64,000 bases of DNA from Opitutus sp. Its GTDB lineage: Bacteria > Verrucomicrobiota > Verrucomicrobiia > Opitutales > Opitutaceae. Location: NCBI GenBank assembly GCA_025361365.1, contig JANYAM010000199.1, positions 1 through 64,000 of the forward strand, given 5' to 3'. The first letter of the stretch is position 1; every line of letters starts with the position of its first letter. Position numbers and translations under genes: made by a program. Shown one piece after another: positions 1-64,000 of this stretch. The notes under the pieces were generated by a model, which worked only from the letters and a program-made list of their open reading frames with translations, was not told the DNA's origin and ran no database searches.

Positions 1-1532
1 GTCAGGTTGAGAGGCTCCGTCACCAGACGCGCTTTCCCGGCGTAGGTGAGCAGTTGCCGCACAATCCCCGAGGCATGGCGGGCCGCGGTCTCGACTTCAC
101 TGACGCAATCCCGGGTCAGCGGCGAGACGGTCGGATCCTGCAGCACCAGGTTGGCATTCCCCAGAATGGCGGTCAGCAGGTTGTTGAAATCATGCGCGAT
201 GCCGCCGGCCAGCACGCCGAGGCTTTCGAGCTTCTGGGTCTCCTGCATCTTCTGCTCCAGCTTGTCGGCTGTTTCCTCGGCCAGCTTGCGCGCCGTGATG
301 TCGGTGTGCGTGCCGGTGATGCGCAGCGGCTTGCCGGTCGCCGGGTCCCGGGCCACGACCTTGCCGCGGTCGAGGATCCATTTCCACTCGCCGGACTTGG
401 CGCGCAGGCGGAATTCATGGGCATAGTGGTCCTGACCCTTCTCCATGTGATCGATGTCGGCTATGACGTGCGGGAGATCGTCGGGGTGGACCCGGTCGAA
501 GAAGGAATTCCGGCCGCGGCCGATCTCCTCGAGGTTGTAGCCCAGCATGCCGGCCCAGCGCGGGCTGCGCAGGATGCGGTCCGAGGTGACGTCCCAGTCC
601 CAGAATCCGTCCTGGCTGCCCTCGAAGACCAGTTGCAATCGCTCCTCATTCTCGCGGATGGCGCGGGCCTGTCGGGACACCCGCAGGAGCAGCCGGCGTT
701 GCCAGAGGAGCGCGGCCAGGATGATCATGAGGAAGGCGGTCAACGGCGGCAGGAACGGCTGGACATCGCGCCAGCGCAGCTTCTGGGGATCGAGCGGCCC
801 CAACCACCGCTCGTGCAGGGCATCCTGTTCGCGGTTCAAGCGCAGGTTGTAGAGCCCTTGGTTGATCTTCGCGAGCAGCGCCTTCTGGCCCGGGTGCACG
901 GCGAAGCACAAGCTGTAGCTGATTTCCGGGAAATTGATTTCACTCGGCATGACCTGCTTCAGCTTTAGCAGCTGGATCTGGTATTCGGTGACCAGCTGCA
1001 TCCCGAGCAACACGTCACACTCGCCAGTTTCCACGGAACGCAGGCACTCATCGAAGGAGTCGAAGGGCCGGATATCCGCGTGCCAGTCCTGATGGCGCGC
1101 ATACTCATGCGTGAGGGCGTTCTTGATCACGGCCACTCGCTTGCCCGCCAAGTCGGAGATGCGGGTCAGCATCGGGCGGTCCTTGCGCTGATAGACCCCG
1201 CCGACGAGCTTTTCGTAGGGCAGGGAAAAATCCATCTGGCTTGCGCGTTCCTCGGACCAGGCCACGAGTCCGAGGACGTCCCCGCGACCCTGCTGGAAAT
1301 CCGCGTAGACCATCTGCCAGGGGCGCACGTCAAATTCCACGCGCATTCCCTGGTCCGCCGCGAGGGCGCTGAGCAGGCCGACGGCGAAACCGTCGGGGCG
1401 GCCCTTCGCGTTGATGAAGGAAAAGGGCTCGCTGCCGCTTTCCATGAGGACCCGCATCGTCGGGGCTTCCGCACCCGCCAGCTGCAGGGCCAAGGTCAGT
1501 AGAAGGAGGGAGATGCGGCCAAACCGGATCAT
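1..1532 (-). CDS. Hybrid-type sensor histidine kinase with N-terminal periplasmic SBP_bac_3-like domain and PAS domain (C-terminus runs off window)
   Basis: Own reverse-strand translation from ATG at 1532: MIRFGRISLLLLTLALQLAGAEAPTMRVLMESGSEPFSFINAKGRPDGFAVGLL... then a TM, a PAS region (DGFWDWDVTSDRILRSPRWAGMLGY) and an H-box GGIAHDFNNLLTAILGN. Absent from the ORF track because it is open at the window edge. Confidence 0.88.
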   Translation of the reverse strand, partial: MIRFGRISLLLLTLALQLAGAEAPTMRVLMESGSEPFSFINAKGRPDGFAVGLLSALAADQGMRVEFDVRPWQMVYADFQQGRGDVLGLVAWSEERASQMDFSLPYEKLVGGVYQRKDRPMLTRISDLAGKRVAVIKNALTHEYARHQDWHADIRPFDSFDECLRSVETGECDVLLGMQLVTEYQIQLLKLKQVMPSEINFPEISYSLCFAVHPGQKALLAKINQGLYNLRLNREQDALHERWLGPLDPQKLRWRDVQPFLPPLTAFLMIILAALLWQRRLLLRVSRQARAIRENEERLQLVFEGSQDGFWDWDVTSDRILRSPRWAGMLGYNLEEIGRGRNSFFDRVHPDDLPHVIADIDHMEKGQDHYAHEFRLRAKSGEWKWILDRGKVVARDPATGKPLRITGTHTDITARKLAEETADKLEQKMQETQKLESLGVLAGGIAHDFNNLLTAILGNANLVLQDPTVSPLTRDCVSEVETAARHASGIVRQLLTYAGKARLVTEPLNL

Positions 1533-1596
1533 ATGGTCCAGCTGAGAGATATCAATGCGCGCCGCAAATCAACCTTTTGCTCAGGCGCCTGGCCGC

Positions 1597-2481
1597 TTAC
1601 CCGTGCCGATCCTTGAAAGTCAGTTCCGCCACGCCGGATTTGTCCAGGCCGCCGAGCCCCAGCGCCACCATCCGGTCGAACTGCGCCTTGGTGGCCTGCG
1701 CCAGCGGCAGTTTCAGTCCGGCAGCGAGGCCGAGCTGGCAGGCGATGCCGGCATCCTTCGCGGCGTGAGCGCCGGAGAAATAGCAGTCGTGGGCGCGGTG
1801 CTGCATGTCCTCGCCGTCTGTCTTCAGCACCTGCGAGTTGGCACCAGTCTGGAGGAACACCTCGCGCAGCATGTCCAGGTCGAGCCCGAGCGCGGCGCCG
1901 AGGCCGAGCCCCTCGGCGAGGCCGGCGGTGTTGATGTTCATGACCAGATTGACGAGCGCCTTCACCTGCGCGGCGCTGCCGGCAGGCCCGATATAGCGGA
2001 GGGCGGTGCTAAGTTTTTCCAGCACGGGCTTCACCCGCTCAAAAGTCGCCAGCTCGCCGCCGCACATAAGATAGAGCGTGCCATTGCGGGCTTGGGGAAT
2101 GCTGGAGGCCATGCAGCCCTCGAGGCTGGCCGCACCGACGGCGCGCGCCCGGCGCTCGACCTCGACGTGGATCTCGGGGGTGAGCGTGGCGCAATTGACG
2201 AAAGTCCGACCCGGCGCACCCATCAGCAGCGAGTCGCCGGTCTCGGCGAAGACCGCGAGCTGGGCGACGTCGTCGGTGACGACGGTGAAGATGAGTTCGG
2301 CCTTGGCCGTCACGGCGGCGAGGGTCGGGCAGGGCGCGGCGCCAATCTCCTGCGCCAGTGCGGCAGCGGTGGTGGCGTGGGCGTCGTAGACGGCGGTGAT
2401 CGTGTAGCCGCAATCCTTGAGGCGGCGGGCCATGTTTCCGCCCATGCGGCCGGTGCCGACGAAGCCGATGGTAGTGCTCAT
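1597..2481 (-). CDS. NAD(P)-dependent beta-hydroxyacid dehydrogenase (3-hydroxyisobutyrate dehydrogenase family)
   Basis: MSTTIGFVGTGRMGGNMARRLKDCGY Rossmann motif; G-(P)-A-G-S-A-A-Q-V-K-x-x-x-N motif. Start overlaps the upstream gene stop (ATGA). Confidence 0.85.
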   Translation of the reverse strand: MSTTIGFVGTGRMGGNMARRLKDCGYTITAVYDAHATTAAALAQEIGAAPCPTLAAVTAKAELIFTVVTDDVAQLAVFAETGDSLLMGAPGRTFVNCATLTPEIHVEVERRARAVGAASLEGCMASSIPQARNGTLYLMCGGELATFERVKPVLEKLSTALRYIGPAGSAAQVKALVNLVMNINTAGLAEGLGLGAALGLDLDMLREVFLQTGANSQVLKTDGEDMQHRAHDCYFSGAHAAKDAGIACQLGLAAGLKLPLAQATKAQFDRMVALGLGGLDKSGVAELTFKDRHG

Positions 2482-3305
2482 GAGCGGCGCGCGAAAAAGG
2501 GATTGTGCTGCTTTTCCTGCTTCAAGGTCGTGAGCGGCCCGTGGCCGCAGGCGAGCACGGTGTCGGCCGGCAGCTTGAGGATCTTCTGCTGGTTGTTGCG
2601 CAGCTGCATGTCGAAGTGCGTGGGGCTGCCGCCCATCGAGCCGGCGAACAGTGAGTCGCCGACGACGGCCAGCGGCCAGGAGAGCCCGGAGATGAAGTAG
2701 GTCGTCTGGCCCGGCGAGTGGCCCCAGGTGAAGAGGGTCTTGATGGAAAGCTCGCCGAGGTGGAAGTGGGCGTTTTCCTGGAAGGTCTTCGCGCCGAGGC
2801 GGCCGAGCGGCTCCAGTTCGCTCGCCCAGATCTCCGCCTCGGTCTCGGCCAGCCGGTGGATGTCCGCGATGTGGTCGGGGTGCGTGTGGGTGAGGAAGAT
2901 GTTCCGGAGCGTCAGGCGCTCGGAGGAGATCGTGTCGAGCATGGCGGTGGAGTCGGCGCCGGTGTCGAAGGCGGCGGCCAGCTTCGTCTTCACGTCCCAG
3001 ACCAGGTAGCTGTTCACCGTCATGTCCTCGAAGGCCGTGTTGAACATCGAGAACCCGCGCTTGAAGATCGGCTGCTCGGGATACCACTCGCGGCGGGCGA
3101 GGGCGAGGAGGGCAGTGCGCTCGAGGCCGAGGGGGCGGGCGAGGGCGAGGAGGGTATTCTCGCGGATCTCCCCCTTTTGCACGGCGTGCAGGTCCGCGAC
3201 CGGGATGTTGGCCGTGGTGGCGAGGGCCTCGTCGGTCAGCTTGAGCCCCCGCTGGGCCTTGCCGATGACGTCGGTGAAATTGTCCTCGAGGGGAATGCGC
3301 GGCAT
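2478..3305 (-). CDS. MBL-fold metallohydrolase with N-terminal HTH (XRE-like) domain
   Basis: THTHPDHIAD and GHSPGQTTY...GDSLF motifs; N-terminal LKLTDEALATTANIPVADLHAVQKGEIRENTLLALARPLGL resembles an HTH. Start placed at MPRIPLEDN; the ORF extends to 3371. Confidence 0.8.
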   Translation of the reverse strand: MPRIPLEDNFTDVIGKAQRGLKLTDEALATTANIPVADLHAVQKGEIRENTLLALARPLGLERTALLALARREWYPEQPIFKRGFSMFNTAFEDMTVNSYLVWDVKTKLAAAFDTGADSTAMLDTISSERLTLRNIFLTHTHPDHIADIHRLAETEAEIWASELEPLGRLGAKTFQENAHFHLGELSIKTLFTWGHSPGQTTYFISGLSWPLAVVGDSLFAGSMGGSPTHFDMQLRNNQQKILKLPADTVLACGHGPLTTLKQEKQHNPFFARRS

Positions 3306-3369
3306 GTGGCCTTTAAGCTCCGCGAAATCCGGCCCAGCGCAAGCCGGCTTTGCGCGCACCGGGCCAGTC

Positions 3370-3404
3370 AAAAAGCGGGGGCGGCGCCTTGCGACGCCGC
3401 CCCC
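3370..3404 (-). terminator. Rho-independent terminator downstream of the TolC-like gene
   Basis: 10-bp GC stem GGGGGCGGCG/CGCCGCCCCC with 8-nt loop, followed on the minus strand by GCTTTTT. Confidence 0.85.
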
Positions 3405-3437
3405 TCGGGGATGTAACTGACAAAAGGGACCGGAGGC

Positions 3438-4949
3438 TTACTTGGGCAGCTCGATGTTGATGTTGAGCTTCTCCAGCGTGACGCCGAGCTGACGGTCGTA
3501 TTCAGCGAGGGCTTTGGCGTAGTCGGCCTTGGCGCGGGCGGCGCTGACTTCGGCGCCGGAGACGATTTCCTGCTGCTGGGCGACCTGGAAAGTGGTGCTC
3601 GTGCCCGCGCGCAGGCGCTTGACCTCGGCGTCGAGGGTGGCCTGGGCGAGTTCAAGCGCGTGGCGGGTGGACTGCACGCGCTTTTGCGCGGTCTCGATCT
3701 GGCCGGCGGCGTTGCCGACGCTGACGACGATGCCCTGCTCGACCTGCTCAAGGAAGGTGGCCGACTGCCGCTCCTGCATCTTGGCGGCGCGGTAGCGGCC
3801 GCGCTCGGTGGTGAAGGTGAGCGGCATGGACACCACGACGCCCCAGCTGTAGGCGTGGTAGTCCTCGTCCTTCACTTGCTGCCGGCTGGTGCGCAGGTCG
3901 GTGTCGTAACCGTTGTAGCCATAACTGCCGACGAGGTCGACGCGCGGCAGCAGCTGGTTGCGCTGCAGGCGCGCGTTGATGCCGTCGCGCTTCAGGCCGA
4001 GCTTGGCCTGCTGGTAATCCGGGCGCTTTTGCAGCGCGAGAGGGAAATCGGCGGCGGCGTCCACGACGACGATGGGCGAGGGCGGCGGAGGCTCGATGAC
4101 GATGCGCTGTGCGAGCAGCCCCGGGGTCTTGTCATCGGTGATAAGTTGCTTGAGCGCATATTCGGAGGCCTGCACGGCGCGCTGGGCGAACAGGATGCCT
4201 TCATCGCGCGTCGCGGCCCGGGATTCGGCGACGCCGACATCGTATTCGGACATGCTGCCGACCTTGAAGCGCTTCCGGTTCTCGTCCACCAGCTGCATGG
4301 CGAGCTCCTTCGAGCGAATGGCGCTGCGGAGGTTGGCGTAGGCAAAGGTGAGATCGTAATAGGCGGCGATCACGCGGGTCACCGTGTCCATCACCGACTG
4401 GCGGAACTGCCACTGGCTGATGCCCCGGTTGACCTGCGCGATGCGGACGGCGGCGAGCGTGGGGCCGAAACCGAAGTTGCGCAGGAGAGGTTGGGTGCCG
4501 GAGATCCCGGCGAACGTGTCGAAGTTGTCCGTGTAGCCGTTGAAGGTGCCGCGGGAATTGATGCTGTTGGCGTCGAACTTGTAGGTCATGCCCCAGGGCA
4601 GCACGCCGCCGAGGCTGAAGTCCGCGGTATCGGTCTTGGCGAAGCCGGTCGGAGGCCGGAAGCCGGTGGTGGCGTCGGCGAGCGCGGGATTGAAGCTCTC
4701 GGAATAGGAATAGCTGCCGTTGAACACGGGATCAAATTTGCCGAAGGCCTCGATGACGCGGGCGGACGCAATGACGGGGCCGAAGCTGTCGACCTTGATC
4801 GAAAAATTCTTGGCGAGGGCGCGCTGGATGGCCTCGTTCAGGCCGATCTTTTCCCCACTGGGGGCATCCATGGGGACGGATTGCGCAAAGCTGGAAAGCG
4901 AGATGACGGAGAAAAAAAGCAGGCCAAATAGGCGCCGTGGGGTGAGCAT
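3438..4949 (-). CDS. TolC family outer membrane efflux protein
   Basis: Signal peptide MLTPRRLFGLLFFSVISLSSFAQS; two OEP-like repeats (GLNEAIQRALAKNFSIKV..., RPDYQQAKLGLKRDGINARLQRNQLLPRVDLVGSYGYNG). Confidence 0.9.
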   Translation of the reverse strand: MLTPRRLFGLLFFSVISLSSFAQSVPMDAPSGEKIGLNEAIQRALAKNFSIKVDSFGPVIASARVIEAFGKFDPVFNGSYSYSESFNPALADATTGFRPPTGFAKTDTADFSLGGVLPWGMTYKFDANSINSRGTFNGYTDNFDTFAGISGTQPLLRNFGFGPTLAAVRIAQVNRGISQWQFRQSVMDTVTRVIAAYYDLTFAYANLRSAIRSKELAMQLVDENRKRFKVGSMSEYDVGVAESRAATRDEGILFAQRAVQASEYALKQLITDDKTPGLLAQRIVIEPPPPSPIVVVDAAADFPLALQKRPDYQQAKLGLKRDGINARLQRNQLLPRVDLVGSYGYNGYDTDLRTSRQQVKDEDYHAYSWGVVVSMPLTFTTERGRYRAAKMQERQSATFLEQVEQGIVVSVGNAAGQIETAQKRVQSTRHALELAQATLDAEVKRLRAGTSTTFQVAQQQEIVSGAEVSAARAKADYAKALAEYDRQLGVTLEKLNINIELPK

Positions 4950-4970
4950 GGTGGTTGGGTTGCGGCCCGC

Positions 4971-4988
4971 TTTGCAACCCTCATGCCA
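4971..4988 (-). promoter_or_regulatory. Predicted sigma-54 promoter of the TolC-like gene
   Basis: Minus strand TGGCATGAGGGTTGCAAA; matches TGGCAYR-N4-TTGCW with GG-N10-GC. Predicted TSS ~4962, ATG 4949. Confidence 0.75.
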
Positions 4989-5073
4989 CCGGGAAAACTA
5001 AAACTAAGAGCCTGGCTTGCAATATATTGCACTTGCCGGTCCAGACCCTCTTCTGCGGGCGCGCCTCAGCAAC

Positions 5074-5100
5074 GGGATTACGCAATCCCGGAAATGGGAA
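5074..5100. promoter_or_regulatory. Predicted enhancer (UAS) site for sigma-54 activator
   Basis: GGGA-ttacgcaa-TCCC-ggaaat-GGGA (GGGA-N8-TCCC-N6-GGGA), about 106 bp upstream of the -24 GG. Confidence 0.65.
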
Positions 5101-5115
5101 GGGGGCTTGCGAAGC

Positions 5116-7575
5116 TTATTCGCTGCGTAGCGCGATCATCGGATCGACCTTGGCCGCGCGACGGGCCGGCAGCCAGCAAGCGATGCAGACGGCCAGACTC
5201 AGCATTGCGCCGGCGACAACATACGAAAGCGGCCCGACCGCCGGGAGTTCGGGCCATTGCTGGCGCACCAGCTGCAGCAGTATCCAGGCGAGCAAGCCGC
5301 CGGTCAGGAATCCTCCGGCCAGCAGGCTGAGGCCCTGCGTGGCGACTAGCCGGGCCAAACCCGCGGCGGTGGCGCCAAGCGCCGAACGCACGCCGAACTC
5401 GCGCATGCGGCGCGTGACCTGCAGGGCGAGCAATCCGTAGAGCCCGATTGCGGCCAGCACGAGACCAAGCCCGCCGAAGAGGGCCACGAGCGTGAGAGCG
5501 TAACGTTCGGTGACGTGCGTCTGCGCGACGACTTCGGCGATCGAGACCATCTCGAATGCGGCGAGGCGCGAATCTACACGGGCGAGCGCGGCGCGCACGG
5601 CGTTGTCGAGCGAGTGCGGGGCGACGGCGGTCTCCAGCACGAAGGTGTATTCGCTGAACGTAGCTGAAAGTGCCACCACCTGCGGCAGCGGCATATGCAC
5701 CGTGCCGTTGATCTCCCCGTCGTTGGCGTCGGCGAGAACCTTGGTGTCGGCGGCGACGCCGACGATCGTCATCCAAGGGCGTGGTCCGTCGAGCCGGCCG
5801 AGCTTCACGCGCTGGCCCACGGCGTCCTGTCCCGGCCAGTAGCGGCGGGCGAAGGATTCGTTGACGATGCAGACCGACGGTGCGCCTGCCTGGTCCGCGC
5901 CAGTGAAATCGCGTCCGCGCAGGAGCGTCTGGCCGGCCGTGGCAAAGTAACCCGGTGTGGTCGCCCGCAGATAGCCGAGATAATAGCCGCGCGGCTCGGG
6001 TGGGGTGGCGCCCGCGGGATTGTTGCTCACGAGCTGGCGGGCGGAATTGAGAGGATGCGGCAGCGTGATGGCGGCTGAACGGACTCCGGGCAACGCGCGG
6101 AATTCCGCCAGCGCGGCGTCGAGCGTGTGCAGGCGCGCCGCAGCGGTCGGATAAAGGCGCTCCATGCTGATGTTGAAAGTGAGCCGGTTCTCCGTGGCGA
6201 AGCCCCAAGGTTGCTCCACCAGCGAGCGGAAATAACCCGTGAGGAGGCCGGTGGCGACCAGCAGGACGAGCGCGGCGGCGATTTCGCCGACCACCAGGGC
6301 GGCGAGCAGGCGGCGCGTGCCTCGGTCGATCGTTACGCTGCGCGAGCCATTACCCATGGCCGCCCGCAGGTCCGTGCGGGCCGCCCGCCAAGCCGGCAGC
6401 AGGCCGAAGCCGAGCCCGGCCAGCAGGAGCGCGCCGGAGGCCAGCGCGAAGGCGGGCAGGTCCAAGCGCACGGCGTAATCGAACTCCCGCATGGCGCTGC
6501 CCGTGGCATCCGCGCCCTCGGGACTGAGCGCGACGAGCACGGGCGTGGCCCAGGTCGCGAGCAGCAGGCCGGCGACCGTGCCCAACGCGGCGAGCAAGAG
6601 CGATTGCACCAGCGATTCGCGGACGAGACGACCGCGTGAAGCACCCAGGGCGGCGCGGACCGCCGTCTCGCCCTCGCGGGCCACGGAACGGGCGAGGAGC
6701 AAGCCCGCGAAGTTGGCGGCGGCCACCAGCAGAGTGCAGAACGCCGCGCCGTAAATCGCGAGCAGCTTGGGCTTGAGGTCGGCGACGAAGCCTTCGCGCA
6801 GTGGACGCGCATAGGCGCGCACGGGGTTGCCCGGATCGGGCAGCGCGGCGCTGACGTTGGCGCACATCCGGCGGATCGCGGCGTCGGCGGCGGCGAGCGT
6901 CACGCCGGGCTGCAACCGCGCGACGCCATAGAGATAATGTCCCCGTGAACCCTGCGGATCGAAGGCGGCGGCGAGCGGCATCCAGACGTCGGCGCGATAG
7001 GGATGACGGTAACTAGGCGGCATTACGCCGACGACGGTGTAGGGCGAACCGTCCAGCGTGATCGTCTGCCCGAGTGCATCGGCCCGGCCGGCGAACTGGC
7101 TTTGCCAGAGGTCGTGGCTGATGAGGATGACGCGCGGCCCGTTGGGCTTGTCCTCCGCGGCGGTGAAGTTGCGCCCAAGCGCCGGGGCGAGTCCGAGCAC
7201 GGAGAAGAAATCCGCCGTGACGCGGGCGGCCGGCAACGCGCGGGGCGCCTCGCCGCTGGCGTTGGTCAGCGTGAAGCTTGCCCCGGTGGCAGCGCCGACG
7301 CCCGTGAAGATGTCACGACCGTTCTCGCGCCACTGCCGCAGGGTGAGCTCGGAGAGATTGAGCGTGTTCGCGCGCGTGTCGGCCTGGTCGTAGGCCTCGT
7401 AGACGCGAATGAGCCGGTCGGGCTCGGGGAAAGGCAGCGGCCGGAGCAGGGCGGCCTCGACGACGGAGAAGATCGCGGTGTTCACGCCGATACCGAGGGC
7501 GAGCACCAGCACGGCGGCGGCGGTGAACCCGGGTGACTTGGCGAGCTGACGGATGGCTTGTGACAGGACGTGCAT
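5116..7575 (-). CDS. ADOP-type ABC permease (duplicated MacB_PCD-FtsX), copy 1
   Basis: 819 aa; [40 protein letters not shown]-terminus and C-terminal [18 protein letters not shown]; duplicated FtsX-type TM blocks. Confidence 0.93.
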
Positions 7576-7587
7576 GGGGCAGGTGAG

Positions 7588-8181
7588 TTACTCTTCCGTG
7601 CCGGGACCGGTGCCGGCGGGCCAGACGAACGGGAGCGGGCGGAACGTGACATCGGGGACGCCGGAAGCCAGCAGCCAGTCATAGACCGCGCGGGATTTTT
7701 CGCCGCCCTGCTTGGCGCAGTGCAACAGCGTGAAACCATGCGGCCCGGGGATCTCGTGGGCCTTGGGGTTGAGCGCGAGCACGGTCTTGATGAACTCGAG
7801 CTGCCCGAGCATCGCGGCCGCATAGATATCGAGGCGCGCACCCTTGCTCAGCAGGTATTCCGCGATCGCATGTCCACCGGTGTGAGCCGCGGCTTGGAGC
7901 GGCGTTTCAAAGTCGCCGCCACCCCAGTCCCAAGTAGCGTTGGCGAGCAAGGGTGTCTCCTCGACGAGCTGGCGGACATTTTCCAGGCTGCGGTGGGCCT
8001 GCCCGACGGTCATCTGCACTTTCTCCGGCAGCAGGGCGGGCGGCTTGGGCGGGGCCTTGGGGCGCGGGCCGGCGGTCGCGGCCGGGTCGACCTGCTGGTT
8101 GAAGTGCGAGGAAATCAACGCGGCCAGGGGCGCGGTGGCGACCAGCGACGCGGACGAGACGAGGAAGAGACGGCGGTTCAT
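7588..8181 (-). CDS. Secreted ankyrin-repeat-like protein
   Basis: N-terminal signal-like MNRRLFLVSSASLVATAPLAALI; ETPLQAAAHTGGHAIAEYLLSKGARLD and HGFTLLHCAKQGG ankyrin motifs. Confidence 0.75.
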   Translation of the reverse strand: MNRRLFLVSSASLVATAPLAALISSHFNQQVDPAATAGPRPKAPPKPPALLPEKVQMTVGQAHRSLENVRQLVEETPLLANATWDWGGGDFETPLQAAAHTGGHAIAEYLLSKGARLDIYAAAMLGQLEFIKTVLALNPKAHEIPGPHGFTLLHCAKQGGEKSRAVYDWLLASGVPDVTFRPLPFVWPAGTGPGTEE

Positions 8182-8196
8182 AGAATGGGTGGGTGA

Positions 8197-10596
8197 TTAT
8201 TCGGAGCGCAACGCGATCAGGGGATCGACCTTGGTGGCGCGACGGGCGGGGAGGTAACAGGCGAGCAGGCCGAGCAGCGCAAGAATACCCGAGACGGCAA
8301 CCAGCGCCGCGGGATCGCGGGGATTGGTTTCGAAGAGAAGGGACTGAAGGACTTGGGCGAGAGCCAGACTCGCGGCGGCACCGGCGAGCAGTCCGGAGCC
8401 GATGATCGCCATGCCTTCGGACAGAACTTTGGTGAACACGTCGGACGGCGTGGCCCCGAGCGCGAGGCGAATCCCCATCTCCCGAGTTTGTTGAACGACG
8501 CGGTAAGACATCATGCCGTAGATGCCGACCGAGGCGATCAGGAGGGCGATCAAGGAGAAGCCGCTCATCAGCGTCACCGCAAAGCGCGGGCGGGCGAACG
8601 AATCGGCCACGACCTCATCCAGGAGGCGCAGCTGGGCGATGGGTTGGTCGCGATCGATCTCCGCGAGTTGGTGGCGGACGGCGGCCGGCAACGCGGCGGC
8701 GTCGCCTTGGAAGCGCACCACGACCCAGAGGGTGCTGTTGGGCTGCTGGTAGAAAGGTTCGTAGGATTGCGGAATGACTTCGTGGTCGCTGCCCTGCGAT
8801 TTCACGTCGCGGACGATGCCCACGACTTCGCGCCAGTCTTCGTTGCCGTTGGTGATTTGGATGCGCTGACCGATGGGATCCTCGCCGGGGAAAAAGTTTC
8901 GCGCAAAGGTCTCGTTGATGAGCGCGACGCGCGGGGCCGATTCGTTGTCGCGCTCAGTGAGCTGGCGTCCGCGCAGGAGCGGGATGCCCATGGCGTGGAG
9001 ATAATCGGGCGTGACCGCGTAGTAATTGGTGTTGGGCAGATCTCCCTTCGCAACGGGAGGCCGGCCTTGGACGATCAGGCGAAGCACGGCGTCGCGCACC
9101 AACGGCATGCGGTGGGTTACGCCGGTCGACGTGACACCGGGCAGCGTGGCGAGGCGCCCCAGGAAGTCGCGGGCAAAGGCCACTTGCTGCTCCGGTTTGC
9201 CGTATTGGTGGAGGGGCAGCGTGACATTGAACATCAGCGCGTGCTCGGACTGGAAGCCTTTGTCCACCTCCTGGAGGCGCGCAAAACTGCGGCCGAGCAA
9301 CGTGGCACTGGCGAGCAGCACGAGTGACGCGGCCACTTCGAAGACGACCAAGGCGGCCTGCAAGCGGGAGCGCGCCCCGCCGCCGGTGTTGCCGCGCGCG
9401 CCGTCCTTGGTGAGCTGCACCAAGTCGACGCGGGTGACCCGCCAGGCCGGAAGCAGTCCGAAGACGAGGCCCGTGAGCAAACTGAGGAGGAGCGAGAAGC
9501 CGAGCACCGGGCCATTGAGCGCGATAAAATGGGCCTGCGGCAGATTCGCGGGGATGAGATGAACGAGAGCCGCGAGCAGGCCGTAAGCCAGGGCGAGGCC
9601 GAGACCGTCGCCGGCGAGTGACAGCAGCAGACTCTCGCCCAGCATCTGGCCGATGAGCTGGGCGCGGCTGGCTCCGAGAGCCGCGCGCACCGCGATTTCC
9701 TGGCTGCGCGCCGCGCCGCGGGCGAGCTGCAGACTCGCCACGTTGAGGCACGCGATGAGCAAAACGCAGGCGACGGCGCCGAGGAGAACCTGGAGCACGC
9801 GTCCGACATCCTGGCTGTATTGTTGTGCGAGTGGGAGGAGATTGGCGGTGCAACTCTTGTTGCTGTCGGGATACTGCAGTTGGAGCCCGTGCATGAAGAC
9901 GTCGAGTTCGCCCAAGGCTTGGGCGGGTGTGACGTTGGTCTTCAACCGGCCGAAGACCTCGAGGAAGTGAACGCCGCGCTGCTCGTTAGAACGCTCGGAG
10001 TCGGTGAAGGCCATGGGCACCCATAGTTGGACTCCACTGCCCTGCTGGAAATCGGCGGGCATGATGCCCACGACAATGTAGGTCGCGCCATCGAACTGGA
10101 GCGAGCGGCCCAAGGCGTGGGTGTCACCGCCGAGCAAACTTTGCCAGAGGCCATAGCTGAGGACGGCCACCTTGCCGCCTTTCTCGTCTTCCTCGGGGGT
10201 AAAGAGGCGCCCCCGGAGCGGTGGCGTCGCGAAGACCTCGAAGTAACTCAGCGTGGCCCGCTGGGCGTTCAGGCGCTGGGGCTGCGTGCCATCCGAGTAA
10301 TTGAGAAAAATATTCCGGGTGCCGCCAATTTTCGCGAAAGACTTCAGGTTGCCCTGCCAGTCGAGGAAGTTGGCGCCGGAAACCGGATAGACGGGGAATT
10401 GCGGCAGACGCATTTCCATCAGCACCATGATTCGGTCCGGCTCCGGATAACCCGGCGGGCGCAGCAGGATTGCGTGCACGACGGAGAAAATCGCGGTGTT
10501 CGCCCCGATGCCGAGGGCGAGCGTGAGCAAAGCCACGATCGTGAAGCCGGGGCTTTTCAGCAGCGACCGGACGGCGAAGCGGAGATCGGTGAGCAC
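8197..10596 (-). CDS. ADOP-type ABC permease, copy 2
   Basis: 799 aa; [47 protein letters not shown] ... LPARRATKVDPLIALRSE. Confidence 0.94.
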   Translation of the reverse strand: MLTDLRFAVRSLLKSPGFTIVALLTLALGIGANTAIFSVVHAILLRPPGYPEPDRIMVLMEMRLPQFPVYPVSGANFLDWQGNLKSFAKIGGTRNIFLNYSDGTQPQRLNAQRATLSYFEVFATPPLRGRLFTPEEDEKGGKVAVLSYGLWQSLLGGDTHALGRSLQFDGATYIVVGIMPADFQQGSGVQLWVPMAFTDSERSNEQRGVHFLEVFGRLKTNVTPAQALGELDVFMHGLQLQYPDSNKSCTANLLPLAQQYSQDVGRVLQVLLGAVACVLLIACLNVASLQLARGAARSQEIAVRAALGASRAQLIGQMLGESLLLSLAGDGLGLALAYGLLAALVHLIPANLPQAHFIALNGPVLGFSLLLSLLTGLVFGLLPAWRVTRVDLVQLTKDGARGNTGGGARSRLQAALVVFEVAASLVLLASATLLGRSFARLQEVDKGFQSEHALMFNVTLPLHQYGKPEQQVAFARDFLGRLATLPGVTSTGVTHRMPLVRDAVLRLIVQGRPPVAKGDLPNTNYYAVTPDYLHAMGIPLLRGRQLTERDNESAPRVALINETFARNFFPGEDPIGQRIQITNGNEDWREVVGIVRDVKSQGSDHEVIPQSYEPFYQQPNSTLWVVVRFQGDAAALPAAVRHQLAEIDRDQPIAQLRLLDEVVADSFARPRFAVTLMSGFSLIALLIASVGIYGMMSYRVVQQTREMGIRLALGATPSDVFTKVLSEGMAIIGSGLLAGAAASLALAQVLQSLLFETNPRDPAALVAVSGILALLGLLACYLPARRATKVDPLIALRSE

Positions 10597-10600
10597 GGGG

Positions 10601-10698
10601 GAAGTGAAAGTGAGAGGGAGAGTGAAAGTGGCAGAAAGTCCGACTAAGGCGTGAGGTGAGTTGCTGGTCTTTTCACTTTCACCTTCACTCTCACTCTG
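10601..10698. repeat. Imperfect inverted repeat built of GTGARAGTGA units
   Basis: Left arm gaagtgaaagtgagagggagagtgaaagtg (10601-10630); right arm cttttcactttcaccttcactctcactctg (~10669-10698), which overlaps the last codons of copy 3. Confidence 0.7.
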
Positions 10699-13129
10699 AT
10701 CGCAACGCGATCAGCGGGTCGACCTTGGTGGCGCGGCGGGCGGGGAGCCAGCAGGCGAACAGCGCGACCACGGCCAGGATGACGGCGATGGCCGCATAGG
10801 TGAGGGGATCGCCGGCCGGGACGCCGATCAGCAGGTTTTGGAAGTAGCGCGCGGTAAAAAGCGCGGCGCCGAGCCCGACCACCAGGCCGGCCACGGCAAT
10901 CAGGAAGCCGCGGTTGAGGATCATCATCATGACGTCGCCCGGCTGCGCCCCGATGGCCATGCGGATGCCGATTTCGCGGGCGCGACGGTTGACGGTGTAG
11001 GACATGACGCCGTAGACGCCGAGCGAGGCCAGCAACACGGCGAGCAGACCGAACGCGCCGAGCAGCGCCGCGCCCGTGCGCGGAGCCCAAAGATTCTGCT
11101 GCATGAGCTGGTCCATCGTGGTGATGTTGGCGAGCGGCATGTTGGCATCCAGCGACTGGAGTTCCTTGCGGATCGTGGCCACCAGTCCCGCCGGGTCGGC
11201 GGCGGTGCGAACGTGGATGACCGCGAAGCCGGTGTAGGTCTGCTTGGCGGGGAAGAACACGAAGGGATCTGGGTCCTCACCGATGGAGTTGTAGGTGGAG
11301 GTCTTAACGATGCCGACGACCTCGACCGGGCGCTCGTCGTTGTAGAGCTTGATGGTTTTGCCGAGGGCGTTCTCGTTCGGCCAGGCGAGCTGGGCGTAGG
11401 TCTCGTTAATGATGGCCACGAGCGGATGCATGCCGTCGTCGCTTTCGGTGAACAGGCGGCCGGAAACAAGCGGGATGCCGATCATCCGGTGATAGCCGGG
11501 GTCGACGGACAGGAAATTGAAAAGCCGGCCGTGCTGGCGGAGGTTCTCATCATTGCCCTGCGGCTTGAGTGTGCGGCGGCCGGTGAAGCTGAGGAGCTGG
11601 CCGTTGGCGGCGGCGGCGCCGGTGACGCCGGGAATCGTCGCGACGCGCTCGAGGGCGCGGCGGAGGTAGTCGAGGCCGCCGGCCTGGTCGTAGCCCTGCG
11701 CACTGGTGTTGACGGTGAGCGTGACGAGGTTGGCCATGTTCCAACCCGGATCAACCTTCTGCGCGTGCAGCATGCTGCGAATGAAGAGGCCGGCGATGAC
11801 GAGCGCGATGACCGAGAGCGTGATCTGGCCCGCGACGAGGAAATTCCGGAAGCTGAGCAACGGAGTCGGCGCCGAGCCCTTGCTGTCCTCCTTGAGCATG
11901 GTGGTGAGCTCGGGTTTGGTGGTGGTCCAGGCCGGGGCGAGGCCGAAGAGCAGGCCGGTGACAACGGAGATGACGAGGCCGAAGCCCAGCACGCGGGCGT
12001 CGAGTGACACGGTGACTCCGTCCGGGATGAACGGCGGGCGCAGCGACCAGAGAATGTTTTTCGTCCAGAACGCAATCGCGATGCCGGCCAGGCCACCAAG
12101 CAGCGAGAGCAGCATGCTCTCGGTGAGGAACTGGCGGATGAGGCGGCCGCGATCGGCGCCGACGGCGATGCGCACGGCGACTTCGCGCTGGCGAGCCGAG
12201 GCGCGGGCGAGGAGGAGGTTGGCCACGTTGGCGCAGGCGATGAGCAGGACGAGGCCGGAGAGCGACAGCAGGAGCGCGCCCGCCTGCACGACGTTGTTGC
12301 GGAAGTTCGGCCCGATCATTGCCTGGGCGAGCGGCACGAGGCGGAGGGAGCGGCCGGTATTCGCCACGGGGAAATCCTTGGCGAGCTTTTCGGCCATCGG
12401 CTTGAGGCCGGCCTCGGCCTGCGCGACGGAGACCCCCGGCTTGAGGCGTGCGAAGGGATTCCAGATGAGCGCCCGGCGCTCGATGTAGAAATCGCGAATC
12501 TGCCCGGTGTAGATTTCGCGATACATCGTGCTGGGCGCCCAGAACGAAGGATTGTTGAAGGTGTTCAGGCCGCGGAAACCCTGCGGCATGACGCCGATGA
12601 CGGTGAAGCCGTGACCGTTGACCGTGTAGGTCCGGCCGATGACGGCCGGGTCGGCGGCGAGGCGGGTCGTCCAGAAATTGTGGCTGAGCACGAGCACGGG
12701 CGCGGACCCGATTGTGGCGTATTCGTCGGCGCGGAAGGTGCGGCCGAGCGCGGCCTTCAGGCCGAGCAAGTCGAAATAGTTGCCCGTGACGAGTTCGCCC
12801 TGCACGTTAGTCGGCTCGGTGCCGATCATCATGCTGACGGGGGCGAAGCTGGAGCTGCCCATGCCGGCGAACACCTGGTTGTTCGCGTTGTAGTCGGTGA
12901 AGTTGGGGACCGAGACGGGCAGGTAGCCGCTGTTGCGCTCGTCGCTCGTATAGGCGGCGACGAGTTCGTCGGGCCGCGCGAAGGGCAGCGGATTGAAGAA
13001 AAACGTGTTGATGAACGAAAAAATCGCCGTGTTGGCGCCGATGCCGAGTCCGAGGGTGAGGACGGCGATCAGCGTGAAGCCGGGCGATTTGGCGAGCAGG
13101 CGGAAGGCGAGACGGAGGTCAGTGAGCAT
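10691..13129 (-). CDS. ADOP-type ABC permease, copy 3
   Basis: [45 protein letters not shown] ... LPARRATKVDPLIALRSE; ORF extends to 13150. Confidence 0.94.
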   Translation of the reverse strand: MLTDLRLAFRLLAKSPGFTLIAVLTLGLGIGANTAIFSFINTFFFNPLPFARPDELVAAYTSDERNSGYLPVSVPNFTDYNANNQVFAGMGSSSFAPVSMMIGTEPTNVQGELVTGNYFDLLGLKAALGRTFRADEYATIGSAPVLVLSHNFWTTRLAADPAVIGRTYTVNGHGFTVIGVMPQGFRGLNTFNNPSFWAPSTMYREIYTGQIRDFYIERRALIWNPFARLKPGVSVAQAEAGLKPMAEKLAKDFPVANTGRSLRLVPLAQAMIGPNFRNNVVQAGALLLSLSGLVLLIACANVANLLLARASARQREVAVRIAVGADRGRLIRQFLTESMLLSLLGGLAGIAIAFWTKNILWSLRPPFIPDGVTVSLDARVLGFGLVISVVTGLLFGLAPAWTTTKPELTTMLKEDSKGSAPTPLLSFRNFLVAGQITLSVIALVIAGLFIRSMLHAQKVDPGWNMANLVTLTVNTSAQGYDQAGGLDYLRRALERVATIPGVTGAAAANGQLLSFTGRRTLKPQGNDENLRQHGRLFNFLSVDPGYHRMIGIPLVSGRLFTESDDGMHPLVAIINETYAQLAWPNENALGKTIKLYNDERPVEVVGIVKTSTYNSIGEDPDPFVFFPAKQTYTGFAVIHVRTAADPAGLVATIRKELQSLDANMPLANITTMDQLMQQNLWAPRTGAALLGAFGLLAVLLASLGVYGVMSYTVNRRAREIGIRMAIGAQPGDVMMMILNRGFLIAVAGLVVGLGAALFTARYFQNLLIGVPAGDPLTYAAIAVILAVVALFACWLPARRATKVDPLIALRSE

Positions 13130-13180
13130 GGGTTGAGATGTTCGTAGCAACCCGGTCGTGTGCGTGTGTTGTGGAGAAAA

Positions 13181-15577
13181 TTATTCCGAGCGGAGGGCCA
13201 CCAGCGGATCAACCCGCGTGGCGCGGCGGGCGGGGATCAGGCAGGCGAGGAGGGCGACGACGCCGAGCAGCAGGGCGATGCCGACGAGCGTCAGCGGATC
13301 GCGAGCACTGGTGCTGTAGAGTAGCGACTCCACGAGCTGCGCGGCAAAGAAGGCGCCCAGCAGTCCGACGCCGAGGCCGACCCCGATGACGCCGAGACCC
13401 TGCCGGAGAATGAGTTTTAATACGCTGCCCTGGCTCGCCCCGAGCGCCATGCGGATGCCGATCTCGTTGGTGCGCTGGCTGACGGAATAGGCCATCACGC
13501 CGTAAATGCCGACGCTGGCGATGATCAGGGCCACCAGCGAAAACACGGTGAGCAGCAGCATCGCAAAATGCTGCCGGGACATGCTGTCGGCCACGATGCT
13601 TTCGAGAGGCTTGATGCTCGCGACGGGCTGGTCCTTGTCCACGGCGAAGACTTGGGAGCGGATGGAATTATGCAGGGCGCGCGCATCGCCGGTGGTGCGG
13701 ATGACGGCGGTGATGTTGCTGAAAGGGACCTGGGCGAAAGGCTCATAGCTTTCCGCCGGCGTCTCCTTGTCCACGCCATAGTGCTTCACATCCGCCACGA
13801 CGCCGACGATCTCGCGCCAGGCGTCGGGCCCGTTGGTGATATTGATGCGCTTGCCGAGCGGGTCCTCGTGCGGGAACTGCTGTTGCGCGAGCGTCTCGCT
13901 GATGATGGCCACGCGCGGCGCCTTCTCATTGTCCCGGTCCGTGAACGCGCGGCCGCGGAGGATGCGAATGCCCATGGCCTTGAAGTAGTCGGCCGTGACC
14001 GCATAGTAATTGGTGATGGGCAGGTCGCTGGGTGCGGGGGCTGGCCGCCCGTCGATGGTGAAGCCGTGCACGCGGTTGCCCTGCATGGGGAGCACATGCG
14101 TGAGGCCGACGGCGGTGACGCCCGGCAGCGCCTGCAGGTTGGCGACGAGCTGGGTGGCAAAGAGGCGCTGCTTGTCCGGAGTATCGTATTTGCGGTCGGG
14201 CAGCGCGAGGGCGACGGCGGTGCCGTTGGACGGCTCAAAGCCCGGGTTGACGGCGGAAAGCTTGAGGAAGCTGCGCACGAGCAGGCCGGCGCCGGTCAGC
14301 AAGAGCAGGGAGAGAGCGACTTCGGTGACGACCAGGCCCTGCCGGAACCAGCGGCGGCCACTCTCGGTGGAGCCGCGTGTGCCCTCCTTGAGCGTTTCGT
14401 TCAGGTTGTGTCCGGTGGCCAGCCAGGCCGGGGCGACGCCGAAGACGAGACCGGTGACCAGGCTGAGTGCGAGGGTGAAGCCCATCGCGCCACCATCGAT
14501 GCCAATTTCCTTGGCGCGGGGCAGGTTCTCGGGGGCGAAGGTCAGGAGGGCGTCGAGACCCCATTTGGCGATGAGCACACCGAGGGCGCCTCCGAGCAGG
14601 GCAAGCACCACGCTTTCGGTCAGCAATTGCCGCACGATGCGGCCGCGCCCGGCGCCGAGGGCGGTGCGGATGGAGATTTCGCGCATGCGGGAATTGGCGC
14701 GAGCCAGCAGGAGATTGGCGACGTTCGCGCACGCGATGAACAAGACGCAGCCGACAGCGCCCAGCAGGATCCACAGGGTATTCTTCACGTCGCGCACGGC
14801 GTAGTCGGTCAGGCCGAAGACGCGGATGCCCCAGCCCTTGTTGGTGTCGGGGTATTGCGTCGCCATCTGGGTGGCGATGACGTCCATTTCGGACTGGGCC
14901 TGCTGCAAGGTGGTGCCGGGCTTGAGCCGGCCGGTGACTCCGATGTAGTGCGCGCCGCGGTAGTCGCCCGCCTTTTCCTCATCCGTGAAAGCCATGGGCG
15001 ACCATAGTTCAGTCGTGCTGCTAGGTTGAAAATCCGCGGGCATCACGCCGATGACGGTATACGGAGCGCCGTTAAGCTGGATCGTGCGGCCGACGGCATC
15101 GGGGGCTCCGCCGAACTGGCGCTGCCAGAAACCATGGCTGAGGACGACGACCTTGCCCTGCGCGACGGAATCCTCCTCGGGGCGGAAATCGCGGCCGAAC
15201 TGCGGGGTCACGCCGTAGATCGAGAAATAGGCGGCGGATACCCGCTGGCCGCTCAGGCGCTTGGGCTCAGCGTCACCCGTCAGGTTGAAAGTCTGGTTGC
15301 GGGAAGCCGCCAGCGCAGTGAATGAATGCGTCTGCTTCTGCCAGTCGAGGAAGTTAGGCGGGGCGACGGAAAATTCCGGGTATTTCGGTGGCTGGCTCTC
15401 GCGAAGCAGCACGAGACGATCCGGCTCGGCATAGGCCAGCGGGCGGAGCAGCACACCGTTAACGACCGAAAAAATCGCGGTGCATGCGCCAATACCGAGG
15501 CCGAGCGTGAGGATGGCGACAATCGTGAAGCCGGGAGACTTAAGGAGCTGGCGAAGGGCGAAACGGATATCGTGCAT
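13181..15577 (-). CDS. ADOP-type ABC permease, copy 4
   Basis: MHDIRFALRQLLKSPGFTIVAILTLGLGIGACTAIFSVVNG ... IPARRATRVDPLVALRSE. Start set at 15577; the ORF upstream extension covers the predicted promoter. Confidence 0.93.
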   Translation of the reverse strand: MHDIRFALRQLLKSPGFTIVAILTLGLGIGACTAIFSVVNGVLLRPLAYAEPDRLVLLRESQPPKYPEFSVAPPNFLDWQKQTHSFTALAASRNQTFNLTGDAEPKRLSGQRVSAAYFSIYGVTPQFGRDFRPEEDSVAQGKVVVLSHGFWQRQFGGAPDAVGRTIQLNGAPYTVIGVMPADFQPSSTTELWSPMAFTDEEKAGDYRGAHYIGVTGRLKPGTTLQQAQSEMDVIATQMATQYPDTNKGWGIRVFGLTDYAVRDVKNTLWILLGAVGCVLFIACANVANLLLARANSRMREISIRTALGAGRGRIVRQLLTESVVLALLGGALGVLIAKWGLDALLTFAPENLPRAKEIGIDGGAMGFTLALSLVTGLVFGVAPAWLATGHNLNETLKEGTRGSTESGRRWFRQGLVVTEVALSLLLLTGAGLLVRSFLKLSAVNPGFEPSNGTAVALALPDRKYDTPDKQRLFATQLVANLQALPGVTAVGLTHVLPMQGNRVHGFTIDGRPAPAPSDLPITNYYAVTADYFKAMGIRILRGRAFTDRDNEKAPRVAIISETLAQQQFPHEDPLGKRINITNGPDAWREIVGVVADVKHYGVDKETPAESYEPFAQVPFSNITAVIRTTGDARALHNSIRSQVFAVDKDQPVASIKPLESIVADSMSRQHFAMLLLTVFSLVALIIASVGIYGVMAYSVSQRTNEIGIRMALGASQGSVLKLILRQGLGVIGVGLGVGLLGAFFAAQLVESLLYSTSARDPLTLVGIALLLGVVALLACLIPARRATRVDPLVALRSE

Positions 15578-15618
15578 GTGGGGCGGTGCCGCGGGTCCGC
15601 CGGATTCTGCATTCGATA

Positions 15619-15634
15619 TGCCAGCGTCAGGCCA
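15619..15634 (-). promoter_or_regulatory. Predicted sigma-54 promoter of the ADOP4-3-2-ankyrin-ADOP1 unit
   Basis: Minus strand TGGCCTGACGCTGGCA; GG-N10-GC. Predicted TSS ~15608, ATG 15577. Confidence 0.65.
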
Positions 15635-15705
15635 AAAATAAACCCCGGCGGACCAGCGCATTGCACGCTTGGGGCCGGGGTCAGAAAAGCAGTTTGTCCG
15701 CTCTT

Positions 15706-15732
15706 GAAATTTCGCCGTCCCGAAAGCGGGAC
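15706..15732. promoter_or_regulatory. Predicted enhancer (UAS) site
   Basis: GAAA-N8-TCCC-gaaagc-GGGA; perfect core palindrome GTCCCG-AAAG-CGGGAC at 15717-15732, about 92 bp upstream of the -24 GG. Confidence 0.65.
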
Positions 15733-15743
15733 AAGCAGGGGGA

Positions 15744-17396
15744 TCAGAAGTTCAGTCTCGAGGCATAAACCTGCCGATCAGCCGACGTCTGCAATTCCTT
15801 CCACAACGCCAGGCTCCACGCCTTAGAGGAGGAGGGCTGGCCAAGTCCCTCATCGTAGTGAAAGTCCATGTGGCCATTGCTGGTGACCGACTTCACCACA
15901 AATGATCCACACAAGTCTATTTGATTGCTGCCGCCACCATTGCCGGTCAGCGGAGCATCGGGGGCGATCAAGACGCCGGAGAAAAAGGCGTTGCCGCTGA
16001 AGGTGCAGGTTTGCGTCGTGGTCGAGTAAACGGTCAATGCGCCGGCCCAACTGCTAGGGTTGATCGCATCGTTGCCCGACTCACTGATGGGCCCATCCAT
16101 GTAAATCTTCGCGTTGCCGACATTCGTGCCAGAGACGCCAATCTGCAGGCCGCTGACCATTGAGGTGCCACCCGATCCGACGATCACCACGTTCTTGCCG
16201 GCGGTGATGGTGGTGGCGCCGATCGTGGTGCCACTGCAGAAATAGTAGTAGGTTCGGGTCCCGTCGATGGCGACTTCCGGGACATCGGTGACGCGCGGCA
16301 GTGTCGCCGGGAGGCTGCCGACGACGCCCAAACTGTAGTAGCCGAGCGCTCCCGTATTGGTCGGATAGGTCGGCATGGTGAAGTTGTATTGGGCATTGCC
16401 AATGGTCTGGCCGGAGATCGTTCCATTGGTGACCGTCACTCCCGAACCCACGGTGACGTTGCCGTTGACGACGCCTTGGGCACCGAGGTCGACCGTGGGA
16501 CCATACAGGCTGCCGACGGTGATGTTGGACCGGGCGGTGGCAGTATTGTATTGGGTGAAAGGGGGCACGCCTGGCGCCGTGCTGCTGATGAAGCTGTCCG
16601 CCAGCGGGTGTCCATTCCAACTGATGGTGTTCTTGGCGATCAGGCCCTTGGGCAGGACGCCGCTCTTGCTGAGGATAATTTTGATCCACTTCTCAATCGG
16701 CGGGCCATCGATCGGCGTGATGGTGGCCTTAGTGACCACCAGAGGCACAGTGCCCGACCCATCATAGCCGGAGGACCACACCTTCACCGTGGCGGTCGCA
16801 TTCTGGTCCAGGCCGCTGAAGCTGATGGTGCGCGTGGCCGCCAGCATGGCCCGGGCAGTGGCCCCGGTGCCGCCGCCGCCACTCAGGGTGATGGTCGGCT
16901 CCGAGGTATAGCCCGAGCCGGCGTTGGTGATGGTGAGGGTGCACACTCCGGTGATCGTCGTTTGGACGCCGCTGATCACCACGGTTGAGGTAACGATATT
17001 CGCCGTGGCCGCCGCCCCGGTGCCGCCGCCGCCGCTGAAGGTCACCGTCGGCGCGGAAGTAAAGCCCGAGCCCATGCTGGTGATGTTGGTATCCGCCACG
17101 GTGTTGCCCAGCGTCCAGCCGCCCCAGGCGGCGGTGATGTGGGTCGTGTCGCTCGCGTAGCCCAGCGTGTTAAAGCTCCAGACCGCCTCCTCGGTGCCGG
17201 CTTCCGCGAGATTGCCGGCCAGATCGGCGAAATAAGTGCGGTGCGCGAGCTTGAGGGAGTTCGTGCTGAGCTTGAGGTAACCCGTCAAGGTGATCGCGAT
17301 GATGAGCGAAAAAATCAACGTGGTGATCAAGACACTGCCGCGCGGTGATTTTCCGGCGAGTCTCATGGTGCAATGGGGGGAGGTCAGGGTGCTCAT
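15744..17396 (-). CDS. PilX-like pilus-assembly/pseudopilin protein (second minor-pilin set)
   Basis: [60 protein letters not shown]-terminus; C-terminal FHYDEGL shared with 19283..20659. Confidence 0.75.
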
Positions 17397-17992
17397 ATGG
17401 TGATATTGCGGATGGTGAAGGAGGACGAGCGAATGACCTGGGTGGTGGCGGCCACCCCGAGAGTCCCGCGGCTGACACTGATGGAAATCTGGATGTGCTT
17501 GATACCGCTGTCACTGGTCGTGGTGGCGGGAATCAGCGTGCCCGCGCTGTCGTAGCGGTTGAACGACATGGTTTGGACGTATTGCACGAGGTCCACGCGG
17601 CCCACCGTGGACGTGAGGTCGCTGCCCGGCACCGAGAAAAATATTCCATTGGTGCTGTCGAAACCATAAGTGAACTGCGAGATCGTGCTCAAATCCTGGC
17701 TCGGAATCGTCAGGGTGCAGGCGGTAATTGTGCCGCTGGTGAAGGTTGAGGCATAGCCGTTGGCCATCCGGGCATCGACACCCAGCTGCTCGAAGGCCCG
17801 GCGGGTCTGCGATTCCATGACGGAATAGTTGCTCATCCGGATGCCGCTGCGCAGGAGCATGAGAAAGGCGGTCAACGTGCCAGCCAGGACGATCGCGCTG
17901 AGCGACGTGGCCATCAGCACCTCGACGAGCGTGAAGCCGGCGCGCCGGTTCAGGTGGCGGCCGGGGAGGAAATTATAGAGCGATGAAATCAT
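17393..17992 (-). CDS. PilW-like prepilin-type N-terminal cleavage/methylation protein
   Basis: [35 protein letters not shown]. Confidence 0.85.
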
Positions 17993-18479
17993 AGATGCCG
18001 TCCTTTCCGTAATAAGTGATATAGTTTCGGGTCAGCCTGTGCCCGTCGTAGGCCTTCCAGGTGACGGTGAAAGTGATCTTGATCATGCCCGTGTGCACGT
18101 CGGTCGCGGTGCGCGTCAAAGTCATCCGGCTGCCGACATCACTCGCCGAATAATAACTCGAGTCGATGGTGATTTGAGTCGCGACCGTCGAATAGGAGCT
18201 GACCCCGCTATGTCCCGTGCCGGCAATAGTGCCGTCGCCCCAAGTGGTCAGCCGGACTTTCTCAAATTCGCTCTGCAGGATCTGCGAGGCGTAGCTGAGG
18301 CAGCGGGCCGTATCCAGACTGGCGAAGCCACGTTGGAGCACGACAATCGAAGTGGAGATGACCATGGCCATGATCGCGGCGGCGGAAGCCACCTCGATGA
18401 TGGTGAACGCGGCGAGGCGCCGTCGCGGGGAGCCGGCGGCCGCGCTCGCGGTTGTGGAAAAACGTGAGAAGGGTTTCAC
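17973..18479 (-). CDS. PilV-like prepilin-type protein
   Basis: RRRLAAFTIIEVASAAAIMAMVISTSIVVLQRGF. Confidence 0.8.
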   Translation of the reverse strand: MKPFSRFSTTASAAAGSPRRRLAAFTIIEVASAAAIMAMVISTSIVVLQRGFASLDTARCLSYASQILQSEFEKVRLTTWGDGTIAGTGHSGVSSYSTVATQITIDSSYYSASDVGSRMTLTRTATDVHTGMIKITFTVTWKAYDGHRLTRNYITYYGKDGIYDFIAL

Positions 18480-18560
18480 GTTCCCACTCTAGCGGAACGG
18501 CATGAAACCGGTAAGAGGCCTTAGCCTCCGAATTATGGCCCTGCCGTCTAGGGCCGAATG

Positions 18561-19241
18561 TCACTTGGCCGCGCGGCTCGTCGTATAAAGCACGGCGGCT
18601 TGGGATCGCCGGCTGATTTTCAGCTTCTCGAAGATATTGCTGAGATAATTTTTCACAGTTTTGTCACTGAGTCCCATTTGCTCGGCGATCTCCTTGTTCG
18701 TCTTGCCCTCCGCCACCAGCGCGAGCACCCGCCGCTCTTGGGCGGAGAGGCTGCCGAGCTTGTCCGTCTCGGTGGGCGGGTTGGAGCCCCCGCGCACCAA
18801 ATTGAGAACGTAGTTGGTCACGACCGGACCGAGGATGAATTTTCCCGCCGCCACATCCAGGATGGCCTGGCTGAGTGCTTCGGCATTGATCTCCTTAAGC
18901 AGGTAGCCGTGGGCGCCACTGCTCATGGCTTCGTAAACCAGGTTGTCGTCGATCACGGAGGTCAGAATCAGGACCTTCGTGTCGGGCTGGCCGGTCAGGA
19001 TTTTTCGGCACGCCTCCAGCCCCGAACCGTCGGGAAGGCGGATATCCATCAGGACGACGTCGGGTTCGAGTCGCTTCGCTTCGACGACGGCGCTGTTGGC
19101 CGAACTGGCCTCGCCGACGATGCGCAGCAGCGGGGTGGTGTTGCGGGAGTGGGCGTCCAGCAGCGTGCGGAGGCCGATGCGGACCAGTTCGCTGTCGTCC
19201 ACGATCAGGAGGCTGATGGTTTTTTGGAGGGAGGCGGGCAT
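18561..19241 (-). CDS. NarL/LuxR-family response regulator
   Basis: ISLLIVDDSELVRIGLRTLLDAH...DVVLMDIRLPDGSG...KVLILTS; HTH LSAQERRVLALVAEGKTNKEIAEQMGLSDKTVKNYLSNIFEKL. Confidence 0.93.
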   Translation of the reverse strand: MPASLQKTISLLIVDDSELVRIGLRTLLDAHSRNTTPLLRIVGEASSANSAVVEAKRLEPDVVLMDIRLPDGSGLEACRKILTGQPDTKVLILTSVIDDNLVYEAMSSGAHGYLLKEINAEALSQAILDVAAGKFILGPVVTNYVLNLVRGGSNPPTETDKLGSLSAQERRVLALVAEGKTNKEIAEQMGLSDKTVKNYLSNIFEKLKISRRSQAAVLYTTSRAAK

Positions 19242-19282
19242 GGGGAAGGGCGTTGGGGGAGGGAGGAAAGTGAAGCAAGGAG

Positions 19283-20659
19283 CTACCAGCCGGAAAAGAC
19301 ATTCTGCCAACGGGCCCGCTCCTCAGCCGAAGTGAGTTCCCGCCAGCGGCTGAGACCGAAGGGAGTGTTGTCACCGAAATTAGCGAGCGACTCGTCATAA
19401 TGGAAGTTGGCGTTGCCGGTGAAGGTGACCGTGCGGCCGACCACGGCCCCCATGATGTCCCCGTTGCCGTTGATCTTCACATCGGCGTTGGGGCCGTAGA
19501 TGACGGCTTTCAGGGCGCCATTTCCTGCGACTTGGATGCTCTGCCCGGCGGCGCTGGTGCTGGTGCCCCAGAGTTGGCAAGTGCCCGGCCGGATGTTGCC
19601 GTTGCCGAGGCCGTTGCCCGCGAGCAGACAGTCGCCTTCGACATACACCGTCAGGCTGGAGCCGACCGGTACAATGATCGCGGCGTTACCAGTGACAGAA
19701 AGAGCGCTGCCGGTGGTGGCCGTGAGCACCAGCGTGACATCCCCCAGGACAGTGAGGGTCTTGCTGCCATTAAGCGCGATGCTGGGGCAGCGCCACTTGG
19801 TGGCCTGCCCGAGGGTGCCCAGGGTAGCCCCCACCGCGGCAATCGGTGTGCCGTCGACGGGGGCGGTGATCACCGGAAGATTGGCGACGAAGTCGGTGGA
19901 GACCCGCGCCGGGTCGACCTGCACCCCGGCGGGTGTGTTGGCGCCGCGGACGGAACCGTTCGGGCCCACCTCGGGGACCGGCCCGGCGGTGGCGACAGAG
20001 CCCCAGACGGCAGCTTGGTTGACGAGCACCGAGCCGCTCTGCAAGGACAGGCTGGCGACGCTGCCGCCGTCATGTCGGACAGCGGCGCTGTAGTCCACGG
20101 ATGGCGTGGCTGGGTCGTTGTCGGGATCAGAGTTCCAGCTATCCACCGAGGTGTTCAGACCGGAGAAGCGGATGTTGTCCTTCGCGACGATGCCGCTGGC
20201 GAAATAGGAACGGCGCGAGAGCGTGACCGAAAGCATCTTGGTGGTCGGAGGGGTGCCGGGAGACTCCACGACGGCCATGGCCACGACGGTCGGCTTGTCG
20301 GCGCCGGCGGGGCTGATGTTGTCGACGTAGACCTTGATCATGCCCGTGGTGTTGCCGCCGAAGTCGAAGCCGGTGAACTTGCGCCAGGCCGCGGCATTCT
20401 GGACCGACCAACCAGTCCAGGCCGCGGCGTTGTGCGCGTTGGCCTGGTTGAACGACCACACGGCCTCCTCGGCCCCGGCCTCCGCGAGATGGAACGAGGA
20501 AGCCTGCTGGTAGCTCTGGCGCGCAAGGCGCGCGTTGCTCAGGTTCAGCGTCAAGTAGCTGCCGAGCGCGAGGGCGATGAGGGCCGTGATGAGCAGCGCC
20601 ACGATCAGCACGGCACCGCGCGGCCGCCGGGGCAAGGATTGATGACGGCGGGCGTGCAT
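19283..20659 (-). CDS. PilX-like pilus-assembly/pseudopilin protein (first minor-pilin set)
   Basis: [60 protein letters not shown]-terminal NANFHYDESL. Confidence 0.78.
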   Translation of the reverse strand: MHARRHQSLPRRPRGAVLIVALLITALIALALGSYLTLNLSNARLARQSYQQASSFHLAEAGAEEAVWSFNQANAHNAAAWTGWSVQNAAAWRKFTGFDFGGNTTGMIKVYVDNISPAGADKPTVVAMAVVESPGTPPTTKMLSVTLSRRSYFASGIVAKDNIRFSGLNTSVDSWNSDPDNDPATPSVDYSAAVRHDGGSVASLSLQSGSVLVNQAAVWGSVATAGPVPEVGPNGSVRGANTPAGVQVDPARVSTDFVANLPVITAPVDGTPIAAVGATLGTLGQATKWRCPSIALNGSKTLTVLGDVTLVLTATTGSALSVTGNAAIIVPVGSSLTVYVEGDCLLAGNGLGNGNIRPGTCQLWGTSTSAAGQSIQVAGNGALKAVIYGPNADVKINGNGDIMGAVVGRTVTFTGNANFHYDESLANFGDNTPFGLSRWRELTSAEERARWQNVFSGW

Positions 20660-21294
20660 CAGTTGGCGACCCTTTTGTTGCGGAGCATGTAGCGGGCGGA
20701 GATGGCCGAGTTGCTGGCACCGACGGTCGCGACATTGGTGCGCGTAGCGCGCAGGGTGAGCTGCAGCAGCTTGGTCTCGCTGTCGTTGCTGGCCGTGTTG
20801 TCACTCACGCCTGGCTGCTCGAGCTTGTAACGCTTGAAGGCGAACTCCGGCGCCACGCTGCGGATCAGCACGGTGCGGGGTTGGCCGGCGTCGCCGGCGA
20901 GACGGTAAAAGCTCCCGCAAGTGTTGCTCGCGGCGTCGCTGTCGTAGGCATAGGTCACCGGACTGCCGCTGACCGTGAGGGTGATGCTCTGCGCGCTGTT
21001 CCAGTGCACCTCCGTCGCATTGCGGGTGTCACGGGCAAACGTATCCATTCCGCGCCGCACCTCCGCCTCCATTTCGCTATAACCGCTCGAGCGGAAGCTG
21101 GTGCGGGCCAGGAACAGGAATGAGCTCAACACCGCCGCAAGCACCAACGTGCTCAGGGTCGCGGCGATCAGCACCTCGACGAGGGTAAAGCCTTTGCCCG
21201 GGCGGCCGCCGAAGGACGGCGCGTCCTGGACAAACACCGGGGCGGCAGCAGCCGGCAACGGTGCCAGATTAGTGCGTGGTGTAAAAGTAGTCAT
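20659..21294 (-). CDS. PilW-like prepilin-type protein
   Basis: [52 protein letters not shown]. Confidence 0.83.
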   Translation of the reverse strand: MTTFTPRTNLAPLPAAAAPVFVQDAPSFGGRPGKGFTLVEVLIAATLSTLVLAAVLSSFLFLARTSFRSSGYSEMEAEVRRGMDTFARDTRNATEVHWNSAQSITLTVSGSPVTYAYDSDAASNTCGSFYRLAGDAGQPRTVLIRSVAPEFAFKRYKLEQPGVSDNTASNDSETKLLQLTLRATRTNVATVGASNSAISARYMLRNKRVAN

Positions 21295-21691
21295 TGAGGC
21301 CGCTCTTGCCGTAGCGGGTGATGAGCCGGGCGGTATGTTCGCCGCCATCGTAGCCACGCCAGACCGCGGTTAGCGTGATCTGTTTCATGTCAGTCTTGAT
21401 ATCCGTGATCTCCCGGGCGCAGGTGAACCGGCTGCCGTCCGCCGCATCGGCTGTCGCCACCGTGCTGCCGCCCGTCTGCTGCAGGCTCGCGAGCTGGGTC
21501 CAGCCCAACAGGCGGATGCGCTCCATCTCGGATTGCATGATCTGGGAGGCGGCGGTGAGATTGCGGGCCGTGTCCAGCGCCTGCAGCCCGCGCTGGCTGG
21601 TGGTGATGGCGGTGACGATGCCGAAGACCAGCACGGTCGAGGCCACCATGACCTCGACGAGCGTGAAACCGGCCAAACGGGGTGGCTTCAT
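21269..21691 (-). CDS. PilV-like prepilin-type protein
   Basis: [44 protein letters not shown]; start overlaps the histidine kinase stop (ATGA). Confidence 0.85.
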   Translation of the reverse strand: MKPPRLAGFTLVEVMVASTVLVFGIVTAITTSQRGLQALDTARNLTAASQIMQSEMERIRLLGWTQLASLQQTGGSTVATADAADGSRFTCAREITDIKTDMKQITLTAVWRGYDGGEHTARLITRYGKSGLNDYFYTTH

Positions 21692-23304
21692 GGTGCGGCC
21701 TCCGTGAAGGGAAACGTGATGGTGACGGTGGCGCCGCGGGCCGGCGCTGAATTCAGGCGCAGCCGTCCGCCCATCTCCCGGGCCCGGGACGCGAGGTTGT
21801 GCAGCCCGCTGCCCTGACCGGTGACCAACGCGGGGTCGAAGCCCCGGCCGTCGTCGCGCACAGTCAGCACGCCTTCGCCCGCGGACTGGGTCAAAGTGAT
21901 GAGCACCTTCTTCGCTTCCCCGTGCCGCAGGGCATTGCTGATGCATTCGCGGGCAATCTGCAGGGCGTGGACTTCCTGTCCGATGGTCAACTGGCTGGCG
22001 GCGCGGGCATCGACCTTGTGGACAATGCGCACGGGCCACAGGGCCTGCATGGTGCGGGCCAGAGCGGCCAGCTCCTGAGCGAAGCCGTGGCGCTGCAGCT
22101 GTTCGGGCTCAAGCCCGCTGATAAACCCCCGCACCTCGCGGATCACGCCATTCAGGCTCTGCCGGCAGTGCGAGAGGCGCGTGCGCGCGGCGGCCTGGTC
22201 GCGCTCCATTTCCGACATCGCACTCTCCAGGCCCAGGCCCGCGGCATAGATGGACTGGATGACGCCGTCGTGCAGATCCCGGGCGAGTCGCGCGCGCAGC
22301 TCGAGTGAGCGCCGCACCAGCTCCTCGCTCCGGCGCAACGCTTCCTCGGCGCGCTTGCGCTCTTCATTCTCCTGCTGCAGTGCCTGGCGTTGCGCGAAGG
22401 AGTGGGTGATGAGCTGCGCGACGCGGCCCAGCTCATTGTTCTCCTGCTGGAGGGAGGAGATCACGGAGGCATCCTCCTGCGCGAGACTCGTGCCGATCCG
22501 GGCCAGGGGACGCAGCACCCACTGGCGGACGCCCAGCCAGACCGTCGCAATCACCAGCAGTCCGAACAACAGCAGCACGCGGACCGCGAGCGTGTCCGCA
22601 TCGATAGCCTCGGCGAATTTGGGGTCGGGCAGGGTGGTCTGTAACTGGCGAAGGATGCGGCCCTGCGGGTCCCGCAGTGGCAGCAGCAGATGGGCCGGGT
22701 TTGCCGGCCCCCCTGCTGGCACCAGCTCCACGCGCATTTCCGACAGCCGGCTCAGGGTTGCCAGAAAGCGCGGACTCCACCAGCGGGAGACCAGCAGCCA
22801 GCCGCGGGGACTTCCGCCCGGGTGCGCCGCTCCAATAGGCTCGCACCACGTTTCAAGCAGTCCGTCGCGGCTTTCGGTGAAGAGATGCCGGGTCTGGCCG
22901 TTGCCTAGCGAAGCCAGGAGAGCGGGCGTCGCCGGCAGCGGCAGCGGCGGTCCCGGGTGTTGCTGGGCCGAATAGATGAGTTCGCCTTTTTCCGTCAGCA
23001 CCCACAACGCGTGGGCATCGTAATTGACCAGATTCTGCTTGAGGGTGTCATCCGCCCAGGCCGGATCGCGTCGCTCCAGGAATGCCTCCATCTCGGGCCA
23101 CTCGCTGAAGTCACGGACGAAGCGCTCGAGCGGCTGGTTGGCCAGGCTGATCCACTGCTGGAGGGATTGCTGGCTGGTCCGCACCGCTTCCTGCCGCAGT
23201 TCGTCGATCCGGGACTGCTCTTTTTGACGCAGGTATTGCAGCACCCCAAGAAAGGTGACCAGCAATAGACCCAGCAATAGGGTCATTCGGACTTTGATGC
23301 TCAT
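21688..23304 (-). CDS. NarX-type sensor histidine kinase (HisKA_3) with CHASE4-like extracytoplasmic domain
   Basis: ARLARDLHDGVIQSIYAAGLGLE H-box; HATPase DDGRGFDP...GSGLHNLASRAREMGGRL; periplasmic RFVRDFSEWPEMEAFLERRDPAWADDTLKQNLVNYDAHALWVLTEKGELIYS. Confidence 0.88.
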   Translation of the reverse strand: MSIKVRMTLLLGLLLVTFLGVLQYLRQKEQSRIDELRQEAVRTSQQSLQQWISLANQPLERFVRDFSEWPEMEAFLERRDPAWADDTLKQNLVNYDAHALWVLTEKGELIYSAQQHPGPPLPLPATPALLASLGNGQTRHLFTESRDGLLETWCEPIGAAHPGGSPRGWLLVSRWWSPRFLATLSRLSEMRVELVPAGGPANPAHLLLPLRDPQGRILRQLQTTLPDPKFAEAIDADTLAVRVLLLFGLLVIATVWLGVRQWVLRPLARIGTSLAQEDASVISSLQQENNELGRVAQLITHSFAQRQALQQENEERKRAEEALRRSEELVRRSLELRARLARDLHDGVIQSIYAAGLGLESAMSEMERDQAAARTRLSHCRQSLNGVIREVRGFISGLEPEQLQRHGFAQELAALARTMQALWPVRIVHKVDARAASQLTIGQEVHALQIARECISNALRHGEAKKVLITLTQSAGEGVLTVRDDGRGFDPALVTGQGSGLHNLASRAREMGGRLRLNSAPARGATVTITFPFTEAAP

Positions 23305-23369
23305 GCAGGTGCTTGGCGAATGCAGGCGGGGGATTTTTCCCGGGCAACAGTATTCAGCGCGGGCAATCC

Positions 23370-23404
23370 TAAGACTCTATCCAGCTAGAGCTATAAGGCT
23401 CTAT
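23370..23404. promoter_or_regulatory. Pair of 11-nt direct repeats upstream of the kinase-pilin operon
   Basis: Plus strand TAAGACTCTAT (23370-23380) and TAAGGCTCTAT (23394-23404), 24-bp periodicity, one mismatch. Confidence 0.4.
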
Positions 23405-23484
23405 TTTGACTGTTTCAGACGCGTCTAGTCAGTCAGGTCGGCGCGATTGAACAGAACCAGACTGGAGGGCTGGCGCGCCGGAAA

Positions 23485-24147
<663 letters not shown>

Positions 24148-24195
24148 TGGCGGTGAATTTAGGGGATGAAGGGAAAAGGCGCAAGGCGGGGCTGT

Positions 24196-25200
24196 TCAAA
24201 GCGGGTTGATTTGCGTGATGCGGCCGTTCGCATGCGACCAACGATGCAGGTCCGGGCCGGCGCCCTGCTTCAGGGCCTTGAAGAGCTCGGGTGCGTCGCG
24301 TTTCTGCAGCATCAGCTCGGCGACGCCGCCGGCGTCACAGTTGAAAATTTTCGCGTAGCCCTTGTAGTGGCGCGGTTCGCCCAAGATGCAGGAGAGCCCC
24401 TCCTTCACCAAGGCTACCGAGGGCACGGCCGGGCGCCGGTCGAGAACGAGGAAACAATAGGGTAGGGAACGCAGGTCGATGCCGGCGCGCTGGCCAAACT
24501 TAACCCAAGCGGAGTCGGCATAAAGGCTGGCGGGCGGAGCCGCGAAGAAATGGCACCAGTGACGTTCGTTGCCGGCCGCGAGCACGCCACACGCCGCTTG
24601 GTGCGGACAGGGTGCGATGGGGTTCAGCCCGCTGATCCGCAGTTTCTCGCGCCAACCGCCGAGCGCGCGGCTGACCTCATGCGTGCCGGGTTCGACCCAG
24701 AGAATGGTCTGGGCACGGGCGCACAACTCGGCGAACTCGGCTCGCGCCACGTCGTCGAGCTCGTTAAGCACATGGCTGGCGACCAGGACCCCGATCGGCT
24801 CGTTCGAGCGCAGGAAGCGGGTATCGGCGCGGCGGACCTCAAGCTGCGGGTAAAGTTTGCGTCCATGGTGCTCGGCGAAATCCATCGCGAGTTCCGAGTG
24901 GTCGTGCACCCCCAGCTTGCTGAAATTTCCGGTTCCGAAAAAATCCACCACCCGCCGCCCGGCGACGCCGCTGCCGCAACCCCAGTCGAGCACCGTGGCT
25001 CCGGCCGGTGGGGACCACGCGCGCAGCTTCAATTCCGCCAGCACGGCATCCCATTTCCAGCCGATGCGCTCGCCATAGGTGAGATTGTAGCCTTCAAGGT
25101 CGGTGATCGTGTGCCAGTAGGGGCCGGCCGACTTGGCGTCGGACAAAAACGTCTCGCGCAGCCGGTCCAGAACTTCCCAGTCGAGGCTCTCCAGGTTCAT
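24196..25200 (-). CDS. Rsm22-like (METTL17-like) SAM-dependent methyltransferase
   Basis: VLDWGCGSGVAGRRV motif I; LWVEPGTHEVSRAL; APCPHQAACG...WCHFF cysteine motif typical of Rsm22/METTL17. Confidence 0.75.
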   Translation of the reverse strand: MNLESLDWEVLDRLRETFLSDAKSAGPYWHTITDLEGYNLTYGERIGWKWDAVLAELKLRAWSPPAGATVLDWGCGSGVAGRRVVDFFGTGNFSKLGVHDHSELAMDFAEHHGRKLYPQLEVRRADTRFLRSNEPIGVLVASHVLNELDDVARAEFAELCARAQTILWVEPGTHEVSRALGGWREKLRISGLNPIAPCPHQAACGVLAAGNERHWCHFFAAPPASLYADSAWVKFGQRAGIDLRSLPYCFLVLDRRPAVPSVALVKEGLSCILGEPRHYKGYAKIFNCDAGGVAELMLQKRDAPELFKALKQGAGPDLHRWSHANGRITQINPL

Positions 25201-26399
25201 GCGCCGAGGTCGAAATAGAACTGCCGCGCCAGGGCCTGCGACTTGATGCCGTAGAACGCGGCTAGTTCGCGGACCTTGAGCGCGGCCGCCTCGGTGCGTG
25301 CGGGGCCGTTCCGTTTGGTCGCGGCGATCATGAGATTTTTTGCGGTGTGCTCCGTCGAAATAAACTCGAAGACCTTGGTCTCGTAGCCGGCCCACTCGAG
25401 CAAGAGGGCACGGAGGGCGTCGGTAACGAACTCGGCGTGGCGTTCCTGAAAAATTCCGTGGCGCAGCGCGGGCGCCAGCACGGGGGCGGCGGTGAGCTGC
25501 GGGCGCAGCTCCTTCTGGCAGCAAGGCGCGACCACGATGAGCGCGGCACCGGCCTGCACGCCCTTGGCGAGCGCGTCGTCCGTGGCCGTGTCGCAGGCGT
25601 GCAGGGCGATGAGCACATCGAGCGCCGGCAGCTTGGCCGACTCAATCGTGCCCTGGACAAAGTTGAGGTTTTCCCGGGCCGTGTCCCTGGCGATGCGGTT
25701 GCACAGCGTCACGAGTTCCTCGCGGGCTTCGATGCCGCGGACATGGGCGGCGCGCTGCTCGACGAGGTTGAAATAATCGTGCGTGGCGAAAGTCAGGTAA
25801 CCCTTGCCGCAGCCCATGTCGGCGATTTCCAGCGGGCGGTGCGTCGGCAGGGCGGCGTCTGCGGCGAGATGACTGAGGATTTCGACGAACTTGTGGATCT
25901 GCCGGTGCTTGTCGGCCTGGGCTTCGCGCACGGCGCCGGTCGGCGTGGTGACGCCGAGTTTCTCGAGCCAGGGATGGCTCTGGTCCGTGAGCAGGCGTTG
26001 TTTCGTGCGGTCGTGCTCCCCGTCCGCCTTTTCCACCGCAGCCGGGCCGTAGGTGAGGCGCGGCTCGCCTTTCTTGTTGAACTCGAGCTGGGTCATCCGC
26101 GCGGTGGTGAAGAGGTGGGCGCTGTGAAAGTCGGCGCCGATGAGCGCCGCCAGCGCCGTGATGGCATCCTCGGGCGCGTGGTTTTTCGTGATGTCCTGCC
26201 GCTCATGCCGCCAGACAAAGCAGAGGTGCGGCGCGGCGCGCAACGTGACAGGGCGCACGAGCAGGTTGCGGAGGGTGGCGTCGGCTCCGCGGGGCTTGCC
26301 GAGCGTGAGCTTCACGAAGCTGCCGTCGCGGATGCTGGCGCCGAGTTGAATCAGGAAATCCTCGCGGGGCGGGACGATGGTGGTCACGGCCACGAGCAT
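25197..26399 (-). CDS. Class I SAM-dependent methyltransferase (Methyltransf_32-like)
   Basis: IADMGCGKGYLTFATHDYF; DVLIALHACDTATDDALAKGV...VVAPCCQKEL. Confidence 0.8.
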   Translation of the reverse strand: MLVAVTTIVPPREDFLIQLGASIRDGSFVKLTLGKPRGADATLRNLLVRPVTLRAAPHLCFVWRHERQDITKNHAPEDAITALAALIGADFHSAHLFTTARMTQLEFNKKGEPRLTYGPAAVEKADGEHDRTKQRLLTDQSHPWLEKLGVTTPTGAVREAQADKHRQIHKFVEILSHLAADAALPTHRPLEIADMGCGKGYLTFATHDYFNLVEQRAAHVRGIEAREELVTLCNRIARDTARENLNFVQGTIESAKLPALDVLIALHACDTATDDALAKGVQAGAALIVVAPCCQKELRPQLTAAPVLAPALRHGIFQERHAEFVTDALRALLLEWAGYETKVFEFISTEHTAKNLMIAATKRNGPARTEAAALKVRELAAFYGIKSQALARQFYFDLGA

Positions 26400-26442
26400 A
26401 GTGAAAACCCGGCGATTGCGAGCGCGATGCGCCGCGGTCCGC

Positions 26443-27309
26443 TCAAAGCTTTTTCAGCGCGTCGATAGCCTGGGGGAACTTTGGATCAACTTTGAGCGAC
26501 GCTTCATAGGCGGCGCGGGCCCCGGGCTTGTCGCCCTGTTTTTCCAGGATGTTTCCCATCCGCCAGTGGGCGGCGGCGTGTCCGGGCTGGCCCTCGGGTG
26601 GAGTCTGGGTGAGGCACTGCCGCAGGGCTGCGAGCCCGCGGTCCAGCCGCTCGCCCGTGATGGCCGCGAGCCGGCCGCTCTGGAACAGGGCGGCATAGTC
26701 ATCCGGTTTCTGGACGAGGACTTCGTCAAACTCGCCGAAAGCCTCGGTGTATTTCTTTTCCGTCACGTAGAGACCGGCGACCGCCATTCGCCCGCGCCCG
26801 GCGTCCAGTTTCTTGATTTCCCGGGCCTCCGCATAGGCCTTGTCCATGCCACCGCCCACTATGCCCGGAGCCTGTTGATAGAAGCCGAGGAGGCTGAAGT
26901 GCGCGTCGATGCTCTTCGGGTCCAGCTCGACCGCCTTTTCGTAGGCGGTGCGGCACTTGCCAGCCAGGCCCATCTTGGAAAACAAACCCGTCTTCTGCGC
27001 CGCGCTGCCATAGGCGTCACCGAGCCGGAGAAAATAGCGGCTTTCGGCGGGTGCGAGGGCCACTGCTTTTTCGAGCAGAGTGACCGCCTGGTCCGCGTCG
27101 TCGCGCTGCAGCGCCAGCCGGCCGAGATAGAACTGGACCTCGGCGTTTTTTCCGTCGGCCTGGGCGAGCGCCTCGAACGCCTTTTGCGCCTCGAGCGGCT
27201 TGCGCTGCTGGTAAAGGTCCGTGGCCGCTTTAAAAGCGGCCGGATCAACCGCGGCGACCCCAAGGACAGCGAGGCTGAGGCAGGCGAGGGCGGCGCAGAA
27301 TCGTTGCAT
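26443..27309 (-). CDS. Secreted TPR-repeat protein
   Basis: Signal peptide MQRFCAALACLSLAVLGVAAVD; multiple TPR units (AEVQFYLGRLALQRDDADQAVTLLEKAVALAP, AAAHWRMGNILEKQGDKPGARAAYEASLKVDPKF). Confidence 0.85.
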   Translation of the reverse strand: MQRFCAALACLSLAVLGVAAVDPAAFKAATDLYQQRKPLEAQKAFEALAQADGKNAEVQFYLGRLALQRDDADQAVTLLEKAVALAPAESRYFLRLGDAYGSAAQKTGLFSKMGLAGKCRTAYEKAVELDPKSIDAHFSLLGFYQQAPGIVGGGMDKAYAEAREIKKLDAGRGRMAVAGLYVTEKKYTEAFGEFDEVLVQKPDDYAALFQSGRLAAITGERLDRGLAALRQCLTQTPPEGQPGHAAAHWRMGNILEKQGDKPGARAAYEASLKVDPKFPQAIDALKKL

Positions 27310-27343
27310 GCGGCTGAGAACGTGGACGCGAGGCGGAGTTCCG

Positions 27344-29764
27344 TCAATCCGTGCGCAGCGCGATGATCGGGTCGATCCGCGCGGCCCGCAGCGAGGGCAA
27401 CAGGCAGGCGAAAGCGGCGACCACGGCGAAGAGCACGGTGACGCCGCCGAAAACGAGCGGGTCGAGCGGCTCGATCTGATAAAGCAGCGACGCCAGCAGG
27501 CGCGACCCGGCGGCCGACGCCCCGAGGCCGATGACCAGGCCGAGGGCGACCAGCTTCATGCCTTGGCTGAGGACGAGTGAAACGACCTGTCCCTTCGCAG
27601 CCCCCAGCGCCATGCGGATGCCGATCTCGCTGGTGCGCTGCGTGACGGCATAGGCCAGCACGCTGTAGAGGCCGACGGCGGAGAGCACGAGCGCCACGCC
27701 GGCAAAGATACCCGTGAGCCAGGCCACGATTTTCTGGAAGCCGAAGGAGGTCTGCACGGTGTTGTCCAGCGTGCTGAAGAAGGAAATAGCGATGGTATTG
27801 TCCACCGCCGCCACGGCCGAGCGCATGAGCCCCTGGAGGGCGGCCGGGTCGCCATCGGTGGAAGCGAGCAGGGCGAGGCCGGGCCGGCCGAATTGGCGAA
27901 GCGGATAATAAAACGAATCGGGTGGCACGGCGTTGAGGCCGTTGGATTTTACGTCGCCGACGATGCCGACAATCTCAAGCTTGATGTCGGCGTTGGCGCC
28001 GCGAAGGAGGACCTTGCCGATGGCCGATTCATTCGGAAACAGGTGCTTGGCGAAGGTCTCGCTGACGACGATCACCGTCGGCACGCCTTCCCGGTCGAGC
28101 GGCGTGAAGAGCCGGCCTTCCTTCAGCGGGATGTGCAACATGGCGAAATAGTCCTCGGTCACGACGTTGAGGTTGGCCACCGGGCGTTGCGCGGTGGGCG
28201 GGATGGGCTGGCCCTGCACCGCGTAGATGGCCCGCGGGCTGAAGCCGGAGAGCGGCAGACCGAGCGAGGCCCCGGCGAGCTTCACCTGCGGGTAAGTGCG
28301 AAGCTTCTCGCTCACCCGGTAGACAAAATCCGCCTGTTGGGCGGCGGTGGCGTAGCGTCCGCCCGGCAGGCTGACGAAGGCACTGGCGATGCCCTTGCTC
28401 TGGAAACCCGGTGAGGTGGACGTCAGCTTGATGAAGCTGGCGAGGAGCAGACCGGAGCCGATGAGCAGCATGACGGAGAGCGCGACCTCGGCGACAATGA
28501 GGAAACCCCGGAAGCGCACGCCCCGCGCCCCGGACGAGCCACGGGCGGAGTCCTTGAGCACCTCGGAAAGTTTCACCCGGGAAGCCGCCAGTGCCGGCAC
28601 GAGGCCGATGGTGAGACAGGCCAGCACCGACAGCCCGGCCGTGAAAGCGAGCGTCAAGCTATCGAGCGGGAAAGTCGTATTGGGCGGCAGCTGACTCGCC
28701 AGGAAATTCTCCAGCCCGGCGAGTGCCCACACGGCAAAGAGCACGCCGAGCCCGGCCGCAATGAGGGAGAAGAGCGCCGTCTCGGTGAGGAACTGGCGGA
28801 TTAACTGTCCGCGCGTGGCGCCCATGGAGAGGCGGATCGCGATCTCCTTGTGGCGCGCAGTGAGGCGGCTGAGGAAAAGGTTGGAGACATTGGCGCACGC
28901 GATGAGCAGGACAAAGGCGACGGCGATGAGCAGTGTATAGAACGTCGCGCGCACCGGCCCGACCTGCTCCTCGATCCAACTGCGGAGTTCGTTGTTGTTG
29001 GTCGTGTCGAGGTGGCCGGGAAAGGCGTCCTTGTAGTGCTGCGAGATGGTCTTCACCTCGGCGGCGGCCTGCTCAAACGTGACGCCCGGCTTGAGCCGCG
29101 CGGTGATCTGCAGGAAGCCCGCGCCGCCCTGGATCTGTTCGCGCGTGAGGCCCGGCGGCTCGAGCGGGTAGGGCACGACAAGCTGCGTGCCGGCGATGGG
29201 CGCGGGCAGGGTTTCCGGCAGGATGCCAATGACGGTATGGCCGATGCCGTTGAGCATAACCGTCTCGCCGATAATGCTGTCGCGCTGGCCGAAATGGGTC
29301 TTCCAGATCGCATAGCTGAGGAGCGTCACCGGCGCGCCGCCGGGCTTGTCCTCGTCGGCGGTGAAGTTGCGGCCGCGCGTGAGTTTCAGGCCCAGCGTGG
29401 GCACCCAGCCGGCCGTGACGTTGAGGCTGGTGAGCTGTTCGGGCTCCGCATCGGGGCGGGTGAGAATGTGCGAGTTGAAGCCCGAGGCGGCGAAGCCGCT
29501 GAACGACTGTTGCGAGTCGCGGAACAATTCGTATTTCGGGACCGACATGATTGGCGCCACGACGTTGCGGTCGGGATTGTTGGTCCAGATGCGCACGAGC
29601 CGTCCGGCGTCGGGCAGGTCGATCGGATGGAGGACGAGCTTGTTGAAAATGCTGAACAGGGCGGTGTTCGCGCCGATGGCGACGGCGATGGTGAGCACGG
29701 CGACCGCGGTGAAGCCCGGCGACTTGAGCAGGGCGCGGCAGGCGAACTTGAGGTTCGGAAACAT
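27344..29764 (-). CDS. ADOP-type ABC permease, copy 5
   Basis: 806 aa; MFPNLKFACRALLKSPGFTAVAVLTIAVAIGANTALFSIFNK ... LPSLRAARIDPIIALRTD. Confidence 0.93.
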   Translation of the reverse strand: MFPNLKFACRALLKSPGFTAVAVLTIAVAIGANTALFSIFNKLVLHPIDLPDAGRLVRIWTNNPDRNVVAPIMSVPKYELFRDSQQSFSGFAASGFNSHILTRPDAEPEQLTSLNVTAGWVPTLGLKLTRGRNFTADEDKPGGAPVTLLSYAIWKTHFGQRDSIIGETVMLNGIGHTVIGILPETLPAPIAGTQLVVPYPLEPPGLTREQIQGGAGFLQITARLKPGVTFEQAAAEVKTISQHYKDAFPGHLDTTNNNELRSWIEEQVGPVRATFYTLLIAVAFVLLIACANVSNLFLSRLTARHKEIAIRLSMGATRGQLIRQFLTETALFSLIAAGLGVLFAVWALAGLENFLASQLPPNTTFPLDSLTLAFTAGLSVLACLTIGLVPALAASRVKLSEVLKDSARGSSGARGVRFRGFLIVAEVALSVMLLIGSGLLLASFIKLTSTSPGFQSKGIASAFVSLPGGRYATAAQQADFVYRVSEKLRTYPQVKLAGASLGLPLSGFSPRAIYAVQGQPIPPTAQRPVANLNVVTEDYFAMLHIPLKEGRLFTPLDREGVPTVIVVSETFAKHLFPNESAIGKVLLRGANADIKLEIVGIVGDVKSNGLNAVPPDSFYYPLRQFGRPGLALLASTDGDPAALQGLMRSAVAAVDNTIAISFFSTLDNTVQTSFGFQKIVAWLTGIFAGVALVLSAVGLYSVLAYAVTQRTSEIGIRMALGAAKGQVVSLVLSQGMKLVALGLVIGLGASAAGSRLLASLLYQIEPLDPLVFGGVTVLFAVVAAFACLLPSLRAARIDPIIALRTD

Positions 29765-29771
29765 CGGGACC

Positions 29772-32285
29772 TTATTCCGCGCGCAGTGCGATCATCGGGT
29801 CAACCCGGGTGGCGCGGCGGGCGGGGACGAGGATGGCGATCAGAGAGACCGCTGCGACCAGCAGGACGACGGCGGCATATGGCAGCGGGTCGAGCGGATC
29901 GGTCTGGAACAGGAAGTTGGTGAGGGGGCCGCTGAAGCCCCAGGCAATGCCCACGGTGGCCAGGATGCCGAGCAACATGCCCAGGCCGAGTTGCCAGGCG
30001 CCCTGCCCGAGGACCATGCGGAGGATGCGCTGCGCGTCGGCACCGAGCGCCATGCGGACACCGAATTCCTGACTGCGCTGGTTGACGGAGAAGGACATCA
30101 CACCGTAGAGGCCGACCGAGGCCAGGACGATGGCGATCACGCCAAAGGTCATGAACATCACCGCGGTGAGCCGAAGCTGCGACAGGAACGAGTCCATCGC
30201 GTCCTTCGGCGTGCCGACAAAGTAGAGCGGCAGGTTCGGGTCGACCTTCTTGACCACATCCTGCACCGCCAGCGCGAGCGCTTCCGGCCGCTGGCCGCCG
30301 TGCGGACGGATGAGGGCGGTGCCGAACTGCTGAGCCTGCGGGGTGGGGGCGACCGGCCCGAACGCGGTGGCAAAGTAGGGCACGTAGAATCCAGTGCCGT
30401 CGGACTTGTTGTTAAATGGTCCGGCCATGCGCACATCGGTGACGACGCCAACCACCTGGCGCCACGGCCCCGGCTGGGTGCCGTTCTGGTTGACCGTACG
30501 GAAGCGACGGCCCAAGGCCTGCCCGCCGAAGTGCTTCTTCGCGAAGGCGGCGTTGACCACCGCAACCGGCATCTTCTGGTCACTGTCCTCGTCGGTGAGG
30601 TAGCGGCCCTCGATAATCTTCTGGCCCAGCACCTCGTTGTAGCCCGCGGTGACGTTCTCGAACTCCGACTGGGTGCGGTCGCTGTCCTGCTTGTAATCCT
30701 TGCCTTCGATTTCAACCGGGCCGTTGCCGGAGAAAACCATGCGGAAGCGGTTGGTGAGCGCGACTGCTTCGAACTGCGGCGAAGCTCGGAGTTCGCGGAT
30801 CAGGCGTTCGTAGAAAAGCTGGCGGCGCGCCGAGTCCGGGTAGTCGCCCTCCATCAGGCCCATGCGGGCACCCAAGACTCCCTTGGTGTCATACCCGTAG
30901 TCGAGGGTCTGCTGCTTTATGATCGAGCGGACCATGACGACGGCGGACACGAGCAGGAGGCAGGTGATGAGGATCTGGAAGACGACGAGGCCCCGCGTGA
31001 TGACGGCCACGGCGCGGCCGGTGTTGCCACGTCCGCCCTCCTTGAGGGCATCGATCGCGCTGGCGCGGGACGACATCCAAGCCGGCACGAAGCCGGAGAC
31101 GACCGCCGAGAACATCGCCGCGACCACGACGACGGAGAGGACCATCACGTCGATATCGAAGGTCATCCAAGAAGGAATTCGCGTGTTCTGATCGCCGGTA
31201 TGGACGTAGGCGTTGAGATAATCCGTGGTCCAGAAGGCGATGCCGATGCCCAGCGCCGCGCCGATGGCCGCGATCAGGAGGCTCTCGGTCAGCATCTGCC
31301 GGATCAGGCGGATGCGCGTGGCGCCGAGCGAGGAGCGGATGGCGAGTTCCTTCGCGCGCAGCGAGGCGCGGGCGAACTGCATGTTCATGACATTGATGCA
31401 GGCGATGAGCAGGACGCCGCCGCAGAGGCCAAGCATGGTATAGAGCAGGCCGTTGAGGTTGCCGCCGGTGAATGCCGCGATGAGCGGGCGGACGTAGCCC
31501 TTGGTGAACTGCTTGTTCGTATCCGGGTAGGCCTCGGCGAAGCCCTTGGCGATGGCGGAAAGGTCGGTCTCGGCCTGCTGGGAACTGACGTCGGGCTTGA
31601 GGCGCGCGATGACGGAAATGAAATTGATGCCGCGATCGTTGCGCGGCTTGACCGGAAACTCGGCGTTGACGGGAATCCATAGTTCCTCGTTGGACGGGAA
31701 TTGGAACTTCGGCGGCATGACACCGATGATAGTCCCCGCGCGGCCATTGACGCGCACCGCCTTGCCGATGACCCCGGGGTCGCTGCCAAACTTGCCGCGC
31801 CAGAGCGCGTCGCTGAGGATGACGGCCTTGTCGACGCCCGCGCGGTCCTCCTCTGCGAGGAAATCACGGCCGAGCACCGGCGCGACGCCGAGGGCGCGGA
31901 AGAAATCCCATGTGACATACCCGCCCTGCAAGCGGTCGGGCTGGCCGTTCCAGGTGAGGTTGACCGTCGAGCCGTTGAGGTAACCGACAAATTCCGAGAA
32001 GGACTTCTGCTGGGCGCGGACATCGGCGAAGTCCGCCGTCGTCAGGCGGGAGTTGAAGTTGGTTGGCTGAAAATTAGCCGGATCGGCCAACTGGACGTCG
32101 ACGAGCCGGTCGGCGTCGCGGAACTTGAACCCGCGCAAGAGCACGCCATTCACGACGGCATACTGGGTGGTGACGGCGCCGATGCCGACGGCCAGCACGA
32201 AGACGGCGAGCGCGCAGAATGATTTTTCCTTGATGAGCACGCGGAAGCCGACGCGCAGGTCCTGGAGGAAGGTTTCGAAGATCAT
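29772..32285 (-). CDS. ADOP-type ABC permease, copy 6
   Basis: 837 aa; MIFETFLQDLRVGFRVLIKEKSFCALAVFVLAVGIGAVTTQYAVVNGVLL ... [18 protein letters not shown]. Confidence 0.92.
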   Translation of the reverse strand: MIFETFLQDLRVGFRVLIKEKSFCALAVFVLAVGIGAVTTQYAVVNGVLLRGFKFRDADRLVDVQLADPANFQPTNFNSRLTTADFADVRAQQKSFSEFVGYLNGSTVNLTWNGQPDRLQGGYVTWDFFRALGVAPVLGRDFLAEEDRAGVDKAVILSDALWRGKFGSDPGVIGKAVRVNGRAGTIIGVMPPKFQFPSNEELWIPVNAEFPVKPRNDRGINFISVIARLKPDVSSQQAETDLSAIAKGFAEAYPDTNKQFTKGYVRPLIAAFTGGNLNGLLYTMLGLCGGVLLIACINVMNMQFARASLRAKELAIRSSLGATRIRLIRQMLTESLLIAAIGAALGIGIAFWTTDYLNAYVHTGDQNTRIPSWMTFDIDVMVLSVVVVAAMFSAVVSGFVPAWMSSRASAIDALKEGGRGNTGRAVAVITRGLVVFQILITCLLLVSAVVMVRSIIKQQTLDYGYDTKGVLGARMGLMEGDYPDSARRQLFYERLIRELRASPQFEAVALTNRFRMVFSGNGPVEIEGKDYKQDSDRTQSEFENVTAGYNEVLGQKIIEGRYLTDEDSDQKMPVAVVNAAFAKKHFGGQALGRRFRTVNQNGTQPGPWRQVVGVVTDVRMAGPFNNKSDGTGFYVPYFATAFGPVAPTPQAQQFGTALIRPHGGQRPEALALAVQDVVKKVDPNLPLYFVGTPKDAMDSFLSQLRLTAVMFMTFGVIAIVLASVGLYGVMSFSVNQRSQEFGVRMALGADAQRILRMVLGQGAWQLGLGMLLGILATVGIAWGFSGPLTNFLFQTDPLDPLPYAAVVLLVAAVSLIAILVPARRATRVDPMIALRAE

Positions 32286-32296
32286 AGTCGGTAGGG

Positions 32297-33292
32297 TTAA
32301 TTGAGTTCGGCGCGGAGAATGATGACGTCCCGGGCGGGTGGGTGGGCGGCGGGGTTGCCGTAGAGTTCCCAGCCGGAGTTGCCGATGAAATCGAAGTGGC
32401 CATGGACGACCTGCCCGAGGCTCAGGTCGGTCATCGCCGGGTGGCCCTCGCGCAGCGTGGTGATACCGGTAAGCTTTCCAGTGGAATCAACGGCAAGGCG
32501 GAGGATGCGTTGGGACTTGGTGCCGTTCTGCACCGCGACAAAGCCGCCGGGTGCGGCATACAGTCCGTCCAGTCCGCGGAGATTGGCGCCCGCGGGGGCC
32601 GGCAGCAGGACGCATTCACGCGTGGCCCGGTCAATGCGCCACAAGCCGTTGGCATAATCCGTGACGTAAACGAAATGCTCGTCCGGCCCGCCGGCGATGC
32701 CTTGCAGGGACCTGAAATCGGTCCGCTCCAGCCACTTTTCCAACCCGGTGCCGTTGGCGGCGAGTCGCCAGATCACCGGCGAGAGCGAGTCCGTGGCCAG
32801 CACATCGCCATCTGCCATGATCAGGAAATCTCCCAGCACGTGCGGTCGGCCATCGGCCGGCAACGGATAGGTCGCGCGCAGCTTGCGGGTGCCCAGATCG
32901 TAGGCGGCAAGAAATCCCCGGCCCCGGTCCGCCTGTGTGAAGCCGATCATCTCCGGCACGGCAGAGGTGCTGGCCCAGAGGGTTCTGCCATCCGCCGAGA
33001 ATTTCAGGGCGAATACTCCCGGCAGGGAGTCGGAGTCCGCGGAAAATTTTTTCACGACGGCATATCCTCCGCTGACGTCGCGATACCAGATGCAGCGATT
33101 GCGGACATCGCTGAAGAAGGCCTCATGCGTAGTGGGATGGAGCGCGAGGCCCTCTATGATCCCATCCATGCCGGTGATGGCCCAGGCGGTCTCGTCGCGG
33201 GTGGTGTTGGTGACCGGCGGAGCAGCCTTGAGCGCCACGCAAAAAAAACAGAAAACGGCGACCGCGAGAGTGAGCAATCCGCCTGTGGCCAT
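32297..33292 (-). CDS. Secreted beta-propeller (SMP-30/gluconolactonase-like) protein
   Basis: Signal peptide MATGGLLTLAVAVFCFFCVALKAAPP; IIEGLALHPTTHEAFFSDVRN..., LQGIAGGPDEHFVYVTDYANGLWRID blades. Start moved from 33391 because the predicted promoter overlaps that ATG. Confidence 0.65.
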   Translation of the reverse strand: MATGGLLTLAVAVFCFFCVALKAAPPVTNTTRDETAWAITGMDGIIEGLALHPTTHEAFFSDVRNRCIWYRDVSGGYAVVKKFSADSDSLPGVFALKFSADGRTLWASTSAVPEMIGFTQADRGRGFLAAYDLGTRKLRATYPLPADGRPHVLGDFLIMADGDVLATDSLSPVIWRLAANGTGLEKWLERTDFRSLQGIAGGPDEHFVYVTDYANGLWRIDRATRECVLLPAPAGANLRGLDGLYAAPGGFVAVQNGTKSQRILRLAVDSTGKLTGITTLREGHPAMTDLSLGQVVHGHFDFIGNSGWELYGNPAAHPPARDVIILRAELN

Positions 33293-33381
33293 GCGGACTT
33301 GGGGCGTGCCGTTTTCAGGGTGAGGCGAAGAGGAAATCAGCCAGTTGTATTCGGTGCCGAACATGTGGGGAGTGCGCTCGC

Positions 33382-33399
33382 TTGCATGCATGATGCCAA
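33382..33399 (-). promoter_or_regulatory. Predicted sigma-54 promoter of the propeller-ADOP6-ADOP5-TPR unit
   Basis: Minus strand TTGGCATCATGCATGCAA; GG-N10-GC. Predicted TSS ~33372. Confidence 0.65.
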
Positions 33400-33482
33400 G
33401 ACCGTCGACTCTTGTTAGCTTTTGGAATAGAATGGTTAGGCGATATCTGCGCTGAGCCTCAGCGACGAAAACTTCTGAAAAT

Positions 33483-33509
33483 GAAATTCGGTCGTCCCGA
33501 ATGTGGGAT
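33483..33509. promoter_or_regulatory. Predicted enhancer (UAS) site
   Basis: GAAA-N8-TCCC-gaatgt-GGGA; core GTCCCGAATGTGGGAT 33494-33509, about 105 bp upstream of the -24 GG. Confidence 0.65.
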
Positions 33510-33556
33510 GAAACAAGAGGCTTGGTTCACGCCCCGAACGACGCAGGCCCGGACGC

Positions 33557-34342
33557 TTACTTTTCCTTGATCGAGATGCCGCCGTTGACGGTCTCGAGCG
33601 AGATGTCGGGACCGCCGCTGCCAATCTGGCCCGTGAGCGAATGGCGGTGAATCTTGCCGAGGGTCACGGCCTGATCGATGCTGACGCCGCCGTTAACCGA
33701 GTCGGCGTCGATGCGGGCGCCGGCGCCTTTGGGCAGAACGACGCTGGCACGGCCATTGACGGAATCCAGTTTCACCTTCTGGACACCGTCGAGCGAAGCG
33801 AACTCGGCACTGAGACTGCCATTGACGGATTCGAGTCGCGCGTCGGCGGCGAGCCCGGTGGCGGTGATGCGGCCGTTGACCGTCTCGAGTTCGACGGAGC
33901 CGCGCACGCCGGCCACGGTAATGTCGGAGTTGACGGAGTCGATCTTGTCAAGCCGGGCGCCAGCCGGCACCATGAGGCGATAGCGGACGGAGCCGGTGCT
34001 GCTACCGTGCCCAAAGGAGAGAAATCCCAAGTGCGCCTTCGGAAACTGGGTTTTGATGGTCAGCTTTGAGGTGGACCGGCCGTTCACATTCCAATTGGAG
34101 CTGCTGATCAACAGCTTTATCTGCTGCAACTCCTCATCGTTCTTCGCCTGCTTCTCGGCTTCGAGCGCGACTTCGGACCTGTCCCATGCCTTGATGGTGA
34201 TGTCACCGTTAACGTTCTCGAGATGAATGATGCCTTCCGGTGCGAGGGGATAGGTCTGCTTGAAAGTTTCGGTGACGGTTCCGCGGGTGGTCGGAGCGAG
34301 GGCGATGAGCGTGGCGGAGAACAGGAGGGCGCTGGCTTTCAT
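33557..34342 (-). CDS. DUF4097-like secreted beta-helix protein
   Basis: Signal peptide; repeated xxVNGxI motifs (HLENVNGDITI, LETVNGRITATG, LESVNGSLSAEF, LDSVNGRASV, DSVNGGVSI, LETVNGGISI). Confidence 0.85.
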   Translation of the reverse strand: MKASALLFSATLIALAPTTRGTVTETFKQTYPLAPEGIIHLENVNGDITIKAWDRSEVALEAEKQAKNDEELQQIKLLISSSNWNVNGRSTSKLTIKTQFPKAHLGFLSFGHGSSTGSVRYRLMVPAGARLDKIDSVNSDITVAGVRGSVELETVNGRITATGLAADARLESVNGSLSAEFASLDGVQKVKLDSVNGRASVVLPKGAGARIDADSVNGGVSIDQAVTLGKIHRHSLTGQIGSGGPDISLETVNGGISIKEK

Positions 34343-34373
34343 TGGGAGGTTAAACTGGGTTCAGCGAAAAAGG

Positions 34374-36974
<2,601 letters not shown>

Positions 36975-37040
36975 AGGGGAAGACAGCGGTGCTTCCCCGG
37001 AGAACACAGTTCCCGGTCAGCAGTTGCACCAAAATCAGGT

Positions 37041-39476
37041 CTATTCCGCACGCAGCGCCTCGAGTGGATTCACCCGGACGGCCTTGCGGACGGGCAGCAG
37101 GCAGGCCGCCAGGGCGGCGAGGGCGAGCACCACCGGGGCGACGGCCAGGGTGGTCGGATCCGTGGCGGCGACGCCGTAGAGCAGCTTGCCCACAATCGAA
37201 CTGAGCGCGAGGTAGCCCGCCAGACCCGCGCCGATGCCGATGAGCACCAGCCGCGCGCCCTGCCGGAGCACGAGGGCGGCGATGTCGCCAGGGCTGGCAC
37301 CGAGCGCAATGCGCACGCCGAACTCCGGGGTGCGTTGAGCGACGGAGAAGGCGAGCACGCCATACACGCCGAGCACGGCGAGCAGCAGGGCGACCCCACT
37401 GAAGAGCGAGAGCAATACCATGGGCGCCTTCCGCGACTGCGCGACCTCGTCCATGCGCTGCTGCATGGTCTTGATGTCGAAGACCGGCTGTTCCGGATCG
37501 GCCGAGTGCACGGCCTCTCGCACGGCGGCGGTCAACGCGGTCGGGTCGCCGGCGGTTTTGACGACAAGGATAAGATTGGTGCGCGTCGTTTGGGCGAAGG
37601 GATAATAGAGTGTCTCCTTCTTCACGTCCTCGTCGAGGCCCTGCACTTTGACTGGTGCGACTACGCCAACGATGATCCACATCGTGGGATTGTCGTCGGG
37701 TCCGCCGCGGCTGATTCGCTTGCCCAGCGGGTCTTGGCCGGGCCAGTAGCGGTCGGCGAGCACGCGGTCGATTACGACGACCTTTTGCGTGCCGTCGGTG
37801 TCGGCCTCGGTGAACAGCCGGCCGCGCAGCAGGGTCATGCCCATGGTCTTGAAATAACCCGGATCCACCGCGCGCTGCTGGCCATGGGGCGAGGGCGAAC
37901 CCGCCAGCCGCACGATATCGGGCAGCTTATAGGAGCCGGAGCTGTTGTTGCCAGTGAAGGGTAGCACATCAGTGAGGCCGGCGGCCGCCACGCCGGGCAG
38001 GGCCCGCAGTCGGGCGAGAGTGGCATCGGCAAAGGCAATGCGCTTGGCGGACTGGTCGTATTTGGCGTCGGGCAGGCTGAGCCGCGCGGTGATGACGCCA
38101 CCGGGCGTGAAGCCCGGGTTCTCCTGCTGCAGCTTCTCGAAACTGCGCACAAGCAGGCCGGCGGTGGACAGGAGCATGACGGCGAGGGCGATTTCGCCGA
38201 TGACCAGCGCGGCGCGGAGTGCCGTGGTGCGCTTGCCGGCGGAGCCGCGGGTGCCGGCTTCCTTGAGCGCGGCGGCGGCATCGCCGCGCGAGGCCGACCA
38301 CGCGGGCAGCGCGCCGAACGCGAGCCCGGTGAGCAGGGCGCAAAGTAGCGTGAAGGCGAACACGCTGAAATCAAGTTGCACGCCGTAGGCCCGCGGCAAG
38401 GTGGACAGGCCAAGGGCGCCGAACGCGTCCACGCCCCACCAGGCGACCAGCAATCCGAGGCCGCCGCCGGCGAGGAACAGCACGAGGCTCTCGGTCAGCA
38501 GCAGCCGCATAAGGCGGGCGCGGCCGGCGCCGAGCGCGGCGCGGATGGCGAGTTCGCGCTCCCGGGCCACGGCGCGGGCGAGGAGCAGGCTGGCGACATT
38601 GGCGCAACCGATGAGCAGCGCGGCCGCGACGCCAGCCTGCACGAGCCAGAGCATGCCGCGGATGTTGCCCACGTTCTGCTCGAGGAAACCGATGGTGCGG
38701 CCGCCGAAGCCACTGGTCTTGTAGAACTCGCGGGAATCAGTGAGCCGATCGGCATTGCGCGCCTGGATGAGGTCGAGGTCGCGCTGGACGGAGTCGGCCG
38801 TGGCGCCGGGTTTGAGCCGGGCAATGGACGATGAGTATTCGTTGCCGCGCTCGTCGTCGGTCTTTTCCTTCGGGAGGAAAGTGAAAGGCACCCAGATCTG
38901 GGTGCGCGGACTTGGGAAGTAGAATCCCTCAGGCATGACGCCGACGACCGTGTAACTTTCGGCGTTGAGCCGGATCGCGGTTCCGATGATGGCGGGATTG
39001 GCTCCGAAGCGGTTTTTCCACAACGTATGACTGAGCACAATCACGTGGTCGCTGCCGGGCTGGGCGTCAGCGTCGGTGAACACGCGGCCCCGGGCGGCGG
39101 CGGTCTGAAGCGTCGTGAAGAGCGAGGGCGTGGTCCGCAAGCCGATGATGCGCTCGGGCTCGCCGTCGGCCGAAAGGTTGTAGCTCATGTTCGTGAACAT
39201 GGCGGTGTCGGCGAAGCCGCTGACCCCGGCGCGGCGGTCGAGGTAATCGGGAATTGATACCCCCGCGTTCGGCAGGCCCATCAACGGGTAGGTGTTGTAG
39301 ACGTAGACCAGTTTCTCCGACTCCGGCCACGGGTAGGGCTTGAGCAGGATGGCGTGGACCACCGAGAAGATGGCGCTGTTGGCGCCGATGCACAGCGCCA
39401 GCGTGGCGATGGCGATGATGGCGAAGCCGGGGGTCTTGAGCAGCGAGCGCAGGGCGTATTTCAGATCGGTGAACAT
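37041..39476 (-). CDS. ADOP-type ABC permease, copy 8
   Basis: 811 aa; MFTDLKYALRSLLKTPGFAIIAIATLALCIGANSAIFSVVHAI ... LPVRKAVRVNPLEALRAE. Confidence 0.94.
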   Translation of the reverse strand: MFTDLKYALRSLLKTPGFAIIAIATLALCIGANSAIFSVVHAILLKPYPWPESEKLVYVYNTYPLMGLPNAGVSIPDYLDRRAGVSGFADTAMFTNMSYNLSADGEPERIIGLRTTPSLFTTLQTAAARGRVFTDADAQPGSDHVIVLSHTLWKNRFGANPAIIGTAIRLNAESYTVVGVMPEGFYFPSPRTQIWVPFTFLPKEKTDDERGNEYSSSIARLKPGATADSVQRDLDLIQARNADRLTDSREFYKTSGFGGRTIGFLEQNVGNIRGMLWLVQAGVAAALLIGCANVASLLLARAVARERELAIRAALGAGRARLMRLLLTESLVLFLAGGGLGLLVAWWGVDAFGALGLSTLPRAYGVQLDFSVFAFTLLCALLTGLAFGALPAWSASRGDAAAALKEAGTRGSAGKRTTALRAALVIGEIALAVMLLSTAGLLVRSFEKLQQENPGFTPGGVITARLSLPDAKYDQSAKRIAFADATLARLRALPGVAAAGLTDVLPFTGNNSSGSYKLPDIVRLAGSPSPHGQQRAVDPGYFKTMGMTLLRGRLFTEADTDGTQKVVVIDRVLADRYWPGQDPLGKRISRGGPDDNPTMWIIVGVVAPVKVQGLDEDVKKETLYYPFAQTTRTNLILVVKTAGDPTALTAAVREAVHSADPEQPVFDIKTMQQRMDEVAQSRKAPMVLLSLFSGVALLLAVLGVYGVLAFSVAQRTPEFGVRIALGASPGDIAALVLRQGARLVLIGIGAGLAGYLALSSIVGKLLYGVAATDPTTLAVAPVVLALAALAACLLPVRKAVRVNPLEALRAE

Positions 39477-39490
39477 GAGAGAGAGCGGAT

Positions 39491-41920
39491 TTACTCGCTG
39501 CGCAGGGCCTCCATGGGGTCAGCCTTGGTGGCCCGCCGCGCGGGAAGCCACAGTGCGACCAGGCCGACCAGGGCGATCGTCACGGTGACGATCAGGTAGA
39601 TCGCCGGTGTGTTGGCCACACTGCCGCCGAAGATTTGCGCCATCGGCAGGGTCAGGAGAAAACCGCCGCCCAGGCCTAGACCCAGGCCGATTCCGATATG
39701 TCGGCCGCCTTGCCTCAGGACCAGGTTGAGCAACTGGCTGACGGTGGAGCCCAGGGCCATGCGGATGCCAAATTCGCGGGTGCGCTGGCTCACCGCCTGG
39801 GAGGTGACGCCGTAGACGCCGAGCGCGCCGAGGAAAAGGGAGATGGTTGCGAAAACCAGCGCCATCATGCCAACCATGCTGAATCCGCGCATCGCCTGCG
39901 CCGTCTGGCTCGTGAGGGTGCCGATGGAATGGATCGGCTGGTTCGGATCGATGCCGGCGATGGCTTGCCGCACCGGGGTCACCAGGCTGAGCGGGTCGCC
40001 CTTGGTGCGGATGAATAAATCCAGCCAGCCCCAGCCCATCTGGTCCTGCGCGAGATAAAAGCCTGCTTCGTTCTGATTGGGCGCGGCGAAAATGCCCTGC
40101 ATTTGCAGGTCGGGGACGACACCGACCACCGTCACCCAGCCGTCTTTCGTCTGGCTGGTGCGGAACCGGCGACCGAGGGGATCCTGCCCGGGCCAGAATT
40201 TCCCGGCCAAGGATTCGTTGACCACGGCAGAGAGGGCGGGCTGCGCCACCTGCTCGCGCGTGTCGAACAAACGGCCGGCGACCGGCGCGGCTGAGATCAG
40301 ACGGAAATAATCATTCGAGACGACTTCCAGCCAGACTGTTGGCCGGTCGTTGTCATGGGCGTAGACCACGCCTTCTGGCGCCATCTGGGTTGGCACGCCC
40401 GGGCCGATGAAGTTGCGGCTGGTGACGGCGACCGCGTCGACGCCCGGCTCCGCATGGAGGCGGTCCAGCAGCCGGCGATAAAATTGCGCGCGAGCCTCCG
40501 GGGTGGGCTGGGTGCCCTCCTGCAGTTCGATCCGGCCGGTGAGCAGCTTGTCCGGATCATAGCGGAGGTTGGCCTGACGGCTCAGGAAAACGGTGAAGCT
40601 CATCACGCCCGCCGCCACGAGGAGCATGGTGGAGAAGGCAATCTGGGCGATGATGAGCCAGCGGGCCAACCGGCCGAGGCCGAGGCTGGCGGCGGCGCGG
40701 GAGTCATCCTTCAACGCCATGATGGGGTCGACCCGCGAGGCCTGCCACGCGGGCATGATGCCGGCGAGCACCCCGGCGGCCAAGGTGGAGACGACGGCGA
40801 CGGCCAGCACGCGCTGATCGAGCCGGAAATCCATCCAATCCGGCACGGTCTGCTGGTTGACCAGATAATCCTGCAGGAAGTCTACGCCATACTGCGCCAC
40901 CAGCAGGCCGCCGACGCAGCCCACGACAGCGAGGAGCAGCGATTCCAGAAGCAGCTGTCGGATCAGGCGGCCGCGACTGGCCCCGACGGCCGTGCGGACG
41001 GCCAGTTCGCGCGTGCGGCGCGAGGCGCGTCCCAAGAGCATGTTGGCGACATTCACGCAGGCCAAGATCAAGATAAATACGGTCATCGCCAGCATCAGGA
41101 GAAGAAGGGGCTGGGTGCCGCCACCAGAATAGGCTTGGGCGACAGGCAGGAGATTCATGCGGCTGTAGCCCTGGTTGGTCTCCGGCCATAGCTTGACGAA
41201 GCTGGCAGCCAGCAGGTCGAACTCAGCCCGCGCTTGCTCGACGGTAACTCCGGGCTTGAGGCGGGTGAAGAGTTCGACGCGGTCAACGAGCCGGTCGCGT
41301 GGATCGCCGGCCACGGCGCGGAGATTGATCCAGAGTTTTTCATAGCCCCGGAAGCTGAATTTCGGCGGCATGATGCCGATGATTGTTCCCGGCTCACCGT
41401 TGATGTTAACGGTGCTGCCAAGGACGGCGGGAGAGCCGGCGAATGCTTCCAGCCAGAGCGAATGCGACAGGACGATGAAGAGCGGCTGGCCCGGACGGTC
41501 TTCCGCCTCGGTGAACCAGCGACCGAGTATCGGTTGCGCCCCAATCACCTTGAGTAGGTTGGCGCTCGCCAGAGAACCAGTGTGCCGGGAAGGGACGCGA
41601 TGCGGGCCGCTCAGGTTAAGTCCCAGCCACTGGGTGGCGGCAACGTCGCCCGCGACTGTCTGTCGCTGCCGCAGTTGTAGATAATCCCGATGCGGCAGGA
41701 CTTCCCAGGCATTGGGGCTGCTCTGATGCGGGTCCTGCCTGGCCAGATGATACAGGTGCTGGGCTTCCGGCAGCGGCATACCGCGCAGGAGGATGCCATC
41801 AATCAGGCTGAACTGCGTGGCAACGAGTCCGATGCCCAAGGCCAGGGAGAAGGCCGCGGTCAGGCTGAACCCCGGGGCTTTCAGCAACAAGCGGAGCGCG
41901 TATTTCAGGTCGGTGATCAT
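39491..41920 (-). CDS. ADOP-type ABC permease, copy 9
   Basis: 809 aa; MITDLKYALRLLLKAPGFSLTAAFSLALGIGLVATQFSLIDGILLR ... LPARRATKADPMEALRSE. Confidence 0.93.
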   Translation of the reverse strand: MITDLKYALRLLLKAPGFSLTAAFSLALGIGLVATQFSLIDGILLRGMPLPEAQHLYHLARQDPHQSSPNAWEVLPHRDYLQLRQRQTVAGDVAATQWLGLNLSGPHRVPSRHTGSLASANLLKVIGAQPILGRWFTEAEDRPGQPLFIVLSHSLWLEAFAGSPAVLGSTVNINGEPGTIIGIMPPKFSFRGYEKLWINLRAVAGDPRDRLVDRVELFTRLKPGVTVEQARAEFDLLAASFVKLWPETNQGYSRMNLLPVAQAYSGGGTQPLLLLMLAMTVFILILACVNVANMLLGRASRRTRELAVRTAVGASRGRLIRQLLLESLLLAVVGCVGGLLVAQYGVDFLQDYLVNQQTVPDWMDFRLDQRVLAVAVVSTLAAGVLAGIMPAWQASRVDPIMALKDDSRAAASLGLGRLARWLIIAQIAFSTMLLVAAGVMSFTVFLSRQANLRYDPDKLLTGRIELQEGTQPTPEARAQFYRRLLDRLHAEPGVDAVAVTSRNFIGPGVPTQMAPEGVVYAHDNDRPTVWLEVVSNDYFRLISAAPVAGRLFDTREQVAQPALSAVVNESLAGKFWPGQDPLGRRFRTSQTKDGWVTVVGVVPDLQMQGIFAAPNQNEAGFYLAQDQMGWGWLDLFIRTKGDPLSLVTPVRQAIAGIDPNQPIHSIGTLTSQTAQAMRGFSMVGMMALVFATISLFLGALGVYGVTSQAVSQRTREFGIRMALGSTVSQLLNLVLRQGGRHIGIGLGLGLGGGFLLTLPMAQIFGGSVANTPAIYLIVTVTIALVGLVALWLPARRATKADPMEALRSE

Positions 41921-41929
41921 GGGAATGAT

Positions 41930-44335
41930 TTACTCGCTGCGCAGCGCGACGCTCGGGTCGACCCGGGTCGCCCGCCGGGCGGGCAGCAGACAGGCGGCCG
42001 CGGCCACCAGGGCGAGCACGAGCGGGACGAAAACAAAGACGGCCGGATCGTAGACCGAGGTTTCGAATACCATCTGGCGGAGCAGGCGTGCGGCGACAAA
42101 CGCGCCGGCCAAGCCGAGCCCCAAGCCGAGGCCGATCAATCCCGCGCCTTCGCGCATGACTTGGGCCAGCACTTCGCCGGAGCTGGCGCCGAGGGCGGTG
42201 CGGATGCCGAACTCACGGGTGCGTTGCGCCACGCCATAGGCGATGAGGCCGTAGAGGCCGATCGCCGAGAGCAGCAAAGCGAGGCCGGCGAACAACCCGA
42301 AGAGAGTCAGATAAAGGCGCGCCTGGGTCGTGGTGTTCGCCACGAGCTGCGTGACGGGCGTAACCGAACCGATGGCCTGGTCGGCGTCCACGCTCCAGAC
42401 CGCCTGCTGGACGGCCTTGGCGAGCGCGTCGGGCCGGACATTGGCCTGCACGAGCAGCGTGGCGAAGGCCGTCGGGCGCTGCACGATCGGGCGGTAGACC
42501 TGCAGGGGCGGCTGGCTCACACCGAGGCCGGTGCGGAGCACATCACCGACCACGCCCACGATCTCGAAGTCCGCTGGCTGGGCCGGGTTGGTGCCGCGCA
42601 GGTGGCGGCCGAGGGGGTTTTCGGTGCCGAAATACATCTTGGCGGCCGCGGCGCTGATGACGACCACGCCCGGCGCCTTCGGGTCATCGGCGGTGGTGAA
42701 GGGGCGCCCGGACAGCAGCGTGATGCCGGTGGACTTGAAGAAGTCGACGCTCACGGAATCATAGAATACCTGCGGGACATTCTGCTCGTTCATCTGGCTC
42801 GGCCCAACGGGCATGAGCGTGATCGGGATGCCCCACGTGAAGGGCATGGTCTGGGTGAAACCGGCGGCGGTGACCCCGGGCACGGCGGCGACGGCTTGCT
42901 CGGTGCGCTGGTAGAAGTCGCGGCGCTTGTCTATCGTATCGTAGCGCTTCGAGGAGAGGGAGACATTCAGCGCCAGCAAGGGATCGATGCGCATGCCCGG
43001 CTGCTGCCGGAGGATGGCGCCGAAGCTGCGGCCGAGCAGGCCCGCGGCGACGAGCAGCACGAGGGCGAGGGCAATCTCGATCACGACCAAACCGGAGCGC
43101 AAACGGCGCGAAGCCGGGCCCGCGGAACCGCGGCCGGCGCCGTCCTTGAGCGCGTCGTTGGCGTCGGCGCGCGAAGCGCTCCAAGCCGGCACGAGGCCGA
43201 AGGCCACGCCGGTGGCGAGCGTGAGAACCAGCGCGGCGAGAAGCACCGGCGTGTTGATGGCGATCTCCCCGGACCGCGGCAGCCAACCCTCATTGAAAAG
43301 AGCGAGGATACCGCTCACGCCCCAGTTGGCCACGAGGATGCCCAGCGCGCCGCCGAGCAAGGCGAGCCCGAGGCTTTCCGCGAGAAGCTGGCGCAGCAAA
43401 TGGCCGCGGGTGGCGCCGAGGGCGGCGCGGACGGCGAGTTCCTTGCGCCGGCCGATGGCGCGCACGACGGAGAGGCCGGCGACATTGGCGCAGGTGATGA
43501 GCAGCACGCAGGCGACGGCGCCCGCGACGACAAAAAGTCCGGTGCGATAGTTGCCGATGACGAGGCCCTGCAGGTCGGCGGCGGTGAGCGTCCAGCCCTT
43601 GTTGTCTTCGGGATGGGCTTGCTCGGCCTGACGGGCGAAAGCGGCGAGTTCCGCGCCGGCCTGCTCGAGCGTCTCGCCCTCCTGCAACCGGGCAAAGGCG
43701 CTCCAGTAGCGCGTGTGGCGGTCCTGCGTGGCCCGGCCGTTCATGGGCATCGGGCGCCAAAGCGCGGCGTTGCCCCACGGGTCGGTGAAGCTCGCGGGCA
43801 TGACGCCGATGATCGTGTGGGCGACATCGTCGAGCATGACCGGCTGGCCGATGATGTCCTCGCGGGCGTTGAACTGGCTGCGCCACAGCTGCTCGCCGAT
43901 GACGGCCACGGGGGCGCTGCCCTCGAGGGTCTCGTCCGGGTTCCACGTGCGGCCCTTGAGCGGAGCGACGCCGAAGAGCTTGAAGTAATTGTCGGTCGCC
44001 TGGACCTCGGTCAGCTGCGCGGGCGTGGCGGTCTTGGTCAGGTTGACGTAGTAATACTGCTGGGCGGCAATGGCCGCGAAGGATTTCGATTCGCGGGCGA
44101 GATCCAGGAACGTGGCCGGGGCCAGGACGGACGTGCCCTGTTCCCGGTGCTGCGACTGCACCTGCACGAGCCGTCCCGAGTCCTGGTAGGCGAGCGGCTT
44201 GAGGAGCAAGCCGTAGACGACGGAGAAGATGGCGGTCGAGGCGCCGATGCCCAGGGCGAGAATCCCGATGGCGACAACGGAGAAGCCGGGCGATTTCCCC
44301 AGCGAGCGAACAGCGGAACGGAGGGCGGACAGCAT
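41930..44335 (-). CDS. ADOP-type ABC permease, copy 10
   Basis: 801 aa; MLSALRSAVRSLGKSPGFSVVAIGILALGIGASTAIFSVVYGLLLK ... LPARRATRVDPSVALRSE. Confidence 0.94.
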   Translation of the reverse strand: MLSALRSAVRSLGKSPGFSVVAIGILALGIGASTAIFSVVYGLLLKPLAYQDSGRLVQVQSQHREQGTSVLAPATFLDLARESKSFAAIAAQQYYYVNLTKTATPAQLTEVQATDNYFKLFGVAPLKGRTWNPDETLEGSAPVAVIGEQLWRSQFNAREDIIGQPVMLDDVAHTIIGVMPASFTDPWGNAALWRPMPMNGRATQDRHTRYWSAFARLQEGETLEQAGAELAAFARQAEQAHPEDNKGWTLTAADLQGLVIGNYRTGLFVVAGAVACVLLITCANVAGLSVVRAIGRRKELAVRAALGATRGHLLRQLLAESLGLALLGGALGILVANWGVSGILALFNEGWLPRSGEIAINTPVLLAALVLTLATGVAFGLVPAWSASRADANDALKDGAGRGSAGPASRRLRSGLVVIEIALALVLLVAAGLLGRSFGAILRQQPGMRIDPLLALNVSLSSKRYDTIDKRRDFYQRTEQAVAAVPGVTAAGFTQTMPFTWGIPITLMPVGPSQMNEQNVPQVFYDSVSVDFFKSTGITLLSGRPFTTADDPKAPGVVVISAAAAKMYFGTENPLGRHLRGTNPAQPADFEIVGVVGDVLRTGLGVSQPPLQVYRPIVQRPTAFATLLVQANVRPDALAKAVQQAVWSVDADQAIGSVTPVTQLVANTTTQARLYLTLFGLFAGLALLLSAIGLYGLIAYGVAQRTREFGIRTALGASSGEVLAQVMREGAGLIGLGLGLGLAGAFVAARLLRQMVFETSVYDPAVFVFVPLVLALVAAAACLLPARRATRVDPSVALRSE

Positions 44336-44439
44336 CGGTGGTCTAAAAGCACCGCCGCGAGATCATGTCCGGGGGATGACCACCGATGGGTCCCGCCGGC
44401 CACGAGTGGCGGAGGTGCAAAAATTTTAGTATGCAAGAT

Positions 44440-44474
44440 GGCCGGCGCGCCGACTGAAGGCGGGGGCGCCGGCC
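44440..44474. repeat. GC-rich hairpin between ATPase and ADOP copy 10
   Basis: 9-bp arms GGCCGGCGC (44440-44448) / GCGCCGGCC (44466-44474); no clear U-tract, so terminator, attenuator or processing site cannot be distinguished. Confidence 0.5.
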
Positions 44475-44485
44475 GAAAGCAAAGC

Positions 44486-45196
44486 TTAGTGTGCGGAGCC
44501 GGCCTCGACCTGTTCCTCGACGACGCGGCCGTCGAACACGTGGATGGTGCGCTCGGCATGGCGCGCGAAGCGCGTGTCGTGCGTGACCATGACGATGGTG
44601 GAACCGGCGCGATGCAGCGAGTGGAGCAGTTCCATCACGGCGTCACCGTTCTTCGAATCGAGGTTACCCGTGGGTTCGTCGGCGAGGAGCACGGCCGGGG
44701 AACCGGCCAGGGCGCGGGCGACCGCGACGCGCTGCTGTTGACCGCCGGAGAGCTGGGAGGGCAGGTGCTTGGCGCGGTGGCCCATGCCGACTTTCTCGAG
44801 GGCCTCGGTCACGCGCGTTTTGCGCTCGCTGGCGGGCATGCCGCGGTAGGTGAGGGGCAGCTCGACATTCTCATAGACCGTGAGGTCGCCGATGAGATTG
44901 AACGACTGGAAAATGAAACCGATCTCGCGGTTGCGGATGCGGGCGCGCTCGGGGAGCGTCAGGCCCTGGACCGGGCGGCCATTGAGGACGTAGGTGCCGT
45001 CGGTCGGCGTGTCGAGCAGGCCGAGGATCGAGAGCAGGGTGGACTTGCCGCAACCGGACGGGCCGGCGATGGAGACATACTCGCCCTTGCGGATGTCCAT
45101 GTGGATGCCGGACAGGGCGTGCGTTTCCACTTCGTCGGTCAGGAAGACCTTGGTCACGCCGTCGAGTTTGATCAGGGAGGGATTTTCGGTGGTCAT
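44486..45196 (-). CDS. ABC transporter ATP-binding protein (MacB/LolD type)
   Basis: Walker [40 protein letters not shown]. Confidence 0.95.
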   Translation of the reverse strand: MTTENPSLIKLDGVTKVFLTDEVETHALSGIHMDIRKGEYVSIAGPSGCGKSTLLSILGLLDTPTDGTYVLNGRPVQGLTLPERARIRNREIGFIFQSFNLIGDLTVYENVELPLTYRGMPASERKTRVTEALEKVGMGHRAKHLPSQLSGGQQQRVAVARALAGSPAVLLADEPTGNLDSKNGDAVMELLHSLHRAGSTIVMVTHDTRFARHAERTIHVFDGRVVEEQVEAGSAH

Positions 45197-45260
45197 TTGG
45201 GTGGGGAGACAGGGTTAATGGCTTACTAACACGCGGTGGGGACTGCCGGTTACAGGAATG

Positions 45261-45332
45261 TTATTCACGCGCATCCGGCTCGGAGGCCACGAGGGCCGTC
45301 AGCAGGGCGAGAATGAGGGTGGAGAAGATCAT
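45261..45332 (-). CDS. Putative 23-aa single-TM microprotein
   Basis: Own translation: MIFSTLILALLTALVASEPDARE*; lies between adaptor and ATPase; below ORF-track size cut-off; no strong RBS seen. Confidence 0.35.
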   Translation of the reverse strand: MIFSTLILALLTALVASEPDARE

Positions 45333-45371
45333 GGCACGGGCTTAGATAATAGAGCGTCGCGGGGCGGCGGA

Positions 45372-46625
45372 TTAGTTCAGGCGGACGCGGTCGTTCGAGT
45401 CCCAGGGCGACATGTCGGACAGGATGACGCGATCGCCGGGCTGGAGGCCGCCGACGATCTCAATCGTGTTGACCGAACTGCGGCCGAGTTGGACCTGGGT
45501 GCGGACGGCGTCGTTGGTGCCCTCGACGAGTTTGAAGATGCCCACGGTGCTTTTCTCCTGGCCGAAGGCCGGGCGGCCGACAAAGACGACCTCATTCAGG
45601 CGCTCGAGCTCGATGGTGCCGTCGACCGAGAGGTCGGGGCGGGCGCCGCGGGGGAGTTCGTTGACGATGGTGACGTCGACCAGGACGGTGCCGTTCTGCA
45701 CGGCGGGATCGATCCGGGCGACCTTGCCCTCGACGATGCCGTTGCGGGTGTCGATCTGGGCCAGCTGGCCGATGGCGATGTCGCGGGCCTGGGTTTCGGC
45801 GATGCGGATCTCGGCTTTGAGTTTGGAGGGATCGGCCACACGGGCGATGTTGGAGCCCGGCTGCACTTGGGCGCCGACCTCGACGGGCAGGGCGGAGAGC
45901 ACGCCGGCCATGGGGGCGCGGACCTTGAGGGCGTCGAGTTCCTCGGCGCGCAGCTGGGCGAGTGAGCGCAGGCGCTCGACCTCGGCTTCCTGCACGGCGA
46001 GCTGGGGCTTGATGGAATCCTTGGCGAAGACGTAACGCTTCTGCTCGATCTCATTGCTCGTGGCGCCGTCGGCCGCAGTGGCCTGGGCGAGTTTGAGGTC
46101 GAGTTCCGAGACGAGGCCGTCACGGAAGAGCTGCTCCTGGACATCGGACCGCAGCTTGGTGGTTTCGAAGTTAGACTTGGCGCGCGCGGCGGAGGCCTCG
46201 GCGGCCAGCAGCTGGCTTTCGAGCTGCATGCGCTGGTTGGCGAGTTGGGCCTCGGCAGCAGCCAGTTGGGAGTTGGCGTTGGCGGCGGCGGAGACGACGT
46301 CGGGATTGCGTAATTCGAGGATCAGACTGCCGACCTCGACGATGGCGCCGGGGCGGAGGACGATCTTGTCCACCCGGCCCTGGGTGCGGGCGGAGATCCA
46401 GCGGATTTCCTCGGGCACCAGCGTGCCGAGGCCGCGGACCTGGCGGACCATCGGGCCGCGCTTGACGGTGTCGATCCACACCAAGTTGCGCTCTACGGTG
46501 GGGGCGGCGGGCTTCAGGCGCGAGAGTCCGACAGTGATGGCGATGAGGACGACCGCGGCGACGGATCCGTAGATGATGCGCTTCTTGCGTTTTTCCTTGG
46601 CGGCGTTGGGGCGGGCGATGTCCAT
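45372..46625 (-). CDS. HlyD/MacA-type periplasmic adaptor (efflux membrane fusion protein)
   Basis: MDIARPNAAKEKRKKRIIYGSVAAVVLIAITVGLSRLKPAAPTVERNLVWIDTVKRGPMVRQVRGLGTLVPEE; coiled coil; VRAPMAGVLSALPVEVGAQVQPGSNIARVADPSKLKAEIRIAE. Confidence 0.92.
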   Translation of the reverse strand: MDIARPNAAKEKRKKRIIYGSVAAVVLIAITVGLSRLKPAAPTVERNLVWIDTVKRGPMVRQVRGLGTLVPEEIRWISARTQGRVDKIVLRPGAIVEVGSLILELRNPDVVSAAANANSQLAAAEAQLANQRMQLESQLLAAEASAARAKSNFETTKLRSDVQEQLFRDGLVSELDLKLAQATAADGATSNEIEQKRYVFAKDSIKPQLAVQEAEVERLRSLAQLRAEELDALKVRAPMAGVLSALPVEVGAQVQPGSNIARVADPSKLKAEIRIAETQARDIAIGQLAQIDTRNGIVEGKVARIDPAVQNGTVLVDVTIVNELPRGARPDLSVDGTIELERLNEVVFVGRPAFGQEKSTVGIFKLVEGTNDAVRTQVQLGRSSVNTIEIVGGLQPGDRVILSDMSPWDSNDRVRLN

Positions 46626-46649
46626 GCAGTGGTAAGTTGCGGCGCCCAT

Positions 46650-46667
46650 TTGCAACGTTCATGCCAA
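46650..46667 (-). promoter_or_regulatory. Predicted sigma-54 promoter of the adaptor-ATPase-ADOP10-9-8-7-DUF4097 unit
   Basis: Minus strand TTGGCATGAACGTTGCAA; near-perfect -24/-12 element. Predicted TSS ~46640, ATG 46625. Confidence 0.8.
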
Positions 46668-46751
46668 GCACGCAGATAGCTTTAAAGCGTTGCAGGCAAG
46701 GAGTAAGCAAGGCGAGGTCCAGTGCTCGTCCCCTCACATCAGAGCGAAGGC

Positions 46752-46778
46752 GGGATAGGAGTGTCCCGAAAATGGGAT
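46752..46778. promoter_or_regulatory. Predicted enhancer (UAS) site
   Basis: GGGA-taggagtg-TCCC-gaaaat-GGGA, about 106 bp upstream of the -24 GG. Confidence 0.7.
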
Positions 46779-46809
46779 GAGTCCACCAACTGGCGCGAAG
46801 CGCAAATGG

Positions 46810-48156
46810 CTACACCGGCAGGCGCAGGCGCGCGATGCAGCCGCTGGCGTCCTCGCGATTTTCCAGCGTGAGTGATCCACCGTGATTTTCCGCGATCTGG
46901 CGGCACAGCACGAGGCCGATGCCGGAGCCGGATGGTTTCGTGGTGAAGAACGGCACGAAAAGATTCTGGAGATTGGCAATGCCGGGGCCGTCGTCCTCGA
47001 CGAAAATTTCAACCTGACCGGAAGTCTTGCGCCAGCTGACGCGCACGCAGCAGGTGGCCGCGGCCGCTTGGCCCGCCTCGGGCGCGGCCTCGATGGCATT
47101 CTTGATGAGATTGATGAGCACCTGTTCGACCTGGGCCGCGTCCAGGGAAACCGTTAGTTCGGGCCCCTCGAGCAACTGCACCGCGGACCGGCCCTCGAGC
47201 GTCACGATGCGGCGCAACAACGGTGCAATCTCGCAGGCGAGTTTGTTGGGGGCGGGCAGCTTGGCCAGCCGCGCGTAGGATTGCATGAATTTGTTCAGGC
47301 CCTCGGCGCGCGTCTCGATGATTTCGAGGCCGCCCATCATGTCCTTCTCCCAGTCTTCGGCGCGCACCGGGCGCCGGAGCATGGTGGTGAGCGAGCCGGC
47401 GATGGATTTGATCGGCGCGAGCGAATTGTTCAGCTCGTGGCCGATGACGCGCACGAGGCGCTGCCAAGCCTTCAGTTCCTCCTCGCGAAGTGGCTGGCTG
47501 AGGTCGGCGATGACCACCAGCTTGTGCGGCAGGCCTCCCTCGCGAAAACTCGTGCGGCGCATTCCCCAGCGGCCGGCGCCGCCGGCAAAGGTGCGGCTCA
47601 GCACGCGCGTGCCTTCCCCGGCCAGGCAATCGGCGAGGTCGAGATCCGTCGCCTGACGGCCGAGGATGCGCTCGGCCGGCTGCGCGAGCAGTTCCTGCCC
47701 GGAGCGGTTGACGAGGCGGAGGGTCTCGTTGGCGTCGAAAGCGAAGATGGCGACATCGATTTCCTCCATGACCGTGCGGAGCAGGGCGGTCGCCTCGAGC
47801 GCGCCCAGGCGCTGCTCCTGGAGCACGCCGCCGAGCATGTTGATCTCGGCCAGCACATCGCCCAGCGGCTCGTCGCGGTTGGCGCCGCGGGCGCGAACGG
47901 AAAAATCTCCTTCGCGCAGCGCAGTAAGCAGGTTGGCCATCGTCTGCAACGGCCGCACCACCTGTTCGCGCACGGCCAGGGCAAAGCCCAGCCATGTCAG
48001 GCCAATGAACAGCGTGACCGTCCACTGGACCTTGGCCTCGTAGTCGCCGGCCCAGAGAATCCACATGACGGTCGTAACCGCCGGCAGGCCGCTGAGCAGC
48101 GTGTAGTAGAACACGCGTTGCTCGTGGGCGGTGCGGCGTGGCTTCGGGGGTGGCAT
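46810..48156 (-). CDS. NtrY/NtrB-like sensor histidine kinase
   Basis: Two N-terminal TMs, HAMP-like, PAS, H-box VIGHELNNSLAPIKSIAGSL, G-box GSGIGLVLCRQIAENHGGSL. Confidence 0.92.
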   Translation of the reverse strand: MPPPKPRRTAHEQRVFYYTLLSGLPAVTTVMWILWAGDYEAKVQWTVTLFIGLTWLGFALAVREQVVRPLQTMANLLTALREGDFSVRARGANRDEPLGDVLAEINMLGGVLQEQRLGALEATALLRTVMEEIDVAIFAFDANETLRLVNRSGQELLAQPAERILGRQATDLDLADCLAGEGTRVLSRTFAGGAGRWGMRRTSFREGGLPHKLVVIADLSQPLREEELKAWQRLVRVIGHELNNSLAPIKSIAGSLTTMLRRPVRAEDWEKDMMGGLEIIETRAEGLNKFMQSYARLAKLPAPNKLACEIAPLLRRIVTLEGRSAVQLLEGPELTVSLDAAQVEQVLINLIKNAIEAAPEAGQAAAATCCVRVSWRKTSGQVEIFVEDDGPGIANLQNLFVPFFTTKPSGSGIGLVLCRQIAENHGGSLTLENREDASGCIARLRLPV

Positions 48157-48198
48157 GGGGGCGCGACGGGGATGAGGCCTCGCGAACGAGTGGCACGC

Positions 48199-49566
48199 TC
48201 AGAGCCCGTAACGCTCGAGCCTCCGATAAAAAGCGCTCCGGCTGAGGCCGAGTTCCTCGGCGGCCTTGCGGGCGTTGCCGTCGCAGCGGGCGAGGGTCTT
48301 CTTGATCAGGAAGGACTCGACCTCCTCGAGGCTCATGTCCTCGAGGCGCGGTGCGGACTGGCCGGCGTTGAGGCCGAGGTCGGGGGCGCGGACGACCTTG
48401 CCCTGGGTCATGAGCACGCCGCGCTCGACGGAGTGGTCGAGCTCGCGGACGTTGCCGGGCCAGGAATAATTCTTCATCGCCTCGAGCGCGGCATCGTCGA
48501 AGCCCGTGATCGGCTTGCTGTAACGGGTGACGTGGGCCTTGAGGAAATGCTGGGCGAGCAGCGGGATATCCTCGCGGCGTTCGCGCAGCGGCGGCAGGTG
48601 GAGGTGGATCGTGTTGAGGCGGAAAAGCAGATCCTGGCGGAACTTGCCGGCGGCGACCTCGGCGTTGAGGTCGGAGTTGGTGGCGGAAATGAGGCGGACG
48701 TTGGTGCGGCTGGTGCGGGAGGAGCCGACGCGCTCAAACTCACCGGTCTCGAGGGTGCGCAGGATCTTCGCCTGCTGGCTCATCGGGATGTTGCCGATCT
48801 CGTCCATGAACAGCGTGCCGCTGTCGGCGAGCTCGAAGCGGCCGGCGCGGTCCACCTTGGCGTCGGTGAAGGCGCCGCGGACATGGCCGAAGAGTTCGCT
48901 CTCGAAGACGCCCTCGGGGAGGCCGCCCATGTTGACGGCGATGAAGGCCTTGCCGGCGCGGACGGACACGGCGTGCAGCGCCTGGGCGACGACGCCCTTG
49001 CCGGTGCCGTTCTCGCCGGTGATGAGCACATTGGCATCGGACGGGCCGACGCGGGAAATAATTTCCAGCACGGGCCGCATGGCGGCGGACTGGGCGATGA
49101 GGTTGGGGCCGCCCTTGCCGCGGAGAATCTGGTTTTCCTGCTCGAGGCGCCGGTAGGCGCGAACAGCACCGGCCAGCTCGATCTGGGTCTTGACGATGGT
49201 CAGCAGGCGGGGATTTTCCCAGGGCTTGGTAATGAAATCCTTGGCGCCGCGTCGCATGGCCTCGACGGCGATCTCGACACTGGCCCACGCGGTCATAACC
49301 ACGACGGGCAGGGTGACGTCGGCGGCCTGCAGCTTGGCGAGCAAGTCGAGGCCTTCCTGGCCGGACGTCGTGTCCCGCGCGTAATTCAGATCGATGATGG
49401 CGAGACTGAAATCGCGAGCCTCGACCGCCTTCAGCACCGCGGCGGGGGACTTGGCGGTCTCGATCTGGTAGCCCTCGGCCTTCAGGAGGAGGCGCAGGGC
49501 TTCGAGCACGTCGGGCTGGTCGTCCGCAACAAGGATGCGGTGGGGCGCGGGATCGTTGGCTGCCAT
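48199..49566 (-). CDS. NtrC-family sigma-54-dependent response regulator
   Basis: REC: HRILVADDQPDVLEALRLLL...LAIIDLNY; AAA+: GENGTGKGVVAQALH, FGHVRGAFTDAKVDRAGRFE; Fis-type HTH NARKAAEELGLSRSAFYRRLERYGL. Start set at MAANDPAPHRIL. Confidence 0.95.
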   Translation of the reverse strand: MAANDPAPHRILVADDQPDVLEALRLLLKAEGYQIETAKSPAAVLKAVEARDFSLAIIDLNYARDTTSGQEGLDLLAKLQAADVTLPVVVMTAWASVEIAVEAMRRGAKDFITKPWENPRLLTIVKTQIELAGAVRAYRRLEQENQILRGKGGPNLIAQSAAMRPVLEIISRVGPSDANVLITGENGTGKGVVAQALHAVSVRAGKAFIAVNMGGLPEGVFESELFGHVRGAFTDAKVDRAGRFELADSGTLFMDEIGNIPMSQQAKILRTLETGEFERVGSSRTSRTNVRLISATNSDLNAEVAAGKFRQDLLFRLNTIHLHLPPLRERREDIPLLAQHFLKAHVTRYSKPITGFDDAALEAMKNYSWPGNVRELDHSVERGVLMTQGKVVRAPDLGLNAGQSAPRLEDMSLEEVESFLIKKTLARCDGNARKAAEELGLSRSAFYRRLERYGL

Positions 49567-49640
49567 TGCAGGAAGTGACGGTGGGCCGGCGACAAGTGTC
49601 AAGAGCGCCCGAGGATCAGCGCCGGCACCTGGCTTGCTAC

Positions 49641-49904
49641 TCAGGCGGCCAGCCGATGGCGGGAGAATTCCGGACGCGCGTGGCCCGGAGTCGGACGCAC
49701 GATGGCGGCCGGGACACTCAGCGGCTTCAGGCGGCGCGAGTAATCGGAGAACGCAAAACGCAGGAGAGCGAGCGAGGCGGTGATGGCGAGAACGGCTTCG
49801 AGCGGGAAGCGCGCGGCGAACTCGGTGTTGGCGAGGCCGAAGGCGGCGAGACCGGCGGTGCCGGTGACAAGCGCGAGGGAAAGAAGGGAGCGGTAGTTTT
49901 TCAT
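49641..49904 (-). CDS. Small (87 aa) two-TM membrane protein of unknown function
   Basis: MKNYRSLLSLALVTGTAGLAAFGLANTEFAARFPLEAVLAITASLALLRFAFSDYSRRLKPLSVPAAIV...; short leader downstream of a predicted sigma-54 promoter. Confidence 0.7.
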   Translation of the reverse strand: MKNYRSLLSLALVTGTAGLAAFGLANTEFAARFPLEAVLAITASLALLRFAFSDYSRRLKPLSVPAAIVRPTPGHARPEFSRHRLAA

Positions 49905-49931
49905 GCGAGGAGTCGTGTTGATGCGCCGCTC

Positions 49932-49950
49932 TTTGCTCGCGCCGTGCCAA
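49932..49950 (-). promoter_or_regulatory. Predicted sigma-54 promoter of the small membrane protein (and possibly the NtrC/NtrY-like genes)
   Basis: Minus strand TTGGCACGGCGCGAGCAAA; GG-N10-GC. Predicted TSS ~49923, ATG 49904. Confidence 0.72.
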
Positions 49951-50048
49951 CATTTCGGTCGTGCCGCTAACCTCGCTGCCGGCAGGCAGATAAATAATCC
50001 GGGCTAGAAAGGCTTCGTCCTTCGGCTAAGCCGGATTCCGCCACCTGC

Positions 50049-50075
50049 GGGAGCCACGATTCCCACGAATGGGAA
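50049..50075. promoter_or_regulatory. Predicted enhancer (UAS) site
   Basis: GGGA-gccacgat-TCCC-acgaat-GGGA, about 120 bp upstream of the -24 GG. Confidence 0.65.
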
Positions 50076-50086
50076 AGGGCGCCGGT

Positions 50087-51301
50087 CTACTCGTAGCGAA
50101 GGGCGTCGATCGGATCGAGTTGGGCCGCTTTGCGGGCGGGATAATACCCGAAGAATACCCCGACGACCGCACTAAAGGCAAAGGCCCCGATCACGGACGA
50201 AGCGGAGACGAGCACCGGCCAGCCCATGAACTTGGTGATCTGGTTGGACGCCCCAATGCCAATGAGGATCCCGATGATGCCGCCCATCGAACTGAGGATG
50301 ACCGCTTCAATCAGGAACTGCAGCAGCACATCACTGCCGTGCGCGCCGACGGCCATGCGGATGCCGATCTCGCGGGTGCGTTCGGTGACAGACACGAGCA
50401 TGATGTTCATGATGCCGATACCGCCGACCACCAGGGAGACGCAGGCGACGATCGCCAGGAGCAGGGTCAGTGTTTGGGAAGTGGCGTTGGCGGCGGCGGC
50501 GATTTCCGCCTGGTTGCGCACGGTGAAATCGTCGGTCTGCTCCGTGGTGCGGTGGCGCTGGCGGAGCAGGGCGGTGATGTCCGCCTGCACGTCGTCGATG
50601 GTGTCAGGCGTGGCGGCTTGGACATTGATCGAACGGAGCATCGTCTGCCTGGTGACGCGTTTCATCGCGCTCGTGTAAGGAATGACCACGATGTCGTCCT
50701 GGTCCGAGCCCTGCACCGAAAGGCCCTTGGCCTGGAGCACGCCGATGATGCGGAAGGGCTGGTTGCGGATGCGGAGCGTCTGGCCGATGGGATCGTCGTC
50801 CGGGAAAAGCTGTTTGACGATGGTGGCGCCGACGACGGCGACCTTGCCGACACTCTTGGTATCCTGGTCCGTGAACATCGCGCCGGAACTGAGCGGCCAC
50901 AGGCGAATGCTGAGATAATCGGCACCCTCGCCGAGGACCTGCGTGGACCAGTTGAGGCCGTTGGCGAGCACTTGCGCACCGGAACGCACCTCCGGGCTGA
51001 CCCCGGTGATGTTCGGCAGCTCGCGCGCTATGGCCTCGGCATCGTCGGGCGTGAGCGTGCCGGCGCCGAACGCGCCGCTGCGGGCGCCGCCCTGGCTGAA
51101 GCTGCCGGAGAAAATCAGGAGCACGTTCTGGCCGAGGCTGGCAATCTGCGCCTCCACCTGGGACTTGGCACCATTGCCGATGCTGAACACGGCAATCACG
51201 GCGGCCACGCCGATGATGATGCCGAGCGCGGTGAGGATCGAGCGCATGGTATTGCGCCGGAGGGCCCGGAAGGAGACGGTGACGGTGGAGCCGATGCGCA
51301 T
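50087..51301 (-). CDS. MacB-type ABC transporter permease (single, non-duplicated)
   Basis: SFRALRRNTMRSILTALGIIIGVAAVIAVFSIGNGAKSQV ... GGIGIMNIMLVSVTERTREIGIRMAVGA ... YYPARKAAQLDPIDALRYE. Confidence 0.95.
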   Translation of the reverse strand: MRIGSTVTVSFRALRRNTMRSILTALGIIIGVAAVIAVFSIGNGAKSQVEAQIASLGQNVLLIFSGSFSQGGARSGAFGAGTLTPDDAEAIARELPNITGVSPEVRSGAQVLANGLNWSTQVLGEGADYLSIRLWPLSSGAMFTDQDTKSVGKVAVVGATIVKQLFPDDDPIGQTLRIRNQPFRIIGVLQAKGLSVQGSDQDDIVVIPYTSAMKRVTRQTMLRSINVQAATPDTIDDVQADITALLRQRHRTTEQTDDFTVRNQAEIAAAANATSQTLTLLLAIVACVSLVVGGIGIMNIMLVSVTERTREIGIRMAVGAHGSDVLLQFLIEAVILSSMGGIIGILIGIGASNQITKFMGWPVLVSASSVIGAFAFSAVVGVFFGYYPARKAAQLDPIDALRYE

Positions 51302-51306
51302 GGGGA

Positions 51307-52074
51307 TTAGTCGGTGCCGGTGAGCTTGGCGGCCGCTTCCGCCTCGAGGATCTTCTTCAGCTCGAGCTCGGCGATGGAACGGTTTTCAATCTGCATGTCG
51401 TTCACGACCTTGCCGTCGCGCACGATGAGGTTGCGCTTGCAGTAATGGGCGATGTCGAGCTCGTGCGTCACCATCACGATGGTGATGCCCCCGTTGTTGA
51501 GTTTTTGGAACACGCCCATCACCTCGATGGAGGTCTTGGAGTCGAGGTTGCCGGTCGGCTCGTCGGCGAGGAGGACCTGCGGCTGGTTGACGAGGGCGCG
51601 GGCGATGGCGACACGCTGCTGCTGGCCGCCGGAGAGCTGGCTCGGGAAATGGTCATGGCGGTTCGCCAAACCGACAATGTCGAGGCAGTGCATGGCGCGT
51701 TTCCGAATCTCCACATTGGAGCCGCGGTGCTTGCCATAGAGCATGGGCAGCTCGACGTTCTCGAGCGCCGTGGTGCGGGCAAGGAGGTTGAAACCCTGAA
51801 AGACGAAGCCGAGCTTCTCGTTGCGCAAGTCGGCGAGCTGGTTGCGGTCCAGCTTACCCACGTCGACACCGTCGAGCAGGTAAGTGCCCTTGGTCGGCCG
51901 GTCGAGACAGCCGAGCGTGTTCATCAGGGTCGACTTGCCGGAGCCACTGGCGCCCATGATGGCCATGAACTCACCCTTCTCGAGATCGAGCGAGATGCCA
52001 CGCACGGCGCGCACCTGCACCTCGCCGGAGTCGTAGGTTTTATGGATGTCCTGGAGTTGGACGACGGGAGCCAT
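51307..52074 (-). CDS. MacB-type ABC transporter ATP-binding protein
   Basis: [49 protein letters not shown]. Confidence 0.96.
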
Positions 52075-52091
52075 CGACGGAGGGGCTGGAA

Positions 52092-53504
52092 TTAGAAACC
52101 GCGCCGTTGGCCGCCGCCACCCGCGTTGAACGGATTGGCGGGTGCGTTGGAGGCCTTTGCACCCGGAACTGAAATGCCGGTCACGATCACGTCCTTCTCC
52201 TTCAGGCCATCAATGACCTCGGTCGCAATGCCGTCGGTGATGCCGAGCTTGACCGAGACAGCCTGGAGGGGCGCTTTGGGGTCGCCAGTGAGTTTGTAGA
52301 GAGTGCGGGTGACCGGGGCGTTGCTGGCGCGGTTGCCACCACCGCCACCGCCACCACCACCGCCGCCGCCACGGCCGCCGAAGGCGGGTAACTCGAGCCC
52401 GCGTTCCTTGGCGAGCGCGGCGATCTTGGCGATGACTTCGGGTGAAGGCGGACCGCCCCCGCGGACAAAGCCGGCGTCGACCATCAGCTTGCGGCGCTCT
52501 TCATCCGTCGCGGGCCGGAGGCCGGCGGGAGCATCGGCGGCCGCCATGCCGTCGGCCGGCTTGGCGGGCTCGACGGCCGGCAGGGCCGTGAGGCCTTCGG
52601 GCAGGCGCACACGCAGCGCGCTGTTGGCGACGCGCAGGCTGTCGGGACGGTTGGCGACGATCACGGAAACATTCGCGGTCATGCCGGGCCGGAGCTTCAG
52701 GTCGTCGTTGCGCACATCGATCATGGTGTCGTAGATGACGACGTTTTGGGAAGTCTTGGGGGAGTTGCGGATCTGCGAGACGGTGCCGCGGAACTGGCGG
52801 TTGGGATAGGCGTCGACGGTGAAGTTCACGTTTTGGCCGACCTCGATGTTGCCGATGTCGGCTTCGGAGACGGCGGCATCGATCTGCATGTTGCGGAGAT
52901 CATTCGCGATGACGAAGAGAGTGGGGGCGCTGAGGCTGGCGGCGACGGTGTTGCCGACGTCAACGGAACGCGAGATCACGGTGCCGTCGATGGGCGAGTA
53001 GATCGTGCAACGCGAGAGGTTGACCTTGGCGGTCTCGTTGTTGGCGGTCTGGATCTGGACCTGGGCCTCGGCTTGGGCCAGCTGGGCCTCGGCGGTATCG
53101 AGATCACTCTGCGGGATCAGGCCCTTCAGGAAGAGCTCGCGCGAGCGGTTGGCATTGGCCTGCATGAGCTGGAGGCTGGCTTTGGCGTTGGCGAGCTGGC
53201 CGTCGGATTGCTGCAGAGCGGTCTTGTAGCTGGAGGGGTCGAGTTCGGCGAGCACCTGGTCCTTTTTGACCGTGGAATTCCAGTCCACGTAGAGCTTCAG
53301 GATGTTGCCCGAGATCTGGCTGCTGACGTTGACGTTCAGGACGGGGGCCAGGTCGCCGGTCGCAGTGACCGCCTGGGTGAGGTTGCCCTTGGCGATGGTC
53401 GTCGTGGAGAATTCGGGCGCCTTGGCCTCATCGGCGAAGCGGTAATAATAAATGCCGGCGGCCAGGCCGGCGAGGACGATGAGGGAGACGAGGACTTTTT
53501 TCAT
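52092..53504 (-). CDS. MacA-type periplasmic adaptor with C-terminal poly-Gly tract
   Basis: MKKVLVSLIVLAGLAAGIYYYRFADEAKAPEFSTTTIAKGNLTQAVTATGDLAPVLNVNVSSQISGNI; CTIYSPIDGTVISRSVDVGNTVAAS. Confidence 0.92.
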   Translation of the reverse strand: MKKVLVSLIVLAGLAAGIYYYRFADEAKAPEFSTTTIAKGNLTQAVTATGDLAPVLNVNVSSQISGNILKLYVDWNSTVKKDQVLAELDPSSYKTALQQSDGQLANAKASLQLMQANANRSRELFLKGLIPQSDLDTAEAQLAQAEAQVQIQTANNETAKVNLSRCTIYSPIDGTVISRSVDVGNTVAASLSAPTLFVIANDLRNMQIDAAVSEADIGNIEVGQNVNFTVDAYPNRQFRGTVSQIRNSPKTSQNVVIYDTMIDVRNDDLKLRPGMTANVSVIVANRPDSLRVANSALRVRLPEGLTALPAVEPAKPADGMAAADAPAGLRPATDEERRKLMVDAGFVRGGGPPSPEVIAKIAALAKERGLELPAFGGRGGGGGGGGGGGGNRASNAPVTRTLYKLTGDPKAPLQAVSVKLGITDGIATEVIDGLKEKDVIVTGISVPGAKASNAPANPFNAGGGGQRRGF

Positions 53505-53684
53505 GCGTGGACGAAAGATGCTAAGCCGTGTCAACGGATACACACAAAGACAATCCCTTGGCGTGGACGGACAGGCAAGCGAACGTTGAGACGCCACGTC
53601 CCGGGGAAGGTTTCAGGCAGTTTGTGCGCCGTATTTCCTGTTGCCTCCCGGGCCGACGCTGAATTCGCTCGTGTCATATTCCCC

Positions 53685-55229
53685 ATGAAAATACTCCGTA
53701 GTCTGTGGTGGCTGGCCCTGCTTTCGATTTCCCTTCTGCCCGGGCGCGCCGAGGAGGAACCCAAGGAAAAAGGCGGGGACAAGGCCGCCGCCCCGGCCGA
53801 CGCGAAGGAGCCAAAGCTCTCCGTGACCGAGCACGAGGTCACGATCAACGGCAAGCTCATCAAATACAAGGCGACCGCCGGCTACCTCGTCTTGAAGGAC
53901 GACAAGGACAAGCCGCGGGCCAACATTTTTTTCGTCGCCTACACGAAGACCGACGAGGCGGACGCCGCGAAGCGGCCGCTGATGTTCTCTTTTAACGGCG
54001 GCCCCGGTTCCGCCTCCATCTGGCTGCACATGGGTGCCCTCGGCCCGAAGCGCGTGGTCATGACCGACAAGGGCGAGTCGCTCCCGCCGCCCTACAAATG
54101 GCAGGACAACGAATTCTCCTGGCTCGACGAGACCGACCTCGTGTTCATCGACCCGGTCACGACCGGTTACAGCCGCGCCGCGAAGGATGTCGACGCGAAG
54201 CAATTCCACGGCTTCACCGGCGACATCGAGTCCGTGGCCGACTTCATCCGCCTTTGGACGACGCGCAACCAGCGCTGGGCCTCCCCGAAGTTCCTCGTCG
54301 GTGAAAGCTACGGCACCACCCGCGCCGCCGGCCTCTCCGACTACCTGCAGCAGAAATACACCCTCTATCTCAACGGCATCGTCCTGATCTCCTCGATCAT
54401 GAACTTTGAGACGGCGCGCTTCACGCCGGGCAACGACCTGCCGTATCAGCTCTTCCTGCCGACCTACACGGCCGCAGCGTTCTACCACGGCAAGCTCAAG
54501 GGCGACTATGCGAAGGACCTGCCGACCACGCTGGCCCGCGCGAAGGAGTTCGCGGCAAAGGATTACACGCTCGCTCTCATGCAGGGCGACGGGCTTTCCA
54601 CGGCCGACCGTGACAAGACTGTGAAGGAACTCTCCGCGCTCACCGGCCTGTCGCCGGATTATGTCCGAAAGCAGAACCTCCGCGTGAGCATCTTCCAGTT
54701 CGTCACGGAACTGCGGAAGGACGAGGACCGCACCGTGGGCCGGCTCGACAGCCGCTTCACCGGCATCGCGCCCGGCGCGAGTGGCGACGGCGATGGGTTT
54801 TTCGACCCGAGCCTCGAGGCCATCAACGGCGGCTACACGAATGCGTTCAACGATTACGCGCGCCGCGACCTGAAATACGAGAACGACCTGTCCTACGACA
54901 TCCTCACGGCCAACGTGCAGCCCTGGAGCTATGCCAACGTCCAGAACCAATACCTCAACGTGGCCCAGACCCTGAAGTCGGCGATGACGAAGAATCCCTT
55001 CCTGAAGGTCTGGATCGCGAACGGCTACTACGACCTGGCCACGCCGTTCTTCGCCACGGAATACACCGTCAAGCACATGGGCCTCGACCCGGCCGTGCGG
55101 AACAACATCAAGCTGACCTACTACGAGGCCGGCCACATGATGTATATCCACATGGACTCGATGAAAAAGCTGAAGGCCGACTTCAGCGCCTACATGGCCG
55201 AGACCCTGAAGGGCGCCGGGGTCCGCTAA
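53685..55229 (+). CDS. Secreted S10-family serine carboxypeptidase-like protein
   Basis: Signal peptide MKILRSLWWLALLSISLLPGRAEE; FSFNGGPGSASIWLHMGALGPKRV; FLVGESYGTTRAAGL; C-terminal YYEAGHMMYIH. Confidence 0.93.
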   Translation: MKILRSLWWLALLSISLLPGRAEEEPKEKGGDKAAAPADAKEPKLSVTEHEVTINGKLIKYKATAGYLVLKDDKDKPRANIFFVAYTKTDEADAAKRPLMFSFNGGPGSASIWLHMGALGPKRVVMTDKGESLPPPYKWQDNEFSWLDETDLVFIDPVTTGYSRAAKDVDAKQFHGFTGDIESVADFIRLWTTRNQRWASPKFLVGESYGTTRAAGLSDYLQQKYTLYLNGIVLISSIMNFETARFTPGNDLPYQLFLPTYTAAAFYHGKLKGDYAKDLPTTLARAKEFAAKDYTLALMQGDGLSTADRDKTVKELSALTGLSPDYVRKQNLRVSIFQFVTELRKDEDRTVGRLDSRFTGIAPGASGDGDGFFDPSLEAINGGYTNAFNDYARRDLKYENDLSYDILTANVQPWSYANVQNQYLNVAQTLKSAMTKNPFLKVWIANGYYDLATPFFATEYTVKHMGLDPAVRNNIKLTYYEAGHMMYIHMDSMKKLKADFSAYMAETLKGAGVR

Positions 55230-55241
55230 CCGGCCGGGTGG

Positions 55242-55724
55242 CTATTTCTTCGGGTAAGCCTTGCGCAAGGCCTGCGCCACGTTGGCGGGGACGAATTTCT
55301 TCACGTCGCCGCCGAGCTTGGCGATCTGCTTGACCAGCGAGGAGCTGGTGTAGCTGTAGGATTCCTTCGGCATCACGAAGATCGTTTCCACCTTGGGCTC
55401 GAGGTGGCGGTTCATCAGCGCCATGTTGAACTCGAACTCGAAGTCGGAGAGGGCGCGCAGGCCGCGGATAATGGCGCTGGCTTTTTCCTTGCGGGCGAAC
55501 TCGACGAGCAGGCCGTCGAAACTCGTCACGCTCACGTTGGGCAGCCCGCGCAGGTTCGCGCGGATGAGCGCGACACGCTTTTCCGGGCTAAACAGGGGCT
55601 TCTTGGTCGAATCGATCGCGACGGCCACGCGGACATGGCCGAACAACTTGGCGGCGCGCTGCAGCACGTCGAGGTGACCGTTGGTGAAGGGGTCGAAGGT
55701 TCCGGGGTAGATGCAGAGTTTCAT
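55242..55724 (-). CDS. coaD: Phosphopantetheine adenylyltransferase
   Basis: MKLCIYPGTFDPFTNGHLDVLQRAAKLF ... AIIRGLRALSDFEFEFNMALMNRHL ... SYTSSSLVKQIAKLGGDV. Confidence 0.97.
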   Translation of the reverse strand: MKLCIYPGTFDPFTNGHLDVLQRAAKLFGHVRVAVAIDSTKKPLFSPEKRVALIRANLRGLPNVSVTSFDGLLVEFARKEKASAIIRGLRALSDFEFEFNMALMNRHLEPKVETIFVMPKESYSYTSSSLVKQIAKLGGDVKKFVPANVAQALRKAYPKK

Positions 55725-55844
55725 GCGGCGGACCGGGGGCAGGATTGCACAGCACCAAGGGATGGCGAGGACGTTTTGTGTCAAATGCGGGTGCGGCGAC
55801 AGCAAGGGATTGCCAAGGGTGGGGCGGTTGTCTCGACTGGGCGC

Positions 55845-56447
55845 GTGAAGTTCACCCTGCCCAACGTGCTGACCATTTCGCGCGTCCCGATGATGTTCGT
55901 CATCGTGGCCCTGATGTATTCGGACTGGCACGGCGCGGCCACCTGGGCGTTCTGGCTGTTCATCGCCGCGGCCCTGACCGACTGGCTCGACGGCCTGCTC
56001 GCGCGCCAGGCCAACCAGGTCTCCTCCTTCGGCCGGTTCATGGACGCGGTCATCGACAAGGTGATGGTCATCGGCCTGATGATTGCGCTGGTGAACGGCG
56101 GTTATTTCGAGGGCTATCGTATCACCGCGATGCTGCTGCTGCTGCTGATCATCGCGCGGGAGTTCACCATCTCCGGCCTGCGCATGGCGGCGGCGACGCG
56201 GGGCCTCGTGGTCGAGGCCGACGCCGGCGGCAAGGTGAAGACCTTCGTGCAGCTTAATGCCATCGGCTGGCTGCTGGCGGCGCGGATGTTCGCCCGGGAT
56301 TTCAGCGAACTGTTCGCCGGCAGCGACGACACCATGGTCCGCGTCGTGCACTGGGGTGGCCTCGGCCTTTACGTGCTGTCGGCCGTGCTGACGGTCACCT
56401 CCGGCATCTCCTATTTCCGACGGCACGGGCACGTGGTGAAGGATTGA
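55845..56447 (+). CDS. pgsA: CDP-diacylglycerol--glycerol-3-phosphate 3-phosphatidyltransferase
   Basis: GTG start; KFTLPNVLTISRVPMMFVIV ... AALTDWLDGLLARQANQVSSFGRFMDAVIDKVMV (CDP-alcohol phosphotransferase motif). Confidence 0.92.
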   Translation: MKFTLPNVLTISRVPMMFVIVALMYSDWHGAATWAFWLFIAAALTDWLDGLLARQANQVSSFGRFMDAVIDKVMVIGLMIALVNGGYFEGYRITAMLLLLLIIAREFTISGLRMAAATRGLVVEADAGGKVKTFVQLNAIGWLLAARMFARDFSELFAGSDDTMVRVVHWGGLGLYVLSAVLTVTSGISYFRRHGHVVKD

Positions 56448-56449
56448 AC

Positions 56450-56968
56450 ATGGAATTGCCGGAACCACGCTGGCCGCGGATCTTCTCCACCCGGTTTGCC
56501 TGCGCGGTGGCCACGCTGGGTCCGGTCGGCCGGCGGCTGCCGGCGCCGGGCACGTGGGGGTCGCTGGCGGGCCTGGCGTATTTCGTTTTGGTTTTCCGGC
56601 ATTCGCGCTGGGAGGTGATCTTTGCGTGGACCGTGCTGGCCAGTTATTTCGCCGTCGCGTTTTGCGGCGACGCGGCCCGACGGATCGGCCGGACCGACCC
56701 GGGTGAGGTGGTCCTGGACGAGTTCGTCGTCATGCCGCTGGTGTTTCTCGGCTGGCGCGCCGGCTATCCCAGCAGTTGGCCGGAGTGGGTGACGCTGCTG
56801 GCGGGGTTCGGCCTGTTCCGCTTCTACGACATCCTCAAGCCGCTGGGCATCGCGCGGCTGCAGCGGTGGCCGGGCGGGTGGGGCATCGTGGTGGATGATT
56901 TTGTCGCGGCGCTGGCCGCTTGCGGCACGCTGCACCTCACTGCCGCGCTCTGGGCCTGGCTGCGCTGA
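56450..56968 (+). CDS. pgpA: Phosphatidylglycerophosphatase A family protein
   Basis: GTWGSLAGLAYF...DPGEVVLDEFVVMPLVFLG...RFYDILKPLGIARLQRWPGGWGIVVDDFVAAL. Confidence 0.92.
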   Translation: MELPEPRWPRIFSTRFACAVATLGPVGRRLPAPGTWGSLAGLAYFVLVFRHSRWEVIFAWTVLASYFAVAFCGDAARRIGRTDPGEVVLDEFVVMPLVFLGWRAGYPSSWPEWVTLLAGFGLFRFYDILKPLGIARLQRWPGGWGIVVDDFVAALAACGTLHLTAALWAWLR

Positions 56969-56969
56969 G

Positions 56970-57878
56970 TCAGGGCGCGCGTTTCGGCATCATGGTGTCG
57001 CGGACGTTGGCCATGACCTGGCGGAAGGTGATCTCCGCGCGCAGCCGCGTGTTCGTGCCGAAGTCATAACCATCCGGGCCCCACGACGAGCGCAGCCCGA
57101 GGCCGATGATCCACTGGGTCTTGGAATTGAAGGTGTATTTCTTGGGCGCATACCACAGCACGCTGGGTTGCAGATAAAAAAAGCTATCCGTCCGGCTCCC
57201 GATCAGCGCGGTGGTGGCGTAGGTGGCCGAAAACGTCCACTTGACCTGGCCCAGGTCATAGATGGCGCCGCCGGTGAGCGAGGCGGAGTCGTCATGGGGC
57301 TCGTTGGTGCCGAAGCGGCCGAGGGCGGAACTGGCCGTGATGACGTCGAGGCCGACGCTGGCGAAGGTGGTGAGCTTGGGGTTGCGCCGCGAATGCCGTT
57401 GGATCGTCAGGCTCGGCTGGTAGTGGTTCTGCCCATCCGTCATGTCGATCGGCGGGGTGCCGTGGGGATGCGAAAAGTTGAAGGCGATGCTGGCCTCGTG
57501 CTGCGGGCGGAGCCATTCCTTGAAGACATATTTGGTGCCGATGCGGATCTCGCCGACACCGTAGCCCACGTCCTGGTCGCCGAGCCCGTGGGTGATATAG
57601 GTGGCCGCCTCGGAGCTAAGTTCGAAATTGTCGTTCAGCGCCCAGCGCAGGCCCATGTCGGTGCGGAGGTAATCGTGCCGGATCAGGTCGCTGATGTGCG
57701 GGTGGAAGATCAGCTTGACGGTGCCAGGCGGATCCAGGTCGGGCAGTTCAAAATCGAACAGGCCGCGGATCTGCGAAAAAAACGGCCGCGGTGGCGCCGG
57801 CACAACCGGGTCGGCGGAGGTCGTCTGGGCGTGCGCGGTGAGGCCGAGCAGGGCGAAGAGGAACAGGGAGCGAACCAT
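56970..57878 (-). CDS. Secreted predicted outer-membrane beta-barrel protein
   Basis: Signal peptide MVRSLFLFALLGLTAHAQ; alternating amphipathic strands typical of transporter/meta-pathway barrels. Confidence 0.6.
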   Translation of the reverse strand: MVRSLFLFALLGLTAHAQTTSADPVVPAPPRPFFSQIRGLFDFELPDLDPPGTVKLIFHPHISDLIRHDYLRTDMGLRWALNDNFELSSEAATYITHGLGDQDVGYGVGEIRIGTKYVFKEWLRPQHEASIAFNFSHPHGTPPIDMTDGQNHYQPSLTIQRHSRRNPKLTTFASVGLDVITASSALGRFGTNEPHDDSASLTGGAIYDLGQVKWTFSATYATTALIGSRTDSFFYLQPSVLWYAPKKYTFNSKTQWIIGLGLRSSWGPDGYDFGTNTRLRAEITFRQVMANVRDTMMPKRAP

Positions 57879-57889
57879 GGCGTGGGAAG

Positions 57890-58402
57890 TCAGGGTAGCA
57901 GTTGAAGGTTTTCGAGCGGAAGGCGGACCAGCAAGCCTTGTTGCAGCACGTCCACGGACACGACAATGCCCTGCGGGTTCGCGGGATTGTCGACATAGCC
58001 CTCGAGGCCGTGCAGCGGCCCGCCCTGCACGCGGACATGCGTGCCCTTGCGGACCAGCGGGTGGATGGCGGCCTCGAAACCGGAGGCGCAGATGAGCTTC
58101 ACGGCCTCCAGCTGGCGCAGGAAGACCTCCTCGTTCTCGACCAGCATCGCCCGGACCAGCAGGTCCTGCTGGTAGATACGGTCCTTGCGGGCGGGCTCGA
58201 GCCGGGCGAACACGTAGCCGGCAAAAAGTGGCTTGGTGAAGGTCTTCTTTTGCGTGCCATAGCGGCGCACGCTTTGGATGAGCGCCAGGTAGTGCGCGAA
58301 TTGTTCGCGCGCCATCAGGTCGGCGAATTTTTTCTCGCACCGTGGCCTGGTATGACAGGCAAACCAGCGCGGGCTGGCGAAATCGGGCAGGTGCTGGCCC
58401 AT
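57890..58402 (-). CDS. NusG-family (NusG/RfaH-like) transcription factor
   Basis: PRWFACHTRPRCEKKFADLM...KPLFAGYVFARLE; KGTHVRVQGGPLHGLEGYVDN KOW motif. Confidence 0.85.
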   Translation of the reverse strand: MGQHLPDFASPRWFACHTRPRCEKKFADLMAREQFAHYLALIQSVRRYGTQKKTFTKPLFAGYVFARLEPARKDRIYQQDLLVRAMLVENEEVFLRQLEAVKLICASGFEAAIHPLVRKGTHVRVQGGPLHGLEGYVDNPANPQGIVVSVDVLQQGLLVRLPLENLQLLP

Positions 58403-58404
58403 GC

Positions 58405-58833
58405 TCAGAGCTTGGCGAGCAACCGCAGGGCCTCCCCATAGCCCGGGAAGCCCTTCCCGGAAACCATCGCGATGCAGGCGCCGGCGGTCATGGACTTGCG
58501 GCGGAATTTCTCGCGCTTCTTGATATCGGAAATATGGACCTCGACGGCGGGCCGGCCGGCAGCCTTCAGGGCGTCGTGCAGGGCGATGCTGGTGTGGGAG
58601 TAGGCGCCGAAGTTGACGATGAAGGCGTCGACGCCGCGGTCGGTGAGGGCGTGGATCTTGTCCACCAGCGCACCCTCGTGGGCCGACTGGAAGAACACGG
58701 TTGAGCAACCGAGGCGCTTCGCCTCGGTGCGGATGAATTTCTCCAGGTCGGCCAGCGTGGCGGTGCCGTAGATCCCCGGTTCGCGTTTGCCGAGGCGGTC
58801 AAGGTTGGGGCCGTGGAGGATGGCGATTTTCAC
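58405..58833 (-). CDS. aroQ: Type II 3-dehydroquinate dehydratase
   Basis: IAILHGPNLDRLGKREPGIYGTATL; FIVNFGAYSHTSIALHDALKA; VEVHISDIKKREKFRRKS. Confidence 0.93.
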   Translation of the reverse strand: MKIAILHGPNLDRLGKREPGIYGTATLADLEKFIRTEAKRLGCSTVFFQSAHEGALVDKIHALTDRGVDAFIVNFGAYSHTSIALHDALKAAGRPAVEVHISDIKKREKFRRKSMTAGACIAMVSGKGFPGYGEALRLLAKL

Positions 58834-58843
58834 AGGAGGAGGT

Positions 58844-58910
58844 CACCACGAAACACACGAAATACACGAAAGGTGAAGTTCATTTCGTGTGTTTGGTGTA
58901 TTTCGTGGTG
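58844..58910. repeat. Inverted repeat (hairpin), CACGAAA family, copy A
   Basis: 28-nt arms CACCACGAAACACACGAAATACACGAAA (58844-58871) and TTTCGTGTGTTTGGTGTATTTCGTGGTG (58883-58910), 3 mismatches. Confidence 0.9.
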
Positions 58911-58911
58911 G

Positions 58912-59664
58912 TCACAAGGGATTGTCGGTTTCGATGAATTCCCAGGGCAGGTGGAATTTCTTGGCCAGCTCGGCCGCGAGCGCCTTCACCCCGTGCACCT
59001 CCGTGGCGTAGTGGCCGCAGCAGATGAGGTTGAGCCGGTGCTCCTCGGCGTAGTTGAACCACTCCTCGCGGAGCTCGCCGGTGATGAGCGTATCGACGCC
59101 GGCGGCGACCAGTTGCGGCACGGCGCTGTTGCCGCTGCCGCTGCAGAATGCGACCTGCTTGGGGACGGCGGGACCGCAGTCGATGGTGGTGACCCGCGGG
59201 TAGAGCTCCTCGAGGCGGGCGCACAGCTGGGAGCGCTTGAGCTTGTTGGGGGCGATCCAGCCGATGAACTCGCCTTCATGCGGGAGGAACTGGCGCTTGG
59301 GTTTCAGGCCGAGCTGGCGGGCGAGGATGACGTTGTTGCCGAGTTCGTCGTGGGCGTCGAGCGGGAGGTGGCTGGAGTAAACGGCGCAGTTGCCGCGGAC
59401 GAGGGCGGCGAAGCGGCTGTAAACCGGGCCGGTCAGCGGCTGGACGCCGCCCCAGAACAGGCCGTGGTGCACGAGGAGGAAATCCACACCTCGCTCGGCG
59501 GCGCGCTCGAACGGCACCAACCCCGCATCCACCGCCGCGCCGATGCGGGTCACGCGGCCGTCGTTGGCGACCTGCAGGCCGTTGTGCGCGCCGGGAAAGT
59601 CCCGGAACGCCGCCCGGCGGGTGCGTTTGTCGCAATAATCGACGAGTTGCTGGAGCGAGGCCAT
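58912..59664 (-). CDS. Nif3-like dinuclear metal centre protein
   Basis: AHNGLQVAN...VDFLLVHHGLFWGG...DTLITGELREEWFNYAEEHRLNLICCGHYATEVHGVKAL. Confidence 0.94.
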   Translation of the reverse strand: MASLQQLVDYCDKRTRRAAFRDFPGAHNGLQVANDGRVTRIGAAVDAGLVPFERAAERGVDFLLVHHGLFWGGVQPLTGPVYSRFAALVRGNCAVYSSHLPLDAHDELGNNVILARQLGLKPKRQFLPHEGEFIGWIAPNKLKRSQLCARLEELYPRVTTIDCGPAVPKQVAFCSGSGNSAVPQLVAAGVDTLITGELREEWFNYAEEHRLNLICCGHYATEVHGVKALAAELAKKFHLPWEFIETDNPL

Positions 59665-59748
59665 GTCGCAGATTGAGGGGCGGGGCGGGGCCGCGCAAGT
59701 GGACGTTTACGGGTTGCCAGACGGCGGCTGCTTCCCACCGTTGGGGCC

Positions 59749-60228
59749 ATGGCAGCCGTCAAAAAGCAGAACCCGATCGACCTCATCGCACAGGCCACCG
59801 AGGCTTTCCCCCACCGGCCGAGCTGGGACGAGTATTTCATGGCCACGGCCAAGCTCATCGCCTCGCGGTCCAACTGCGAGCGGTTGAACGTCGGCTGCAT
59901 CATCGTCACCGGCGGCGCGCGCAAGAACCGCCTCGTGGCCGCCGGCTACAACGGCTACCTGCCAGGCACGCCGCACGCCTCGCGCATCCGCGACGGCCAC
60001 GAGCAGGCCACGGTCCACGCCGAGCAGAACGCCATCGCCGACGCCGCCCGCCGCGGTTCGAGCGTGGACGGCTGCACGGCCTACGTGACGCACTTCCCGT
60101 GCATCAATTGCGCCAAGATCCTCGCGGCCGCCGGCATCGCCGAGATCCGCTACCACGAGGATTACCACAACGATCCGCTGGTCGCGCCCATCCTGAATGA
60201 TGCGGGCGTGAACATCACCAAGCTCTGA
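59749..60228 (+). CDS. Deoxycytidylate (dCMP) deaminase family protein
   Basis: ASRSNCERLNVGCIIV...ATVHAEQNAIADAARRG...FPCINCAKILAAAGIAEIRYHEDY. Confidence 0.93.
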   Translation: MAAVKKQNPIDLIAQATEAFPHRPSWDEYFMATAKLIASRSNCERLNVGCIIVTGGARKNRLVAAGYNGYLPGTPHASRIRDGHEQATVHAEQNAIADAARRGSSVDGCTAYVTHFPCINCAKILAAAGIAEIRYHEDYHNDPLVAPILNDAGVNITKL

Positions 60229-60256
60229 GCGCCGGGCGCCCGGCGTCCACTCCCCG

Positions 60257-60820
60257 ATGAAGGAACGCCGCACCGCGCGCAAAGCCGACCGCCTCGCCGG
60301 CCAGCTGCTGCTGGCGCACCCGGCGCTGCGCGATCCGAACTTCAAGCGCACCGTCATCCTCCTGTCCGCGCATGACGCCGACGGGGCGATGGGCGTCGTG
60401 CTGAACCGCCCGCTGGACAAGCAGCTGGGCGAAGTGAACGCCGAGTTCGCGTTCGGCCTGCTCGCCGGAGTCCCGGTCTACGCCGGCGGGCCGGTCGAGC
60501 CCGAGCAGCTCATCATCGTTTCCTGGCAGTGGCTGGAGGCCGACCATGCCTTCCAGCTGCACTTCGGCATCGACCCCGACAAGGCCCGGGACCTGGTCGG
60601 ATCGCCCGGCGTGACCCTCCGGGCATTCCTCGGCTATGCCGGCTGGGGCAAGGGGCAGCTCGAAAGCGAGATGAAGCACGACACCTGGCTGGTCTCCACG
60701 GTCGAGGGCGAGATCCTCGGCTACAGCGATGGCGTCGCGCTCTGGCGCCAGATTCTGGGATCGATTGATCCGGAACTGAAGCTGATGGCGGACGAGCCCG
60801 AGGATCCGACCGTCAACTAA
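60257..60820 (+). CDS. YqgE/AlgH family protein
   Basis: GQLLLAHPALRDPNFKRTVILLSAHDADGAMGVVLNRPL ... VYAGGPVEPEQLI ... GYAGWGKGQLESEM. Confidence 0.95.
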   Translation: MKERRTARKADRLAGQLLLAHPALRDPNFKRTVILLSAHDADGAMGVVLNRPLDKQLGEVNAEFAFGLLAGVPVYAGGPVEPEQLIIVSWQWLEADHAFQLHFGIDPDKARDLVGSPGVTLRAFLGYAGWGKGQLESEMKHDTWLVSTVEGEILGYSDGVALWRQILGSIDPELKLMADEPEDPTVN

Positions 60821-60837
60821 TCGCAGCGGCGGCCGCT

Positions 60838-62166
60838 TCAGCCGAACGGTTGGTCGAGGGATGGGCTTTGGGGCGTGAAGAACTCCGGCCCGTGCTCGGT
60901 GATGTGCAGGCAGTCTTCGAGGCGGATGCCGAACTCACCATAAATGGCGATGGTCGGCTCGTCGCTGAAACACATGCCCGGCTGGATGGGGGTCCGGTTG
61001 CCGCGGACGAAGTTCGTCCATTCGTGGTAATCGAGACCGATGCCGTGGCCGGTGCGGTGGGGCAGGCCGGGCAGCCGGTAGTCCGGGCCAAAGCCGGCCT
61101 TGGTGATGACTGCGCGCGCGGCGGCATCGACATTTTCGCAAGGCGCCCCGATCTTGACCGCGGCAAACGCGGCGTCCTGCGCCTCGCGCTCGATGTTCCA
61201 GATGTCCCGCTGGCGCTGCGTCGGCCGGCCGAAGACAAAGGTGCGGGTGATATCGGATTGGTAGCCGTCCAAGGTGCAGCCGCCGTCCATGAGGACGACG
61301 TCGCCTTCCTGGAGCACCTGCGGCGTGATGCTGCCGTGGGGGAAGGCGGTGAACTTGCCGAAGCTGCAGAAGATCCCGCCCTCGGCGCCGCCGAGCGCGG
61401 CGATGGCCGCGGCGCAATTGCCCGCGAATTCCGGCTGCGGCATGCCCTCGCGCACCGTGAGCCAGGTGGCGCGGTAGGCGGCGAGCGCAATCTCATTGGA
61501 GCGCTTGAGCAGCGCGATTTCCGCGGGAGACTTGAACATCCGGCAACCGGCGGTGACGGGGTCGGCGCTGACGTAATCGAAGGCCGGCGCCTCGCGCCGG
61601 ATACCGTCGAACAGGAAGAAGCGCACGCGTTCCTCCATGCCGATGCGGCCGGTGCGGAGGCCGCGGTCGTGGAAAATCTCCGCCACGCGCTTGTAAGGAC
61701 TCTCGTCTTCTTCCCAGGTGCGCACGTCACGGCCAAGTTTGATGAGCTCGCGGGCGCGCTCCTCCTCGAACTTCGGGCAGACATAGGCCGGTTCGCCCGT
61801 GGCGGGAATGACCACGGCGAACATGCGCTCGCTGTTGCTCCACCGGATGCCGGTGAAGTAATGGAAGCTCGAGCCCGGCTCGAGATAGATGGCGCCGATC
61901 TTGTGCTCAGCCATGAGCTGCTGGGCCCGGGTGATGCGGGCGCGGCGTTCGTCGAGGGTGATGGGAGCGACGCCGTCGGTCATGCGGCGGAGCGCGCGGA
62001 TGGACTCGGGCAGGGCGGCCGGGGCGGTCGGCGCACTGGTCATGTTCTGGGCTTGGGCGGACGAGCCGCCCAGCAGGGCGGCGCCGGTGGCGCCGGCGGA
62101 GAGGCGAATAAAGGCTCTGCGGTCAAGGCACATGGGATTGGGGGGCTGGGACGAGGCTGCCGACAC
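60838..62166 (-). CDS. M24-family Xaa-Pro aminopeptidase-like protein with possible Tat signal
   Basis: DRRAFIRLSAGATGAALLGGSSAQAQ; VVLMDGGCTLDGYQSDITRTFVFG; LPGLPHRTGHGIGLDYHE; IAIYGEFGIRLEDCLHIT. Confidence 0.92.
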   Translation of the reverse strand: MSAASSQPPNPMCLDRRAFIRLSAGATGAALLGGSSAQAQNMTSAPTAPAALPESIRALRRMTDGVAPITLDERRARITRAQQLMAEHKIGAIYLEPGSSFHYFTGIRWSNSERMFAVVIPATGEPAYVCPKFEEERARELIKLGRDVRTWEEDESPYKRVAEIFHDRGLRTGRIGMEERVRFFLFDGIRREAPAFDYVSADPVTAGCRMFKSPAEIALLKRSNEIALAAYRATWLTVREGMPQPEFAGNCAAAIAALGGAEGGIFCSFGKFTAFPHGSITPQVLQEGDVVLMDGGCTLDGYQSDITRTFVFGRPTQRQRDIWNIEREAQDAAFAAVKIGAPCENVDAAARAVITKAGFGPDYRLPGLPHRTGHGIGLDYHEWTNFVRGNRTPIQPGMCFSDEPTIAIYGEFGIRLEDCLHITEHGPEFFTPQSPSLDQPFG

Positions 62167-62314
62167 GGCCTCCCAAGACGAGTCCTAATGGGCAATGGCT
62201 AGGTAGTTAGGGAATCGGGCCCAACGCCGCTTTCGCGTTTTCGCCGGCGGCCCGCCCGGGAGAAATCTTTTCCTTTGACAGGGTAGGCCGCCGCCATCTT
62301 CTTCCTTAGTTTTT

Positions 62315-62440
62315 ATGAAAGTCGTCTCCTCCATCAAATCCGCCAAGATGCGTCACCCGGCCTGCCAGGTCGTTCGGCGCAAGGGCAAGATCTACGTCAT
62401 CAACAAAGTCGAACCGCGTTACAAGGCGCGCCAAGGCTAA
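62315..62440 (+). CDS. rpmJ: 50S ribosomal protein bL36
   Basis: [41 protein letters not shown] (41 aa); below ORF-track cut-off. Confidence 0.95.
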
Positions 62441-62457
62441 TTAATCCCCTCTTTACC

Positions 62458-62712
62458 GTGAAGAACGAAGGCCATCCCGCTCTCAACAACGTCTGCTTCC
62501 TCGACATCGGAACAGGCAAGAAATTCCTGACCAAGTCCACGATGAAGTCCGCCCGCACCGAGAAGATCGACGGCCAGGACTACTTCGTCATCGTGCGCGA
62601 CGTCACCATGGACTCGCATCCCGCCTACACCGGCGAGAAGCGCATGGTCGACACCGCCGGCCGCGTGGAGAAGTTCACCACGAAGTTCAAGCGCGCCACC
62701 AAGGTCAAGTAA
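62458..62712 (+). CDS. rpmE2: 50S ribosomal protein bL31 type B
   Basis: GTG start; HPALNNVCFLDIGTGKKFLTKSTMKSARTEKIDGQDYFVIVRDVTMDSHPAYTGEKRMVDTAGRVEKF; no CxxC zinc ribbon. Confidence 0.92.
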   Translation: MKNEGHPALNNVCFLDIGTGKKFLTKSTMKSARTEKIDGQDYFVIVRDVTMDSHPAYTGEKRMVDTAGRVEKFTTKFKRATKVK

Positions 62713-62736
62713 GCCGGCTTTCAGCCTGCTCCCCGA

Positions 62737-62763
62737 AGCCCTCCCATGGCGGAGGGCTTTTTT
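62737..62763 (+). terminator. Rho-independent terminator after rpmJ-rpmE2
   Basis: AGCCCTCC-CATGGC-GGAGGGCT followed by TTTTT. Confidence 0.92.
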
Positions 62764-62767
62764 GTGT

Positions 62768-62842
62768 CACCCCGAAATACACGAAACCCACGAAAAAGTG
62801 TAGGCACGGGGTAATTTCGTGTGTTTCGTGTGTTTCGTGGTG
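62768..62842. repeat. Inverted repeat, CACGAAA family, copy B
   Basis: 28-nt arms CACCCCGAAATACACGAAACCCACGAAA (62768-62795) and TTTCGTGTGTTTCGTGTGTTTCGTGGTG (62815-62842), 3 mismatches. Confidence 0.9.
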
Positions 62843-63484
62843 CCGCCCCGGTTAATCATCTTCGACTGTGATTCGACGCTCAGTGCCATCGAGGGCATTG
62901 ACGAGCTGGCGCGCGCGCGCGGCCCGCAGGTGTTCGCCGAGGTCGAGGCCATGACGACCGCCGCCATGGAGGGCAAAATCGCCGTCGAGGATGTTTTTGC
63001 CCGCCGCTTGGCCATTATCCAGCCGCGTCGTGCCGATGTCGCCGCGGTCGCCCGACTGTATATCGAACGCGTGGAGCCCACGGCGCTTGCAACCATCGCC
63101 CAGCTCAAGGCGGCCGGCTGGACGCCCTTGATCCTGAGCGGCGGCTTCCGCCAGATTATCGAGCCGCTGGCGGCCCATCTCGGTATCGCGCGGATCGAAG
63201 CGGTGGATTTGGCTTTCGACGTCGCGGGCAGCTATGCCGGCTATGATGCCAAATTCCCCACGACGCGTTCCGGCGGCAAGCCCGAATTAATCACCGCGCT
63301 CCAACGCGAACTGGCTCCGGCCCGCACGGTCATGGTGGGCGACGGGGCGAGCGACCTCGAGGCCAAGCCCGTGGTGGATCTCTTCGTCGGTTTCGGGCGC
63401 TACACCCCGCGCGCCAAGGTGAAGGCCGGGGCGCACGCCTTCATCAACAGCCTGGCCGAGCTGCCAGCCCTGCTCAAGGGATGA
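62840..63484 (+). CDS. HAD-IB phosphatase (phosphoserine phosphatase-like)
   Basis: LIIFDCDSTLSAIEGIDELARARG; PLILSGGFRQIIEPLAAHLG; VMVGDGASDLEAKPVVDLFVGFG. Start is one of the in-frame GTGs at 62819-62840 inside the repeat. Confidence 0.88.
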   Translation: MPPRLIIFDCDSTLSAIEGIDELARARGPQVFAEVEAMTTAAMEGKIAVEDVFARRLAIIQPRRADVAAVARLYIERVEPTALATIAQLKAAGWTPLILSGGFRQIIEPLAAHLGIARIEAVDLAFDVAGSYAGYDAKFPTTRSGGKPELITALQRELAPARTVMVGDGASDLEAKPVVDLFVGFGRYTPRAKVKAGAHAFINSLAELPALLKG

Positions 63485-64000
63485 GCTTTCCGCGCGACCT
63501 GTCCGCTTATGCCGATCCCGCGAATGCGGGAATGTGGGAGGTGATCAAGTCCCGCGCCGCGGCCGAGCCGTTCAACGTGGTGGTGACAGCCATCTTCGCC
63601 CTGGCGGTGCTGCACACTTTTTTCTGCCCGAAACTGATGCACGCAGCGCATGCCGCACCGCCCGGCAGCCCGCGCGCCCGGGTCCTGCACGTGCTGGGCG
63701 AAGTCGAGATGGTGTTCGGCCTTTGGGTGGCGGTCCTGGCCGTGGTATTTCTCTGGGCGAAGGGTGCCGGCGCGCTGGGGCATTATTTCAGCGGTGTCAG
63801 TTTCACTGAGCCGCTCTTCGTGATCGTCATCATGGTGCTGGCCTCGACCCGGCCGGTCATGCGGCTGGCCGAGCAAAGCCTGCGGCTGGTGGCATCGTTG
63901 GGCGGCGGCCGGCCGGTGGCGTGGTGGCTGTCGATCCTGACGGTCGCGCCACTGCTGGGCTCGGTCATTACCGAGCCGGCGGCCATGACCATCGCGGCGC
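63481..64000 (+). CDS. Putative Na+/H+ antiporter-like multi-TM membrane protein (partial at window edge)
   Basis: MSFPRDLSAYADPANAGMWEVIKSRAAAEPFNVVVTAIFALAVLHTFFCPKLMHAAHA...; multiple hydrophobic segments, open at the edge; ATGA overlap with upstream gene. Confidence 0.65.
   Translation, partial: MSFPRDLSAYADPANAGMWEVIKSRAAAEPFNVVVTAIFALAVLHTFFCPKLMHAAHAAPPGSPRARVLHVLGEVEMVFGLWVAVLAVVFLWAKGAGALGHYFSGVSFTEPLFVIVIMVLASTRPVMRLAEQSLRLVASLGGGRPVAWWLSILTVAPLLGSVITEPAAMTIAA

Follow-up and report, generated by a model that had tools for sequence, protein, structure and literature searches.

The 64,000-nucleotide stretch of Opitutus DNA analyzed here (the window) contains many ADOP-family duplicated permeases, a TolC-family protein, HlyD/MacA-like proteins, MacB-type ATPases and a MacB permease, all in one cluster. 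Five promoters in the window share a short sequence array, which an earlier note described as an enhancer whose palindromic core is preceded at fixed spacing by a weaker half-site. What is this array, how is it built, and which protein would bind it?

Five sites upstream of sigma-54 promoters

The pattern GRRA-N8-TCCC-N6-GGGA has exactly five matches on the plus strand of the window, at 5074, 15706, 33483, 46752 and 50049, as compared to a chance expectation of 0.04 (shuffle mean); none of 100 shuffles reached five. The claim that all five promoters carry the tripartite pattern is therefore correct. The bare palindrome TCCC-N6-GGGA adds one window match, at 21776 and within a gene. Pattern searches over the 3.56-Mb genome returned seven tripartite matches, five of them in the window, and none for the reversed control. 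The palindrome with TGGCA at promoter distance occurred eight times genome-wide (control 0), with the third arm present in 7 of the 8.

All five sites precede minus-strand genes and read TCCC-N6-GGGA-N8-TYYC on that strand. For this reason the GRRA element is promoter-proximal, rather than upstream of the core as previously claimed. The genes concerned are a TolC-like gene, two ADOP operons, an HlyD-ABC operon and a regulator operon, and the features given below all lie on the minus strand. At the HlyD promoter, the tripartite enhancer (46752-46777) comprises operator A, TCCCATTTTCGGGA (46764-46777), an N8 spacer and arm B1, TCCC (46752-46755). This arm belongs to operator B, a decayed second palindrome, TCCCGCCTTCGCTC (46742-46755), that is kept in orthologs. 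Between enhancer and promoter lies an IHF-like site, CAACGCTTTA (46683-46692), followed by the -24/-12 element TGGCATGAACGTTGC (46652-46666), the gene for an HlyD/MacA-like membrane-fusion protein (45372-46625, start inferred from promoter position) and, downstream, a MacB/LolD-type ABC ATPase (44486-45196).

The regulator operon has its tripartite enhancer at 50049-50074, with operator B extending to 50039, and its -24/-12 element, TGGCACGGCGCGAGC, at 49935-49949. Its first gene is a small membrane-type ORF, MKNYRSLLSL.. (49641-49904), followed by an NtrC-family response regulator (48199-49566), the proposed binder of the sites, and a partner histidine kinase with PAS and HATPase domains and two apparent, closely spaced N-terminal transmembrane segments (46810-48156). 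The outer-membrane efflux protein of the OEP/TolC family (3438-4949) is preceded by an enhancer at 5074-5099 (operator B extending to 5064), an IHF-like site, CAGGCTCTTA (5005-5014), and a promoter, TGGCATGAGGGTTGC (4974-4988). The two remaining enhancers are of the TTTC class. One, at 15706-15731 with the promoter TGGCATATCGAATGC (15609-15623), precedes an ADOP-family duplicated permease (13181-15577, start M29 inferred from the promoter). The other, at 33483-33508 with the promoter TGGCATCATGCATGC (33384-33398), precedes an operon whose first gene (32297-33364) had no Pfam match and is followed by ADOP permeases at 29772-32285 and 27344-29764. Seven ADOP proteins tested against TIGR03434 scored 725-1036, the curated cut-off being 622.

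All five promoters have the -24/-12 element TGGCAY-N5-NTGC with a fixed GG-N10-GC. At site 5, in the regulator operon, the imperfect -12 reads AGC rather than TGC; orthologs are often perfect. The genome encodes a single rpoN (one PF04552 match, 199 bits). Distances from the first T of the site to the sigma-54 promoter are 108, 110, 111, 111 and 125 bp. The earlier view of an enhancer that is more than a palindrome is supported.

The region between enhancer and promoter contains an A/T-rich stretch and, at a fixed place -27/-26 from the T of the -24 element, the sequence CAR-N4-TTR. At least five of its six positions matched at this location in 31 of 47 promoters, while shuffles gave at most five such promoters at any one offset. 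The IHF consensus, WATCARNNNNTTR (PMC7962754), has CAR-N4-TTR at its core; its WAT part is weak here. We call the site IHF-like because the sole DNABII protein resembles IHF subunits but reaches no cut-off: its gene is the only one of that family in the genome, and it scores closer to IHF than to HU models yet below every cut-off.

Several further features were observed among these genes. At 15744-21357 the ADOP arrays are interspersed with pilin-like genes (N-methylation motif, DUF7305/PilX-like), and a histidine kinase with CHASE4 and HisKA_3 domains lies inside the transporter array at 21688-23304. A DUF4097 'toastrack' protein is found within the array at 33557-34342; this domain is tied to envelope-stress systems in other bacteria. 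The two tripartite sites outside the window (G000:C197:5003 and G000:C254:9544; L009 and L010) precede small secreted or membrane-type proteins (MKKNSLLSL.., MKSKTILL..) that are conserved in same-genus genomes and are possible accessory sensors of the regulon.

A probable double operator with rigid spacing

We compared the array across a sample of 150 genomes of the same family. Matches to the palindrome plus TGGCA showed a sharp spacing peak. TYYC at offset 22 was present in 51 of 77 sites at promoter spacing (match length 111-119) versus 0 of 46 outside both spacing classes. There was no other independent TYYC offset in these genomes, with offsets 20-21 representing the same runs in a shifted frame. 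The 22-bp offset is thus as rigid as had been proposed. When loci were fetched without reference to the arm, it was found in 26 of 28 having a full -24/-12 element versus 4 of 32 lacking one.

The earlier note had pointed to orthologous promoters as the place to see whether conservation stops at the core. Among HlyD promoters picked by gene orthology alone, the core was intact in 21/21 and the third arm was TCCC in 21/21. Regulator promoters picked in the same way had core and third arm in 34/39; in the other 5 of the 39 ortholog genomes the regulator promoter was not found. Conservation among orthologs thus extends past the core to the third arm, and the outcome that the note had named as refuting its view did not occur. 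Family-wide, core-to-promoter distances cluster at 110-114 and at 122-125 bp, two classes separated by roughly one turn of the helix. Within the genus of the window, the promoters of the regulator and of small proteins fall in the longer class. In one genome with a divergent regulator (55% identity), a site upstream of HlyD (G012:C7, L221) has the core and a TTTC arm at offset 23, which suggests co-evolution of the spacing.

A count matrix was built from sites selected by spacing alone. Columns 1-14 read TCCCATTTTYGGGA; columns 23-33 read TYYC-R-N4-C-G and repeat operator columns 1-11. Across 196 sites, the inner dyad of the core, R5/Y10, is present in 97%, and the corresponding R27/Y32 in 93% versus 27% for a control column pair. 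The promoter-proximal arm of operator B then fades, from G33 (84%) through G34 (43%) and G35 (31%) to A36 (19%). These columns are best read as a second operator built to the same grammar 22 bp further along, of which the third arm is the outer arm and the promoter-proximal arm is the decayed one. On this reading, the enhancer would be two tandem operators 22 bp apart, and tandem dimers on the same face of the DNA, as envisaged originally, remain the best reading of their occupancy.

Arm sequences vary with the target gene. The third arm is TCCC in 55/55 HlyD and regulator promoters (regulator 34/34), while the distal core arm is degenerate (TTTC/TTCC) in five regulator promoters with GGGA and the third arm intact; 'weaker' is therefore too simple a description of the third arm. 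Strictly two half-site classes had been proposed, and we reject this division given that at least four were seen (TCCC, TTTC, TTCC and TCTC). TCCC is nearly constant in HlyD and regulator promoters, as is TTTC in the 32297-type operon, and TTCC is frequent among ABC-first operons. Such a link between arm type and gene fits tuned affinity but falls short of proving it. A third operator upstream of the core was also considered and rejected, as nothing is conserved past the CG flank.

Two other ways of dividing the array among dimers deserve consideration. A dimer might bind the palindrome only, with the third arm a lone half-site catching one subunit of a neighboring dimer and the second operator no dimer site at all. 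Retention of just one G in the proximal arm of operator B (G33 84%, A36 19%) fits this idea, but R27-N4-Y32 and G33 repeat the grammar of operator A at the frequencies given above, and in HlyD orthologs TCCCGSCTTCGC is conserved through both arms. We consider a lone half-site, which is how the earlier note saw the element, unlikely, and favor a second operator, TYYC-R-N4-Y-G, with the element as its outer arm. Alternatively, GGGA-N8-TCCC could be the dimer unit and the distal TCCC an accessory arm, as might be supposed from the five regulator promoters with a degenerate distal arm. However, dyad symmetry is absent from N8 (columns 15-22) and present in N6, and the N6-centered symmetry reaches outward as CG...CG. 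We rejected GGGA-N8-TCCC as the dimer unit for its lack of a dyad in N8, and regard this division as distinctly improbable.

Proposed assignment of the regulator

The response regulator at 48199-49566 has receiver, Sigma54_activat and Fis-type HTH domains (PF00072, PF00158 and PF02954). Its ortholog, at 77-100% identity, is present in 52 of the 150 family genomes. The tripartite pattern with a promoter occurs in 51/52 genomes having the ortholog versus 8/98 without it (Fisher p = 3e-30), and the reversed-pattern control gave one match across all 150 genomes. A paralogous activator of the sigma-54 type, also encoded in the window's genome, occurs in 137/150 and consequently does not discriminate site presence. 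In one genome of the same genus (G147), both the regulator and the tripartite site are absent and the paralog is retained. Where the regulator is divergent (52-66% identity), the exact tripartite site is mostly absent although the recognition helix is similar. Because the regulator gene comes along with those for the kinase and HlyD, co-occurrence fails to single out the regulator from its cluster. The regulator's own operon also bears the site. These patterns are strong but indirect evidence, and the binder is most likely this clustered sigma-54 activator. In another same-genus genome (G130:C14:79453-80373), the regulator ortholog is broken by a TAG stop and the target sites remain; the stop is either an assembly error or recent decay.

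Several more sigma-54 activators are encoded in the genome, and the sites might bind one of these, or a repressor, instead of the clustered response regulator. We judge this very improbable, as site presence tracks this regulator and not the near-universal paralog, and the regulator's own operon has a site. The G+C-rich genome could also raise the suspicion that the sites are chance occurrences, a compositional artifact or a mobile repeat. That reading is already refuted by the controls: shuffled and reversed patterns give counts near zero, and the arms agree between sites while the spacers differ.

In a scan of named genomes, nearly all records among the matches listed were Verrucomicrobiota (among them Opitutia, Spartobacteria/Chthoniobacterales and Verrucomicrobiales). 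Most of the few non-Verrucomicrobial matches listed look like chance and lack the system genes. The exception among the matches listed is two Spirochaetaceae with a different regulator (34-35% identity) and a sugar ABC transporter, whose arrays we take as convergent or distant. In these metagenome-assembled genomes (L103:1372-6170 and L162:1968-7485), a similar 22-bp array, GGGA-N8-TCCC-N6-GGGA-N8-TCCC, and a sigma-54 promoter precede a sugar-type ABC transporter. The adjoining histidine kinase carries an ABC-transporter ATPase domain at its N terminus (ABC_tran, PAS and HisKA; the complete copy also has HATPase). L103 has an NtrC-type regulator next to this fusion. Such a fusion may sense transport directly.

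Known systems and a proposed mechanism

NtrC-type promoters typically combine tandem palindromes, IHF and -24/-12 elements (PMC6296734, PMC7962754). Tandem operator duplication that helps oligomerization is described as frequent in these systems (PMC6296734), and IHF acts between enhancer and promoter (PMC6296734, PMC7962754). The present sites share with NtrC-type enhancers the tandem palindromic operators at about -100 to -140, the intervening IHF-like site and a receiver-AAA+-Fis HTH regulator beside its kinase. They differ in operator sequence (TCCCR-N4-YGGGA), in a consistently asymmetric second operator, in an unusually uniform enhancer-promoter distance, and in having MacAB/ADOP-type export genes as targets rather than nitrogen genes. 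The nearest described arrangement is the CbrB enhancer of Pseudomonas putida, with three subsites, 20-25 bp between centers, on the same helix face, an IHF site and a sigma-54 promoter (PMC6296734). However, CbrB is described as a monomer and its subsites (TGTTAC type) as non-palindromic and variably spaced (PMC6296734), whereas the arms here form palindromes at a fixed 22 bp, which places them outside the CbrB type.

A 2025 study predicted that sigma-54 controls COG0577 and COG1136 ABC transporters in Opitutia (PMC12316311). That set covers the same bacterial class and the same transporter families with predicted -24/-12 promoters, but in the parts of that source considered here promoters are treated by COG class, and no enhancer motif, regulator or site anatomy is named for these transporters. 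Our literature search found no described regulator of ADOP/MacB arrays in Opitutaceae. BceRS-BceAB-like systems pair intramembrane-sensing kinases with MacB/FtsX-type transporters. The kinase studied here similarly has two apparent transmembrane helices with a very short loop and lies beside MacB-type transporters, although its output is an NtrC-type sigma-54 activator and not an OmpR-type regulator. By analogy, sensing of antimicrobial peptides or envelope stress is possible, and the two N-terminal segments with their very short loop would suit a transporter-linked signal. The kind of system is thus already known, and the operator sequence, regulator assignment, asymmetric double operator and tight spacing appear new within the literature searched.

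Judging from the sites, their spacing and conservation, the promoters and the co-occurrence with the regulator, all of them read from sequence, we estimate at roughly 85% the probability that the five sites are enhancers of one autoregulated sigma-54 two-component regulon for MacAB/ADOP-type export, bound by the regulator at 48199-49566. As to which protein binds, its phosphorylation, the number of dimers, the protein that bends the DNA and the nature of the signal, we infer the following course. Some type of envelope or antimicrobial signal would be sensed by the kinase and regulator, and the kinase (46810-48156) would phosphorylate the response regulator. Phosphorylated dimers would then occupy the two tandem operators 22 bp apart: a strong distal one, TCCCR-N4-YGGGA, and an asymmetric promoter-proximal one, TYYCR-N4-YG. 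Placed on roughly one face of the DNA, the two dimers would nucleate an AAA+ oligomer and allow the ring to assemble. By bending the DNA, an IHF-like protein on the fixed CAR-N4-TTR would bring the oligomer into contact with sigma-54 RNA polymerase at -24/-12, and the export genes and regulator operon would be transcribed. The predicted targets, namely the regulator operon, HlyD-ABC operon, TolC-like gene and ADOP permease operons, would form a MacAB-TolC-like export/envelope-defense regulon.

More tentatively, the enhancer may be stereospecific, such that the register of the activator hexamer is set jointly by one and a half operators as an obligatory asymmetric unit, an IHF-like bend at a fixed place, and a promoter distance held to within a few bp (in two classes). 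We see this as possible, with the odds against it. If true, these enhancers would be rigid machines and not freely looping, distance-tolerant elements. The gene-linked arm variation over many genomes offers a natural data set for relating operator symmetry and helical phasing to activator assembly.

These results provide a testable, complete sigma-54 regulon, with sites, regulator, kinase, promoters, a likely bending protein and targets, in a group with almost no regulatory work. For the large ADOP/MacB transporter arrays found in Verrucomicrobiota, they point to a likely controller. Most likely, the regulon would switch on MacAB-like efflux-pump genes in soil and water Verrucomicrobiota.
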